From Ehretia macrophylla (taxonomy: Eukaryota; Streptophyta; Magnoliopsida; Boraginales; Ehretiaceae): a DNA stretch of 64,000 nt. The position numbers and the translations under genes are program-made. The stretch is taken from NCBI GenBank assembly GCA_037974665.1, contig CM075765.1:61735247-61799246 (forward strand). Reading direction: 5' to 3'. A model generated the notes under the pieces. The model worked only from the letters and a program-made list of their open reading frames with translations. It had not been told where the DNA came from and did no database searches. Below are positions 1-64,000 of this stretch, one piece after another. Every line of letters begins with the position of its first letter. Position 1 is the stretch's first letter.

Positions 1-598
1 CATGTTTCAGGTGGCACAGTTGGTGGAGTTGCCTTAGCTGCTGTGTGATATTTGTCTGAGGTGGATGTGCTTTCTGGTGGCTATGGGAAGAGTTTGGTGT
101 CCTATGTATAATCTATTTTTGGGCCTTAAAGCTCATGTATCTATTTGAGTAATATGTAAGCTGGAAGTCTGATAATGTAGTAGCAGTGGTAATTCTATGG
201 CTTGTAATAACTTATATTTATATTTCTAGTTGCTTTGCATGCTTGGGAGTGAATGGCTTAGTGTAGAATGTTTTATCTCTAAGTATGTTTTAATGTTATC
301 CTAGAATGGCATGGTTATTAGACTATATTATAAACAAGTTACTTGCATGCTTGTGTGGTTTTGGAACTGTTGTTTGCTTCAAGGCTCGGATGGCCGTGAA
401 TCTTTAAATATTTAGCCATGAAAAGTTTGTTTACCTTGTAGTTACCTTATTTGAGAATTTACAGGTTTTCAGAATGTCCATAGTACAGGGGAAACTCTGT
501 CCGTTTTTCCCCTAAAATTTTGTGACCGGGTTTGGTATTGGGTTGAGAATAGCATGGTTATTAGAGCCTCCGGTCTCGTGAGGGATCGGGGCGTTACA
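1..598 (+). mobile_element. 3' part of a long LTR, family C (cut by window edge)
   Basis: The segment ends in GGGGCGTTACA and matches the last ~640 bases of the complete family C LTR at 21035-24395, including the acceptor-like TTTCAGG near its start, the GGCTCGGATGGCC block and the CAGGGGAAACTCTGTCCG block. The window starts inside it, so whether it is a solo LTR or part of a full element cannot be told. The five bases after it (599-603, attgg) would be its target duplication if the left end were visible. Confidence 0.8.
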
Positions 599-827
599 AT
601 TGGAATTCATTCTCACATTTGTATTTCTTCTTTAGTTAGTGGTAATGCAAAGAAGAACAGCAAAGAGAGATGATTTTTATTAGCCAGTGGGGGCATATCT
701 AAGAAGAAAATTAAGGATTGTATAGGCATGTGTAAAAGATATTTTCATAGCCTTAAAACCAGACATTAAAGAGGTTTTAATCCAAAGTATTTTTATAGCT
801 TGAATGTCAAGGTTGTAAAGCTACTAT
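599..827 (+). other. Short AT-rich stretch, probable copia remnant
   Basis: No open frame. It is the left flank of element A1, whose right flank (from 10366) is decayed Ty1/copia coding sequence, so these bases probably belong to the gag end of the same copia element. The last five bases (823-827, actat) are one copy of the A1 target duplication. The copia assignment of this piece rests on position more than on recognisable motifs. Confidence 0.35.
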
Positions 828-3121
828 TGTCACGCCCCGACCCAACCTTGCAAAAGGCCAAGCCCGGACCCGACACACGGACGGAGTCTCCTTTGTACCG
901 CGGACGTTCCGAAACCCTACATTCAACACAACACTTGCGAAAGCTATATAAACAATCATATCAAGCCAACTTTCTTCAAAACATACATCTTCTTATTATC
1001 CAACTTTGCAACCCAAAAATGATATGCATACTACACAATTATTTATGCCACTAAACCATTAGCTATTAGCATGCATTTCTTCACTAGTCATCCAAGTATA
1101 AGTTTACAATTTTACAAACTTTAAACCATTACAACATAAGACCATTAAAGGTCTCAAAATAGGAAAATACATACAAGGCTACAAGCCTCAAAATTAAGCG
1201 TCCTTCACGCAATATACATAACAAACAAGGTTTGCACAAAACTGGTAACCAACCACCAGCAAAGCAGGGAAGTGCTATCACGGAAACACCTCCACCTGCT
1301 CCTCCTCCTCTATTACCTCGAGAGGGTCTGCTTCAACTACTCCTGTAAAAACATGGTATAGAAAGGAATGAGCAAAAACTATTGCTCAGCGAGGGCAATT
1401 GGTCTCAAGGACGGAGATGAGAGGAGTATGCAATGCAATTAGCCAAACAATACATACAAATCATATAAGTTACCTCCAAAGCCAACAATAAAGCAAGGTA
1501 AGTATTTAAAGCTGCAACATTCAATTAAAGGATACGATACTCTTTTCACGAGCAACTTTCAAACACGAATTCGATGACGACGCGCCGGCCCAAAACCACC
1601 TTATAACACCAGTTTGGAATACCCCGGAAGTATCCATCAACCTACGACCCAAATCTCCCTGGGAGGCAACCCAAGCGAGAAAGGGAATAGCAGCGAAGCT
1701 AGAGCAACCAACACTGGCAACCCAAGGCTACCCAGAGAGGCCCATCACTCACGCACGAGACACTATGCAATGCAAGACTCGATACAAGACGATAAACAAG
1801 CGAAAAACAAGCGATAAAGCCACACGTGGGAGAATAACAAAGTAGGTTACTCTCGCACGCAATAGCAGCAATTTGATAAGCAATTCAATCCAAAACAACT
1901 CAAACAAGTAATTCAAGTAATTCTAAGCATTCTATAAGCATAAAGACAAGTAAACACACAAAAACACAAATCGGCCCCAACTATCAAAATGCTACCATTT
2001 TCAAACGAGCCACGAGTTCTGGAAACCGACTTCACCAACCCTCCTAGGTCACCATAAGGCACGTCTAAAGACCCCGAAACCTTACTTTACCCTAGAACTC
2101 GCGCAAAGCCCCGATTTCCCCCTTTCTCATTTGAACTACAACTACAACAACCAAACACCCAACCAACGCCATCGCACCAAAAGTGCTTCCATGGCCTCCC
2201 GAAGCAATGCCAACACGCAAAATGAGAAAATGCCAAAGTCAACCTAAACGACCCCGACTTTCCCAAAGGCTTAATTCTCATTTTTTCCTCTACGCAACCC
2301 AAACAAACCACATATTTTAGCATTCTAGCATACCTAGCACGTTTCTACATCAACGGAAAGCATAACAGCGCAACTTCAACGTTTCAAGGTTTTACTATTC
2401 ATAAAATACTATTCATTTCACAATTCAATTTGCAATCACAACATTTAACCGCAGAAAATATTACAAAGCTATAAATACATGTTCTACAAATGCCAAGGAA
2501 CATTCTAGAAGCATCAAATCGCTTTAAATAACGATCTACGGATAAATCTAAAAATTGACAAAGTTAACAAACACAACGTATAAATGCGCAAATAACATGC
2601 TTCCCTCACCTTAGGTACTCCTAGTCGCTAGGAAAACAACGTTGGTTGCCTTGGAAACCACCCCGCACAAGCTCTCGCAAAGATTGATCGATTGGAAGTT
2701 GAAAGGTTTTTTTTTTTTTCCTCTCTAAAGCTCTCGGCCTGCTCTCCTTTTTTTCAGCTGCTATCTCTTTTATTTTGCTTGTTTTAGCTTATTAAAAGGT
2801 AATAGATTGGTCAAAGTTGGTCAAGCCTTGGTCAATATAGCTTAAGTTGGTCAATTGACTTGTTTTTGTGCATTTTAAAGCCATAACAACTAAGGAAAAA
2901 TTAATTATAGCTAACAACAATTAAAATATAAAATTTAAGTCATCTAAATACTAGTTTCACTATTTGCTGAGGACTAGAAATCGTTATCTAGCTATCGCTC
3001 CTTAAATGCAATGCACGTTGCGTCAGCGAGAAAGTAACAGTTAATTCACAAAGCATTTAAAGAAATATAATTTTCAAAATAATAAACAAAGAATTTTCAC
3101 ATTCCGGGCTCGGGTATTACA
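828..3121 (-). repeat. 3' LTR of A1
   Basis: On the minus strand it starts TGTAATACCCGAGCCC and ends GGGGCGTGACA, giving short terminal inverted repeats. It contains hairpin HP1 (1617-1635), hairpin HP2 (1369-1388) and the acceptor-like site with acidic tail just after HP2. Pyrimidine-rich stretches occur near 2708-2760. Small ORFs inside it are not conserved protein genes. Confidence 0.93.
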
Positions 3122-3136
3122 CCCTCTCCCCCTTAA
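3122..3136 (-). other. Polypurine tract of A1
   Basis: On the minus strand AAGGGGGAGAGGG lies directly before the 3' LTR, the usual plus-strand priming site of LTR elements. The bases just upstream (GCAATTGTTTTAAG) encode the last residues QLF and stop of the polyprotein and recur in elements B1 and B2. Confidence 0.85.
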
Positions 3137-4035
3137 AACAATTGCGCCCACGCAATTCTTACCTGGTCAACAAACAACTCCGGATACTGATCCCGAACTT
3201 GGTCCTCTCTTTCCCAAGTCGCTTCCTCAAACCCATGATGATTCCACAGAACCTTTACTAACGGAATACTCTTTCTGCGAAGCTCCTGAATCTTCCGATC
3301 CACAATTCTAATCGGTTTCTCTTCATAAGACAACTTCTCTTCAATCTGCAAAGGCTCTGGTTCAAGTACATGTGAAGGGTTTGGATGATACTTCTTCAAC
3401 ATAGACACGTGGAACCCATCGTGCAGTCTGGACAAGCTCGGAGGCCAAGCTAATCGACAAGCCAAAGGACTTACCTTTTCGGTGATCTCATACGGACCCA
3501 CATACCTGGGACTAAGCTTCCCGCTCTTACCGTGCCGAATCAATCCCTTCCGTGGAGAAATCTTAAGAAACACCCAATCTCCCAAATCAAACTTAAGATC
3601 CCGACGGTGCTTATCTGCATAACTCTTCTGACAACTCTGAGCTGTAAGCATATGCTGGCGAATAAGGTGAACATTATCTACCATCTTAATCATCTCAGGT
3701 AACACAGTCGGATCAACTGTTCTCATCTCTCCAACCTCTTCCCAATATAATGTGGATCTGCATTTACGACCATACAACTCCTCGTAGGGACCCATACCTA
3801 TAGTAGATTGATAACTATTGTTGTAGGCGAACTCCGCTAAAGGCAAAAACTTCTCCCAATTCTTCCCAAAGTCTAGCACACATGCTCGAAGCATGTCTTC
3901 CAAGATCCTGATGGTTCTCTCAGACTGGCCATCAGGTTGCGGATGATATGCAGTATTGAAGCTCAACTTAGTACCCATGGCCTCTTGCAACTTCTGCCAA
4001 AAATGAGATCTGAATCTGGGATCCCTATCTGACAC
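3133..4035 (-). pseudogene. pol: A1 pol C-terminus: integrase end plus chromodomain
   Basis: A 300-residue open part of the polyprotein, separated from the main pol frame by one stop codon at about 4036-4041. It begins with the second catalytic Asp region of the DDE integrase (SDRDPRF, residues 2-8) and has the catalytic Glu in GQSERT (about residue 39). A GPY-like stretch (YVGPYEI) follows near residue 180. Residues 240-290 form the chromodomain, with VKVLWNHHG and EATWE. The chromodomain is expected to direct integration to marked chromatin in this lineage. It ends at QLF, overlapping the polypurine tract region. No frameshift is seen within the piece. Confidence 0.9.
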
Positions 4036-4041
4036 TATACT

Positions 4042-6696
4042 CTATGGCACACCATGCAATCTCACAATATTAGCAACATAAAGTTCAGCTAGCTTATCAA
4101 GGCTATCCTGTTTGTTCACGGGAATAAAATGTGTAACTTTAGTCAAGCGGTCCACAACAATCCAAACAGAATCACATCCTCTCGGAGATCTAGGAAGATC
4201 GGTCACAAGGTCCACTGTTATATGTACACACTTCCATTGTGGAATCGACAACGGCTGGAGAAATCCGGCTGGCCTCTGATGCTCAACTTTAACCCTCTGA
4301 CAAGTCAAACATCTGGATACATACCCAGCAATCTCCCTCTTCATATTGTTCCACCAGAAGTGTTGCTTCAAATCTCTATACATCTTTGTACTGCCCGGGT
4401 GAATCGTGTACCTCGAATTATGTGCCTCGGACAGGATCTCATTCTTCAAAGTCGGATCATCAGGAACACATACTCTATCCCTGAATCTGAAAATGCCATC
4501 TGCATGTAATTTAAACTCTGACTCTCCCCCTTTTGATTTTTCTTGGATCTTCAAGATGTGAGGATCAGTCTTCTGAGCCTCTTTGATCTGTGCTAGCAAC
4601 CCTGACTGAATTTGTAAACTAGCAACCCGAATCCCTACCTCAGTAGCTTCTGGTTTCCATGAACAAATTTCTTCCAAAGTCTCCCAGTCCTTGATAATCA
4701 AGCTTGCAACAGTAGCCTTTCGGCTCAAAGCATCAGCAACAACATTTGCCTTACCTGGCACATAGTTAATAGAACAGTTATAACCACCCAATAGCTCTAG
4801 CCTCCTCCGCTGCCTCATATTCAGATCCTTCTGTGAAAAAAAATACTTGAGACTCTTGTGGTCAGTAAATATTTCAAATCTGCAACCCCACAAGTAGGGA
4901 CGCGACTTCTTCAAAGCAAACACAACTGCAGCTAACTCAAGATCATGTGGAGGGTAATTGACTTCATAAGGTTTCAATTTCCTAGAAGCATAGGCATTCA
5001 CCTTACCATTCTGCATTAAAACACAGCCCAATCCTTCTTTAGATGCATCACTGTAGACAACGAAGTTCTCTATTCCCTCAGGTAAAGCTAGTATAGGAGC
5101 TGTAGTTAGTCTCTTCTTCATTTCTTGGAAACTGGATTCACATTTGGCATCCCAGTTGTAAGCAACTTTCTTCCGAGTCAACTGGCACAAAGGTCCAGAA
5201 ATTTTAGAAAAGTCTTTAACAAATCTTCGGTAGTAACCTGCCAATCCAAGAAAACTCCGAATCTCTGACACCGTCTCAGGTCTCTTCCAAGATGAAACAA
5301 CTTCAATCTTAGCTGGTTCCACTGAAATTCCTCGATCTGAAATGATATGGCCCAGAAAAGATATCTGATTCAACCAGAACTCACACTTGTTGAATTTAGC
5401 AAAATGCTTGTTTTCCTGCAAAGTCTGAAGCACAATCCTCAAGTGTTGCTCATGTTCAGCCTCGTTCTTCGAATACACTAAAATGTCATCAATGAAGATC
5501 ACGACAAACTGATCAAGGTAAGGCCGAAAGACCCTCTGCATCAAGTCCATGAATGCGGCTGGTGCATTCGTCAATCCAAACGGCAACACAACAAACTCAT
5601 AGTGGCCATATCTAGTCCTGAATGCCGTCTTTGGTATATCGTCACTCCGAATTCTAAGTTGATAGTAGCCCTGCCTCAAGTCAAATTTGGAGTAAACACT
5701 CGCACCCTGCAACTGGTCAAACAATTCTTCAATCAACGGCAAGGGGTATTTATTCTTAATCGTGACTTGATTAAGTCCCCTGTAATCAATACATAACCGT
5801 AGCGTGCCGTCTTTCTTTGTCACAAACAACACAGGTGCGCCCCACGGCGAAGAACTAGGTTGTATAAACCCTTTCTCAAGCAAGTTCTGAAGCTGAATTT
5901 TTAACTCCTGAAGTTCGGCCGATGCCATCCTGTAAGGACTCCTAGAAATTGGCGCAGTGCCTGGTACAAGATCAATCACGAACTCAATCTCCCTATCCGG
6001 TGGTAAACCCGGTAATTCCTCGGGAAATACTCCAGGGAAGTCTCTAACAATCGGAACCTCATTCAGACTCAACTTATCAGCAGGCTGATTGATCAAATAG
6101 GCTAAGTAAGCTTTACAACCCCTATTCAACAACTTAGAAGTCTTGATCGCTGATAAAAGTGGAATGCGGGCAGCCCTGCAGTTCCCAACAATCTCTAGTA
6201 CCGGTAGGTCAGGAACCTTAAGATAAACAACCTTTGTTCTACAATCCAACTGAGCATAATACTTTCCCAACCAGTCCATTCCCAAAATGATTTCAAAGTC
6301 ACGGAATGGTAATATAATTAAATCAACAGGAAATTTACGGTTCTCAATACATATATCACAGGATTTGCAAATAGACACAGTAACAAATTTTTCACCCAAA
6401 TGTGTACTAACTTCAACTTCATAAGGCAATTTATCAATGCAAACATTCACAGATCGTGCACATGCAGGAGTTATAAACGAATGTGTAGCTCCGGGATCAA
6501 TCAAAACTTTAACTGGCTGAGTATTGAGACGAAAGGTACCTTCCACAATAGCTGTAGTATCGGGCAGCTCCTCTGCATCTAGTGCAAAGACCCTAGCCTG
6601 AACTCTCTGTGCTGGTCGTGCACCTGCTGCCCTATTCTGAACACCTTGGCCTTCACCACGGCCCTGAACATTATTATATTTAGGGCAATCCCTCAC
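4042..6696 (-). pseudogene. pol: A1 pol: protease, reverse transcriptase, RNase H, integrase
   Basis: An 884-residue uninterrupted frame. The first residues belong to the second gag zinc knuckle, so the ATG is not a real start. The protease site reads [10 protein letters not shown] near residue 67, with Pro where Ser or Thr is usual, probably damaging. Reverse transcriptase follows from about residue 230, with FIDDILVYS (DNA about 5475-5501). RNase H has DASKEGLG and [10 protein letters not shown]. Integrase has the HHCC zinc site ending CLTCQRV (about 4297-4317) and the first catalytic Asp in TVDLVTDL. It encodes the enzymes for copying and inserting the element. A stop at the 3' end separates it from the integrase C-terminus, so the copy is not autonomous unless the stop is read through. 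Confidence 0.93.
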
Positions 6697-7100
6697 CCTA
6701 TGGTCATCACTGCCACAACCCGTACATTTACCACTCTTCCTCTAGTAGTTAGCCTCAATATGCCCTAGCCGATTACAATAATTACACAACTGATTTTGCC
6801 TAACTGCAGTGTTTCCCGTAGGTGCTGGGGCTCTGGCAGGGGTAGGAACTGTACCTCCCTGCTGGGGTCTAGTCACAGCTGGCCTAGCCTGAATCTGCTG
6901 CTGTGGCTGATACGACGCTGCTGAGGACTCTGTGCAGAAGCCTGAAACTACCTCGGCTGACTCTGGCTTCTCTGGCCCAAAAACTGCTTCTTACTCGGCT
7001 GACTGCTCTCAGCTAACATCTCAGCCTTCCGTTTCTCAAACTTCGAGGCTGCTTGAAATGCCTCGGGAAAAGTTGTGTAGGTCTGCCCAGTCAAATGCAA
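6697..7100 (-). pseudogene. gag: A1 gag C-terminal linker and zinc knuckles, interrupted
   Basis: Continues the gag frame after a TAG at about 7101. It encodes a Q/S/P-rich linker, then two CCHC-type knuckles around 6680-6790. The first reads CNYCNRLGH...Y, with Tyr in place of the final Cys. The second, [14 protein letters not shown], is complete. A second in-frame TAG lies between them near 6740. Both stops are one transition away from sense codons (for example CAG to TAG). Confidence 0.8.
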
Positions 7101-7748
7101 CTATATGTCCATTCTCAGCCCACGGACAAACCTATGTATCATCCTCCTAGCTGGCCGTACCAACTCGGGCATATACCTCGACAGGCTAACAAACCTAGCC
7201 TCATACTGTGCAACAGTCATATTTCCCTGTTTCAGGGCCACAAACTCATCTTCCCGTCTTTCCATAGCCATCTCGAGAATATATTTGTCCCGGAACTCAC
7301 TTACAAAATCATCCCATAAGTGTGGAACATCCTCACAATCCCACCTCAATCTGACAGTATTCCACCACTGCTCTGCATCACCCTCGAATAAGAATGACGC
7401 ATAGTCTATTCTTGCCTCATCAGTATACCTCAACGCGGTGAAAATCTTCTCAACTCGATTAATCCATCTCTCGGCCGCCTCATCATCCGGCTCCCCGAAG
7501 AACTTTCCCGGCTCGTGCCTCAGAAATTTCTCTAGCTGGTTATTCTCAACTCTGTACCCCTGTCCACCAGGAATAGCTTGATTACCCTGGGGATTAATCC
7601 GGTCCTGCCTCTGCTCATGTAGCACCTGTGTGATCCGGTCTACTGCAGTAGTCATGGTAGCCATAAACTGCTCGGGCAACGGCTGCTGACCCTGTTCTGC
7701 TGCCTCTTCATCTGATCCTATACCTTGAGTACCATGACGTGGCGGCAT
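7101..7748 (-). pseudogene. gag: A1 gag N-terminal part
   Basis: A 215-residue frame starting MPPRHGTQG, the likely true start of the polyprotein: the upstream leader to the primer site is about 300 bases and non-coding. Residues 60-200 match the plant retrotransposon gag domain, with AERWINRVEKIF, EGDAEQWWNTVR and FRDKYI. Gag forms the virus-like particle and packages element RNA. The frame stops at a TAG where a Gln codon would fit. The same domain in element D is clearly related but not identical. Confidence 0.88.
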
Positions 7749-8037
7749 AGTAGCAACTCACAATAGCTGGCAACATTTAAAAGCAGTTTATAGACATAAA
7801 AATAGCACAAAAAAGTACATAACACTCGAGTCAGTAACAATCCGATATTCTATCACACAATTCACATAAGACAAGTTTAACTTGCCAAACTATTTCACTT
7901 AAACACATAAGCACTTCAAGTTCACAAAGTCATGCTAGAACATTTTCTTTTCACTTAGCAATCATACATAAACACTTTAGCATTTTAGACCTTTACCCCA
8001 CAGACCGAGAATCATATCCCGGCTCATGCAAGACTAA
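7749..8037 (-). other. A1 5' leader
   Basis: Non-coding A-rich stretch between the primer site and the gag start, matching the usual untranslated leader of Ty3/gypsy elements. No other feature is seen. Confidence 0.7.
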
Positions 8038-8053
8038 CCTGGCTCTGATACCA
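8038..8053 (-). other. Primer binding site of A1 (tRNA-iMet)
   Basis: On the minus strand it reads TGGTATCAGAGCCAGG, complementary to the 3' end of plant initiator methionine tRNA. It sits eight bases after the 5' LTR. Element D has the same site. Confidence 0.92.
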
Positions 8054-8061
8054 CCTAAAGA

Positions 8062-10360
8062 TGTCACGCCCCGCCCTGACCCCGCAAAAGGCCAAGCCCG
8101 AACCCGACACACGAATGGAGTCTCATCTGTTCCGCGGACGACCCGAAAACCATAAGATCAACACAACACTTGCGAAAGCTATATAAACAATCATATCAAG
8201 CCAACTTTCTTCAAAACATACATCTTCTTATTATCCAACTTTGCAACCCAAAAATGATATGCATACTACACAATTATTTATGCCACTAAACCATTAGCTA
8301 TTAGCATGCATTTCTTCACTAGTCATCCGAGTATAAGTTTACAATTTTACAAACTTTAGACCATTACAACATAAGACCATTAAAGGTCTCAAAATAGGGA
8401 AATACATACAAGGCTACAAGCCTCAAAATTAAGCGTCCTTCACGCAATATACATAACAAACAAGGTTTGCACAAAACTGGTAACCAACCACCAGCAAAGC
8501 AGGGATGTGCTATCACGGAGACACCTCCACCTGCTCGTCCTCCTCTATTACCTCGAGAGGGTCTGCTTCAACTACTTCTGTAAAAACATGGTATAGAAAG
8601 GAATGAGCAAAAACTATTGCTCAGCGAGGGCAATTGGTCTCAAGGACGGAGATGAGAGGAGTATGCAATGCAATTAGCCAAACAATACATACAAATCATA
8701 TAAGTTACCTCCAAAGCCAACAATAAAGCAAGGCAAGTATTTAAAGCTGCAAACACTCAATTAAAGGATACGATACTCTTTTCACGAGCAACTATCAAAC
8801 ACGAATACGAAGACGACGCGCCGGCCCAAAACCACCTTATACCACCAGTTTGGAATACCCCGGAAGTATCCATCAACCTACGACCCAAATCTCCCTGGGA
8901 GGCAACCCAAGCGAGAAAGGGAATAGCAGCGGAGCTAGAGCAACCAACACTGGCAACCCAAGGCTACCCAGAGAGGCCCATCACTCACGCGCGAGACACT
9001 ATGCAATGCAAGACTCGATACAAGACGATAAACAAGCGATAAACAAGCGATAAAGCCACACGTGGGAGAATAACAAAGTAGGTTACTCTCGCACGCAATA
9101 GCAGCAATTTGATAAGCAATTCAATCCAAAACAACTCAAACAAGTAATTCAAGTAATTCTAAGCATTCTATAAGCATAAAGACAAGTAAACACACAAAAA
9201 CACAAATCGGCCCCAACTATCAAATTGCTACCATTTCCAAACGAGCCACGAGTTCTGGAAACCGACTTCGCCAACCCTCCTAGGTCACCATAAGGCACGT
9301 CTAAAGACCCTGAAACCTTACTTTACCCTAGAACTCGCGCAAAGCCCCGATTTCCCCCTTTCTCGTTTGAACTACAACTACAACAACCAAACACCCAACC
9401 AATGCCATAATCGCACCAAAAGTGCTTCCATGGCTTCCCGAAGCAATGCCAGCACGCAAAACAAGAAAACGCCAAAGTTGACCTAAACGACCCCGACTTT
9501 CCCAAAGGCTTAATTCTCATTTTTTCCTCTACGCAACCCAAACAAACCACACATTTTAGCATTCTAGCATACCTAGCATGTTTCTACATCAACGGAAAGC
9601 ATAACAGCGCAACTTCAACGTTTCAAGGTTTTACTATTCATAAAACACTATTCATTTCACAATTTAATTTGCAATCTCAACATTTAACTGCAGAAAATAT
9701 TACAAAGCTATAAATACATGTTCTACAAATGCCAAGGAACATTCTAGAAGCATCAAATCGCTTTAAATGACGATCTACGGATAAATCTAAAAATTGACAA
9801 AGTTAACAAACACAACGTATAAATGTGCAAATAACATGCTTCCCTCACCTTAGGTACTCCTAGTCGCTAGGAAAACAACGTTGGTTGCCTTGGAAACCAC
9901 CCCGCACGAGCTCTCGCGAAGATTGATCGATTAGAAGTTGAAAGGTTTTTTTTTTTGCCTCTCTAAAGCTCTCGGCCTGCTCTCCTTTTTTTTCAGCTGC
10001 TATCTCTTTTATTTTGCTTGTTTTAGCTTATTAAAAGGTAATAGATTGGTCAAAGTTGGTCAAGCCTTGGTCAATATAGCTTAAGTTCGTCAATTGACTT
10101 GTTTTTATGCATTTTAAAGCCATAACAACTAAGGAAAAATTAATTATAGCTAACAACAATTAAAATATAAAATTTAAGTCATCTAAATACTAGTTTCACT
10201 ATTTGCTGAGGACTAGAAATCGTTATCTAGCTATCGCTCCTTAATTGCAATGCACGTTGCGTCAACGAGAAAGTAATAGTTAATTCACAAAGCATTTAAG
10301 GAAATATAATTTTCAAAATAATAAACAAAGAATTTTCACATTCCGGGCTCGGGTATTACA
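8062..10360 (-). repeat. 5' LTR of A1
   Basis: 2299 bp, nearly identical to 828-3121 with scattered substitutions and a few small indels. HP1 is at 8853-8871 and HP2 at 8604-8623. The target duplication actat follows at 10361-10365. Confidence 0.93.
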
Positions 10361-10365
10361 ACTAT

Positions 10366-13056
10366 GAATTATAAATCTTATTTGATTGTGATTGGTACTA
10401 CTTTATGGATTCTAGTGAAACATTAGTGAATGTGTTCGAGTATAGAATCTTAATCACAGTAGTGCGCTTTCGGAAGCGTGGAATGTTTTCAGTGTTAGCA
10501 AATGAAACAAAGGTTGTTGCGTTAGTTAAAGACAATTTGTTTGGATGCCTTCTAGACATATTTTGTATTTTAAGGATTATACCTAAATGATATTAGGAAT
10601 AAAATGTTTATTCCTAAAGCTTGTAAAAGCGCATTATGGTGTAGTCTTTATTATCTTGATATGGACGAAAGAACGTATTGCAAACATATTGTTAATCATT
10701 ATAACTATCCACCAAATTTTAAGATCACTCAAATAATCCAAATCAATTGTAGTTTCAACATGATTAGGTTGTTCTAATAATAAGATGATGATTAGGTTGG
10801 TTTTAACAACTTATGCATCTTATTTATTGGAAAGGTAACCAATTCATCATTTGTTTGATAAAGGATTAGAACTACTAAATTGTTTGGATTAGTACATGTT
10901 GATTTATGTGGAGCTATTTCGGAATAGACTCGTGTAGGAAAATGTATTAGTGCCTTATGATTAGATCGTGAAGGTAAAATACTTAAGTACTATTTTGTTT
11001 GAGTATCCTAAAATTTTGATATAGTAACGAAATTAAAAATGCCCAGTGTACCACAATTAAATAGGGTTTTCTTAGTGAATAAACTGTGCTTTGTTAGACA
11101 TAGTACAGTTGTTGATTAGTTTGACTAATCATTCTATTTATTTGTGGGTCATGCTTTCCTCAATTTAATTTAATATTGAATAGTAAACCAATACTATTGC
11201 TAGAACTTTATATTTGATATAAGTTGGATAGCAACCAAGGATTATATGTGTTAATTTTGGTTTGTCCTACTTTTATTGAAAAGTTTTTAAAGGACTAGTG
11301 GGAGTTTTGGTTAAAGGTAATTTTATAGTATATCCTAGTTTTGTAGGATATAATTTCTATTTAATGATCAATGTCTATTGCTCTATTATATTGTAATTTT
11401 TCTTGAAGAAAATGTTTTGTTCAAGAAGATGTTACTTTATAATAAAATAGAAATTGAGGATGTATCCTCTAAAGCTATAAAATTACCTAGACTAAAGTAA
11501 TGAATCTATTCAATAAGGTTCGAGATGTGTCATCGCACAAGATCTTTGCAAATCTAGTAGTGTATCTCATTCTTTAAAAGAATATAGGGATATCTTTTTG
11601 GAAGCACAAAAGTTGTTTGTGTATTTGAGATAATGATCAATTAGTTTATCCTACAATTTACAAAAAAAAGGGTATATTTGATATCGACTCCAAGAAACTA
11701 TATAATGTAAAGCATATTGATTAGACTCCATATACTTTAGCTTAATCCATATATTGATCTCCGAGATAAAGGTTGAAGTTAATGGGAAAAGGTAATGACC
11801 TTTTATAGCTATTTTGGTTTCTAAAAGATATCATCAAAGTCAAAGTGTTGACTACGATGAAGTCTTTTTACCAATAATTGTGCTTAAGTCTCCTTGTATT
11901 ATGCTAGACATTATAGCACATTGTGTTACTATATTAATGATTTGGATCAATGGATATGAGTAATATGTGCGTACTTGATAAATCCACTTGTGGATTTTTT
12001 AAGTAAATTTCTTGGAATTGTTTCATCCAATTCAAATAAGATTAAAGAGTTAGATTTCATTTAGAATATGGATGAGCCTTGTGATTTCAAAAGAATAGTG
12101 GGAGTGTATCCGCTTTTCTATGACTGTAATAATGATGACTTGGATTTCATGGATGATGATATGTGTGTTGTGATATTAATTATAGTCTAGTCATATTAAA
12201 TGTTCTCCATTTAGAACTTGTCGTTCCTATATTGTGAATTTGTATCTATGATAATAGTACAAAGAGATCACTTGGCATATTCCTTATATTGTACAAAGAG
12301 TATTTTTGAAGGTGTTCAAGAAACTCTAGTTGCATAGCTTATTTGTATTCAAAGTTATAGTAACTTCATATTTGTAATACTTTGTATAAGACTTGATATT
12401 GTGTAAACTGTAAAGTGTTACGAGTAAATATCAGTCCAATCTAGGTTTGGGAATAGTTGATAGAATTGAAGTATATTCTTAAGTACTTGGGAAGCACTAA
12501 AGATATATTTTAGTTCATGGAGGAGGTAAATTCCGTAGTGACGGATTTACTAGCTCAGATTCTTAATCTGAATCTTATAATATAATGTCTATATTAGGGT
12601 TCACGTTTATTTGTAGTGGGAACTTAGTAAGTTAGAAAGGTTCTGAACAAACTGTAGATTCCATTACATAACTCATGTCTTTTGTGATATGTAATATTAC
12701 GAAAGAAATTGTTTGGATCGAGGAAATCATACGAGTTGGTTATGGTTCCTATCATTAAGTTGTGATTCTTTTATGTTATGACTGTACGGAGCTACTACAC
12801 AAGCTTGTGGAACCCAGGTCTCACTGTATGTCCAAACATTTGGAAAAGTGTTTTCATCTTCACGTGTTGTATCTGTAGCCAATAATCATATTGAGATATG
12901 TCTTTGCAGAAAACGGTCACATCTCTCGATGTAGTTGACCCACTAACCGTAGCTATGAATCTGTCACAGCTAGGTCCTCGTTTTGAGAATGGATATACGA
13001 TGCCATTGTATGTTGTGCTAATACTATGTAACATAGCATTAGAGGAAGTGAGAGAT
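10366..13056 (+). pseudogene. pol: Decayed Ty1/copia pol
   Basis: No long frame survives, but conceptual reading in several frames gives copia signatures in order. A protease-like DSSETLVNV lies near 10408 where DSGAT is expected. Integrase start is seen as GLVHVDLCGAIS near 10885. Integrase core remnants (LDREGKILKYY, then PQLNRV) lie near 10960-11070. Reverse transcriptase is seen as YHQ...VDYDEVFLPI near 11830-11880. RNase H remnants are YILKYLGSTKDIF near 12470 and KEIVWIEEII near 12710. It ends in VEPRSHCMSKH near 12810, the usual C-terminal copia motif. A purine tract and LTR follow. It is much older than the gypsy insertions. Confidence 0.8.
13042..13056 (+). other. Polypurine tract of copia remnant
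   Basis: GAGGAAGTGAGAGA lies directly before an LTR start (TGTTAGAGATATGCCC), as expected at the 3' end of a copia internal region. Confidence 0.6.
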
Positions 13057-15105
13057 TGTTAGAGATATGCCCTAATGCTACATATTTGGATGACATATAT
13101 TGGGGCATTTTGACATTAACTTGTACATTAAGGCATCTATGTCTATATATGCGTGTTTTCATATTGACATAATTAGCACATTCATATTCTCCTTCTTTTA
13201 TGTGTATGAATGAGTCCCTAGTATTTTCATTATAGGAATGTATTCTAAAAGCGTTTAGAATATGTTGGCTTATTTCCCTAATAAGATAAATACTTAAAGT
13301 ATTCATAGTCCTTAGATTATTCATACAGACTATCACATGTGTTGTTACCTTTGATTAACATAGGGATGTTAATGATAAAGAATGGTGAGCCACGTGCCAT
13401 AACAGCATAGGGATGCGACTAACAAACATGTGAGTGACTATTAGTTGAATAGATCACTGAATATGACGTGAATAACAAATTACATGACTTCAAATTAATA
13501 ATTTGTTATTCGTTGTGATTGTGCATGTAATCCTTAGACTTGAGACATTATGGCTGTCATCTATATTGGGGTTTGATTATAGCGTTTGGACAATGATTGT
13601 TTCGACAAACGAGATGAGATGCATCCTCTCGCAGTTTCATTCATTTGGTATAGTGATTGATAGGTAGTGGTCAAGATAGGATCCATTAACCTCCGACGTG
13701 TGGTGATGTCCTATGCGATCTAAGCTTGGTTGTTTAATGAGGAAATCCTTGGCCGAGGTGTGAATGATAGAGAAAGAGTTTTCCATGTGTCGTCTCTCAT
13801 TACACCAATTAGATCTATGCATGGTATCGATTTTATGAACTTAATCGAATCATGGTTCTTGCTCGACGGGACAATTAATGGAAGGATTGGATTGCACGAT
13901 AATCGGCGACCATAAATAAATTCACTTGAATAAGACTTCATTGCTTTATAAACTGTCTTGATACGTTAGTAGCTAAAATGTCACTCAAAAACTCTGAAGG
14001 TGTTTTGAGAATGACGAGAGATATTCTCTAAACAAATCAAATAGTTTGATTAATATTGAAAGTGTTCAATGTTTCTTTAGTGCTATATAGCGGTGAATCT
14101 AGAAAGTCACACACAATAGAGCATGGCGAATGTTTTTCCTATTGAGCTTGATTTAGTTTCTCTTGAGTTGTTAAAGTGTTAACAATTGTAATTTGTTTTC
14201 TCTTGAATTGTTAAGGTGTTAACAATAGTGTGATTGACCTTTAAAAGTTATTGTGGTCAATATGCAATTATTATTAAGTGTTGGGGCTAATGTAGAAATA
14301 TGAAAAGGTTGTTTTCATAATTTCAACTAATGGTGATTAGGATGAATATTTAAATGTCTTAGTAGAAGAATACTACACAATATACATATGATGTATATAT
14401 ATATATATATTATTACATTAGTGGAAGAATACTACACAATATACATATGATGTATATATATGTATATTATTACATTAGTGGAAAAATACTACACAATATA
14501 TATGATATATATATATGTGTGTGTATTTTATCTTTCAAAAAGAAAAAAAAAAGAAGCTAGACAATACAACCATAATTTGAGAAAGCTTGTCTTCTCTTTT
14601 CTTTCAAAAGGGAGACAAGACACCCTAGAAATATGGCTTGTCTTTTATTTTATGTAAAAAAGTTGTCAACCATCTCTCTCTCCAAGCTCTTACATGGCTG
14701 AAAAATGTGAGATGATGAAGTCTTCTTCTTCAACTCTTAAAAGAGAAAAAACACGATGGCTGAAAAATGAAGATAAAGGAGAAGAACTTGTATGCTCTTC
14801 TTCTTTAAAAAACGCGGCCAAGACTAATGAAGAAGAAGGAAAAGGTTTTGCTCTCTCTTTCAAACAAGCTCATAAATCTTCCATGGTAGATCTAGCACAA
14901 AAATAGCCATGAAGATGGAGAAGTCATTCTTTGCTTGTGTGGACCAAGTAGAGCTCTTGTGGTTTCAAGAGGAGGTGTCTTCCATCAAGTGTGCAAAAAT
15001 TCAGATCTATGGCTTCCACGAGTTGTCTACAAGAGGTATACTCTTCTACTATCTCTTGTCAATATATATACTTACTATATATATGTTTTGCATATGTTAA
15101 TTACA
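13057..15105 (+). repeat. Copia LTR (about 2.05 kb)
   Basis: Starts TGTTAGAGATATGCCCTAAT, a start familiar from Angela/BARE-like copia LTRs, and ends at ATTACA just before a degenerate primer-site-like sequence. It contains TA-rich tandem repeats at 14360-14525 and an A/G-rich tract near 14700-14850. Small ORFs at 14694-14906 and 14909-15100 sit inside it; I see no reason to treat them as genes. The right boundary is less certain than the left. Confidence 0.6.
14360..14525 (+). repeat. Three TA-rich tandem repeats, about 58 bp each
   Basis: Units start at about 14360, 14419 and 14476, each with TAGTGGAAGAATACTACAC followed by an ATACATATGATGTATATA run. The TA portion varies in length between copies. 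It lies in the copia LTR. Confidence 0.85.
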
Positions 15106-15189
15106 TGATATCAAAATTAGAGTTTCATATGAACATCATGCTTTGAATTCCAGAAATTTTTGAATGTCATGTTTCGCTTCCGCTTGATT
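15106..15189 (+). other. Degenerate primer-site-like sequence after copia LTR
   Basis: TGATATCAAAATTAGAG resembles the copia primer site TGGTATCAGAGC with G-to-A changes. If real, this is the start of a second internal region after the LTR, so the LTR at 13057-15105 would be both a 3' LTR and a 5' LTR of a tandem pair. The match is imperfect. Confidence 0.4.
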
Positions 15190-16045
15190 CTTAGCTTGAT
15201 GATGTTCATAGCTCTAAATATACAAGATCCTTCATTAGGTTCATTACGTGACGAATTCTTGCTTGATCGTATGTGTAAGCACAATATTGAAACCCTATTG
15301 GCTATGCATGCTTGTTAAGTGACTATCGTATGGTTAAATGAATTCATTTGAGTTGTTAGTAGGCTGTCCAATAATCTCTAAGTATGCTTGAATTGGTTTA
15401 AGTGATTTTCGTGGTTTTTAGCCAACTAAACCTATACCCGAGCGTGGTCCTTGTAAACCCTAATTGCTATGTAGACTCCCAAGTCATAAACCACCCTTGT
15501 GTGACTTATAATTGAGGTTGAGGAATGTTAATGGGCTGCCCGGAATTGTCTTTATAGCTATAAGCATGATTCTTGATGATTGCATGTTAATAAGTTAACT
15601 ATTTATGCACCCGGTCTTTGGTAAAATATCGTAGCATGCTCGTATGATCTCCACACTTGATATGTGAACCAAATGAGTTATATGATGTATTTGTAAGGTG
15701 TTACTTGGCTGCCCGTTAAATGTTCATATGCTTCTAAGTGTTTTACAAAGTGAATTTACATGTCAAAGCATGCTTCGTATGTTTACTTGTCGATATGTGA
15801 TCATACGTGTATCCGGAGGAAACTTACTTTGTTGACCTCCTAATATGAATTGTTAAAAGATATTCTATGGCTTATTTTGAATATGATTACTTGGCTGCCC
15901 GTGAAAGTTTAATTTCTTTCAAATTGATATATGAAATGATTATATGTTCTTACAATGCCTTATGTGCCAATATGTCAAAATGTGATCTTATACTTGCTTG
16001 GAGGCAACCTACTTTGTTGACCTCCTAATTTGAAATGTTAAATGA
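15190..16045 (+). repeat. Degenerate tandem repeat, about 170-186 bp, four to five copies
   Basis: The marker GGCTG(C/T)CC recurs at 15362, 15534, 15707 and 15893 (spacings 172, 173, 186). The marker AAACCCTA(A/T)TGGCTATG-like recurs near 15290 and 15456. The last two units share ACTTTGTTGACCTCCTAAT. Copies are well diverged. Confidence 0.75.
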
Positions 16046-16192
16046 CATAAATATGCATTGCATACAAGGTTGCAACCTTTCATTGTGGCATGGTAGCGAT
16101 TCACGAACCCCGGGCGGCATAGGACTTGTCGGTGCTCTCGTGACTACCATGGTCCAATTTCCTTTCTCGCTTGGCATTCCACCCTAGGAGAG

Positions 16193-16230
16193 TTGGGTCG
16201 TAGGATTTGGTGTACAATCCGGAGTACACC
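16193..16230 (+). other. GGGTCGTAG box and hairpin HP1 in LTR X
   Basis: The box TTGGGTCGTAG is followed by a perfect 7-bp stem GGTGTAC/GTACACC around the loop AATCCGGA. The loop holds the self-complementary hexamer TCCGGA. The same arrangement occurs in families A, B and C with different stem bases. Confidence 0.75.
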
Positions 16231-16494
16231 CATTGGGAGTGATAAGTGGATGATTGATGCCAGCTACAACAATGGTTATTAGAAATGATATTGAGACGAA
16301 ATGCTCATCGATTGATCTTGAGAGCGAAAGCTCACCATATCCTTGAAATGATTGGTAAATGTATCTATTGTTCAATTTGATTCTTATACTATGCTTACAT
16401 TCTTATTTGTATTACATGACTGGTTTTCAAAGAAGTTTTCATAAGATTAACCAGAAAATGATTTCAAAAACCTTGTCACTTCGTCGCCCCTCGA

Positions 16495-16512
16495 TGAGTT
16501 CATAAGGACTCA
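16495..16512 (+). other. Hairpin HP2 in LTR X
   Basis: TGAGTTC / GGACTCA pair over seven positions (one G-T wobble) around the loop ATAA. It lies 19 bases before an AG|G site. It has the same outer frame (TGRG...CTCA) as HP2 in the other LTR families but different inner pairs. Confidence 0.75.
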
Positions 16513-16530
16513 CTCTCTTTTGTCATTATA

Positions 16531-16593
16531 GGTGAAGCAGATTTGGAACAGGTACCCGAGGAGAATGTGCTTGTTGATGAATTCTTGGAGTGA
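16531..16593 (+). other. Acidic tail after acceptor-like site, LTR X
   Basis: Reading with the G of the AG site as codon position 1 gives a 20-residue open tail: GEADLEQVPEENVLVDEFLE then stop. It has nine acidic residues and no basic one. It resembles the tails at the same place in A and C. No initiation codon or upstream exon is known, so this is a candidate terminal exon only. Confidence 0.4.
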
Positions 16594-17228
16594 CTATGTG
16601 CCTTATGTGCTTTGCTTGAATGTGGATGTTTTACGGACGTTGTGTTTGATTTGAAGACTACTTATATTGTTATTATAAATGACCCCCATTGTAATTTGGG
16701 GTCTAATTTTGGCTTGTACTAACTATAAACGGGACAAACTCTTTCATTTCGGTCATTTGCTTTCATCATTATGGTTAGTAGCTATCATTAGGTGTTTAAA
16801 CCAATAGGTGAAGAATCAACTACGTTAGTCCTACTTATACTCAATCAATGTACTCATTTGTAAGTTAAATGGCAATAGGTACTTGCCTAAATAGGAATTT
16901 GACAAATAAATGGGATGTAGTTGCCAAGATAGGTTTGTTAATTCAATAGAACCTTCAAGATAAACTAGTAGGCATATCAATCAATGGTAGAACGAAAGTT
17001 TTAGTGGTAAGCAAATTAATGATTCGATCTTTTGAGGTGTTCTAGAAATTAGGTCAAACCAAAGGTTCTAAATACAACCGTTATGCTGCCGGTTTTCTGA
17101 AAAGCATTTGGAGTTCTAGGCCAATGATTAAGCATTAATTTTCGTCAATCGGTTAAGGTCGTAAAATAAAAGTAATGGTTTAGGTCATACCCTAGTCTAG
17201 CCTCTATAGGTCGGGTTGGGGTATGATA

Positions 17229-17574
17229 GGGAACTTCTTAGGTTAGCGCATTTCCTATTCCTATTGACCGTACTAAACCAAAAGCACCAACAGCGGATAA
17301 GAGAACTGTGACAAGAGAGCAATTCTTGCCCCTTCGAACTTCACTATCTAGCAGCCTACATTCTTCTTTCTATTCAAAAAGGCTTAGAAAGAGAAGCCTT
17401 TTAAGTGACTTTTCGGGGATCTTCTACTTAAAGTACGAGACCTCAAAAGGTAACTTCTTCAACGTTTGTAATTCTTGGTCAGAACTAAACAATAAAAAGA
17501 GAATCTATCCTAGCTGCGGTAATGCCGATTCCAAGACTTGGTTCAAACATTCAAGCAGTCAATCAAGCAGCACT
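17229..17574. other. Mitochondrial-like DNA, left piece
   Basis: 346 bases with higher G+C, purine-rich runs (GGCTTAGAAAGAGAAGCC) and style typical of plant mitochondrial intergenic DNA, unlike the AT-rich LTRs around it. It is continuous with 30549-31630 once B1 is removed: the target duplication gcact flanks B1 at 17570-17574 and 30544-30548. No mitochondrial gene was recognised. Mitochondrial origin is inferred from composition and style, not from a database match. Confidence 0.55.
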
Positions 17575-20500
17575 TGTGATACCCCTAACTCGGCATGCAT
17601 TTAATGGCATTTAACTGCATTTAATTAAATGTTTAATTAGTTAATCATCCATTTTTGCACTATCTTGATTTTTATTTTAATAGTATTCAAATAATTTTTA
17701 TATTGAATAACTTAAAAGATTATTTCCTATTCCTATTATTTATAGTAATTGGATTTATTTTCTTGTATTTGATTAAGTGTCATATTAAATGTTAGTATTT
17801 AATTGTATTTGATTACGTGTTCTTATTAACTTGTTTATTCATATCTTAGCATTATTTTCAGATTCTTTAAAATATTCTATAAATAGTTAAATTATTTATT
17901 TTTAGATGAATATTGATTATTTTAATAATCGATTTTAATTTTCTTGCATTTAATTACTCGGTTTTTAATTAAATGAAAAAGTAGCTTCGAGCCCGGAGTG
18001 AATTTTGAACTATGTTACTTTTCAAAAATTATATTTTTCTTATATTCCATAATATTTGGGTGTTATTCATTCTTCGTCATTTTGTGCATAGCATATCGAG
18101 AGCGATAGTTAGGAAATGATTTCTAGTCCTCAGCAAATAGTGAAAGCCAGTATTTAGTGTTTTAATTTTAGTATTTTAGTTGTTGTTAACTAGAATTAAA
18201 GTTGTATTAGTTGTTTTAGCTTTAAAATGCAAGAAATAAGCTACTTTGACCAACTTAAGTGAACTTTGACCAAGACTTTGACCATTTGACTTGTTGTCAT
18301 CTTTTTAAATAGCATGAAATAGAAAACAAAACAAATAAAAGCTGAAAAAAAGATGGGAGGCCAAAAATACGAGGGAAAAAGAAAAAAAAAAGATTTCAAC
18401 TTCAAATCTTCAAATCTTCGTGAGAGCTTGCACGGGGTTGTTTCTGAGGCATCCAACGTGGTTTTTCTAGCATCTAGTAGCGTCTAAGTTGAGGGTTTCA
18501 TCATTATTTGTGCATTTGAAATTATTATGGCTAAACTTTAATTTTTGAAAATTATGCGTAGATCGTTATTTTATCCATTTCGGTGCTCGAAGAATGTTCC
18601 TTGACAATTGTAGAACATGTATTTGTAGCTTTTTAGCATTTTCTATGGTCAAATATAGCAATTGCGATTTAAAATGCAAATGGAATATTAAAATATGAAT
18701 AGTAAACCCCTGTTTTGTAAAAGTTGCTATGTTATGCATTCTGTTGAAGTAAAAAGATGCTAGGTACGTTAGAATGCTAAAATGTATGGTTTAATTGGAT
18801 TATGTAATGGAAAAATGGAGAAAAATGGCTTGGTACATGTTGGGGTCGTTGCGGTCGAGTTTGGCATTTTATCGGTTTGCGGGAAGGCATTGTCGTAGTA
18901 TGCCATGAAAACACTTTTGGTGCAGTTATGACATTGGTTGAGTGATTAGTTGACGTAGCTGTAGTTCAAACAAGCAAAGGGGAAAATCGGGGCTTTGCGG
19001 GAATTCTAGGGTAAAGTAGGGTTTCGCGGCCTTTAGACGTGCCTTATGGTAACCTAGGAGGAATGGTGAAGTCGGTTTTCAAAACTCGTAACTCGTTTGG
19101 AAGTAGTAGCATTGAGAAAGTTGGGGTCATTTAGTGTTTTAGTTGATTTTTATAATGCTTGCTTATATAATGCTTATTGTGGATCATTATGCTCGTTATA
19201 CTTGATTATGATTGAATTGTATATCAATTGTTGATAATGCTTGTTAGTGTTGTTCTTGTTATTTTATTGATTGTAAATGCTTATTGTATCACTTGTTGAT
19301 ACTAACCTGCACTTCAGTGCCTTGCTCTATTATCGTTATATTCTTCGTATTGCATTGCATTGTGTCAGGCGCGTGAGTGACGGGCCTTTCTGGGTAGTCT
19401 CGGGCTGCTAGGATTGGTTGCTCTAGCTCCGTGTCCTATTCCCGTTCTCACAAGAGTTGCCACCCAGGGAGTTTTAGGTTGTAGAATTGACAGAGTATGT
19501 CCGTAGTACTCTGACGGAAGTTATAAGGGGGGTGAGTCGGCGCGTCATCGTTAAAGTCATCGAAATTATGATCGGTACATTACTCATTCGAGTGAACCGT
19601 AGGCTTCAAAGTGTGGTATAGCTTTGAATGGTTGTGTTAATGCTTTCTTTAATTGTTTATTGTATTGTCGTTTACATTGAATGCTTTCTTATTGATTATA
19701 TTGCTTAACTGTACCTATTTGCATTGCACAACTTTCTTTCTCTCCACCTCGATATCTGTTTCGCCCTCATTGAGTATACGTGTAAAACCTGAGCCCGGAA
19801 TGTGCAATTTTCTTGTTTATTATTCTAAAAATTATATTTTCTTAAGTTCTTTGAAATCAAATTGTTGCTTCTTTATTGTCGCAAAGTGCATTGCATTTTG
19901 AGAGAGATAGTTAGATGGTGTTTTCTAGTCCTCAACTAATAGTGAAAACTAGTATTTTGGTGTCTTAAATTTTCTATTTTACTTGTTGTTAACTAGAATT
20001 AATTTGGTGTTGGGTATTTTAGCTTTTAAATGCATGAAAATATGCTAAATTGACCAAATTAAGTTAGGTTGACCAAGTGCCTTGACCTTTGACCAAGCAA
20101 GTCATCTTTTAATAGTTATAACTTAGCAAAATAAAATAAAAAACAAGCACAAACAGAAAAACCTGCTGGCCGAAACATAGAGAGAAAAAAAAAGATTTTC
20201 AAATCTTCAAAACTTCAAATCTTCGCGTGAGCTCATGCGGGGTTGGTTCCGAGGCATCCAGCGTTGTTTTCCTAGCGACTAGGAGTGCCTAAGGTGAGGG
20301 AAGCACGTTATTTGTGCATTTGAATATCATGTATGTCTACTTTTTGATTTTTGGGTTTTATCCGTAGTTTGTTGTTTTAATCGTTTTGATGCTTAAAGAA
20401 TGTTCCTTGACAATTGTAGAACGTGTATTTATACCTTTTTAACATTTTCTGCGGTTAAATCTTGAGATTATAATTCAAATTGTTAGTTGAATAGTAAACT

Positions 20501-23487
20501 ATGAATAGTAAAACCTCATTTCGATAAAGTTGCGCTGTTATGCTTTCTGTTGATGTGAAAAGGTGCTAGGTATGCTAGAATGCCTAAATGCATGGTTTGT
20601 TTAGGTTGCATAATGGAAAAACTGAGAAAAATGCATTGGTGAAAGTCAGGGTCGTTTAGGTAGAGTTTAGCATTTTCTCATTTTGCGTGATGGCATTGTC
20701 TCGGGAGGCCATGGAAGCACTTTTGGTGCAGTCGTGGTGTTGGTTGGGTGTTTGGTTAGAATAGTTGTAGTTCAAACGAGCAAGGGGGAAATCGGGGCTT
20801 TGCGTGATTTCTAGGGTAAAGTAGGGTTTCAGGGTCTTTAGACGTGCCTTATGGTGACCTAGGAGGATTGGTGAAGTCAGTTTCTAGAACTCATGGCTCA
20901 TTTGGAAATAGTAGCATTTTGATAGTTGGGGTCGATTTGTGATTTTGCTTGTTTCCTTAATGTTATGCATATAGAATGTTTAATATGCTTGTTAGAGTTG
21001 ATTTTGATTGAAATGCTTATTCAACTATTGCTATTGTGACACCCCGAACCCAGCACTTCACTAATTGCATTCATTAAATTGTTAACTTAGATATAAAGCT
21101 AATTACTTTATTTTTTTATATTTTCATAAATTCAAATATTTCTTTTCATGTATTTTATATTTTTATAAAATACTACATATTTTTAGGGGACTATAGCTCC
21201 TAACTGTGCGTGCATTGCATATCGGGATCAACGGGAAAAAATTCGCGAAACGTCTGATGAATAGTACCAGCGAGGTTTTTTCAGATTTTTCAGATTTTTG
21301 GCATTTTATTTTGCTGAAATTTAATCACCCAAATGACCCATTTACCCTTACTAAAATACCCTATTTGCTTGACCTACCCTTTGACCATCTTATGAGAATA
21401 TTAAAAGCCAAGAAACAAAAAAAAAAGGGGTAAAAAAAAATGGCCAAAAAAGAGTTACGGGAATAGTAACTTCTCAAAAAAAAAAATTACTCCTTGCTTC
21501 ATTCTTGCTTCCATTGCTTCCCAAATTGGTTGTGCTTCATCCTTAGGACCTTAAGACCATTCTTTGATCTTCAAAAGAGGTGAGGGTGCATTATATTTTT
21601 GTATTAAATTCAATTAAAGTTTGTATTATTATTTTTGTGATCTAATATTGTAGTGGTTTAATTCTTGTTCCGTTGATTCTTATATGCTCTAATAACTTCA
21701 TAGAATATGTTTGATGGTTTAAAATGCTTGTTGAATGCTTGAAAATTAAAATGGCACTTGGGGAAGATGATGAATAGTGCTAAACTAGGGTTTCCAAAAA
21801 AAGTTACAATTTAATTCGATTCGAGGCTTCTAGTAGTTGTTAATTAGGTCCATAAGCGTGAGAAAAATGTTAATTGCACTTGCTATGTTCAAAATTTGAG
21901 AAATTTGATCAAAATAGGCTACTTTAATAAGGGGTTTTGGGTTTAACTTGAATCTGGGCACGTTTCGAGGTTATGGCTAGTCTTTATTAAGTATTGAAAC
22001 CTTAGAAGTGCTTTCGTTTCGCTTGTTTGGGTTCCGAAATTGGTACTTGTAGTGTAAACCCACAAAGAGGCATTTTTGGTGTTTTCGTGTACTTGTGCTC
22101 TAGGTTATGATTTGGAGGTTTTAAATGAGGTATTTAGGTATCCTTAGATTGGTAGGATGGTTAGCTAGCTTAACTTGATCATTGAATTCCGATAGGAAGC
22201 TAAATAGCCTAGTTGAACAAAGGGGAAATGAATGAATTAATTGCTTTAGTACTTGTATTGCTTTGTAGTTGCTCCTAGCGAGTCTAAATGCTATTCTAAG
22301 GTATGTGTGAGCTTTCGGTTAAGTTTTGTGAAAAGTATAATATTGACCCCTTTGTGTTCGCATAGTTAATCTCATGATAATTGATTTATAATTGAGTAAT
22401 TAAATGTTTATATGCATTTGTGTAGTGTACGTATTATAGTAGTGAAGTCTCGTGAATTAAGTTGCTTGGTTTACATGGATTTGGTTGAGTATGAATTTAG
22501 AATGGACTAAAGGAACTAGTAATGAACTATGGTAATAATTGTTGTTAGTTGATTCTTGATTGATTGGATAAATATTTAAATGTACTTATGTAACAAGTTC
22601 ATCTATTCGGAGAAGTTGTGAGTTAAGTTATATCGATACTAGTTAAAGATTGAGTAAACATGTTTATATTTCTTATTAATTGCATTATATGTGTAAAGAT
22701 ACGCTTATATAACTTATTGGTTAGATGTTATATAGTATTTCTACTTATATGAATGGCTATGTATATGTTATTTATTATGCTATTGTCTTTGTCTAATACT
22801 TGAAAATTAAAGAATGTTGCATATGTGATCACTTGAGTTTATGTATTGTTCAAAAATTGATTAGAGTGATTGTTAAACCATGAAATATATTGTTAGTTAT
22901 GTGAATTAAAGGGAATCAAATAGAGTTGGATAAATTAATGGCTTTATGAACTAGCTTTAGTTGAGAATAAGAAATCACTTCTTATGCATATAGTTGATTG
23001 TATTAGGTAGTGATAATTGAAGGGAATTGATGCTTTCGGAGAATATTGAGGGAATCTTGGCTTAATTCGCGCAGGTTTGGCTTCCTAAAAGGTGAGGGAT
23101 CATTTCTATGTGCATTCTATGTGTCTCATCTTGTTATATGCTAAATATTCGATACTAAGTGATTTAAGTGTTTTAGTTGGATTAGTTTAACAATTATAGA
23201 CTAATGAATGTATCATATTTCATCGTATGGCGTGATTGATGTGTGTGCTCGAGGACAACCTCTTTTGTTGTCCTCCTTGTTTGCATATCGGCTTATTTTG
23301 TTATATTGTTATTATTATTGCTTCCTGTGCTATCGAGTCAAGGGTTGCGCAACCTTATCGTCGGGGCGGATGCGATGGGCCTCTCTGGGCGGCAGCGGGC
23401 TTGCCAGGGTTGGTTGCTCTAGCTCCGTACCCTATTCCCTCACTCGCCTGGTCCGGAGATTGCCAGGGGGTGTTGGGTCGTAGGATT

Positions 23488-23506
23488 GGGTACATCCGGA
23501 GTACCC
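23488..23506 (+). other. Hairpin HP1 in LTR C
   Basis: GGGTAC/GTACCC, six perfect pairs around the 7-base loop ATCCGGA with the palindrome TCCGGA. It is preceded by TTGGGTCGTAGGATT. The minus-strand C copy near 50757-50775 keeps the loop but only four inner pairs. Confidence 0.75.
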
Positions 23507-23723
23507 TTTGGTGTTTGGGATGCCGGCTTATCGTGATCGTGATCGTGGTTCGTGGATCGTGAATGAAGACCAGCGAAGATTGGTGTATAAGGGTTATGTG
23601 AAATGTATCCTTTTAAATGTGTGGTTATTTAAGCTATCATTGTTTCTTTAATTGTCTAATTGTTATTGTTGTTTAACTGTATTACCTGTTGCATTGCACG
23701 GCCCGGGAGACTATATCCCTCAC

Positions 23724-23743
23724 TGGGCAACAGTGGTTGCTCA
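23724..23743 (+). other. Hairpin HP2 in LTR C
   Basis: TGGGCAAC/GTTGCTCA, eight pairs (one G-T) around AGTG. The second C copy on the minus strand (50518-50537) has the same stem. An AG|G site follows 20 bases later. Confidence 0.78.
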
Positions 23744-23762
23744 TACCTCGATATATGTTTCA

Positions 23763-23840
23763 GGAAATGCTGAGGGTGGTCCCCAGCTAATTGAGGTGCT
23801 AGTGGAAAAGGAAGAAGTTCAGGCTGAGCCTTTGCCCTAG
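23763..23840 (+). other. Acidic tail after acceptor-like site, LTR C
   Basis: After ATATGTTTCAG the phase used in A, X and D is open for 25 residues to a TAG. It starts GNAEGGPQ, is Glu-rich (EVLVEKEEVQAEPLP) and ends at the stop. Candidate 3' exon; no transcript evidence. Confidence 0.4.
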
Positions 23841-24631
23841 TTGTTATGTGTTTGTTGTCTAAGGTGGATTTGTCTTCTTGTTGTTACATGGTGTACTTCT
23901 ATTGCTATAGCATGATCTATTTTGTGGCCTTAAGGCTATGTATATTCTTGTAGTTGCAAGTTGAAAGTTGTTAGTTGTAATGTTAGCTTTGAGATATTAT
24001 GGCTTGTAAGAACTTTTAATTCTCCTTTTAGTTCTTGCATGCTTGGGTATGTATGTTTAGAGGTGTTGATTTCAACTTCTAAAATTGCTCTAATGTTATC
24101 ATAGAATGGCATGTTAAAAAGGTTTAAATAAAAGTTAAGTTGGGTGCATGCATGTGTGATTTGGAGCTGTTGTTTGTCTCCTGGCTTGGATGGCCTAGAA
24201 CCTTTGAATTTTAATTATAAAAGCTTGTTTTAGTATATTGTGGCTATTTTAAGCATTTACATGTTTGAAAAATGTCCGCGGTACAGAGGAAACTCTATCC
24301 GTTTTTCCCTAAAATTTTGTGACCGGGTTTGGTATTGGGTTGAGAATAGCATGGTTATTAGAGCCTCCGGTCTCGTGAGGGATCGGGGCGTCACAGCTAT
24401 TGCGTGCGAGAGTAACCTACTTTGTTATTCTCTCACATGTGGCTTTATTGCTCGATTGCTCGATTGCTCGATTGTTGCATTGTATATTGTATTGCATTCA
24501 TAGAGTCAGGGGCGGAGTGATGGGCCTCTCTGGGTAGCCTTGGGTTGCCAGTGTTGGTTGCCCTAGCTTCGTGTCCTATTCCCTTTCTCGCTTGGGTTGC
24601 CTCCCAGGGAGATTTGGGTCGTAGAATTGAT

Positions 24632-24650
24632 GGATACTTCCGGGGTATTC
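24632..24650 (+). other. Hairpin HP1 in LTR A
   Basis: GGATAC/GTATTC, six pairs including one G-T wobble, around TTCCGGG. Same in A1 LTRs (1617-1635, 8853-8871, minus strand), the solo A at 60380-60398 and B2 (37982-38000). The loop hexamer TCCGGG is self-complementary if terminal G-U pairs are allowed. Confidence 0.75.
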
Positions 24651-24880
24651 CAAACTGAAGTTATAAGGTGGTTTGGGCCGGCGCGTCGTCATCGAATTCG
24701 TGATTCAAAGTTGCTTGTGGAAAGAGTATCATATCCTTTGAATGAGTGTTTATAGTTTTAATGCTTGTCTTGTTTTATTGTTGGCTTTGCTTGTATCTCT
24801 ATATGATATTTGTAAGAATTGTTTGACTAATTGTACTGCATACTCCTCTCATCTCCGTACTTGAGACCAATTGCCCTCGC

Positions 24881-24900
24881 TGAGCAATAGTTTTTGCTCA
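24881..24900 (+). other. Hairpin HP2 in LTR A
   Basis: TGAGCAA/TTGCTCA, seven perfect pairs around TAGTTT. The same hairpin is at 1369-1388, 8604-8623 and 60131-60150 on the minus strand. The loop bases vary slightly between copies while the stem does not. Confidence 0.78.
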
Positions 24901-24924
24901 TTCCTTTCTATACTATATTTTACA

Positions 24925-24990
24925 GGAGTAGTTGAAGCAGACCCTATTGAGGTAATTGAGGAGGAAGAGCAAGTGGAGGTGTTTCCTTGA
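24925..24990 (+). other. Acidic tail after acceptor-like site, LTR A
   Basis: TATTTTACAG|G is followed by a 21-residue open tail starting GVVEADP, with IEVIEEEEQVEVFP, then TGA. The A1 LTRs encode the same tail with single substitutions. Nine Glu and one Asp with no basic residue. Confidence 0.42.
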
Positions 24991-25992
24991 TAGCACTTTC
25001 TTTGCTTAGCTGGTGGTTGGTTGCCAGACTTTTGTGCGGGCCATGCTTGATGTGTATAATGCTTGGTTGACGCTTTATTTTGAGGCTTGTAGCCTTGTAT
25101 ATAGTTTCTATTTTGAGGCCTAAATGGTCTTATGTTGTAAAAGTTGGAAGGATGTAAAGTTGTAATGGTATACACATGTGACTAGTAAGGAATGCATGCT
25201 AATAGCTAACTGTTTAGTGGCATAAATAATTGTGTAGTATGCATGACATTTTTGGGTTGAAAAGTTGTTAATGAAAAGATGTATGTTTTCTAAAAGAATG
25301 TTGGCTTGTATCAAATGAATGTTGTGGTTTCTCGAATATTATATTGAATGTAGGGTTTCGGAACATCCACGGTACAGGGGAGACTCTGTCCGTGTGTTGG
25401 GTCCGGGCTTGGCCTTTTCGGGGTCGGGTTGGGGCGTGACAATACGTGTTGAGTATACTCACTCCTCACCACCATATTTCAGGAAATGCCGTGTTAGCTG
25501 GAAAGTTCGTGGTTACATGAAAGATCGTGATTGAAGAGTTGTCTTGCGTGTTATGTGGCTGAGTTGTAGAAAGATGCAAAGATGTATGTTTTCATGTATT
25601 TTATGTATTTAGTGTTAAAGGATATGTAATTAACTTAACTAGGTTTATTAGAATGGTATGATAGTTTATTTTATGCGATAGGTTAGTATAGTTTAATTGC
25701 CAAGCATGAATGTCTTGTCAAAGATGAGAAGAGATAGGTTAGCTTTTAAACTGGAAATGTATATTTACTTGTGTTTGCTTGTTGAGAACCAAGGCTCGGA
25801 TGGCCTTGAGGTGTTTGTATGTTTGGACACGGTGCTGGTCTACTTATATGCTATTGCAGGTTTTGCATTTTGCCTAGAAACAGGGGAGACTCCATCCGTT
25901 TTCCCTAAAAATTTTGCCCAGGTTTGGAATTAGGTTGTGATTAGATTGATTGATAGAACTCCCGTTCTCGAGAGGGATCGGGGTGTTACAGG

Positions 25993-26004
25993 TGGTATCA
26001 TAGC
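25993..26004 (+). other. Primer binding site of B1, mutated
   Basis: TGGTATCATAGC, two bases after the LTR. B2 has TGGTATCAGAGC at the same place, so one G-to-T change is seen here. Confidence 0.8.
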
Positions 26005-26573
26005 TTGTTTAGCTCATAAACCGAGACAGGGTCCTCGGTCTGGTGGGTAGTGATCCTTGAATGTGTGCTTGTTAAGTGTGTCTTGAAAGTGAGTGCCTAT
26101 ATATGAGATTGTGTGTCTTGACTCGAACGTATGCACCTATGTGATATAGTTATGTGTTATGTGTTAAATGTTTCTCAAGTAAAGTGAAGTGACTACTCGT
26201 GTATCGAATTGGCATCGTGAATCGAATCGACCTCGTGAATTGTTATTTACTTGGGGTGTTGATTGTAATGTGTGTATTGGAATGTCTTGAATTGGTTATG
26301 CCGTGATTTGAATTGATTATGTTGTGCTTGACTTGATTATCGTGCTTGAGTGACTTTGTTGAATAAACTGTTTTATAAACTCTCTTATAAACTTGCTTGC
26401 ATAATAGTTTAAGGCATATGCGTATAAATGTGATATATTGGCATTCATACATGTCCTATTGAAATGGTAAGAAAGATTTCTTCCTCCCCCTGAAGAGAGG
26501 TGATTGGTAGTAGGCCTCCAAGTTATGTGGATTGATAGGAATGAGCAGTATTTGACTAGCCTTTATTTAGGAG

Positions 26574-27353
26574 TTGGTGTTTGCTTTTGGAGCTCGGTTA
26601 TTGGCGAATTTCGGTGTTTGCTTTTGGAGCTCGGTTATTGGCGAATTTCTAAGGTCCTCCTCTGTGCTTAACAGTTGTGAAAGAGTAGCTTTCTTTTGGG
26701 GTCCTATTTGGTTGTTCTCTGGAGCATTCTTGGTTTTCTTATTGGGTATTCTTTGGAACTTCTGTTGGCACTTCTTGGCTATTGGGCTTCAATCGGACTT
26801 ACTGCATGGTATTATCTATGGTATATGTGTCTCGGTCTTTATTGGTGTGCTATTGGCATCCCTATTTGGAAATTCTTCAATGACATTCTCTAGAATTCTT
26901 AGTGGCCATTTATCTAGTACTTACTTATTGGGCAATCCTTGCTACTCTCTTATTGGAGCATTGTTTCGGGTATTTTCTTTAGTGTTCCTCAATAGGCTTG
27001 GTATTTGGAATTCCTATCATACTTATTGTATAGTACCACTTACGGTATTCTTTGGAATTCTTAGTGGGCATTCTACTAGTATTTTCCTTATTGGTAAGGA
27101 TGTACAAAGTTCTCACTCGGCAAACAGTGAAGAGGCCTCGGAGTTTGGTTTTGTATATTGTGTACCAGCTCGGTATTTTCCCTTAGGTTTTTTGTCTAGC
27201 TTGGAAACTATATTTGTTATTCAACTTGATTTTCATATTGGGCACATTATATTTTCTCTGCTATTTCCTTTGACATTTTTCTCAGCATTTGATAGCGGTA
27301 CTTGGGATCTAATTGGTTATCCTATGGGATTATTATTTGCAAGATTTCTCTAG
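26574..27353 (+). CDS. Hydrophobic ORF in B1 internal region, doubtful
   Basis: A 259-residue frame, rich in F, L, I, G and S, with many hydrophobic stretches that look like membrane segments (for example FLVFLLGILWNFCWHFLAIG near residue 52). It comes from the quasi-repeat: the T-rich unit reads as IG-F-GIL-like repeats in this frame. In B2 the matching region is split among several shorter frames (137 residues at 39526-39939 and others), so the frame is not conserved between the two copies. No known family is recognised. It may be a by-product of base composition. Confidence 0.25.
   Translation: MVFAFGARLLANFGVCFWSSVIGEFLRSSSVLNSCERVAFFWGPIWLFSGAFLVFLLGILWNFCWHFLAIGLQSDLLHGIIYGICVSVFIGVLLASLFGNSSMTFSRILSGHLSSTYLLGNPCYSLIGALFRVFSLVFLNRLGIWNSYHTYCIVPLTVFFGILSGHSTSIFLIGKDVQSSHSANSEEASEFGFVYCVPARYFPLGFLSSLETIFVIQLDFHIGHIIFSLLFPLTFFSAFDSGTWDLIGYPMGLLFARFL
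26576..26649 (+). repeat. 37-bp tandem duplication
   Basis: GGTGTTTGCTTTTGGAGCTC and the next ~17 bases occur twice in a row, at 26576 and 26613. B2 has a single copy near 39430, so the duplication arose in B1 or its immediate parent. Confidence 0.9.
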
Positions 27354-27789
27354 ATCTTTTGAAGTATATTTGACTGGGATTTTCTTAGTACTTTCCTCAG
27401 CACTCCTAACAGGGAATTATTCTATGAAACTCATGACCAGCGGGGCACTTCTTTGGACCTCTGGATGGAATCTTCATTTGAGCCTTTAGCTGGCTTCCTG
27501 CTTGGCGTTCTCGGGCAATAATAGTTGAACTTCTATTGGAGATTTGTATATATGGTATTCTTTTGGCATTCTTCTTGTCATTAATATGTTATGTTAATTT
27601 TATCTACAGTATCCCTGCTTCAGTCTTCAGTTGGTATTTTCTCGGCATTCTTGGTTGGGATTTCTATTTGGGTTTTCCTACGAGCATCCTTATTCACTAT
27701 CTTGCTCAGCAACCGATGAAGATTAGTCAGAGTTGGATTTCAGATGATGCTGAGTCCTATTGGAAGAAGAATTGTGAGGACGCAATTGT

Positions 27790-27805
27790 TTTAAGGGGAG
27801 AAAGA
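27790..27805 (+). other. Polypurine tract of B1
   Basis: TTTTAAGGGGAGAAAGA lies directly before the right LTR. Confidence 0.85.
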
Positions 27806-30543
27806 TGTGATACTCCAAACCCGGCATGCATTTAATAGCATTTGACTGCATTTAATTAAGTGTTTAATTAGTTAATCATCAATTTTTGCACTATTTTGAT
27901 ATTTCTTTTAAAAGCATTCAATAATTTTTATATTGATTAATTAAAAGATTATTACCTATTTCTATTATTTATAGTAATTAGATTTATTTTCTTGTATTTG
28001 ATTAAGTGTCATCTTAAATGTTAGTATTTGATTACGTGTTTATATTAACTTGTTTATTCGTATCTTAGCATTAACTTCATAATTCTTTAAAATATTATAG
28101 AAATAGTTAAATTATTTATTTTTAAATGAATATTGATTATTTTGATTATTTTAATAATCGGTTTTAATTTTCTTGCATTTAATTACTCGGTTTTTAATTA
28201 AATGAAAAAGTAGCTTCGAGCCCGGAGTGAATTTTGAACTATGTTACTTTTCAAAAATTATATTTTTTTTCTATTCCATAATATTTAGGTGTTATTCGTT
28301 CTTCGTCATTTTGTGCATAGCATATCGAGAGCGATAGTTAGGAAATGATTTCTAGTCCTCAGCAAATAGTGAAAACCAGTATTTAGTGTTTTAATTTTAG
28401 TATTTTAGTTGTTGTTAACTATAATTAAATTTGTATTAGTTGATTTAGCCTTAAAATGCAAGAAATAAGCTACTTTGACCAACTTAAGTGAACTTTGACC
28501 AAGACTTTGACCATTTGACTTGTTGTCATCTTTTTAAATAGCATGAAATAGAAAACAAAACAAATAAAAGCTGAAAAAAAGATGGGAGGCCAAAAATACA
28601 AGGGAAAAAGAAAAAAAAGATTTCAACTTCAAATCTTTAAATCTTCGCGAGAACTTGCACGGGGTTGTTTTCGGGGCTTCCAACGCTGTTTTCCTAGCAT
28701 CTAAGTTGAGGGTTTCATCGTTATTTGTGCATTTGAAATTATTATGTCTAAACTTTAATTTTTGGAAATTATGCATAGATCGTTATTTTATCCGTTTTGA
28801 TACTTGAAGAATGTTCCTTGACAATTGTAGATTATGTATTTGTAGCTTTTTAGCCTTTTATACGGTCAAATATAGCAATTGCAATTTAAAATGCGAATGG
28901 AATAGTAAAATGTGAATAGTAAATCCCTGTTTCGTAAAAGTTGCTCTGTTTTGCATTCTGTTGATGTAGAAAGATGCTAGATATGTTAGAATGCTTAAAT
29001 GTATGGTTTAATTGGATTATGTAATGAAAAACGGAGAAAAATGGCTTGGTACATGTTAGGGTCGTTCCGGTCGAGTTTGGCATTTTATCGTTTTGCGTGA
29101 AGGCATTGTCGTAGTATGCCATGGAAGTACTTTTGGTGCAGTTATGACATTGGTTGAGTGATCGGTTGAGGTAGCTATGGTTCAAACAAGCAAAGGGAAA
29201 AATCGGGGCTTTACAAGAATTCTAGGGTAAAGTAGGATTTCGCGGCCTTTAGACGTGTCTTATGGTGACCTAGGAGGAATGGTGAAGTCGGTTTCCAAAA
29301 CTCGTAGCTCGTTTGGAAGTAGTAGCATTTAGAAAGTTGGGGTCATTTAGTGTTTTAGTTGATTTTTATAATGCTTGCTTATATAATGCTTATTGTGGAT
29401 TATTATGCTCATTATACTTGATTATGATTGAATTGTATATCAATTGTTGATAATGCTTGTTAGTGTTGTTCTTGTTATTTTATTGATTGTAAATGCTTAT
29501 TGTATCGCATGTTGTTACTAACCTACACTTCAGTGCCTTGCTCGATTATCGTTATATTCTCTGTATTGCATTGCATTGCGTCAGGCGCGTGAGTCACGAG
29601 CCTCTCTGGGTAGTCTCGGGCTGCCAGGGTTGGTTGCTCTAGCTCCGTGTCCTATTCCCGTTCTCACTTGGGTTGCCGCCCAGGGAGTTTTGGGTCGTAG
29701 AATTGACAGAGTATGTCCGGAGTACTTTAACGGAAGTTATAAGGTGGGTGAGCCGGCGCGTCATCGTTAGAGTCATCGAAATCATGATCGGTATATTACT
29801 CGTTCGAGTGAACTGTAGCCTTCAAAGTATGGTATAACTTTGAATGGTTGTGTTAGTGCTTTCTTTAATTGTTTATTGCATTGTCGTTTACATTGAATGC
29901 TTTCTTATTGATTATATTGCTTAACTGTACCTATTTGCATTGCACGACTTTCTTTCTCTCCACCTCGATATCTATTTCGCCCTCACTGAGTATACTTGTT
30001 GAGTATACTCACTCCTGACCACCACATTTCAGGAAATGCCATGTTAGCTGGAAAGTTCGTGGTTACGCGAAAGATCATGATTGAAGAGTTATCTTGCGTG
30101 TTATGTGGCTGAGTTGTAGAAAGATGCAAAGATGTATGTTTTCATGTATTGTATGTATTTAGTGTTAAAGGATATGTAATTAACTTAACTAGGTTTATTA
30201 GAATGGTATGATAGTTTATTTTATGCGATAGGTTAGTATAGTTTAATTGCCAAGCTTGAATGTACTTGTCAAAGATGAGAAGAGATATGTTAGCTTTTAA
30301 ACTGGAAATGTATATTTACTTGTGTTCGCTTGTTGAGAACCAAGGCTCAGATGGCCTTGAGGTGTTTGTATAGTTGGACACAGTGCTGGTCCACTTATAT
30401 GCTATTGCAAGTTTTTACATTTTGCCTAGAAACAGGGGAGACTCCTTTCGTCTTTCCCTAAATTTTATGCCCTGGTTTGGAATTGGGTTGTGATTAGATT
30501 GATTGATAGAACTTCCGGTCTCGAGAGGGATCGGGGTGTTACA
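27806..30543 (+). repeat. 3' LTR of B1 (2738 bp)
   Basis: Starts TGTGATACTCCAAACCC and ends GGGGTGTTACA. It is intact, with HP1 at 29708-29728 (AGAGTAT/GTACTTT, loop GTCCGGA) and HP2 at 29987-30011 (TGAGTATAC/GTATACTCA, nine perfect pairs). It differs from the left LTR at scattered sites and by small indels. Confidence 0.92.
29987..30011 (+). other. Hairpin HP2 in LTR B
   Basis: TGAGTATAC/GTATACTCA around TTGTTGA. The B2 copies at 38281-38305 and 42932-42956 keep the whole stem with loop GTGTTGT. An AG|G site follows 21 bases later. In this family the tail frame is not clearly conserved between B1 and B2. Confidence 0.8.
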
Positions 30544-30548
30544 GCACT

Positions 30549-31630
30549 GACCACTATTCCATAGATAGCATAGAGCTCTTACACAGTGCCTAATAGGCTA
30601 GCTTCACTATAAAGGCTTGATTTACCCGTAGGAAAAGTTGAATCGGAATCTTTGTCACTCAAAGATTCGCTTTCCCTTCTGACTATGCTTTCCGGGGCTT
30701 TCAATAGCTTTACCATGAAAGAGAAAGAAGATGTGACCAAGAAGGGCTTGAGTTGAATGAATGGCTCCTACTGAATCAACCGAGAGTTCAAGAGATAAGG
30801 ATGAGGATCCAGATTAACTTCTTGAAGAGGGAATAACAGGCGCAAGGGAAATGTTTGCTTTAGGAGTAAGTACCAGGTTCAAGTCTTCTTAGGATTCTAC
30901 TGGAACTGTCTTATATTAATCTAAAGGGTTTTCACCGAGAGCAAGAGTCATTCATGCTCTGTAGCTGGAATAGATAGATTCAAGGGGCGAAGGGAAAGCG
31001 AACCGGTCAACCTAACGACATAAAAGATTTGAACTCACAAGAGAGCGGGAAGAGTCGATTTGAACAAAAAAAGCTTATTCCATTTTGAACAAGCGCTAAA
31101 GAAGTGACTCTATGTGGAATCGATCGCCCTACTTCTTTATTCATTACCGCGTTGGGCCGGAATCAAAACAACTTTTTAAAAAAGGATACCACCAAACCTG
31201 ACTGAACCCACCACTACCCGTAAGCCGTTACTGCTATAGAAGAGCAAGAATCATACTTTTTCTTCTTCGCTTGCCGAACATGAATTCTTTGATTCAAGAT
31301 CCCCTTGCCTTACGCCCTGTCTTGAAACTAGAGTTCAAGTAATCATCTACCTTTCTGCAAGACAAAGATTTCATTGAGCCTAGCTCGCCCAAGAGTACTT
31401 TTGGAGAGTTGACCGAAGCCCTTCCATCTGCTCTGAAGTAGGACGGACTTTCAAGTCAAGCGAAACTCTTTTATCTAAATAAGGTGAAAAGTGATTTCGT
31501 TGCTAAAGCCCTTTTTATTCTATTAGATAGCCTAAATGAGAAAGAAAACGAATGCGTGTTAGTGCAACGTCTTTGAGGTTACACAAAACAAAACCAGAGC
31601 CAAAAAGAGAAATTGTTTAATCTGGCAAAG
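30549..31630. other. Mitochondrial-like DNA, right piece
   Basis: About 1.08 kb continuing the 17229-17574 segment. Composition is near 42-45% G+C with purine-rich and CTTCTT-rich runs and no long frames, as in plant mitochondrial spacers. No gene was recognised. It passes into plastid-like spacer near 31630 with no LTR or TSD at the joint. The exact joint is uncertain by tens of bases. Confidence 0.5.
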
Positions 31631-31955
31631 GATTCTACCAAGGGAATTTTGTAAAATTCATTTTGGATTGTACAAGAAAGGAATTCCATTTGTGTATGTG
31701 CAGCCCCAAAACCTATGGTACTCTATTCCATTACACGGATCGGGAACGATTGAAAAACCAGACCCGTATTTCTTGGAATACTAAAATAGAAAATGTTACC
31801 AATAGTTGTACTAATCCACCCGCATATGTCTTTCTTTCTCCTACCAAAAGGAAAAAAAATGAAATAAAGATCCCCTTTCTTTGGGAATGAAATTCTGCCC
31901 CTGGCCCCCTTTCGTAAAATGGGCGAGATGAATTGATGCATTTATTGGATCCATT
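31631..31955. other. Plastid-derived spacer before trnD
   Basis: AT-rich spacer on the psbM side of trnD, where the plastid segment begins. A 75-codon frame at 31663-31890 is not a known plastid gene. psbM itself is not seen. Confidence 0.55.
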
Positions 31956-32028
31956 GGGACTGATGGGGCTCGAACCCGCAGTTTCCGCCTTGATAGGCCG
32001 GTGCTTTGACCAATTGAACTACAATCCC
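31956..32028 (-). tRNA. trnD-GUC: Plastid-derived trnD copy, anticodon changed
   Basis: 73 bases matching plastid tRNA-Asp, with the T-loop GGTTCGAGCC and acceptor GGGATTG intact. The anticodon reads ATC where GTC is normal (G-to-A seen on the other strand). A nuclear relic, not expected to function. Confidence 0.9.
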
Positions 32029-32133
32029 AGAGAAATCCTATCTAGCAGAAAATTTGATTCTTTTTTATCTCCGTATCAGATATTTCTGAAGGACAAGGGG
32101 GTTATAGCACCTCATTGTAGATTGGCGAATTAT

Positions 32134-32217
32134 TGGGTCGAGCAGGATTTGAACCAGCGTAGACATATTGCCAACAAATTTACGGTCCATCCCCATTAAC
32201 CGCTCGGGCATCGACCC
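32134..32217 (-). tRNA. trnY-GUA: Plastid-derived trnY copy
   Basis: 84 bases, class II length, anticodon GTA in GACCGTAAATT. Several substitutions, including in the T-arm. It is in the normal plastid place between trnD and trnE. Confidence 0.92.
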
Positions 32218-32276
32218 AGGAAGAAGAAATTTTAGGCTTATTGGTAATCCATGATCAACTTCCTTTCGTAGTACCC

Positions 32277-32349
32277 TACCCCCAGGGGAAGTCGAATCGT
32301 CGCTGCCTCCTTGAAAGAGAGATGTCTTGAACCACTAGACGATGGAGGC
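32277..32349 (-). tRNA. trnE-UUC: Plastid-derived trnE copy
   Basis: 73 bases, anticodon TTC in CTTTCAAGG. The acceptor and T-arm carry changes (GCAGCGACGATTC where GGGGATTC is usual). In plastids this tRNA also feeds haem synthesis; this relic should not. Confidence 0.9.
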
Positions 32350-33081
32350 CTACTTATCCAACCGCGATCATACTATAATCATAGTATGAACAGTTTTTTG
32401 AAATTGTCAATATAAAGGAATGGTATGATTAAATCCAATGGATCTTTTCATTTCTCATAATTGTATAGAATTTTTTGATTCATCATTTATATTCTTGAAT
32501 CATTCATTACAACCGCCATTATCATTCTATATAGAAATATATATTATTTTCTAAAAAAATAATAAATACAAAAAATAGAAATCATACGCAGGATAGGATT
32601 TTTTAAGGGAATGGTTGGTCTGCCAGAAAAGAAAAAGCTTTTTTAAAGATATTCTTATCTCACACTAAGATAGGAAATTAACAAATGATAAATCTAGTAA
32701 GCGAGATCAAGAAGTTATTGAAAATGGTTTAATTTAGTTCGGGGAACAAGTAGAATCTCTTATCACACGATTCGATGAAATATCTTGAAATTTATGTCGA
32801 ATTGGTAGGTGCACATGTATTAATCAAGTGAATTTTGTTCTAATGGGGATCAATTCAATATCAATAAAAGAAAAGCAATTAGGGTTAGTCTTGAACCAAT
32901 TCATTACATTTGATTTTACTCTAGGCTTGTTTCTAGGTAAATATATTTTTTATTCAAGAATGGACCGCCAGCCACTATGAGTCTACTGTATGTACATATG
33001 GATATATACTTATGTATATAATATATGTACATATAGATCTTTTTTCCACACAGTGACTACTTCAGGAATTAAATCAAATAG
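32350..33081. other. Plastid-derived trnE-trnT spacer
   Basis: AT-rich, non-coding, with short A and T runs, as in the plastid spacer. Nothing else is seen. Confidence 0.75.
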
Positions 33082-33153
33082 GCCCTTTTAACTCTGTGAT
33101 AGAGTAACGCCATGGTAAGGAGTAAGTCATCAGTTCAAATCCGATAAGGGGCT
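33082..33153 (+). tRNA. trnT-GGU: Plastid-derived trnT copy
   Basis: 72 bases with anticodon GGT (GCCATGGTAAGG) and the T-loop GTTCAAATC. A few substitutions in the D- and T-arms. Confidence 0.93.
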
Positions 33154-34482
33154 TTGGTTTTTCATAAAACTCCAGGCGTAGTATTCATATTTGAAGGGAG
33201 AATAGATATATTATTAATATTTGTAATAAAATAAAAAAGTAACTAACTGGATAATACGTTATCATTATACTGAGTTATAGTATAGTAGTTATAAAGTTGA
33301 ATATTTGTTCAATAAATTTGAATTATTATGAATAATGTTAAGTTTCCTCTTGAATCAGCAAATATTCTTATTTTCCATTATCCCAATCAATCTATTGTAA
33401 AGATTAGAAATCAACAAAAGAAAAAGTAAGTAGACCTGACCTATTGAATCATCACTATATCAGCTATTCTGATATTAAAATTCGATAGAGATGAAATTCG
33501 AATAGTTGACCCCCTTTTTTTAATTTCATTTCTTTGGACTCCGCAAGAATTGTCGATATTTCTGATTAAATCTTCTTGTTCCTAGATTTTCTATAGGACA
33601 AAATTGTTATTTCGTTCCTCCACAGAGAAACGTTTCTTACAAGCCAAAACAAAAAAATCATTTCCACTATCTTTCTTTGATTTTTGATTACAGATCAAGA
33701 TGAATTTTTATCTATGTAAGTATATGTATATCTCTCAGATAGTGGCTTCATGTACCAACAAAGATTTCTAAATCGCTGCAGACGAGATTTTTGTTCCAAG
33801 AGTGGGATGCAAGAAAAAGACTTTCATTTCCAGTCTCATATTTTATTTATTTTAGTGAATTTAAGGAAAAAATAGTAAATTCTCTCTTTTTCTAACAAAT
33901 AAAAATAAATAGAAAAATATTCTATTCAAAGTGTCTTTTTTGGCTTCGACCTGCAGAAAGATATACTATAGAGTTTTAGAGTTATCTAAAGGAAATAGAG
34001 ATATAATAAAGAAGACACTAAAAGAAAATGAAAAAATAAATTAATAAATTTTTTTAATAATTTAGTATCCATAGAAATTAGAAGAATCTATAAATAGCTT
34101 TATGGTTCTCAATCTCATGAACAAGATCTAACAATAACATTTCTTAATAGAACAGGGGGGATAGGTATGAGGATCAGTTGTTAGTAAAAGGGGGGATCGC
34201 TTGTTCCTTGAACAGTTCTTTCCAAAGATTCATCTATCTTGAGTCATAAAAAGACAATTCATGGTTCAAATGCTTAGTCAAAAGAAAGGAATAATCAAAT
34301 TGACTTCATGGATTTACCTAGGCCAGTTTATGGACCACTAAATAATTTTTATCTTCGAAACCCATTGGAAGGGGCAGTGCAAGAGAAATCAAATAGAAAT
34401 GATCGAATCTTTATCTTCGGATGCCCTGAAAATGCTATGAGGTGCTCAAAAATGGTCAAAGTAGTTGAATAGGAGGATCACT
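33154..34482. other. Plastid-derived trnT-psbD spacer
   Basis: Long AT-rich spacer, the usual length class for angiosperms. It includes a recognisable psbD promoter relic (33421-33510). An AGGAGGATC ribosome site lies before psbD at about 34471. Confidence 0.75.
33421..33510 (+). promoter_or_regulatory. Relic of the psbD light-responsive promoter
   Basis: AAGTAAGTAGACCTGACC followed by ATTGAATCATC and CAGCTATTCTGATATTA resembles the conserved AAG box, PGT box and -10 region of the plastid psbD blue-light promoter, recalled from known plastid sequences. It has several substitutions. Confidence 0.65.
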
Positions 34483-35539
<1,057 letters not shown>

Positions 35540-36052
35540 TGGAACTTTAGCTTTAGCTGGCCGTGCCCAAGAAACCATCGGTTTCGCTTGGTGGGCCGAG
35601 AATGCCCAACTTATCAATTTATCTGGTAAACTACTAGGGGCTCATGTAGCCCATGTTGGATTAATCATATTCTGGGCCGGAGCAATGAAGCTATTTGAAG
35701 TGGCTCATTTCATACCAGAGAAGCCTATGTATGAACAAGGATTAATTTTATTTCCCCACCTAGCTACTCTAGGTTGGGGGTAGGTCCTGGGGGGGAAGTT
35801 ATAGACACTTTTCCATACTTTGTATCTGGAGTACTTCATTTAATTTACTCCGCAGTATTAGGCTTTGGTGGTATTTATCATGCACTTCTGGGACCTGAAA
35901 CGCTTGAAGAATCTTTTCCATTCTTTGGTTATATGTGGAAAGATAGAAATAAAATGACCACAATTTTAGGTATTCACTTAATCTTGTTAGGTCTAGGTGT
36001 TATTCTTCGAGTATTCAAGGCTCTTTATTTTAGGGGCGTATATGATACCTGG

Positions 36053-38848
36053 TGTGATAACCCGAACCCGCCATGCATTTAATAGCACTTGATTGCATTT
36101 GATTAAATGTTTAATTAGTTAAATCAACCAATTTGCACTATTTTAATATTTCTCTTGGAAGCATTTAGTAGTTGTGTATTGAATAATTAAAAGATTATTA
36201 CCTATTTCTAATAATTATAGTAATTGAAATTCTTTTCTTGTGATTAATTAAGTGTTATCTTAAATGTTAGTGTTTAATTGTATTTGACTACGTGTTATAT
36301 TAACTTTCATTTGTATCTTAATATTGACTTCATAATTCTTTAAAATGTTCTAGAAATGGTTAAATTAATTAATTTAGATGAATATTGATTACCTTGATTG
36401 TTGTGATTATTTTTAATAATCGGTTTTGGTTGTCTTGCATTAAAATCACTCCGTTTTCAAATAAAAGATGAAAGTAACTCCGAGCCGGAGTAAATTTTAA
36501 ACTATGATACTTTCCAAAAATGATATATTTCTTAGATTCTTTGAGATCTAATTGTCACTTCTTTGTTGACGCAAAGTGCATAGCATATCGAGAGCGATAG
36601 GTAGAGAACGGTTTCTAGTCCTCAACAAATAGTGAAAACTAGTGTTTGGTGTCTTAAATTTTATATTTTAATTGATGTTAGCTAGAATTAATATTTCATT
36701 AGTTGTTTTACCTTTAAAATGCATAAAATAAGGCAATTTGACCAACTTAAGCTATTTTGACTAAGGCTTGACCATTTGACCAAAGGTTTGTCACCTTAAA
36801 TAAGCTAAAACAATGCAAAATATAAAAAAATAAAAGCTGAAAACAGAAACTAGCTAGGGCCGAAAATGGTAGGAGAGGAAAAAGAAAATTTTAACTTCAA
36901 TTCTTCGATTCTTCGCGTGAGCTTGCACGGGGTGGTTTTTGAGGCATCCTAGGAGGTTTTCCTTGCGTCTAGAAGTGTCAAAGGTGAGGGTTTCATCGTT
37001 ATTTGCGCATTTGAAAGTTTTATGCTTTAACTTTAATTTTTGGGTTTTATCCGTAGAATGTTATTTTGATCATTTTGAGGTTTATAGAATATTCTCTAGC
37101 AATCGTAGAACATGTCTTTATAGCTTTTTAACATTTTCTGTTGTTGAATATTGAAATTGAAATATAATTTGTTAATTAAATAGTAAAACATAAATAGTAA
37201 ACCCTTGAAATGATAAAGTTGCGCTGTTATGCTGTCTGTTGATGTGAAAAGGTGCTAGGTATGCTAAAATTTCTAAATGCATGATTTGTTTAGGTTGCGT
37301 AATGAAAAAAATGAGAAATATGCCTCGGTGAAAGTCGGGGTTGTTTAGGTCGAGTTTAGCGTTTTCTCATTTTGCGTGTTGGCATTGTTTCGGAAGGCCA
37401 TGGAAGCACTTTTGGTGCGATTATGGCATTTGTTGGGTGTTTCGTTAGTATAGTTGTAGTTCAAACGAGCAAAGGGAAAAATCGGGGCTTTGCGCGAATT
37501 CTAGGGTAAAGTAGGGTTTCGGGATCCTTAGACGTGCCTTATGGTGACCTAGGAGGATTGTCGAAGTCCGTTTCCAGAACTCGTGGCTCGTTTGGAAATG
37601 GTAGTGTTTTGATAGTTGGGGCAAATTTGGGATTTTGCTTGTTATCTTGATATTATGCCTATAGAATGCTTAGGGTTGCTTGATATACTTGTTTAATTGG
37701 TGTTATTGTTGCTTATTATTGCTTGTTATGCTTGAAAAGTTAGTTGAATGTTAGTATTGATTGTGATTGCTTGTTATCTCGTTTGTTGTCACTAGTTTGT
37801 ATTGTTGTGCTATCGCTCATTTATTGCCTTGTATCGAGTCTTGCATTGCATAGTGTCTCGCGCGTGAGTAATGGGCCTCTCTGGGTAGCCTCGGGTTGCC
37901 AGTGTTGGTTGCTCTAGCTCCGCTGCTATTCCCTTTTCTCGCTTGGGTTGCCTCCCAGGGAGATTTGGGTCGTAGATTGATGGATACTTCCGGGGTATTC
38001 CAAACTGGTGTTATAAGGTGGATGCGCGCTTATTGTCATCGTTGTCAACATCAAGCTCGAGATTGATGTATCGCTCGTGTAATGGTACATTGCTCGTATG
38101 AGTGAACCATAGCCTTCAAAGTGTGGTATAGCTTTGAATGGTTGTGTTAATGCTTTCAGTAATTGCTTATTGTTTTGATTGTTTGTTTTGATTGCTTAGT
38201 TATCAGTTATATTGCTTAACTGTCTTATTTGCATTGCACGACTTTCTTTCTCTCCAATTCGATATCTGTCTCGCCCTCACTGAGTATACGTGTTGTGTAT
38301 ACTCACTCCTCACCACCACATTTCAGGAAATGCCATGTTAGCTGGAAAGTTCGTGATTTCGTGAAAGTCCGTGCTTGAAGAGTTGTCCTGCGTGCCTATG
38401 TGACTTGAGTTGTCAAAGTTGTAAAGTTGTATGCTTTTATGTATTATATGTATTTAATGTTAAAAGGGATGTAATTTAAGTTTCATTAGATTATGCATTT
38501 AGTTAATGTAGCTTAACTTCAATGTATATTTGTAATGACAAAGGAAAAAAGATAAAAAAGTATGATAGTCTAGCTTATGAAATAGGTTGGTGTAGTTTAA
38601 TTGCTAAGCTTGAATGTATATTTACTTGTGATTTGCTTGTTGTGAACCAAGGCTCGGATGGCCTTGAGGTGGTTGAATGTTTGGACATGGTATTGGTCCA
38701 CTTATATGCTATCGCAGGTTTTACATTTCGCCTAGAAACAGGGGAGACTCCGTCCGTTTTCCCTGAAAATTATGCCCGGGTTTTGGTTTGGGTTGTGAAT
38801 AGATTGATTGTTAGAACTCCCGGTCTCGAGAGGGATCGGGGTGTTACA
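36053..38848 (+). repeat. 5' LTR of B2
   Basis: Starts TGTGATAACCCGAACCCG and ends GGGGTGTTACA. HP1 at 37982-38000 and HP2 at 38281-38305. The first 29 bases extend the psbC frame by chance. Confidence 0.93.
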
Positions 38849-38850
38849 GG

Positions 38851-38862
38851 TGGTATCAGAGC
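38851..38862 (+). other. Primer binding site of B2
   Basis: TGGTATCAGAGC, two bases after the LTR, matching initiator-Met tRNA use as in A and D. Confidence 0.88.
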
Positions 38863-40690
38863 TTGTCTAGCTCATAAGCCGGGACAGGGTCCTCGGTCTG
38901 GTGGGTAGTGACCCTTGAATGTGTGCTTGTTAAGTGTGTCTTGAAAGTGTATGCTTGTATGTGAGATTGTGTGTCTTGACTTGAAAGTATGCACCTATGT
39001 GATATAGTTATGTGTTATGTGTTAAATGTTTCTCAAGTAAAAATGTTTCTCAAGTAAAGTGAAGTGTCTAGTTGTGCATTGAATTGACCTATCGAATCGA
39101 CCTCGTGAATTGTTATTTGCTTGAAGTATTGCTTGTAATGTGTGTATTGAAATGTCTTGAATTAGCTATGCCGTGATTTGAATTGATTATGTTGTGCTTG
39201 ACTTGATTGTCGTGCTTGAGTGACTTTGTTGAATAAATTGTTTCGTAAACTTGCTTGCATAATAGTTTAAGCATGTGTATAACTGTGATATATTGGCATT
39301 CATACATGTCCTATGGAAATGGTAAGTAAGTCCTCTTCCTCCCCTGAAGAAAGTGGTTCACAGCTAGCCTCTCAAGGTGTATGGGTTGGCAGGAAATGAA
39401 TGGCATTTAATTAGCCTTTATTTGGGAATTAGTGTTTGCTTTTGGAGCTCGGTTATTGGCGAATCTCTAGGGTCCTCTTCTGTGCTTAACAGCTGTGAAA
39501 GAGTAGTTTTCTTTTAAGGTTTTATTTGGCTATTCTTTGGAGAGCATTCTTTGGTTTTCTTATTGGGTATTCTTTGGAATCTTTTGTTGGCACTTCTCGG
39601 TGGACTTGGCTATTGGGATCTCAATCGGACTTACTGAATGGTATTATCTATGGCATATGTGTCTCGGTCTTTATTGGTGTGATACTGGCATTCCTGATTG
39701 GAAATTCTTCAATGGTATTTTATGGAATTCTCAATGGCCAATTATTTAGTATTTACTTATTGGGCAAACTTGGCAACTTTCTTATTGGAGCATTGTTTTG
39801 GATATCTTTTTCAGTGTTCCTCAGTAGGTTTGGTATTTGGAGTTCCTATCAGACTTATTGTATAATACTACTTATGGTATTCTTTGAAATTCTTATTGGG
39901 TGTTCTATTGGTATTTTCCTTATTAGCAAGGTTGTATGAAGTTTTCACTTGGCAAACAGTGAAGAGGCCTCAGAGTTTGGTTTCAGTATATTGTTCACCA
40001 GTTCGGTGTTTATCCTTGGAGTTTTCATCCATCTGGGAAGCTATGTTTGTTATTCAACTTGATTGTCTTATTGGGCACATTATATTTTCTCTGCTATTCC
40101 TTAGACCTTCTTCTTAGCATTTGATAGCGATACTCGGAATCTAATTGGTTGTCCTATGGGGTTATTGTTTGGAAGGCTTCTTTGGAACTTTTGAAGTATA
40201 TTTGATTGGGTTTCTTAGTATTTTCTCCAGCACTCTTAACAGGGAATTCTTTTATGAAATTCATGACCAGCGGGGTAATTCTTTAGACCTCTAGATGGAA
40301 CCTTTGATTGGGCCTTTATTTGGCTTTTTGCTTCGGGATTCTTGGGCAGTAAAAGTTAGGCTTCTATTGGAGATTCGTGCGTGGGGTATTCTTCTTGTCG
40401 TTATTGTGTGGTATTAATGACATCTACAGTATCTTTGCTATAGTTTTTATTGGTATTATCTCGGCGTTTCTGGTTGGAATTTATTCTTCTTCGGTATTCG
40501 TGTCAACAGGATTCTTGTACGGTATCTACCTTTGAGCCTTTATTTGGCGTTACTGCTTGGCATTTTTACTTGAACTTTCCTATTGGTCATCTTGATGAAG
40601 TACTTGTTCAGTAGCTAATGAAGATTAGTCAGAATTGGATTTCAGATGATGCTGAGTTCTATTGGAAGAAGAATTGTGAGGACGCAATTG
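38863..40690 (+). other. Internal region of B2, no retroviral genes
   Basis: Homologous to 26005-27789. T-rich quasi-repeats with TTATTGG and TTCTTTGGAATTC variants. The hydrophobic frame is fragmented (39526-39939, 39884-40117). The 3' end GAGGACGCAATTGTTTTAAA matches the A1 pol end. Confidence 0.8.
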
Positions 40691-40707
40691 TTTTAAAGGG
40701 GGAAGGA
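40691..40707 (+). other. Polypurine tract of B2
   Basis: TTTTAAAGGGGGAAGGA lies directly before the 3' LTR. Confidence 0.87.
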
Positions 40708-43500
40708 TGTGATAACCCGAAGCCGGCATCATTTAATAGCACTTGACTGCATTTGATTAAATGTTTAATTAGTTAAATCAACCAATTTGCACTATTTTAA
40801 TATTTCTCTTGGAAGCATTTAGTAGTTGTGTATTGAATAATTAAAAGATTATTACCTATTTCTAATCATTATAGTAACTGAAATTCTTTTCTTGTGATTA
40901 ATTAAGTGTTATCTTAAATGTTAGTGTTTAATTGTATTTGACTACATGTTATATTAACTTTCATTTGTATCTTAATATTGACTTCATAATTTTTTAAAAT
41001 GTTCTAGAAATGGTTAAATTAATTAATTTTGATGAATATTGATTACCTTGATTGCTGTGATTATTTTTAATAATCGGATTTGGTTGTCTTGCATTTAAAT
41101 CGCTCGGTTTTCAAATAAAAGATGAAAGTAACTCCGAGCCGGAGTAAATTTTAAACTATGATGCTTTCCAAAAATGATATATTTCTTAGATTCTTTGAGA
41201 TTTAATTGTCACTTCATTGTTGACGCAAAGTGCATAGCATATCGAGATCGATAGGTAGAGAACGATTTCTAGTCCTCAACAAATAGTGAAAACTAGTGTT
41301 TGGTGTCTTAAATTTTATATTTTAATTGATGTTAGCTAGAATTAATATTTCATTAGTTGTTTTACCTTTAAAATGCATAAAATAAGGCAATTTGACCAAC
41401 TTAAGCTATTTTGACTAAGACTTGACCATTTGACCAAAGGTTTGTTTCCTTAAATAAGCTAAAACAATGCAAAATATAAAAAAATAAAAGCTGAAAACAG
41501 AAACCAGCTAGGGCCGAAAATGGTAGGAGAGAAAAAAGAAAATTTCAACTTCAATTCTTCGCTTCTTCGCATGAGCTTACACGGGGTAGTTTTCGAGGCA
41601 TCCTAGGAGGTTTTCCTTGCGTCTAGGACCGTCTAAGGTGAGGGTTTCATGTTTATTTGCGCATTTGAAAGTTTTATACTTTAACTTTAATTTTTGGGTT
41701 TTATCCATAGAATGTTATTTTGATCATTTTGCGGCTTCTAGAATATTCTCTACCACTCGTAGATCATGTATTTATAGCTTTTTAACATTTTCTGCGGTTT
41801 AATATTGAAATTGAAATATAATTTGTTAGTTGAATAGTAAAACATGAATAGTAAACCCTTGAAACGATAAAGTTGCATTGTTATGCTGTCTGTTGATGTG
41901 AAAAGGTGCTAGGTATGCTAGAATGCCTAAATGCATGATTTGTTTAGGTTGCGTAATGGAAAAAATAAGAAAAATGCCTTGGTGAAAGTCGGGGTTGTTT
42001 AGGTCGAGTTTAGCGTTTTCTCGTTTTGCGTGATGGCATTGTTTCGGGAGGCCATGGAAGCACTTTTGGTGCGATTATGGCGTTGGTTGGGTGTTTGGTT
42101 AGTATAGTTGTAGTTCAAACGAGCAAAGGGGGAAATCGGGGCTTTGCGCGAATTCTAGGGTAAAGTAGGGTTTCGGGGTCCTTAGACGTGCCTTATGGTG
42201 ACCTAGGAGGATTGGCGAAGTCGGTTTCCAGAACTCGTGGCTCGTTTGGAAATGGTAGTATTTTGATAGTTGGGGCCGATTTGTGATTTTGCTTGTTATC
42301 TTGATATTATGCCTATAGAATGCTTAGGGTTGCTTGATATACTTGTTTAATTGGTGTTATTGTTGCTTATTATTGCTTGTTATGCTTGAAAAGTTAGTTG
42401 AATGCTAGTATTGATTGTGATTGCTTGTTATCTCGTTTGTTGTCACTAGTTTGTATTGTAGTGTCGCTCGTTTATTGCCTTGTATCGAGTCTTGCATTGC
42501 ATAGTGTCTCACGCGTGAGTGATGGGCCTCTCTGGGTAGCCTCAGGTTGCCAGTGTTGGTTGCTCTAGCTCTGCTGCTATTCCCTTTTCTCGCTTGGGTT
42601 GCCTCCTAGGGAGATTTGGGTCGTAGATTGATGGTTACTCCCGGGGTATTCCTAACTGGTGTTATAAGGTGGATGCGCGCTTATTGTCATCGTTATCAAC
42701 ATCAAGCTCGAGATTGATGTATCGCTCGTGTAATGGTACATTGCTCGTATGAGTGAACCATAGCCTTCAAAGTGTGGTATAGCTTTGAATGGTTGTGTTA
42801 ATGCTTTCAGTAATTGCTTATTGTATTGATTGTTTGTTTTGGTTGCTTATTTATCAGTTATATTGCTTAACTGTCTTATTTGCATTGCACGACTTTCTTT
42901 CTCTCCAATTCGATATATGTCTCGCCCTCACTGAGTATACGTGTTGTGTATACTCACTCCTCACCACGACATTTCAGGAAATGCCATGTTAGTTGGAAAG
43001 TTCGTGATTTCGTGAAAGTCCGTGCTTGAAGAGTTGTCCTGCGTGCCTATGTGACTGGAGTTGTCAAAGTTGTAAAGTTGTATGCTTTTATGTATTATAT
43101 GTATTTAATGTTAAAGGGGATGTAATTTAAGTTTCATTAGATTATGCATTTTGTTAATGTAGCCTAACTTCAATGGATATTTATAATGACAAAGGAAAAG
43201 AGATAGAAAGGTATGATAGTCTAGCTTATGAAATAGGTTGGTGTAGTTTAATTGCTAAGCTTGAGTGTATATTTACTTGTGATTTGCTTGTTGTGAACCA
43301 AGGCTCGGATGGCCTTGAGGTGGTTGAATGTTTGGACATGGTATTGGTCCACTTATATGCTGTCACAGGTTTTACATGTCGCCTAGAAACAGGGGAGACT
43401 CCGTCCGTTTTCCCTGAAAATTATGCCCGGGTTTTTGGTTTGGGTTGTGAATAGATTGATTGTTAGAACTCCCGGTCTCGAGAGGGATCGGGGTGTCACA
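40708..43500 (+). repeat. 3' LTR of B2
   Basis: Starts TGTGATAACCCGAAGCC and ends GGGGTGTCACA. HP2 is intact at 42932-42956. HP1 at 42633-42651 has one mismatch, but its loop is now CCCGGG, still a palindrome. Confidence 0.93.
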
Positions 43501-44272
43501 CCTGGGCTCCGGGAGGGGGGGATGTAAGAAAAATTACCAACTTAACCCTTAGCCCAAATATTATATTTTGTTATTTACTAAGATATAATTGGAGGAAATG
43601 TATGGTTAGGTTCCATTTGTATACTTGGTGGAATCTGGCATATTTTAAGCAAACCCTTTGCATGGACTTGACGCGCATTTGTATGGTCTAGAGAGGCTTA
43701 CTTATCTTATAGTTTAGGGGCTTTAGCCGTGTTTGGTTTCATTGCTTGCTGTTTTGTCTGGTTCAATAATACCGCTTGTCCTAGTGACTTTTATGGACCC
43801 ACTGGACTAGAAGCTTCTCAAGCTCAAGTATTTACATTTCTAGTTAGAAACCAACACCTTGGGGCTAACGTGGGATCCACTCAAGGACCTACTGGCATAG
43901 GTAAATATCTAATGTGTTCCCCGACTGGAGAAGTCATTTTTGGAGGAGAAACTATGCATTTTTGGGATCTGCATGCTCCTTGGTTAGAACCTCTAAAGGG
44001 TCCAAATGGGTTGAACATGAGTAGGTTGAAAAAAGATATACAACCTTGGCAAGAACGGCGTTCCACAGAATGTATGACTCATGCTCCTTTAGGTTCTTTA
44101 AATTATGTGGGTGGCGTAGCTACCGAGATCAATGCAGTTAATTATGTCTCTCCTAGAAGTTGCTTGGCTACCTCTCATTTTGTTCTAGGATTCTTCTTCT
44201 TCGTAGGTCACGTTTGAAAAAAGAATTGATCGTGATTTTGAACATGTTCTTTCCATGACCCCTCTTAATTGA
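43501..44272 (+). pseudogene. psbC: Plastid-derived psbC (CP43), 3' part
   Basis: Resumes with the TSD cctgg and [10 protein letters not shown]. About 50 bases are missing near 43571-43575, between the codons for a YLL stretch and those for DIIGG. A TGA follows in FAWT, then VCGFIACC-like sequence is open from 43729 to FVGH at about 44213. There about 40 bases are gone, before FEK and the normal end SMTPLN and TGA at 44270-44272. Missense changes are frequent (R to H, C and Q). Together with 35487-36052 it is one decayed copy. Confidence 0.94.
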
Positions 44273-44497
44273 AATGAAACAGGAGATCCAATGCTTAAAG
44301 TATGAATCACTTTGATTCCATCATACATATTTGGATCTGGTCATACTTAAAAAGTATTCCTTTTTTAACTCATTTCTTTATATCTAATCTATTTTTTCTG
44401 GCTTGGCTAGGTGGGAGAGCCGAGCCATTCCCCTTTCTTTATGATATTAGTCCGGGCAAAACCAATAAAGAAATATATCTATTTAATGAGCAAAAAA

Positions 44498-44590
44498 AGG
44501 AAAGAGAGGGATTCGAACCCTCGATAGTTCTTTGTTCAAAACTATACCGGTTTTCAAGACTGGGGCTATCAACCACTCAGCCATCTCTCT
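44498..44590 (-). tRNA. trnS-UGA: Plastid-derived trnS copy
   Basis: 93 bases, class II with a long variable arm (TATAGTTTTGAAC...), anticodon TGA in GTCTTGAAAACC. Terminal bases are altered (AGAGAGATGG at the 5' end). It lies between psbC and psbZ as in plastids. Confidence 0.92.
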
Positions 44591-44936
44591 GAAAGACAAT
44601 TTGTATTTTATTCCTCCGAATAGAACATGACCATAGGAGTGGATACCACCACTAAAGATTGCAGGTGTGAATCTACCGGTCCATCTCTATCTATCCCTAT
44701 ATAGATAGATATATGATCCAACATGCCTATTTGTGAAATGAAAAGAAAAAAAATTTTGATTTCCCTCGACCCTAAAGAAAGTGGTAAAGGGGGTAGTAAT
44801 AAGTCATATAGAATCAATGGATTCATGGTAAAGTAAAATCTCTCAATGATGTATTTTATTACAAATTTTTGATAGAGGGATCAAATGGTATATTTCATTT
44901 GTTGGTAGCGTGGAGGATTAAAAGCATGTCACGCCC
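44591..44936. other. Plastid-derived trnS-psbZ spacer
   Basis: AT-rich non-coding spacer up to the psbZ start. It ends in GGATTAAAAGCA; its last five bases (44932-44936) are the left TSD of element D. Confidence 0.8.
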
Positions 44937-45347
44937 CAACTCGACCCCACCTACGATCAGTCAGGACGCAACGGAATTTCGGCAGTATAACGACAGTAAA
45001 TAGAATACCGAGGTTCTAAACAAACCTCATTAATAACATTAAACATCCAATTCCATAACCATTCAATCAACAACTCCTCAACAGCATAGCAACACACAAC
45101 ATAATTGTAATATACAATAATCAGTACTCGTTATCTGCCTCCGTTCCAACATACCATACAATACCTCAACCTTATCATACATTTAAAAAATAAGTTGAGA
45201 CCCATCTAACAACTTAACCATAGACAAAAGAAAACCACTAATTTAATATCATTTGGATCATCATCTTTTCAACATCTATTACAATAAGAACCATAAAGCA
45301 TATAAAAGTCTATTAAGCTAATATACATGACATTAAACAACATAGAA

Positions 45348-45440
45348 TCATGGATAAGACTCAGGGACATATAACTCATCCACGAAAGGCACATTTTCCT
45401 TCTCAGGAGGTACATACCCGTAATCCGGCTTTGCAACACC
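45348..45440 (-). other. Tail after acceptor-like site, LTR D
   Basis: On the minus strand GCTTACAG|G starts an open tail of 30 residues in the same phase as in A, C and X: GVAKPDYGYVPPEKENVP, then FVDELYVPESYP and TGA. It is net acidic. The other LTR of D has the same frame with few changes. Confidence 0.4.
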
Positions 45441-45463
45441 TGTAAGCATGCAATAATAGAGAG

Positions 45464-45485
45464 TGAGCTTATATAAATAAGCCCA
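45464..45485 (-). other. Hairpin HP2 in LTR D
   Basis: On the minus strand TGGGCTTAT/ATAAGCTCA, nine pairs with one G-T, around TTAT. The same hairpin is at 56405-56426. It lies 21 bases before the AG|G site. Confidence 0.78.
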
Positions 45486-45712
45486 GGGAGGATCCGGTAG
45501 ATCTCGACAGTATTCACTATCCTCCTTGGATTTAGTCCTTTAAGCAAGTAAATATACAACAACAATAATAACATTATCATCATATAACTATATAACCATT
45601 CAATAATGGATATTCTATTTGGTGTAGCTCCAAACGCCATCACGATCTCAACCGTTCTTCTTATAACTCCCCATTACTCACGCACCCGAGGTACCTCACT
45701 AGCCCCTCCGTC

Positions 45713-45730
45713 CATGACACCTCCGTCATG
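45713..45730 (-). other. Hairpin in HP1 position, LTR D
   Basis: CATGAC/GTCATG, six perfect pairs around ACCTCC on the plus strand. The loop is not self-complementary and the GGGTCGTAG box is absent, so equivalence with HP1 rests on its place 227 bases before HP2. Confidence 0.5.
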
Positions 45731-47216
45731 CGAGCTGGGATAGCCTATGGCAGTCATGCCGTTATCAACCCGACAGCCCAACACTGCCCGAGAGGTGGCA
45801 CACACATACCAAGACTCCATAATCATCATCAATCATCAATCAATCATCAATCAATCATCAATTATACATCATTGATAGCATCAATAATCATTTAAACAAC
45901 AATAACTTAGTTAGATGACAAAGTAGGCCACCTAACCGGACATGCATTATAAACACAATTAAACCCTAAATTACTCATCAACAACTCACCATTCAACACT
46001 CAAACACCACCCAATCATCTAAAGGCATCGTTCAAGAAATTAAAGAATGACAACCTAAACTTCAGAAATTCATAACTTACATTCTACTAACCCAAACATT
46101 GCCAAATCAGTTTCTATCACTCACCCATTCAACCTACTACATTAGCCCTCTCGAAAATCCACCACAACACCTCCAAATCATGCCCGATAACCCTAAAACC
46201 CTAGGATGTCTTGGCTGGATTTTCCGGATTTTCCCACGAGCAATGTAATCGAAAATTCGGCATTACAACAGCGCTAACAAGTAATTATCAAGTATTTAGA
46301 AATCGACGGCAATCGATTTCGAGCAACGCAACTCAATTAAATCAACTTTGAATAGTTTAATCTAAATTAAATACCCGGAAAATAAAAATTATGCTATATC
46401 CGACAGAAACTCATAGTATTAGCATAAAACGATCCCTAGCATGCAAGGAGCAATAATCTATCATCAGATTACAATTCTAACGGTTCAATCTTCATTTATA
46501 CGCAAAAACACAAAAATGGCATTTTGAGATATAGAATTTTTCTCTCACCTTTGATGCGATAAAAGCCTAGGGATGCGTGAAGTGCGTGCCCAACAAGCAG
46601 AATCCAAGTCAGTGCGAAGTTTTACGGACAAAAACCAAGCTTTTCTTTGAAAAATTGATTGAAAAAGCTTGAAATTCTCTTTCTTTTTTTTCCTCCTCTT
46701 CCTCTAGGCCTAGTGTATGAAATTGGATGTGTTTTTGTGTTATGTGAGTGTGTGTAACTAGTGTGAGCATAAATAGTTAATATATAAAATAGTTTAAGTT
46801 ATAAAAACTAATTAATTTTTGTGTTTTGTTGACTTTAAACTCATTTTATTGCTCACCAAGTCTCAAAATATTTATGCAACCCCCAAGATATCTCAAGTGG
46901 ATTATTTTTAGGTGACAAGAAGTTTTACATTCAAAGAATTCCACCCGAGTCGGCTTAAAACTAGGTTTTTCACAAAAAGTGGTGTAAAAACCCTAATAAA
47001 TTCCTAAGCCGATTTGAAATCCGTTTTTATCAAACACAGGTCTATTAAAGTCTATGGACTAGGTCTAGAAGGGTTAAAAAGACCAGTTTCAAAATTTTAG
47101 CGGACGTGCGTCCAAAATACTATTCAATAAAAGACGACGATAAAATTTCTGATCCTGTTTTTGATGAAAATTTCATGAATGCACATTTAGCACGTATTAG
47201 GAGTATTGACATCAAA

Positions 47217-47990
47217 TTATAACTTTCTAGGTCCTATAGCACATAAACAGGTCATATGCACGCAAAATGAGATATAGCACGTAAAACGAGATAAGCAAAA
47301 AAGTGGGGTTTCACATTCTCCCCCCCTTATAAAAATTTCGTCCTCGAAATTCTTACTTGATGTACGGAATAGATCTGGGTATTGCTGCTGCATCTGATCT
47401 CGTCTCTCCCACGTAGCTTCCTCAATGCCGTGATGCTTCCACAACACCTTAACCATCGGAATCCTCTTCGACCTCAACTCTCGGTCCATCTGATCTAGAA
47501 TACGAATCGGACGCTCGTCATAAGTCAAATTCTCTCGAAGCTGTAACGGCTCTGGCTCAAGAATATGAGAAGGATCCGGATTATATTTCCGCAAATTAGA
47601 CACGTGGAATACATCGTGGACATTAGAGAAGTTCTCCGGTAAAGCCAACCGATATGCCAACTTACCAACCCTGCCAGTAATCTCAAACGGCCCAACAAAT
47701 CTCGGACTCAGCTTTCCACCTTTACCATAACGAGCAAACCCCTTTCGAGGAGACAATCTCAAGAAAACCCGATCTCCGACTGCAAACTCTAAGTCTTGAC
47801 GACACTTATCAGCATAACTCTTGAACCTACTCTGTGCCATAAGCATTCTCTGCCTGATCAACTGAACATTCTCAATCTTTTCTAGAAGTTTTGGCATGAT
47901 AGTCGGATCAATAGTCTTCATCTCCCCTACCTCGTCCCAATATAAAGGCGAACGGCACTTATGACCGTAAAGCGCTGCGAAAGGTGCCAT
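47217..47990 (-). pseudogene. pol: D pol C-terminus: integrase end and chromodomain
   Basis: A 257-residue open piece after a frame break. It starts within the integrase C-terminal part (MAPFAALYGHKCRSP). RFVGPFEITGRVG is near residue 95. A chromodomain occupies about residues 165-210, with VKVLWKHHG and EATWE. The natural end is blurred because the frame runs through the polypurine tract (47316-47334) into the LTR. The chromodomain is expected to guide integration. Confidence 0.85.
47316..47334 (-). other. Polypurine tract of D
   Basis: On the minus strand ATAAGGGGGGGAGAA is directly before the LTR start. Confidence 0.87.
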
Positions 47991-48842
47991 CCCAATAGTA
48001 GCTTGATAACTATTGTTATAGGCAAACTCGACAAGTGGTAGATGTTTCTCTCAGTTCTTCCCAAAGTCCAGAACACAAGCCCTAAGCATATCTTCCAGAA
48101 TCTGAATAGTCCACTCAGACTAACCGTCAGTCTGTGGATGATACGCTGTACTGAAGTTCAACTGAGTACCCAAGGTCTCCTGAAGTTTCTCCCACAAGCG
48201 AGAAGTAAATCGAGGATCTCGATCAGAGACAATACTAGATGGAATCCCGTGAAGTCTAACAATCTGATCCAAATAGAGACCCGTCAATTTTGTAACCTCA
48301 TCTCCCATCCTCATCGCAATAAAATGAGCCGTCTTCGTCAAACGATCCATGACAACCCAAACTGCATCATTACCCCTCGGTGTTCTAGGCAAACCAGTGA
48401 CAAAGTCCATCATAATATGCTCCCATTTCCACTCTGGTATAGCCAACGGCTTAAGCAAACCTGTAGGTCGTTGATGTTCGGCTTTCACCCTCTGACAAGT
48501 CAAACATCTAGATACAAACTGAGCAACCTCTCTCTTCATGTTGTTCCACCAGTAATGTTGCTTCAAATCCCGATACATCTTAGTTCCACTGGGATGAATA
48601 GTATACTTAGAATTATGAGCTTCCTCCAGAATACCTCACCTCAAACTCGGCTCATCGGGAACACTTACCCTGTTCCGAAACTGAAGAATACCGTCCTCAT
48701 GTACTTTGAAGTCAGACTGATCATCAGTGATCTGATCCTTGATTTTCTGAAGTTTAACATCAAGTTGCTGAGCTTCCCTGATCTGAGACAATAATAAAGG
48801 TTGAATACGGAGATGTGAACACATCATCCCAACCTGAGTCAA
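47991..48842 (-). pseudogene. pol: D pol: integrase, broken
   Basis: Open pieces at 48636-48842 and 48120-48578. The HHCC zinc region ends [12 protein letters not shown]. The first catalytic Asp is in MMDFVTGLPR and the second in SDRDPRF. A TAG replaces the Gln codon before the SE motif that holds the catalytic Glu, near 48120. Another break lies near 48580-48636. The enzyme would insert the element DNA, but this copy cannot make it whole. Confidence 0.88.
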
Positions 48843-49858
48843 CTCTGGTCTCCAATAACTAAACTCCTCAAGAACCTCCTACTTCTTGACAGCCAAACAA
48901 GAAATACTAGCCTTCTGGCTGAGAGCATCTGCTACAACATTTGCCTTTCCAGGCAGATAATTGATAGAACAATTATAATCTCCAAGAAGCTCCATCCATT
49001 TCCTCTACCGCATATTCAACTCCTTCTGTGAGAATAAGTACTTAAGACTCTTATGATCAGTGAAAATCTCAAACTTACTGCCCCACAGATAATGACGCCA
49101 CTTCTTGAGTGCAAAGACAATTGCTGCCAACTCAAGATCATGAGTCGGATAGTTTTCTTCATAAGGCTTCAACTTTCGAGAAGCATAGGCAATAACTCGG
49201 TCATCCTGCATAAGAACACATCCCAAGCCCTCCTTGGAGGCATCACTGTAAATGACCATATTATCGGTCCCCTCTGGTAGAGCAAGTACTGGAGCAGTAG
49301 TCAACCTCTTTTTCAACTCCTGAAACCCACTCTCACACTTCTCATCCCAATTAAACACAGTCCGTTTCTGAGTCAACTTAGATAGTGGCCCCACAATCTT
49401 TGAAAAGTCCTTGGCAAACCTACGGTAATAACCTGCCAAGCCAAGAAAACTACGGACATCAGAAACATTCTCTGGCCGCTTCCAAGACATCACCGATTCA
49501 ATCTTAGTGGGATCTACAGAAATACAGCTCTGTGTAATAACATGGCCAAGAAAAGAAATCCGTTGCAGCCAAAATTCACATTTGCTGAACTTGGCAAACA
49601 ACTGATGCTCCTGCAGCTTCTCTAATACAAGCCGTAGATGTTGCTCGTGCTCCGATTCAAATTTAGAATAGACCAAGATATCATCAATAAAATAACCACG
49701 AATTGGTCCAAGTACGGCTGAAAGACTCGATGCATCAAATCCATGAATACTGCCGGTGCATTGGTCAATCCAAAGGGCATAACAACAAACTCATAATGCC
49801 CGTACCGAGTCCTGAAGGCAGACTTCGGAACATCCTCCGTGCGAATCCGAAGCTGATA
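48843..49858 (-). pseudogene. pol: D pol: reverse transcriptase C-part and RNase H, broken
   Basis: A 223-residue open piece (49005-49676) carries the end of the reverse transcriptase and RNase H ([22 protein letters not shown]). Just upstream the FIDD catalytic box is hit by loss of one T in the run near 49690, shifting the frame. A TAG after LNMR near 49004 ends the piece. The left part of the reverse transcriptase is on the other side of a solo C LTR. Confidence 0.88.
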
Positions 49859-49863
49859 ATACT

Positions 49864-52800
49864 TGTAACGCCCCGATCCCTCACGGGACCGGAGGCTCTA
49901 ATAACCATGCTATTCTCAACCCAATCCCAAACTCGGTCTCAGACCACCTAAAATGTAATGTCCCGACTCAACCCCACGCTAAAGGGTAAGTCTGGACCCG
50001 ACAAACGGACATAGTCTCCCTTGTACCGTGGACATTCTGAAAGCCTGTAAGCAACCAATAAAGCCACAAAACAACCTAGAACTCCAATTCTAATTAAAGA
50101 CTCAAACTTTAAGGCCATCCGAGCCTTAAAACATTCAAACAATTAGAATCATGCAAGCATCCATCCAACTTCATTTCTTTACTAAACCGCTTATCATGCC
50201 ACTCCATGATAGCTTTTAAGCATTCTTAGAAATTGAAAACAACTAGTCATTCACTCCCAAGCATGCAGAGAAGCTAAGAGCAGAAATATAAGTTATTACA
50301 TGCCATAGTTCGTATCTCCTACTACAATCAACTAGCATTCAGCTTACAATCACTCAAACATATACATAAGCACTTAGGTTACAAAATAGAAAATAAGGTA
50401 GAGCAAACAAGATCTCCACATAATAGCAAGAGCCATAACTCCACCTCACGCAATTAGACACTGCAACTAAGGCAACTCCTCCTCCAAATGCACCTCCTGA
50501 AACTTGTTAGCGAGGTATGAGCAACCACTGTTGCCCAGTGAGGGATAAAGTCTCCCGGGGCGTGCAATGCAACAAGTAATACAGTTAAACATTAATAGCA
50601 ATTAAAACCATTCAAGAATGACAACAGATTAAGTAACCACACATTAAAAAGGATACATTACACTTAACCCCAACACTCCAATCTTCACTTAATCTTCATT
50701 CACGATCCACGAACCACGATCACTGTGCCGGCACAATCCCCATCACTCCAGTGGGTGTACTCCGGATGTACCTCGATAATCCTATGACCCAACATCCCCT
50801 GGCAATCTCCGGACCAGGCGAATGAGGGACTAGGGCACGGAGTTTGAATATCCACTGGCAAGCCCTCTGCCGCCCAGCCGATATTCAACACATCCGCCCC
50901 TGACACTATGGTTGCGCAACCACTATGCAATGCACTTAACAATGGCAAGACAATATCAACAATATAAGCAATAACACATAGGAGGACCAACAAAGTAGGT
51001 TGACCTCGAAGCAGTTAGAATAGAAGTAATTTATACAAGCAATTAAGTAGTTTTACAAAGGGGCATATTCAAGATACACATAGAACTATACCAAAAGCTC
51101 CAAAACAACTAGAAACCACATTTAAACACACAAGGAGTCATGCCATGGTTTTAGAAGCGTGAAACAACTGAATTTGCACTTAAACCCCTTTGTTATTCAA
51201 GCTATTTTCCTTCCAAACTCATGTTAGAGATTCAAATTCAAGGGGAAGCTATACCAATATTCTAATTAGCCCTTTAGGTACCCTTACAACCCTCAAACGC
51301 GTTCAATTACCCGCAATTACCCCAAAAGCCCCAATTTCCCTCTTATAGCTTTGAACTACACATATCTTAACCGGGCTTCAAACAAGGGTTAACAAAGCCT
51401 CTATAACACCTAGGTAGCCTAACAATACCAAATGTGAAGCTCAATTCTCCCCGGATTAGCATTAACCCGAAACCCCTTTTAAAAAGTCGGCTATGTCGCA
51501 TTTTAGCTAAGTTCCGAGCAATTAAACTACATGGGGTCATTAGACTATCTTCATTAATATCTATAGCACCTAACTATAGTATTGAATCAAACCCGAAAGC
51601 ACATTTTATCAAAACCTTAAAATTTACACTATTCATTGTCTTCTTTAACTTGTAATTTCAAAATCTAGCCATAAACTATGCCAATAGCTTGCAAAAGAAT
51701 GTTCACTAATCATTTTAGAAGGTTTTGGAAGCATTCATAAGCATTTATATCACAATATACAACAATTACAAAATTTAACACAAACCCTAGCATTCAAAGA
51801 AATGCATATAAATGTTTCTCCCTCACCTCTACTAGTTTCCATGACGCAAGTTTGGCTCAATGGATCCACCTACGATGTAATAGAAGACATATTTATAACA
51901 AGAAACCTCATAGAGGTGATTCACAGCCAAATATAACAACGAGAAGAATAGCTAAGTAGGCAATACTAGCTCAATTATAGCAACTTATGCAATCAAAATT
52001 ATTCTAACTTCCACCTATCACTACACAACCTTAGCATGCTACTATTATAACTTTGAGGCAGCCCAAAGGTCACCATTACAAGCGTAGAGATTACACACCA
52101 CACAGGAGCACACATTTGCACCTAAACCAACCATTTCAACTCAAAAACACCAACAATTTAGCTTATTCCACCCAAACCACCATGACCCTCCAACTACCAA
52201 CATTTTTCCCTGTCTAATAAAAGGCTTATAAACCATATAATAGAATAAAATAAGCAATCTAATGGGTGCACAAAAACTGCCCAATGAAACAGTCCCTAAA
52301 CGCCCAAAAATAGAAAAATTCAGCAAGCTACATTCTCCATTTATTTTGCTCCATTTTGCAATCTAAAATTATTTTATTATGCTAGATAGGTTCATTAACA
52401 TATATGAGCATTATATAAAATCTAAGAATCAAGATTAGACACAACTTAGGCATATAAATCATTGAACAACTCAAAATAGCCAATTTCAACAAAATATGTT
52501 CTATATAAGAAATTAATCGGTAAAGTCTTCTCTAACACCTATTTAGCAAGATACAAATGCAATCCTAGCATTTTATAACATAAAAATAAACTTTGGAAGA
52601 TTTGAAAAAAAATTCCCTCACCTTTGTTTCGCAAAATAAAGGGAAAAACGATTGGTAGAAAGATGCCAGATGTCTACATGAGTCTGAAAATGCTTGGTTT
52701 GCATCTTGGTTCCGCTTCTAACTCAAGATATAAGCAAATAGTGAAAAATCTACTATTCCTAAGGTTTGGACTGGTCACGGGCTGAAGCAAGAAGAAGATG

Positions 52801-53393
52801 AGCAATTTTGGGATTTTTTTGGTGTTTTATAAGCTTTAATGAAAGTCAAAGGTCAAGTCTTCGGTCAAACCCGTGTAAACCAAAACAGCCCTATGCAACC
52901 TTACGAAAACGGCCATAACTTCTTCTAGAAAACTCCAATTCACGAACGGTTTGAAGCCTTAGAAACTAGACTCATAGAGCTTTCCAACCATATATAATTT
53001 GCTACCTAAATCTTTCCCAATTGGTTCAGATTTAATTCCAAAGTTGACCCAAAATTTGACTAATTAACCTTGTATTTTTATTTCTAATCCCAAGTTTGCC
53101 TTTCATTAAACATTTTAAAATTTTCCACCTTGTCCTAGTTGGTCAATGTAGATGAAAAGTCAACTAGTTTAGTCAAAGAATATGAAAGTCAACAAGATGT
53201 AATTTAAATGAACTTTAAATGCAATTTTAAATTTTAAAACACTAAATAAGTCATGTAAATGCACATATTATTTTTCAAATAATGATTAAAATAAATGAAT
53301 GCACATGTAATGAATGCTCGGGTTCTCACATCTACCATTTAAGATAGCACATAATAAATGCAATTAAATACGTGCCCATTTTGGGGTATCACA
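49864..53393 (-). mobile_element. Solo LTR of family C inside the D reverse transcriptase
   Basis: 3530 bp. On the minus strand it starts TGTGATACCCC and ends GGGGCGTTACA. TSD atact (49859-49863) and atacc (53394-53398), one C-to-T difference; without the insert the D frame reads [11 protein letters not shown] across the site. HP2 is at 50518-50537. Longer than the 21035 copy by about 170 bases, and diverged from it. Confidence 0.9.
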
Positions 53394-53830
53394 ATACCCC
53401 TGCCTCAAATCAAATTTAGAATAGACTTTGGCTCCCTGAAGTTGATCAAACAACTCATCAATCAGTGGCAAAGGATATTTATTCTTGATGGTCACCTGAT
53501 TCAAACCACGGTAATCAATACACAATCTCAAAGTACCATCCTTCTACTTCACAAATAAAACAGGAGCTCCCCAACGTGAAGAACTCTGCTGGATAAATCC
53601 CTTCTTCAATAACTCCTGTAACTAAGTTTTTAACTCCTTCAACTCAGCTGGTGCCATCCGGTACGCCGATTTAGAAATAGGTTGAGTACCGGGAACAAGA
53701 TTAATCACAAACTCTATATCCCTCTCTGGCGGCAACCCTGGCAACTCCTCAGGAAATACATTAGGATATTCCCGAATAATAGGGACTTCCTCTAGCTATA
53801 GCTTATCAGATGGCTTGTTGATCAAATAAG
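53394..53830 (-). pseudogene. pol: D pol: start of reverse transcriptase, broken
   Basis: Conceptual reading gives the reverse transcriptase fingers: a GAPVLFV-like stretch near 53550, CIDYRGLN-type sequence near 53510, and [10 protein letters not shown] ending at the C LTR. In-frame stops occur near 53624 and near 53800 (Gln-to-stop type). Confidence 0.8.
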
Positions 53831-55573
53831 CTAGATAACCTGAAGACCCCTACTCACCAACTTAATGGCTTTAGTTGCTAAGATAACAAAACTCGTCTTA
53901 GCACCCCGGTTACCCGCTACCTCTACTACTGGCTGATCTGGCAAACAAAACTGTACTACCTTGGTTCTACAGTTCAACTGGGTATCATACTTAGAAAGCC
54001 AATCCATACCCAGAATAACATCATACGCCCGGATAGGAAATAAGATAAGGTCCGAAGGAAAATTATGCCCTTTAACTTGAATTATACAATCCTTACATAC
54101 TAAGCCAGTAACATACTTATCAGTTAAAGAGGTACTAATCTCAACCACATAAGGCAATCTTTCAGGTTGCAAATTAACACGTTGCACACAAGCAGGAGTA
54201 ATGAAAGAATGCGTAGCACCAGAATCAATCAGCACTTTAACAAGTTGATCAAGTATAAGGAAGTTACCTTCCACTACTGCAGTCTCCTCAGGCATCTCAT
54301 CCATATCAACTGCATAAGCCCGAGCCTGAACCCGCTGCTGCTGTGGTACACTGCCCGTAGGCCTACCCTGGTAACCCTGAGTCGCTGCCCGACCCTCAAT
54401 CCTCGAATATCTAGGGCAATCCTTCGCCCTATGCTCGATGCTACCACAACCCAAACATGTCCCTGCCTTTACCCTGTAGTCGGACTCCACATGCCCTGGG
54501 CGCTTGCAGTAATTACACTGCGATGATGTGGCACTAACACTGCCCCTAGAAGAACCAGAAGCTGCCGAAGCAGCTGATACAGCCTGCTGCTGAGGTCTCA
54601 CCATACTAGGCCTGTATTGACCCTGAGACTGGGCTAGCCTATACTGAGTCTGAACCTGATATGGCCCCTGCTGAAACTGAGGCCGATAGTAACTCTGCTG
54701 ACCCTGTGGCCTATAAGAACCCTGCTGGGCTGGTGGCTTATAGACAACCTGCTGTACTGGAGGCCTATATATAACCTGCTGGCCCTGTGGCTGATACGGC
54801 CTCTTACTAGGCTGACTGGAGACAATCTGATCCCCTTTCCTCTTCTCTAACCTAGAAGCTGCATCAAAAGCCTCAGTGAAGATATCATAGCGATTCAGAG
54901 CCATTGCATCCTGAATCTCGGGCCTCAATCCCAACATAAATCTACGGGTCTTCCTCTCCTCCACAGCTACAAACTCCGGTGCATACCGGGACAACCTAGT
55001 GAATGTAGCCTCATACTGAGCCACAGAAGAATCCCCTTGAACCAAAGACAGGAACTCAGCCTCTCTCCTCTCCCATGCAACCCTCGGGACATACTTATCC
55101 CTAAAAGCAGTCAGAAAGGCATCCCAAACATACGGAACACCCCGGGTCTCCCAACTGGCTCTCACAGTGCGCCACCATTCCTCTGCCTCATCATCAAGCA
55201 AATAGACAGCACAAGTCACCTTCCTCTCATCAGTGTACCCGAGAGGATAAAAAATTTTCTCTAACTTACTAATCCATGACTCGGCCTTCCTATCATCAGG
55301 CTCTCCCTGAAATCTAGGAGGATAGTACCCCAGAAACTCCTTCATAGTACCTCGATCGTGATTACCACCCTGTACATTCTGGATCTGAACCTGTAATGCC
55401 TGAGTCTGAGCCGCCTGTCCCGCTAACAACTGCGCCTGTCCCGCCCTCAAATCTGCACTCCGCTCCATTCCTGCCCCAATGCTGCCATCACCCCTATCAC
55501 TGCCCTGTGCCACATTACCAGGAACCTCATCTACAATCTCGGGCCTACCACGAGTCCTCGGTCTACCGGCCAT
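53831..55573 (-). pseudogene. gag: D gag and protease
   Basis: One long frame. The likely start is MAGRPRTRGR at 55573, since the 18 upstream residues run into the leader. The gag domain (AESWISKLEKIF, DEAEEWWRTVR, FRDKYVP) is at 54900-55360. A P/Q/Y-rich linker with short repeats follows at about 54640-54810. Two zinc knuckles follow: CNYCKRPGH...Y (Tyr for the last Cys) and CLGCGSIEHRAKDC. The protease has an intact LIDSGATHSF near 54210-54240, and ILGMDWL follows. The frame breaks after KLVSRG near 53840. Better preserved than its pol. Confidence 0.9.
54640..54810 (-). repeat. Short repeats in D gag linker
   Basis: Codons for a 9-10 residue P-Q-Q-Y unit (YRPPVQQVV, YKPPAQQGS, YRPQGQQSY, YRPQFQQGP) recur at about 30-base spacing. 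Low-complexity linker between capsid and zinc knuckles. Confidence 0.85.
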
Positions 55574-55845
55574 CGTACTAATCAAAGAGTTAGCACAGGT
55601 TATAGCACGTAAACAGGTTATATACAACTTTTAACACGTAAACAACAAACTCATATAAAGCACATAGATCACATAAGCTTCAATCACATAAGCAGATTGA
55701 TCACATAATCACATAATCACTTAAATCACATAATCACTTAATCATTTAGTCATATCAATACATAATTCACTTTTCTTTCTTTTCATACATATTTCATGCT
55801 AAGACCATTACCCACATTCCGAGAATACCTCGACTAACAACTGAA
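55574..55845 (-). other. D 5' leader
   Basis: Non-coding leader between primer site and gag start, with short ATCACATA-type repeats near 55690-55740. Confidence 0.7.
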
Positions 55846-55861
55846 CCTGGCTCTGATACCA
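55846..55861 (-). other. Primer binding site of D (tRNA-iMet)
   Basis: TGGTATCAGAGCCAGG on the minus strand, six bases after the LTR. Confidence 0.92.
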
Positions 55862-55867
55862 CTTAAA

Positions 55868-58245
55868 TGTCACGCCCCAACTCGACCCTACCTACAATCA
55901 GTCAGGACGCAATAGAATTTCGGCAGTATAACGACAGTAAATAGAATACCGTGGTTCTAAACCAACCTCATTAATAACATTAAACATCCAATTCCATAAC
56001 CATACAATCAACAACTCCTCAACAGCATAGCAACACACAACATAACTGTAATATACAATAATCAGTACTCGTTATCTGCCTCCGTTCCAACATAACATAC
56101 AATACCTCAACCTTATCATACATTTCAAAAATAAGTTGAGACCCATCTAACAACTTAACCATAGACAAAAGAAAACCACTAATTTAACATCATTTGGATC
56201 ATCATCTTTTCAACATCTATTACAATAAGAACCATAAAGCATATAAAAGTCTATTAAGCTAATATACATGACATTAAACAACATAGAATCATGGATAAGA
56301 CTCAGGGACATATGACTCATCCATGAAAGGCACATTTTTCTCCACAGGAGGTACATACCCGTAATCCGGCTTTGCAACACCTGTAAGCATGCAATAATAG
56401 AGAGTGAGCTTATATAAATAAGCCCAGTGAGGATCCGATAGATCTCGACAGTATTCACTATCCTCCTTGGATTTAGTCCTTTAAGCAAGTAAATATACAA
56501 CAACAATAATAACATTATCATCATATAACTATATAACCATTCAATAATGGATATTCTATTTGGTGTAGCTCCAAACGCCATCACGATCTCAACCGTTCTT
56601 CTTATAACTCCCCATTACTCACGCACCCGACGTACCTCACTAGCCCCTCCGTCCATGACACCTCCGTCATCCGAGATGCGATACCCTATGGCAGTCATGC
56701 CGTTATCAACCCGACAGCCCAACGCTGCCCGAGAGGTGGCACACATATACCAAGACTCCATAATCATCATCAATCATCAATCAATCATCAATTATACATC
56801 ATTGATAGCATCAATAATCATTTAAACAACAATAACTTAATTAGATGACAAAGTAGGCCACCTAACCGGACATGCATTATAAACACAATAAAATCCTAAA
56901 TTACTTATCAACACTCACCATTCAACACTCAAACACCACCCAATCATCTAAAGGCATTGTTCAAGAAATTAAAGAATGACAACCTAAACTTCAGAAATTC
57001 ATAACTTACATTCTACTAACCCAAACATTGCCAAATCAGTTTCTATCACTCACCCACTCAACCTACTACATTAGCCCTCTCATAAATCCACCACAACACC
57101 TACAAATCATGTCCGATAACCCTAAAACCCTAGGATGTCTTGGCTGGATTTTCCGGATTTTCCCACGATCAATGTAATCAAAAATTCGGCATTACAACAG
57201 CGCTAACACGTAATTATCAAGTATTTAGAAATCGACGGCAATCGATTTCGAGCAACGCAACTCAATTAAATCAACTTTGAACAATTTAATCTAAATTAAA
57301 TACCCGGAAAATAAAAATTATGCTATATCTGACAAAAACTCGTAGTATTAGCATAAAACGATCCCTAGCATGCAAGGAGCAATAATCTAACATCAGATTA
57401 CAATTCTAACGGTTCAATCTTCAATTATACGCAAAAACACAAAAATGGCATTTTGAGATCTAGAATTTTTCTCTCACATTTGATGCGATAAAAGACTAGG
57501 GATGCGTGAAGTGAGTGCCCAACAAGCAGAATCCAAGTCGGTGCTAAGTTTTAGGGACAAAAACCAAGTTTTTCTTTGAAAAATTGATTGAAAAAGCTTG
57601 AAATTCTCTTTCTTTTTTTTCCTCCTCTTCCTCTCGGCCTAGTGTGTGAAATTGGATGTGTTTTTGTGTTATGTGAGTGTGTGTAACTAGTGTGAGCATA
57701 AATAGTTAATATATAAAATAGTTTAAGTTATAAAAACTAATTAATTTTTGTGTTTTATTGACTTTAAACTCATTTTATTGCTCACCAAGGCTCAAAATAA
57801 TTATGCAACCCCCAAGATAGCTCAAGTAGATTATTTTTAGGTGACAAGAAGTTTTACATTCAAAGAATTCCACCCGAGTCAGCTTAAAACTCGGTTTTTC
57901 ACAAAAATTGGTGTAAAAACTCTAATAAATTCCTAAGCCGATTTGAAATCTGTTTTTATCAATCACAGGTCTATTAAAGTCTGTGGACTAGGTCTAGAAG
58001 GGTTAAAAAGACCAGTTTCAAAATTTTAGCGGACGTGCGTCCAAAACACCATTCACTAAAAGACGACGATAAAATTTCTGATCCCGTTTTTGATAAAAAT
58101 TTAATGAATGCACATTTAGCACGTATTAGGAGTATTGACATCAAAATTATAACTTTCTAAGTCCTATAACACATAAACAGGTCATATGCACGCAAAACGA
58201 GGTATAGCACGTAAAACGAGATAAGCAGAAAAGTGGGGTTTCACA
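55868..58245 (-). repeat. 5' LTR of D
   Basis: 2378 bp, close match to 44937-47315. HP2 at 56405-56426. It ends at TTTCACA on the plus strand, directly followed by the TSD and psbZ. Confidence 0.93.
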
Positions 58246-58249
58246 AAGC

Positions 58250-58437
<188 letters not shown>

Positions 58438-58730
58438 ACCTATTCATCCCAGATCCAAAATCAAAACGACCCCCCCTCCCCCCGAATTTTTTCTCGCTTG
58501 TGAGACATAGTAAAATTTAATATAAGTCCCCAAAATAAAATGCAAAAAAAAATTAAAAAATAGAAGGGGGTCAAACTTCTTGCAAACTTCTTGAATGAAA
58601 AAAAAATACAATTAATAAAAATAAAATAATTGTAATCACCCTGAAGATAGTCTCTGGCCCGGCACTACACAAATATGATCCAGGTATATATATCATATAT
58701 GTGTGGACAAACTATGTGTCAAGAAAAAAT

Positions 58731-58801
58731 GCGGATATGGTCGAATGGTAAAATTTCTCTTTGCCAAGGAAAAGATGCGGGTTCGATTCCCGCTATCCGG
58801 C
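58731..58801 (+). tRNA. trnG-GCC: Plastid-derived trnG copy
   Basis: 71 bases, anticodon GCC in TTTGCCAAGG. The first acceptor pair is lost (3' side TATCCGG). Usual place after psbZ. Confidence 0.92.
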
Positions 58802-58991
58802 CAAGAAAGATAAAGAAACTTATTTAATAGGATCAAGGATTTGGTATAGTTGCCCATCATAGTATAGTGATTCTATCCCTCCTTTTTTCCTCCCCCCTCC
58901 CCCCCTCCCCATAAAAAAAAACAAAAAGTGGTAATTATTTAAATTACTAGTTAACAGAGTCAAACCTAAAACTTTTGGACAAAACAAGATG

Positions 58992-59065
58992 TTGCAAAGA
59001 TAGGATTTGAACCCGTGACCTCAAGGTTATGAGCCTTGCGAGCTACCAAACTTCTCTACCCCGCG
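58992..59065 (-). tRNA. trnfM-CAU: Plastid-derived trnfM copy
   Basis: 74 bases, anticodon CAT in GGCTCATAACC. The acceptor stem is weakened (CGCGGGG against TCTTTGC). Confidence 0.93.
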
Positions 59066-59214
59066 CTGAAGAGAAGAACTGAAAACTAGTAGACAAACAA
59101 GAATTGAATGCGCCCCTCTACCCTGTCTGTAAAAATAGAATAGCCCATTTATACAGAATGGTAAAGGGGCCCTCTATGATCATCGACCATAGAAATGAAA
59201 TGAAGGGTTAATCC

Positions 59215-59517
59215 TTACCAACTTGATCTTGTTGCTCCCGACAACAAACATGCATGAACCATTTCACGAAGTATGTGTCCGGATAGTCCAAAGTCTAGAT
59301 AATTAGCCCTCGGTCTTTCAGTCGAAAAACAACGTCAATGAAGACGTATCGGTGCACTATTCCGTGGTGGGGATTGTAACTTTCCATAAATTTCCCATTT
59401 GTCACTCAACGAGGGAACTTTGCTTATTTCTTTTTTTGAGGATCGACGAATAAAATGATATTTATGTTCCAATTTTTGCCTCTTCTTTTCCCTCCGAATC
59501 AAATTTTTCCTTGCCAT
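59215..59517 (-). pseudogene. rps14: Plastid-derived rps14, one nonsense codon
   Basis: Exactly 303 bases from [14 protein letters not shown] to the usual end TRSSW and stop. The protein is a small ribosomal subunit protein of the plastid. The only break is a TGA where CGA (Arg) is expected, after APIRLH near 59334, a C-to-T change. A few missense changes. It is the best-preserved protein gene of the plastid segment. Confidence 0.95.
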
Positions 59518-59586
59518 AATGGTTGAGTTCCTATTAGTATCCATGATACAAGTCGAATCCTAGATGTAGAAATATAAGAAGGTGGA

Positions 59587-61859
59587 TGTCACGCCCCGAC
59601 CCGACCCCGCAAAAGGCCAAGCCCGGACCCGACACACGGACGGAGTCTCCTCTGTACCGTAGACTTTTCGAAACCCTACATTCAACATAATATTCGCAAA
59701 AACCGCAATAATCATTTGAAACAAGTCAACTTTCTTTTAGAAACATACATCTTCTCATTGAACAACTTTGTGAACCAAAAATGTCAAGCATACTACACAT
59801 GTATTTGTGCCACTAAGCAGTTAAACCATTAGCATGCATTTCTTACTAGTCACATGAGTATATCTTTACAACTTTTCAACCTTTAAACTTTTACAACATA
59901 AGACCATAAAGGCCTCAAAACATAAACTACATACAAGGCTACAAGCCACAAAATAAAGCGTCAACCAAGCAATATACACATCAAGCATGGCCCGCACAAA
60001 ATTCTGGCAACCAACCACCAGCTAAGCAAAGAAAGTGCTATCAAGGAAACACATCCACTTGCTCCTCCTCCTCAACTACCTCAATAGGATCAGCTTCAAC
60101 TACTCCTGTAAAATATAGTATAGAAAAGAATGAGCAAAAACCATTGCTCAGCGAGGGTAATTGGTCTCAATGACGGAGATGAGAGGAGAATGCAATGCAA
60201 ATAGTCAAGATAATCAATCAATTATCATATAGCGATTCAACCAAAGCCAACAATAAATCAAGACAAGAATTAAAGCTATAACCAATCAATTAAAGGATAC
60301 AATTCACTTTCCACGAGCAACTTTCAATCACGAATCCGATAACGACGCGCCGGCCCAACCACCTTATAACTTCAGTTTGGAATACCCCGGAAGTATCCAA
60401 TCAATTCTACAACCCAAATCTCCCTAGGAGGCAACCCAAGCGAGAAAGGGAGTAGGACACGGAGCTAGGGCAACCAACCCTAGCAACCTGAGGCTACCCA
60501 AAGAGGCCCATCACACCGCCCCTGACTCCATGAATACAATACAATATACAAGGCAGAGCAATCGAGCAATAAAGCCACACGTGGGAAAATAACAAAATAG
60601 GTTACTCTCGCACGCAATAGCAACAGTTGATAAACATTTCAATCAGAATCAACTTTAACAAGCAATATTAAGCATTCTATAGGTATTACACTATGAAAAC
60701 AAACAAAATCACAAAAATAACCTCACCTTTCAATAGGCGACTATTTTCAAACGAGCCACGACTTTTTGAAACTGACTTCACCAATCCTCCTAGGTCACCA
60801 TAAGGCACGTCTAAAGACCCCGAAACCCTACTTTACCCTAGAATTCCCGCAAAGCCCCGATTTCCCACTTTGCTCGTTTGAACTACAGCTACCCTAATCA
60901 AATACCCAACCAACGCCATAACCACACCAAAATTTCTTCCATGGCCTCCCAAGACAATGCCATCACACAAAACAAGGAAATGCTAAACTCGACCTAAACG
61001 ATCCCAACATGTGCCAAGGCGTTTTTCCATTACACAACCCAAACAAATCATGCCTTTAGGCATTCTAGCATATCTAGCATCTTTTCACATCAACAAAACG
61101 CATAACGGAGCAATTTCTACGAAACGAGGGTTACTTATTCATATTTTACTATTCCATTAGCATTTAAAATTGCAATCACTATATTCAACCATAGAAAATG
61201 CTAAAAGTCTACAAATACATGTTCTACAATTGTCAAGGAACATTCTTTAAGCTTCAAAATGATTAAAATAACAATCTACGGATAAAATCCAAAAATTAAA
61301 GTTGATACATAAAACATTCAAATGCGCAAATAAACATGCTTCCCTCACCTTAGACGCTCCTAGACGCAAGGAAAACCACGCTAGAAGCCTAAGACACAAC
61401 CCTGTGCAAGCTCACGCGAAGATTTGAAGATTTGAAAGTTGAAATCTTTTTTTTTCCTCTCTTGAAGGTTTCGGCCCTTTCCTTTTATTTTTCAGCTTTT
61501 TTTTCTTTTATTTTGCTATTACATGCTATTTTAAAAGATGACAACCAAGTCAATTGGTCAAAGCCTTGGTCAACTAATTAAAAATTGGTCAAATGAGCTT
61601 ATTTTAGGCATTTTAAGGTTAAAACTACTGATGCAATTCTAATTCTAGTTAACAACAACTAAAATATTAAAATTAAAAAACTAAATACTAGTTTTCACTA
61701 TTTGCTGAGGACTAGAAAACACGCTCTAACTATCGCTCTCGAAATGCAGTGAACTTTGCAACGACAAAGGAATAACAATTAAATTTCAAAGAAATTAAGA
61801 AAATATAATTTTCAGAAAAATAAACAAGAAAATTCCACATTTCGGGCTCGGGTATTATA
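59587..61859 (-). mobile_element. Solo LTR of family A between rps14 and psaB
   Basis: 2273 bp, plus-strand ends TGTCACGCCCCGACC and CGGGTATTATA, with perfect TSD gtgga at 59582-59586 and 61860-61864. HP1 at 60380-60398, HP2 at 60131-60150. The last base pair of the LTR has changed (TGTAATA to TATAATA on the minus strand). No internal region. Confidence 0.93.
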
Positions 61860-61919
61860 GTGGACCTCCTCTCTATTGAAAGAAATAAGATTATCGGGAC
61901 TCCAAGATATTAAAAAAAA

Positions 61920-64000
61920 TTAATCAAATTTGTCCGATGTAGAGGCAACCAAGAAAGCTGCATGAGTGAATATATAACCTACAAAAAAGTGGGCAATTCC
62001 AATCAATCTTGCTTGCACAATGGAAAGGGCCACTGGTTTATCTCTCCAACAAATCAAATTGGCCAAAGGTGTGCGTTCATGAGCCCACGCTAAAGTTTCA
62101 ATCAATTCCTGCTAATATCCACGCCAAGAAATTAAGAACAAAAATCCAGTAGCCCAAACAAGATGTCCAAATAAAAACATCTATGCCAGACCGATAAACT
62201 ATTCATACTAAAAGGGTTATATCCATTGATAAGTTGTGAAGTGTTTAACCATAAATAATCTCTTAACCAGCCCATCAAATAAGTGGATGACTCATTAAAC
62301 TGTGAAACGTTTCCTTGCCATAATGTGATGTACTTCTAATGCCAATAAAAAGTAACCCATCTAATAGTATTTAAAATCCAAAAAACTGCCAAATAAAATG
62401 TGTCCCATGCCAAAATATCACAATTACCGCCTCGGCCCAGACCATCATATAGAAAACTATAACCGAAATCCTTTTTATCTGGCATTAACTTGGAACCATG
62501 TGCATCTAAAGCACCTTTTACTAAGAGCAATAGCATGATGAACCAAAAAAGTCTCCAGGACCTATTTTTAAGAATAATGAATTATTATTTTCATTAACAA
62601 CATTTAACCAACCGGGCAACCAGATGCTTCGACCCACATTGAATGCCGGGCCGCTCATTGAAGATAAAAGTACTTCAAACCCGTATGAAGTTTTACCATG
62701 AGCAGATTGGATCCATTGAGCAAATATAGGTTCGATCAAGATTTGCTTCTCTGAAGTACCAAAGGCAAGCATGACATAATTATGAAGATAAAGTCCCAAG
62801 GTATGGAATCCCAGGAAAAGACTGGCCCAACTTCAATGAGATATAATAGCTTCTTTATGCTCTAACATTCTTGCCAATACATTATCTTCATTTTGCTCTG
62901 GATTGTAATCTCTAATGAAAAATATAGCTCCATGAGCAAAAGCTCCTGTCATGGTGAATCCTACAATATATTGGTGATGAGTATATAATGCAGCTTGAGT
63001 AGTAAAAGCTTGTGCTATGAATGCATAAGCGGGTAAAGAGTACATGTGTTGAGCTACCAAGTAAGTAATAACCCCTAAAGAAGCTAGAGCAAGGCCTAAT
63101 TGAAAATGAAGCGAATTATTGATTGTGTCATAAAGACCCTTATGCCCACGTCCCAATCGTCCCCCCGGAGGAATGTGTGCATCTAAAAGATCTTTTATAC
63201 TCTGCCCATCCCAAAATTAGTTCTATACATATGACCAGTAACGAGAAAAATAAATGCAATAGCTAAATGATGATGAGCAATATCAGTCAGCCATAAACTT
63301 TGTGTTTGTGGATGGAATCCCCCGAGAAGAGTTAGAATGGTAGTTCCCGCTCCTTGGGAGGTCCCAAATAAATGACTACTCGAATCGAGGTTTTGAGCAT
63401 AAAGATTCCACTAACCTATAAAAAGGGGGCCCAACCCTTGGGGATGTAGTAATACATCTAAGAAATTATTCCATCGAACGTACTCCCCTCTGGATCCAGG
63501 AATAGCGACATGGACTGAATGTCCTGTCCAAGCCAAGGAACTTACTCCGAAGAGTCCTGATAAATGATGATTCAGACGAGATTCAGCATTTTTGAACCAC
63601 AAAATGCTCGGTTTCCATTTCGGCTATAGATGTAACCAACCTACTATTAAGAATAGGGCAGAAAGAAATAATAAAAAGGAGCTCCGGTATAAAGATCTTC
63701 ATTAGTGCGTAAACCAATTGTATACGACCACTGATAAACACCAGAATAAGCGATATTCACTGGGCCAAGAGCACCCCGTCAATTATAAGCTTCCACAGCC
63801 GGTTGACCAAAATGACGATCCCAAATTGCATGAGCAATAGGTCTTACATGTAAAGGGTCCTGTACCCATGACTCAAAATTTCCTTGCCAAGCTACATGAA
63901 ACAGATTTCCGAAAGTCCACAGAAAAATTATTGCTAATTGACCGAAGTGAGAAGCAAAAATATTATGATAAAGACGTTCCTCAATAATATCATCATGACT
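61920..64000 (-). pseudogene. psaB: Plastid-derived psaB (photosystem I core), broken, 5' end outside
   Basis: The C-terminal end is TSDKFD and TAA at 61920-61922. The gene continues past the window edge, about 94% of its normal 2205 bp. PsaB binds most of the photosystem I antenna and, with PsaA, the reaction centre. Open pieces include 61920-62105, 62521-62799, 62833-63156 ([17 protein letters not shown]) and 63411-63602 ([18 protein letters not shown]). Between them are stops, frameshifts and a deletion of about 24 bases near 62523 (after a HHAIAL-like stretch). Upstream, [13 protein letters not shown] is readable at the window edge in another frame. Confidence 0.95.

Follow-up and report, generated by a model that had tools for sequence, protein, structure and literature searches.

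A covarying RNA hairpin beside an acceptor-like site in LTRs of chromovirus-type retrotransposons of Ehretia macrophylla: a candidate structured splice acceptor

What keeps a short hairpin in place in retrotransposon long terminal repeats (LTRs) whose sequences have otherwise diverged? The question is raised by a 64,000-nt stretch of Ehretia macrophylla DNA (assembly GCA_037974665.1, contig CM075765.1, positions 61,735,247 to 61,799,246 of the forward strand; hereafter, "the window"). In this window, a sequence-only reading had picked out an inverted repeat, HP2, in five LTR families, and had named splicing control, 3′ end formation, packaging, and the start of reverse transcription as its possible roles.

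LTR retrotransposons of the window

Self-comparison of the window shows densely nested LTR retrotransposons. The following LTRs were delimited from their ends in this comparison:

828-3121 and 8062-10360, minus strand: LTR pair of element A
44926-47315 and 55867-58245, minus strand: LTR pair of element D
36053-38849 and 40708-43500, plus strand: LTR pair B2/B3
17575-19780 and 25442-25990: flanks of the B4 LTR around an inserted block (19781-25441), with target duplication ATACG

The self-comparison also yielded the LTR copies A3, A4, B1, B4, C+, and C−. LTR E, around 16495, is a single copy, and its LTR status comes from motifs in common with the other families. The sequence TGGTATCAGAG, which we take to be a tRNA-matching primer site, immediately follows the LTR end in A2, D2, and B2. 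Paired LTRs with a tRNA-type primer site just 3′ of the LTR mark these elements as LTR retrotransposons, and the presence of such a site after three LTRs does not fit the self-primed class (Tf1/Sushi type), in which a leader hairpin serves as primer for reverse transcription. Because the internal region of element A encodes, in Pfam order, RVP_2, RVT_1, RNase H, Integrase_H2C2, and a Tf2-1-like SH3 domain, we assign the element to Ty3/gypsy retrotransposons of the chromovirus kind. Pfam reported no chromodomain at E 0.001 in the two C-terminal proteins; a stretch of 12 residues resembles one. The long LTRs and the domain order suggest that the clade is Tekay/Del, a group that makes up much of the DNA of many plants.

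In the B2/B3 element, only ~1.9 kb (38850-40707) separates the LTRs, without a match to the proteins of A or D; the element is therefore probably non-autonomous, although its hairpin is among the longest. Nesting reaches three layers, in that an A-type LTR lies inside the hairpin of the B4 LTR and is itself split by a C-type LTR. Matches to tRNA and IsrR occur in 31955-36052, 43498-44590, and 58731-59065, and a photosynthetic reaction-center frame (Pfam Photo_RC) is found at 34591-35313; the three stretches probably derive from an organelle genome and were inserted into nuclear DNA. Because IsrR matches (35936-36052 and 43498-43575) adjoin the ends of both the B2 and B3 LTRs, the B2/B3 element probably lies inside an organelle insert.

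The HP2 hairpin and the covariation of its arms

All 12 places at which HP2 had been reported carry the arms described for them, and in every case the hairpin is oriented in the sense direction of its LTR. They belong to the LTR copies A1 to A4, B1 to B3, C+, C−, D1, D2, and E; the family earlier called X, at 16495, is E, and the copy at 24881 is A4, an A-type LTR. A 13th HP2, overlooked earlier, is split between two places in the B4 LTR:

23724-23743, plus strand: HP2 of C+, TGGGCAAC/GTTGCTCA, loop AGTG; present in the minimum free energy (MFE) fold
1369-1388, minus strand: HP2 of A1, TGAGCAA/TTGCTCA
8604-8623, minus strand: HP2 of A2; first exon base at 8577
60131-60150, minus strand: HP2 of A3
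24881-24900, plus strand: HP2 of A4, in an A-type LTR
29987-30011, plus strand: HP2 of B1, TGAGTATAC/GTATACTCA, up to 11 pairs; first exon base at 30033
38281-38305, plus strand: HP2 of B2; first exon base at 38327
42932-42956, plus strand: HP2 of B3; first exon base at 42978
19771-19780, plus strand: 5′ portion of the HP2 of B4, cut by the inserted A4 LTR (target duplication ATACG)
25442-25461, plus strand: target duplication together with the 3′ portion of the HP2 of B4
50518-50537, minus strand: HP2 of C−; first exon base at 50496, exon frame shifted
45464-45485, minus strand: HP2 of D1, TGGGCTTAT/ATAAGCTCA
56405-56426, minus strand: HP2 of D2
16495-16512, plus strand: HP2 of E, TGAGTTC/GGACTCA, loop ATAA

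The 3′ foot of the hairpin, CTCA, is invariant, and TGRG forms the 5′ foot. The tenth position of the B4 stem is G/A, which does not pair; therefore, the T-A of B1 versus the G-U of B2/B3 at this pair is not a clean compensation. Self-comparison revealed no LTR copy that spans the site without HP2, although a single-copy family lacking HP2 would escape it; a C-type piece at 1-599 begins past the HP2 site. Among the nine Rfam matches in the window at gathering scores, none is at an HP2 site.

A search for the flanks only (CCTC..TG[AG]G ... CTCA[CT], inner bases free) found exactly the 12 listed places, all 12 with 7 to 11 pairs; this frame fixes the outer four pairs and was written after the copies had been seen. 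The same frame matched 11 times in 200 random windows, and not at all when pairing and a downstream [CT]AG were also demanded (12 in the real window). A loose frame with at least 7 pairs gave 20 matches in the real window versus 3.0 per random window (maximum 7, 60 windows), and these 20 are the 12 HP2 copies, 7 opposite-strand readings of the A and B hairpins, and 1 unrelated match at 53382.

For covariation, each distinct arm set (A, B, C, D, and E) contributed one row, and these five related rows, a small number, were compared with shuffles that do not remove the relatedness. Standard pairs fill 35 of 35 cells of the five arm sets (shuffled mean, 82%), and 7 cells have changes on both sides (shuffled mean, 2.7; reached in none of 500 shuffles). 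For the covariation score, the value of 0.67 compares with 0.28 in the shuffles and was likewise reached in none of the 500. Five measures were computed in all, and the two ordinary ones among them gave 3 pairs with a double change versus 2.1 in the shuffles (179 of 500 as high) and 6 further pair types versus 4.5 (98 of 500 as high). When the registers were slid by 1 to 3, 15 to 43% of cells paired. The earlier claim that the inner bases differ between families and still pair holds for three of the seven pairs, which change on both sides; three others are invariant and one varies on one side only, so the covariation is supported by three inner pairs. There are five families, as had been claimed, but only about four of them are independent for the inner pairs, because A and C have the same inner CAA/TTG. 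The chance of three inner pairs in four independent families is ~3e−5, calculated from composition only.

The third pair in C and D and the sixth in E are G-U, and hence are standard pairs only on the sense strand. When both strands were scanned, A and B passed on either strand; C, D, and E passed solely on the sense strand. These wobbles favor a sense RNA over a DNA cruciform and speak against repair by template switching. Selection on either a folded RNA or a DNA cruciform had been suggested; the covarying arms and the sense-strand wobbles point to the former, and the cruciform is disfavored.

HP2 is present in the MFE fold of all nine copies that were folded (with six pairs, not seven, in A4), the set comprising every copy but A2, B3, and D2. 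Fold energies of the nine range from z −0.37 to −3.71 relative to shuffles and are ordinary in most. Consensus folding of nine sequences recovered five HP2 pairs and a GC-rich domain, with the alignment too loose beyond these. The hairpin block has 95% identity between B1 and B2, where the mean is 76% and 1.1% of windows reach this level. It is less special between A1 and A3, with 92% identity where the mean is 78% (8.5% of windows reach this level). The identity of the A3 and B1 hairpin blocks, 0.55, is below the LTR average of 0.67, as expected if the arms changed while pairing was kept.

A second hairpin, with a CCTACTTTG loop, lies ~430 to 490 nt upstream of HP2:

16009 and 24417, plus strand: loop positions of the second hairpin
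1838, 9074, 45919, 50991, and 56849, minus strand: loop positions of the second hairpin

Across A, C−, D, and E, its arms vary in sequence yet remain paired, in some cases around a bulge, and a C to T difference between D1 and D2 preserves a G-U pair. The loop is altered in A3 and C+ (CCTATTTTG and CCTCTTTTG), and the hairpin was not found in the B copies. In LTR E, a ~165-nt tandem duplication at 15701-16048 (72% identity) includes this upstream hairpin. Between both hairpins lies the GC-rich domain (e.g., at 24500-24700), GGGCCTCTCTGGG ... GGGTTGCCAG ... TTGGGTCGTAG, which is conserved across A, B, and C and partly in E and D.

The acceptor-like site and the exon-like stretch

Every HP2 copy had been placed 19 to 25 bases before an AG|G site. 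An AG does lie near every copy, but the distance, measured from the hairpin foot to the end of the AG in the 12 copies, is 19 to 26 nt, and A2 has AG|A. We scored this AG with a plant acceptor matrix of approximate frequencies against all AGs of its LTR or excerpt. The stretch in C+ and the ranks of the sites are as follows:

23744-23763, plus strand: putative branch-to-acceptor stretch of C+, ending in TTTCAG; rank 2 of 83
Family A: A1, 1 of 132; A2, 4 of 134; A3, 1 of 130; A4, 1 of 54 (1,046-nt piece)
Family B: B1, 41 of 151; B2, 41 of 144; B3, 41 of 145
Family C: C+, 2 of 83 (1,601-nt excerpt); C−, 9 of 100 (1,643-nt excerpt)
Family D: D1, 2 of 116; D2, 4 of 119
Family E: 1 of 130 (2,600-nt excerpt)

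The site ranks first to fourth in 8 of the 12 LTR copies, which come from four of the five families. With a CTNAY 17 to 45 nt upstream as a further requirement, 8 of the 12 sites came first among the AGs; those of B1 to B3 and C− came fourth or fifth. An acceptor-like site with a branch-type motif and a pyrimidine tract, as expected of a spliced LTR element, is present, and the AG after HP2 is very probably a 3′ splice acceptor, as judged from its sequence context. The sequence CTCAY fits a plant branch site, and it is plausible that the invariant 3′ foot CTCAY, 19 to 26 nt upstream of the AG, is the branch site. A plant study of a CTCAY branch site was not among the matches listed in our literature search.

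Downstream of the AG, a short stretch followed by a stop is open in A, C+, D, and E:

23764-23840, plus strand: exon-like stretch of C+, phase 1, GNAEGGPQLIEVLVEKEEVQAEPLP and stop
1278-1342, minus strand: exon-like stretch of A1, GVVEADPLEVIEEEEQVEVFP and stop; acceptor rank 1 of 132
60041-60105, minus strand: exon-like stretch of A3, GVVEADPIEVVEEEEQVDVFP and stop; acceptor rank 1 of 130
24926-24990, plus strand: exon-like stretch of A4, GVVEADPIEVIEEEEQVEVFP and stop; acceptor rank 1 of 54
45348-45439, minus strand: exon-like stretch of D1, GVAKPDYGYVPPEKENVPFVDELYVPESYP and stop
56289-56380, minus strand: exon-like stretch of D2, GVAKPDYGYVPPVEKNVPFMDESYVPESYP and stop
16532-16593, plus strand: exon-like stretch of E, GEADLEQVPEENVLVDEFLE and stop

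Read in phase 1, for which an upstream exon must supply one base, A1, A3, and A4 give GVVEADPxEVxEEEEQVxVFP and a stop, and D1 and D2 give GVAKPDYGYVPP... and a stop. The peptides have 20 to 30 residues and no in-frame start codon of their own. We scanned the A1/A3 LTR alignment (79% identity) for codon-like constraint in gapless 66-nt windows with at least 7 differences. The top window is the post-AG stretch in the frame of the exon, where seven of nine differences fall at third positions (P = 0.008 for a single window, uncorrected). The best values in other comparisons (A3/A4, 0.12; A1/B2, 0.066; B1/B2, 0.088; A1/A2, 0.039) are not at the exon, and D1/D2 had no window with enough differences for the scan. 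A one-base length difference between hairpin and AG separates A1 from A3 and A4, and the exon frame is preserved across it.

Likeness between peptides of different families was matched by few shuffles for A/C (32 of 2,000 as good) and A/E (45 of 2,000). The other comparisons are no better than shuffles (D/E, 362; A/D, 560; C/D, 955; and C/E, 1,755 of 2,000). Likeness between C− and C+ is weak (146 of 2,000 as good) because C− is frame-shifted, and no conserved reading frame was found in the B copies. The plant poly(A)-type signal TTGTAA follows the AG at 155 to 240 nt in A, C+, and D and at 157 nt and further on in E; it is found at 112 and 147 nt in C− and at 92 nt in B2/B3 (in B2 also at 203 nt) and is absent in B1, all of these counts being without a chance control. 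A search of the LTRs for a TATA box revealed none common to the families. Unspliced read-through across the hairpin was also considered and rejected, as the hairpin of A1, B, and E starts with a TGA in frame; the one-base shift between hairpin and exon in A3/A4 also speaks against it.

Donor-like sites are present at the ends of the pol frames of D and A, in both cases just 5′ of the purine tract:

47351-47359, minus strand: donor-like CAA|GTAAGA at the D pol-frame end, phase 1, in register with the exon
3157-3165, minus strand: donor-like CAG|GTAAGA at the A pol-frame end, phase 0, out of register

The D site has the seventh-best score in the D internal region (nested insert included), and the A site has the second-best in the 4.9-kb A internal region. 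When the exon is joined to the pol-end donor, D stays open and A stops at once. A GTAAG is absent at the pol-end position in B1 and B3. Within the LTR, no upstream window of the A1/A3 comparison is as codon-like as the exon, and the open stretches before LTR donors are not common to all families. A3 and B1 have an open stretch, LRVL.PFSLGLPPRE.WVVEL, in the GC-rich domain before different GT sites, and the best codon-like A3/B1 window is located there, with a weak pattern in which third positions account for 8 of 13 differences (P = 0.035, uncorrected); A1 and A2 are open at this stretch in another frame. On these sequence features, we tentatively favor a donor outside the LTR, and the A3/B1 stretch may mark one within it.

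Possible roles of HP2

Among the four roles proposed earlier, splicing control fits best, given the strong acceptor and the codon-like constraint in A. The start of reverse transcription is a poor fit because in three elements the tRNA-type primer site follows the LTR end, far from the hairpin; packaging and 3′ end formation may be other roles of HP2. We suggest that HP2 gives structure to the acceptor of a terminal exon that lies within the 3′ LTR, and we regard this splicing reading, taken whole, as about equally apt to prove right or wrong. HP2 would be a hairpin of the sense RNA, formed directly at a 3′ splice acceptor in the LTR of chromovirus-type (Tekay/Del-like) elements, presumably in U3. 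The invariant CTCAY foot would hold the putative branch adenosine, and 19 to 26 nt, pyrimidine-rich in most families, would lead from the foot to the acceptor AG. Transcripts would pass through the 3′ LTR, where the acceptor would open a short terminal exon of 20 to 30 mostly acidic codons and a stop, followed by poly(A)-type signals; the upstream exon to which it would be spliced would end in phase 1. With the branch site paired into the foot of the stem, the acceptor may be held weak, so that a share of transcripts would be spliced to an mRNA with a short tail and the rest would stay unspliced as genomic RNA for packaging.

Several observations run against the splicing reading. The B copies rank 41st and have no conserved frame, yet have the longest hairpin; the pol-end donor of A gives an immediate stop; and the C− frame is shifted. 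That the B stem is kept though the reading frame is gone argues for some structural use beyond the exon, and for B one has to suppose either an acceptor with no coding exon behind it or a different RNA role. The same B copies, with the longest hairpin, a poor acceptor, and no frame, are what one would expect if HP2 were a functional sense-RNA hairpin unrelated to splicing, as part of a larger structured region for export, packaging, or translation of genomic RNA, with the acceptor incidental or ancestral. The other covarying hairpin and the conserved GC-rich domain upstream in the LTR also fit such a role. We nevertheless consider it unlikely, since the foot lies 19 to 26 nt from the acceptor in all 12 copies, the acceptor ranks first to fourth in copies of four of the five families, and the CTCA foot is invariant whereas the 5′ foot is TGRG.

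The pairing might also have arisen without selection on the structure. Reverse transcriptases switch templates, and such switching could perfect short inverted repeats, changing both arms of a functionless sequence; the arm changes do come in blocks, and the loops differ. However, this process should yield perfect complementarity, whereas C, D, and E have G-U on the sense strand, and it does not account for five different stems that share the CTCA foot and have a similar spacing to the AG, which makes it improbable. Somewhat less credible still is that the splice signals are real and the hairpin neutral, with CTCAY kept as a branch site and the inner pairing due to chance or inheritance. In its favor, independent families are few, and the outer four pairs do not test pairing because they hardly vary, but the three inner pairs in four independent families would then have to be a coincidence of the small probability given above (composition only). 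A DNA-level element (a cruciform, a protein site, or an integration target) would be consistent with the inverted repeat and with the insertion that B4 took inside its hairpin; G-U replaces Watson-Crick pairs on one strand only, however, and a single insertion was seen, and we find this explanation very hard to credit.

The splicing reading has partial parallels in known systems. In MMTV, the sag reading frame lies within the LTR U3 and is reached by splicing; HP2 would resemble it in having coding sequence inside the LTR, but unlike sag, the peptide of the HP2 exon has 20 to 30 residues and no in-frame start codon of its own. Abstract-level accounts of HIV-1 describe control of splice sites by RNA structure (PMC3236942, PMC3847799), and the likeness extends to an LTR element whose unspliced RNA must survive. 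HIV-1, however, is an animal lentivirus, with one abstract concerning the major donor, whereas HP2 would mark an acceptor inside the LTR of a plant element, as predicted from sequence only. According to passages of a 2025 review, plant LTR elements are generally without introns, with exceptions that include Ogre and EVADE (PMC12786077), and passages of a survey of plant LTR elements mention an intron for Ogre only (PMC6317226). As these passages describe it, partial splicing in Ogre, EVADE, and BARE separates genomic RNA from mRNA (PMC12786077, PMC6317226), as we propose here; the introns of Ogre and EVADE lie between or within gag-pol, while the putative HP2 acceptor and exon are in the LTR of a chromovirus-type element. 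Excerpts of the work on LTR-HMM modules tie residual LTR conservation to stem-loops, as in HP2, but its chromovirus model represents the Sushi group, mainly of zebrafish, and the words "Tekay" and "splic" are absent from those excerpts (PMC3601003). A term search of the Del-LTR paper gave no hit for hairpin, stem, splic, intron, palindrom, or transcription start (PMC4029996).

An LTR-borne splicing valve in plant gypsy elements was not described among the matches listed in the open-license literature, to which the search was confined, subscription papers being outside its scope. RNA structure at splice sites is already known from HIV-1, and the LTR-borne form would be new for plant gypsy elements, on the evidence of one window. 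Searches for relatives by protein (viral and genome contigs) and by two DNA patterns (viral contigs) returned none; three DNA-pattern loci in viral contigs match neither pol nor the window, and a protein search with the D pol end joined to the exon gave no match.

More generally, and more tentatively, a whole clade of plant chromoviruses may encode a terminal exon in its LTR through which a spliced product, perhaps the pol end, gains an acidic tail, and a covarying hairpin may meter the use of the exon by burying the branch site; from sequences of a single window, we rate this extension as rather doubtful. In the sunflower data as excerpted, Tekay/Del is the largest family, and spliced isoforms are reported for other elements (PMC7730604). 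The expressed set in those excerpts has no Tekay member, which is a practical hurdle (PMC7730604). If the proposal is true, the split between genome and message RNA in this clade would be directly testable from RNA reads, and every solo LTR would bring with it a ready acceptor and coding exon, which nearby host genes could take up.
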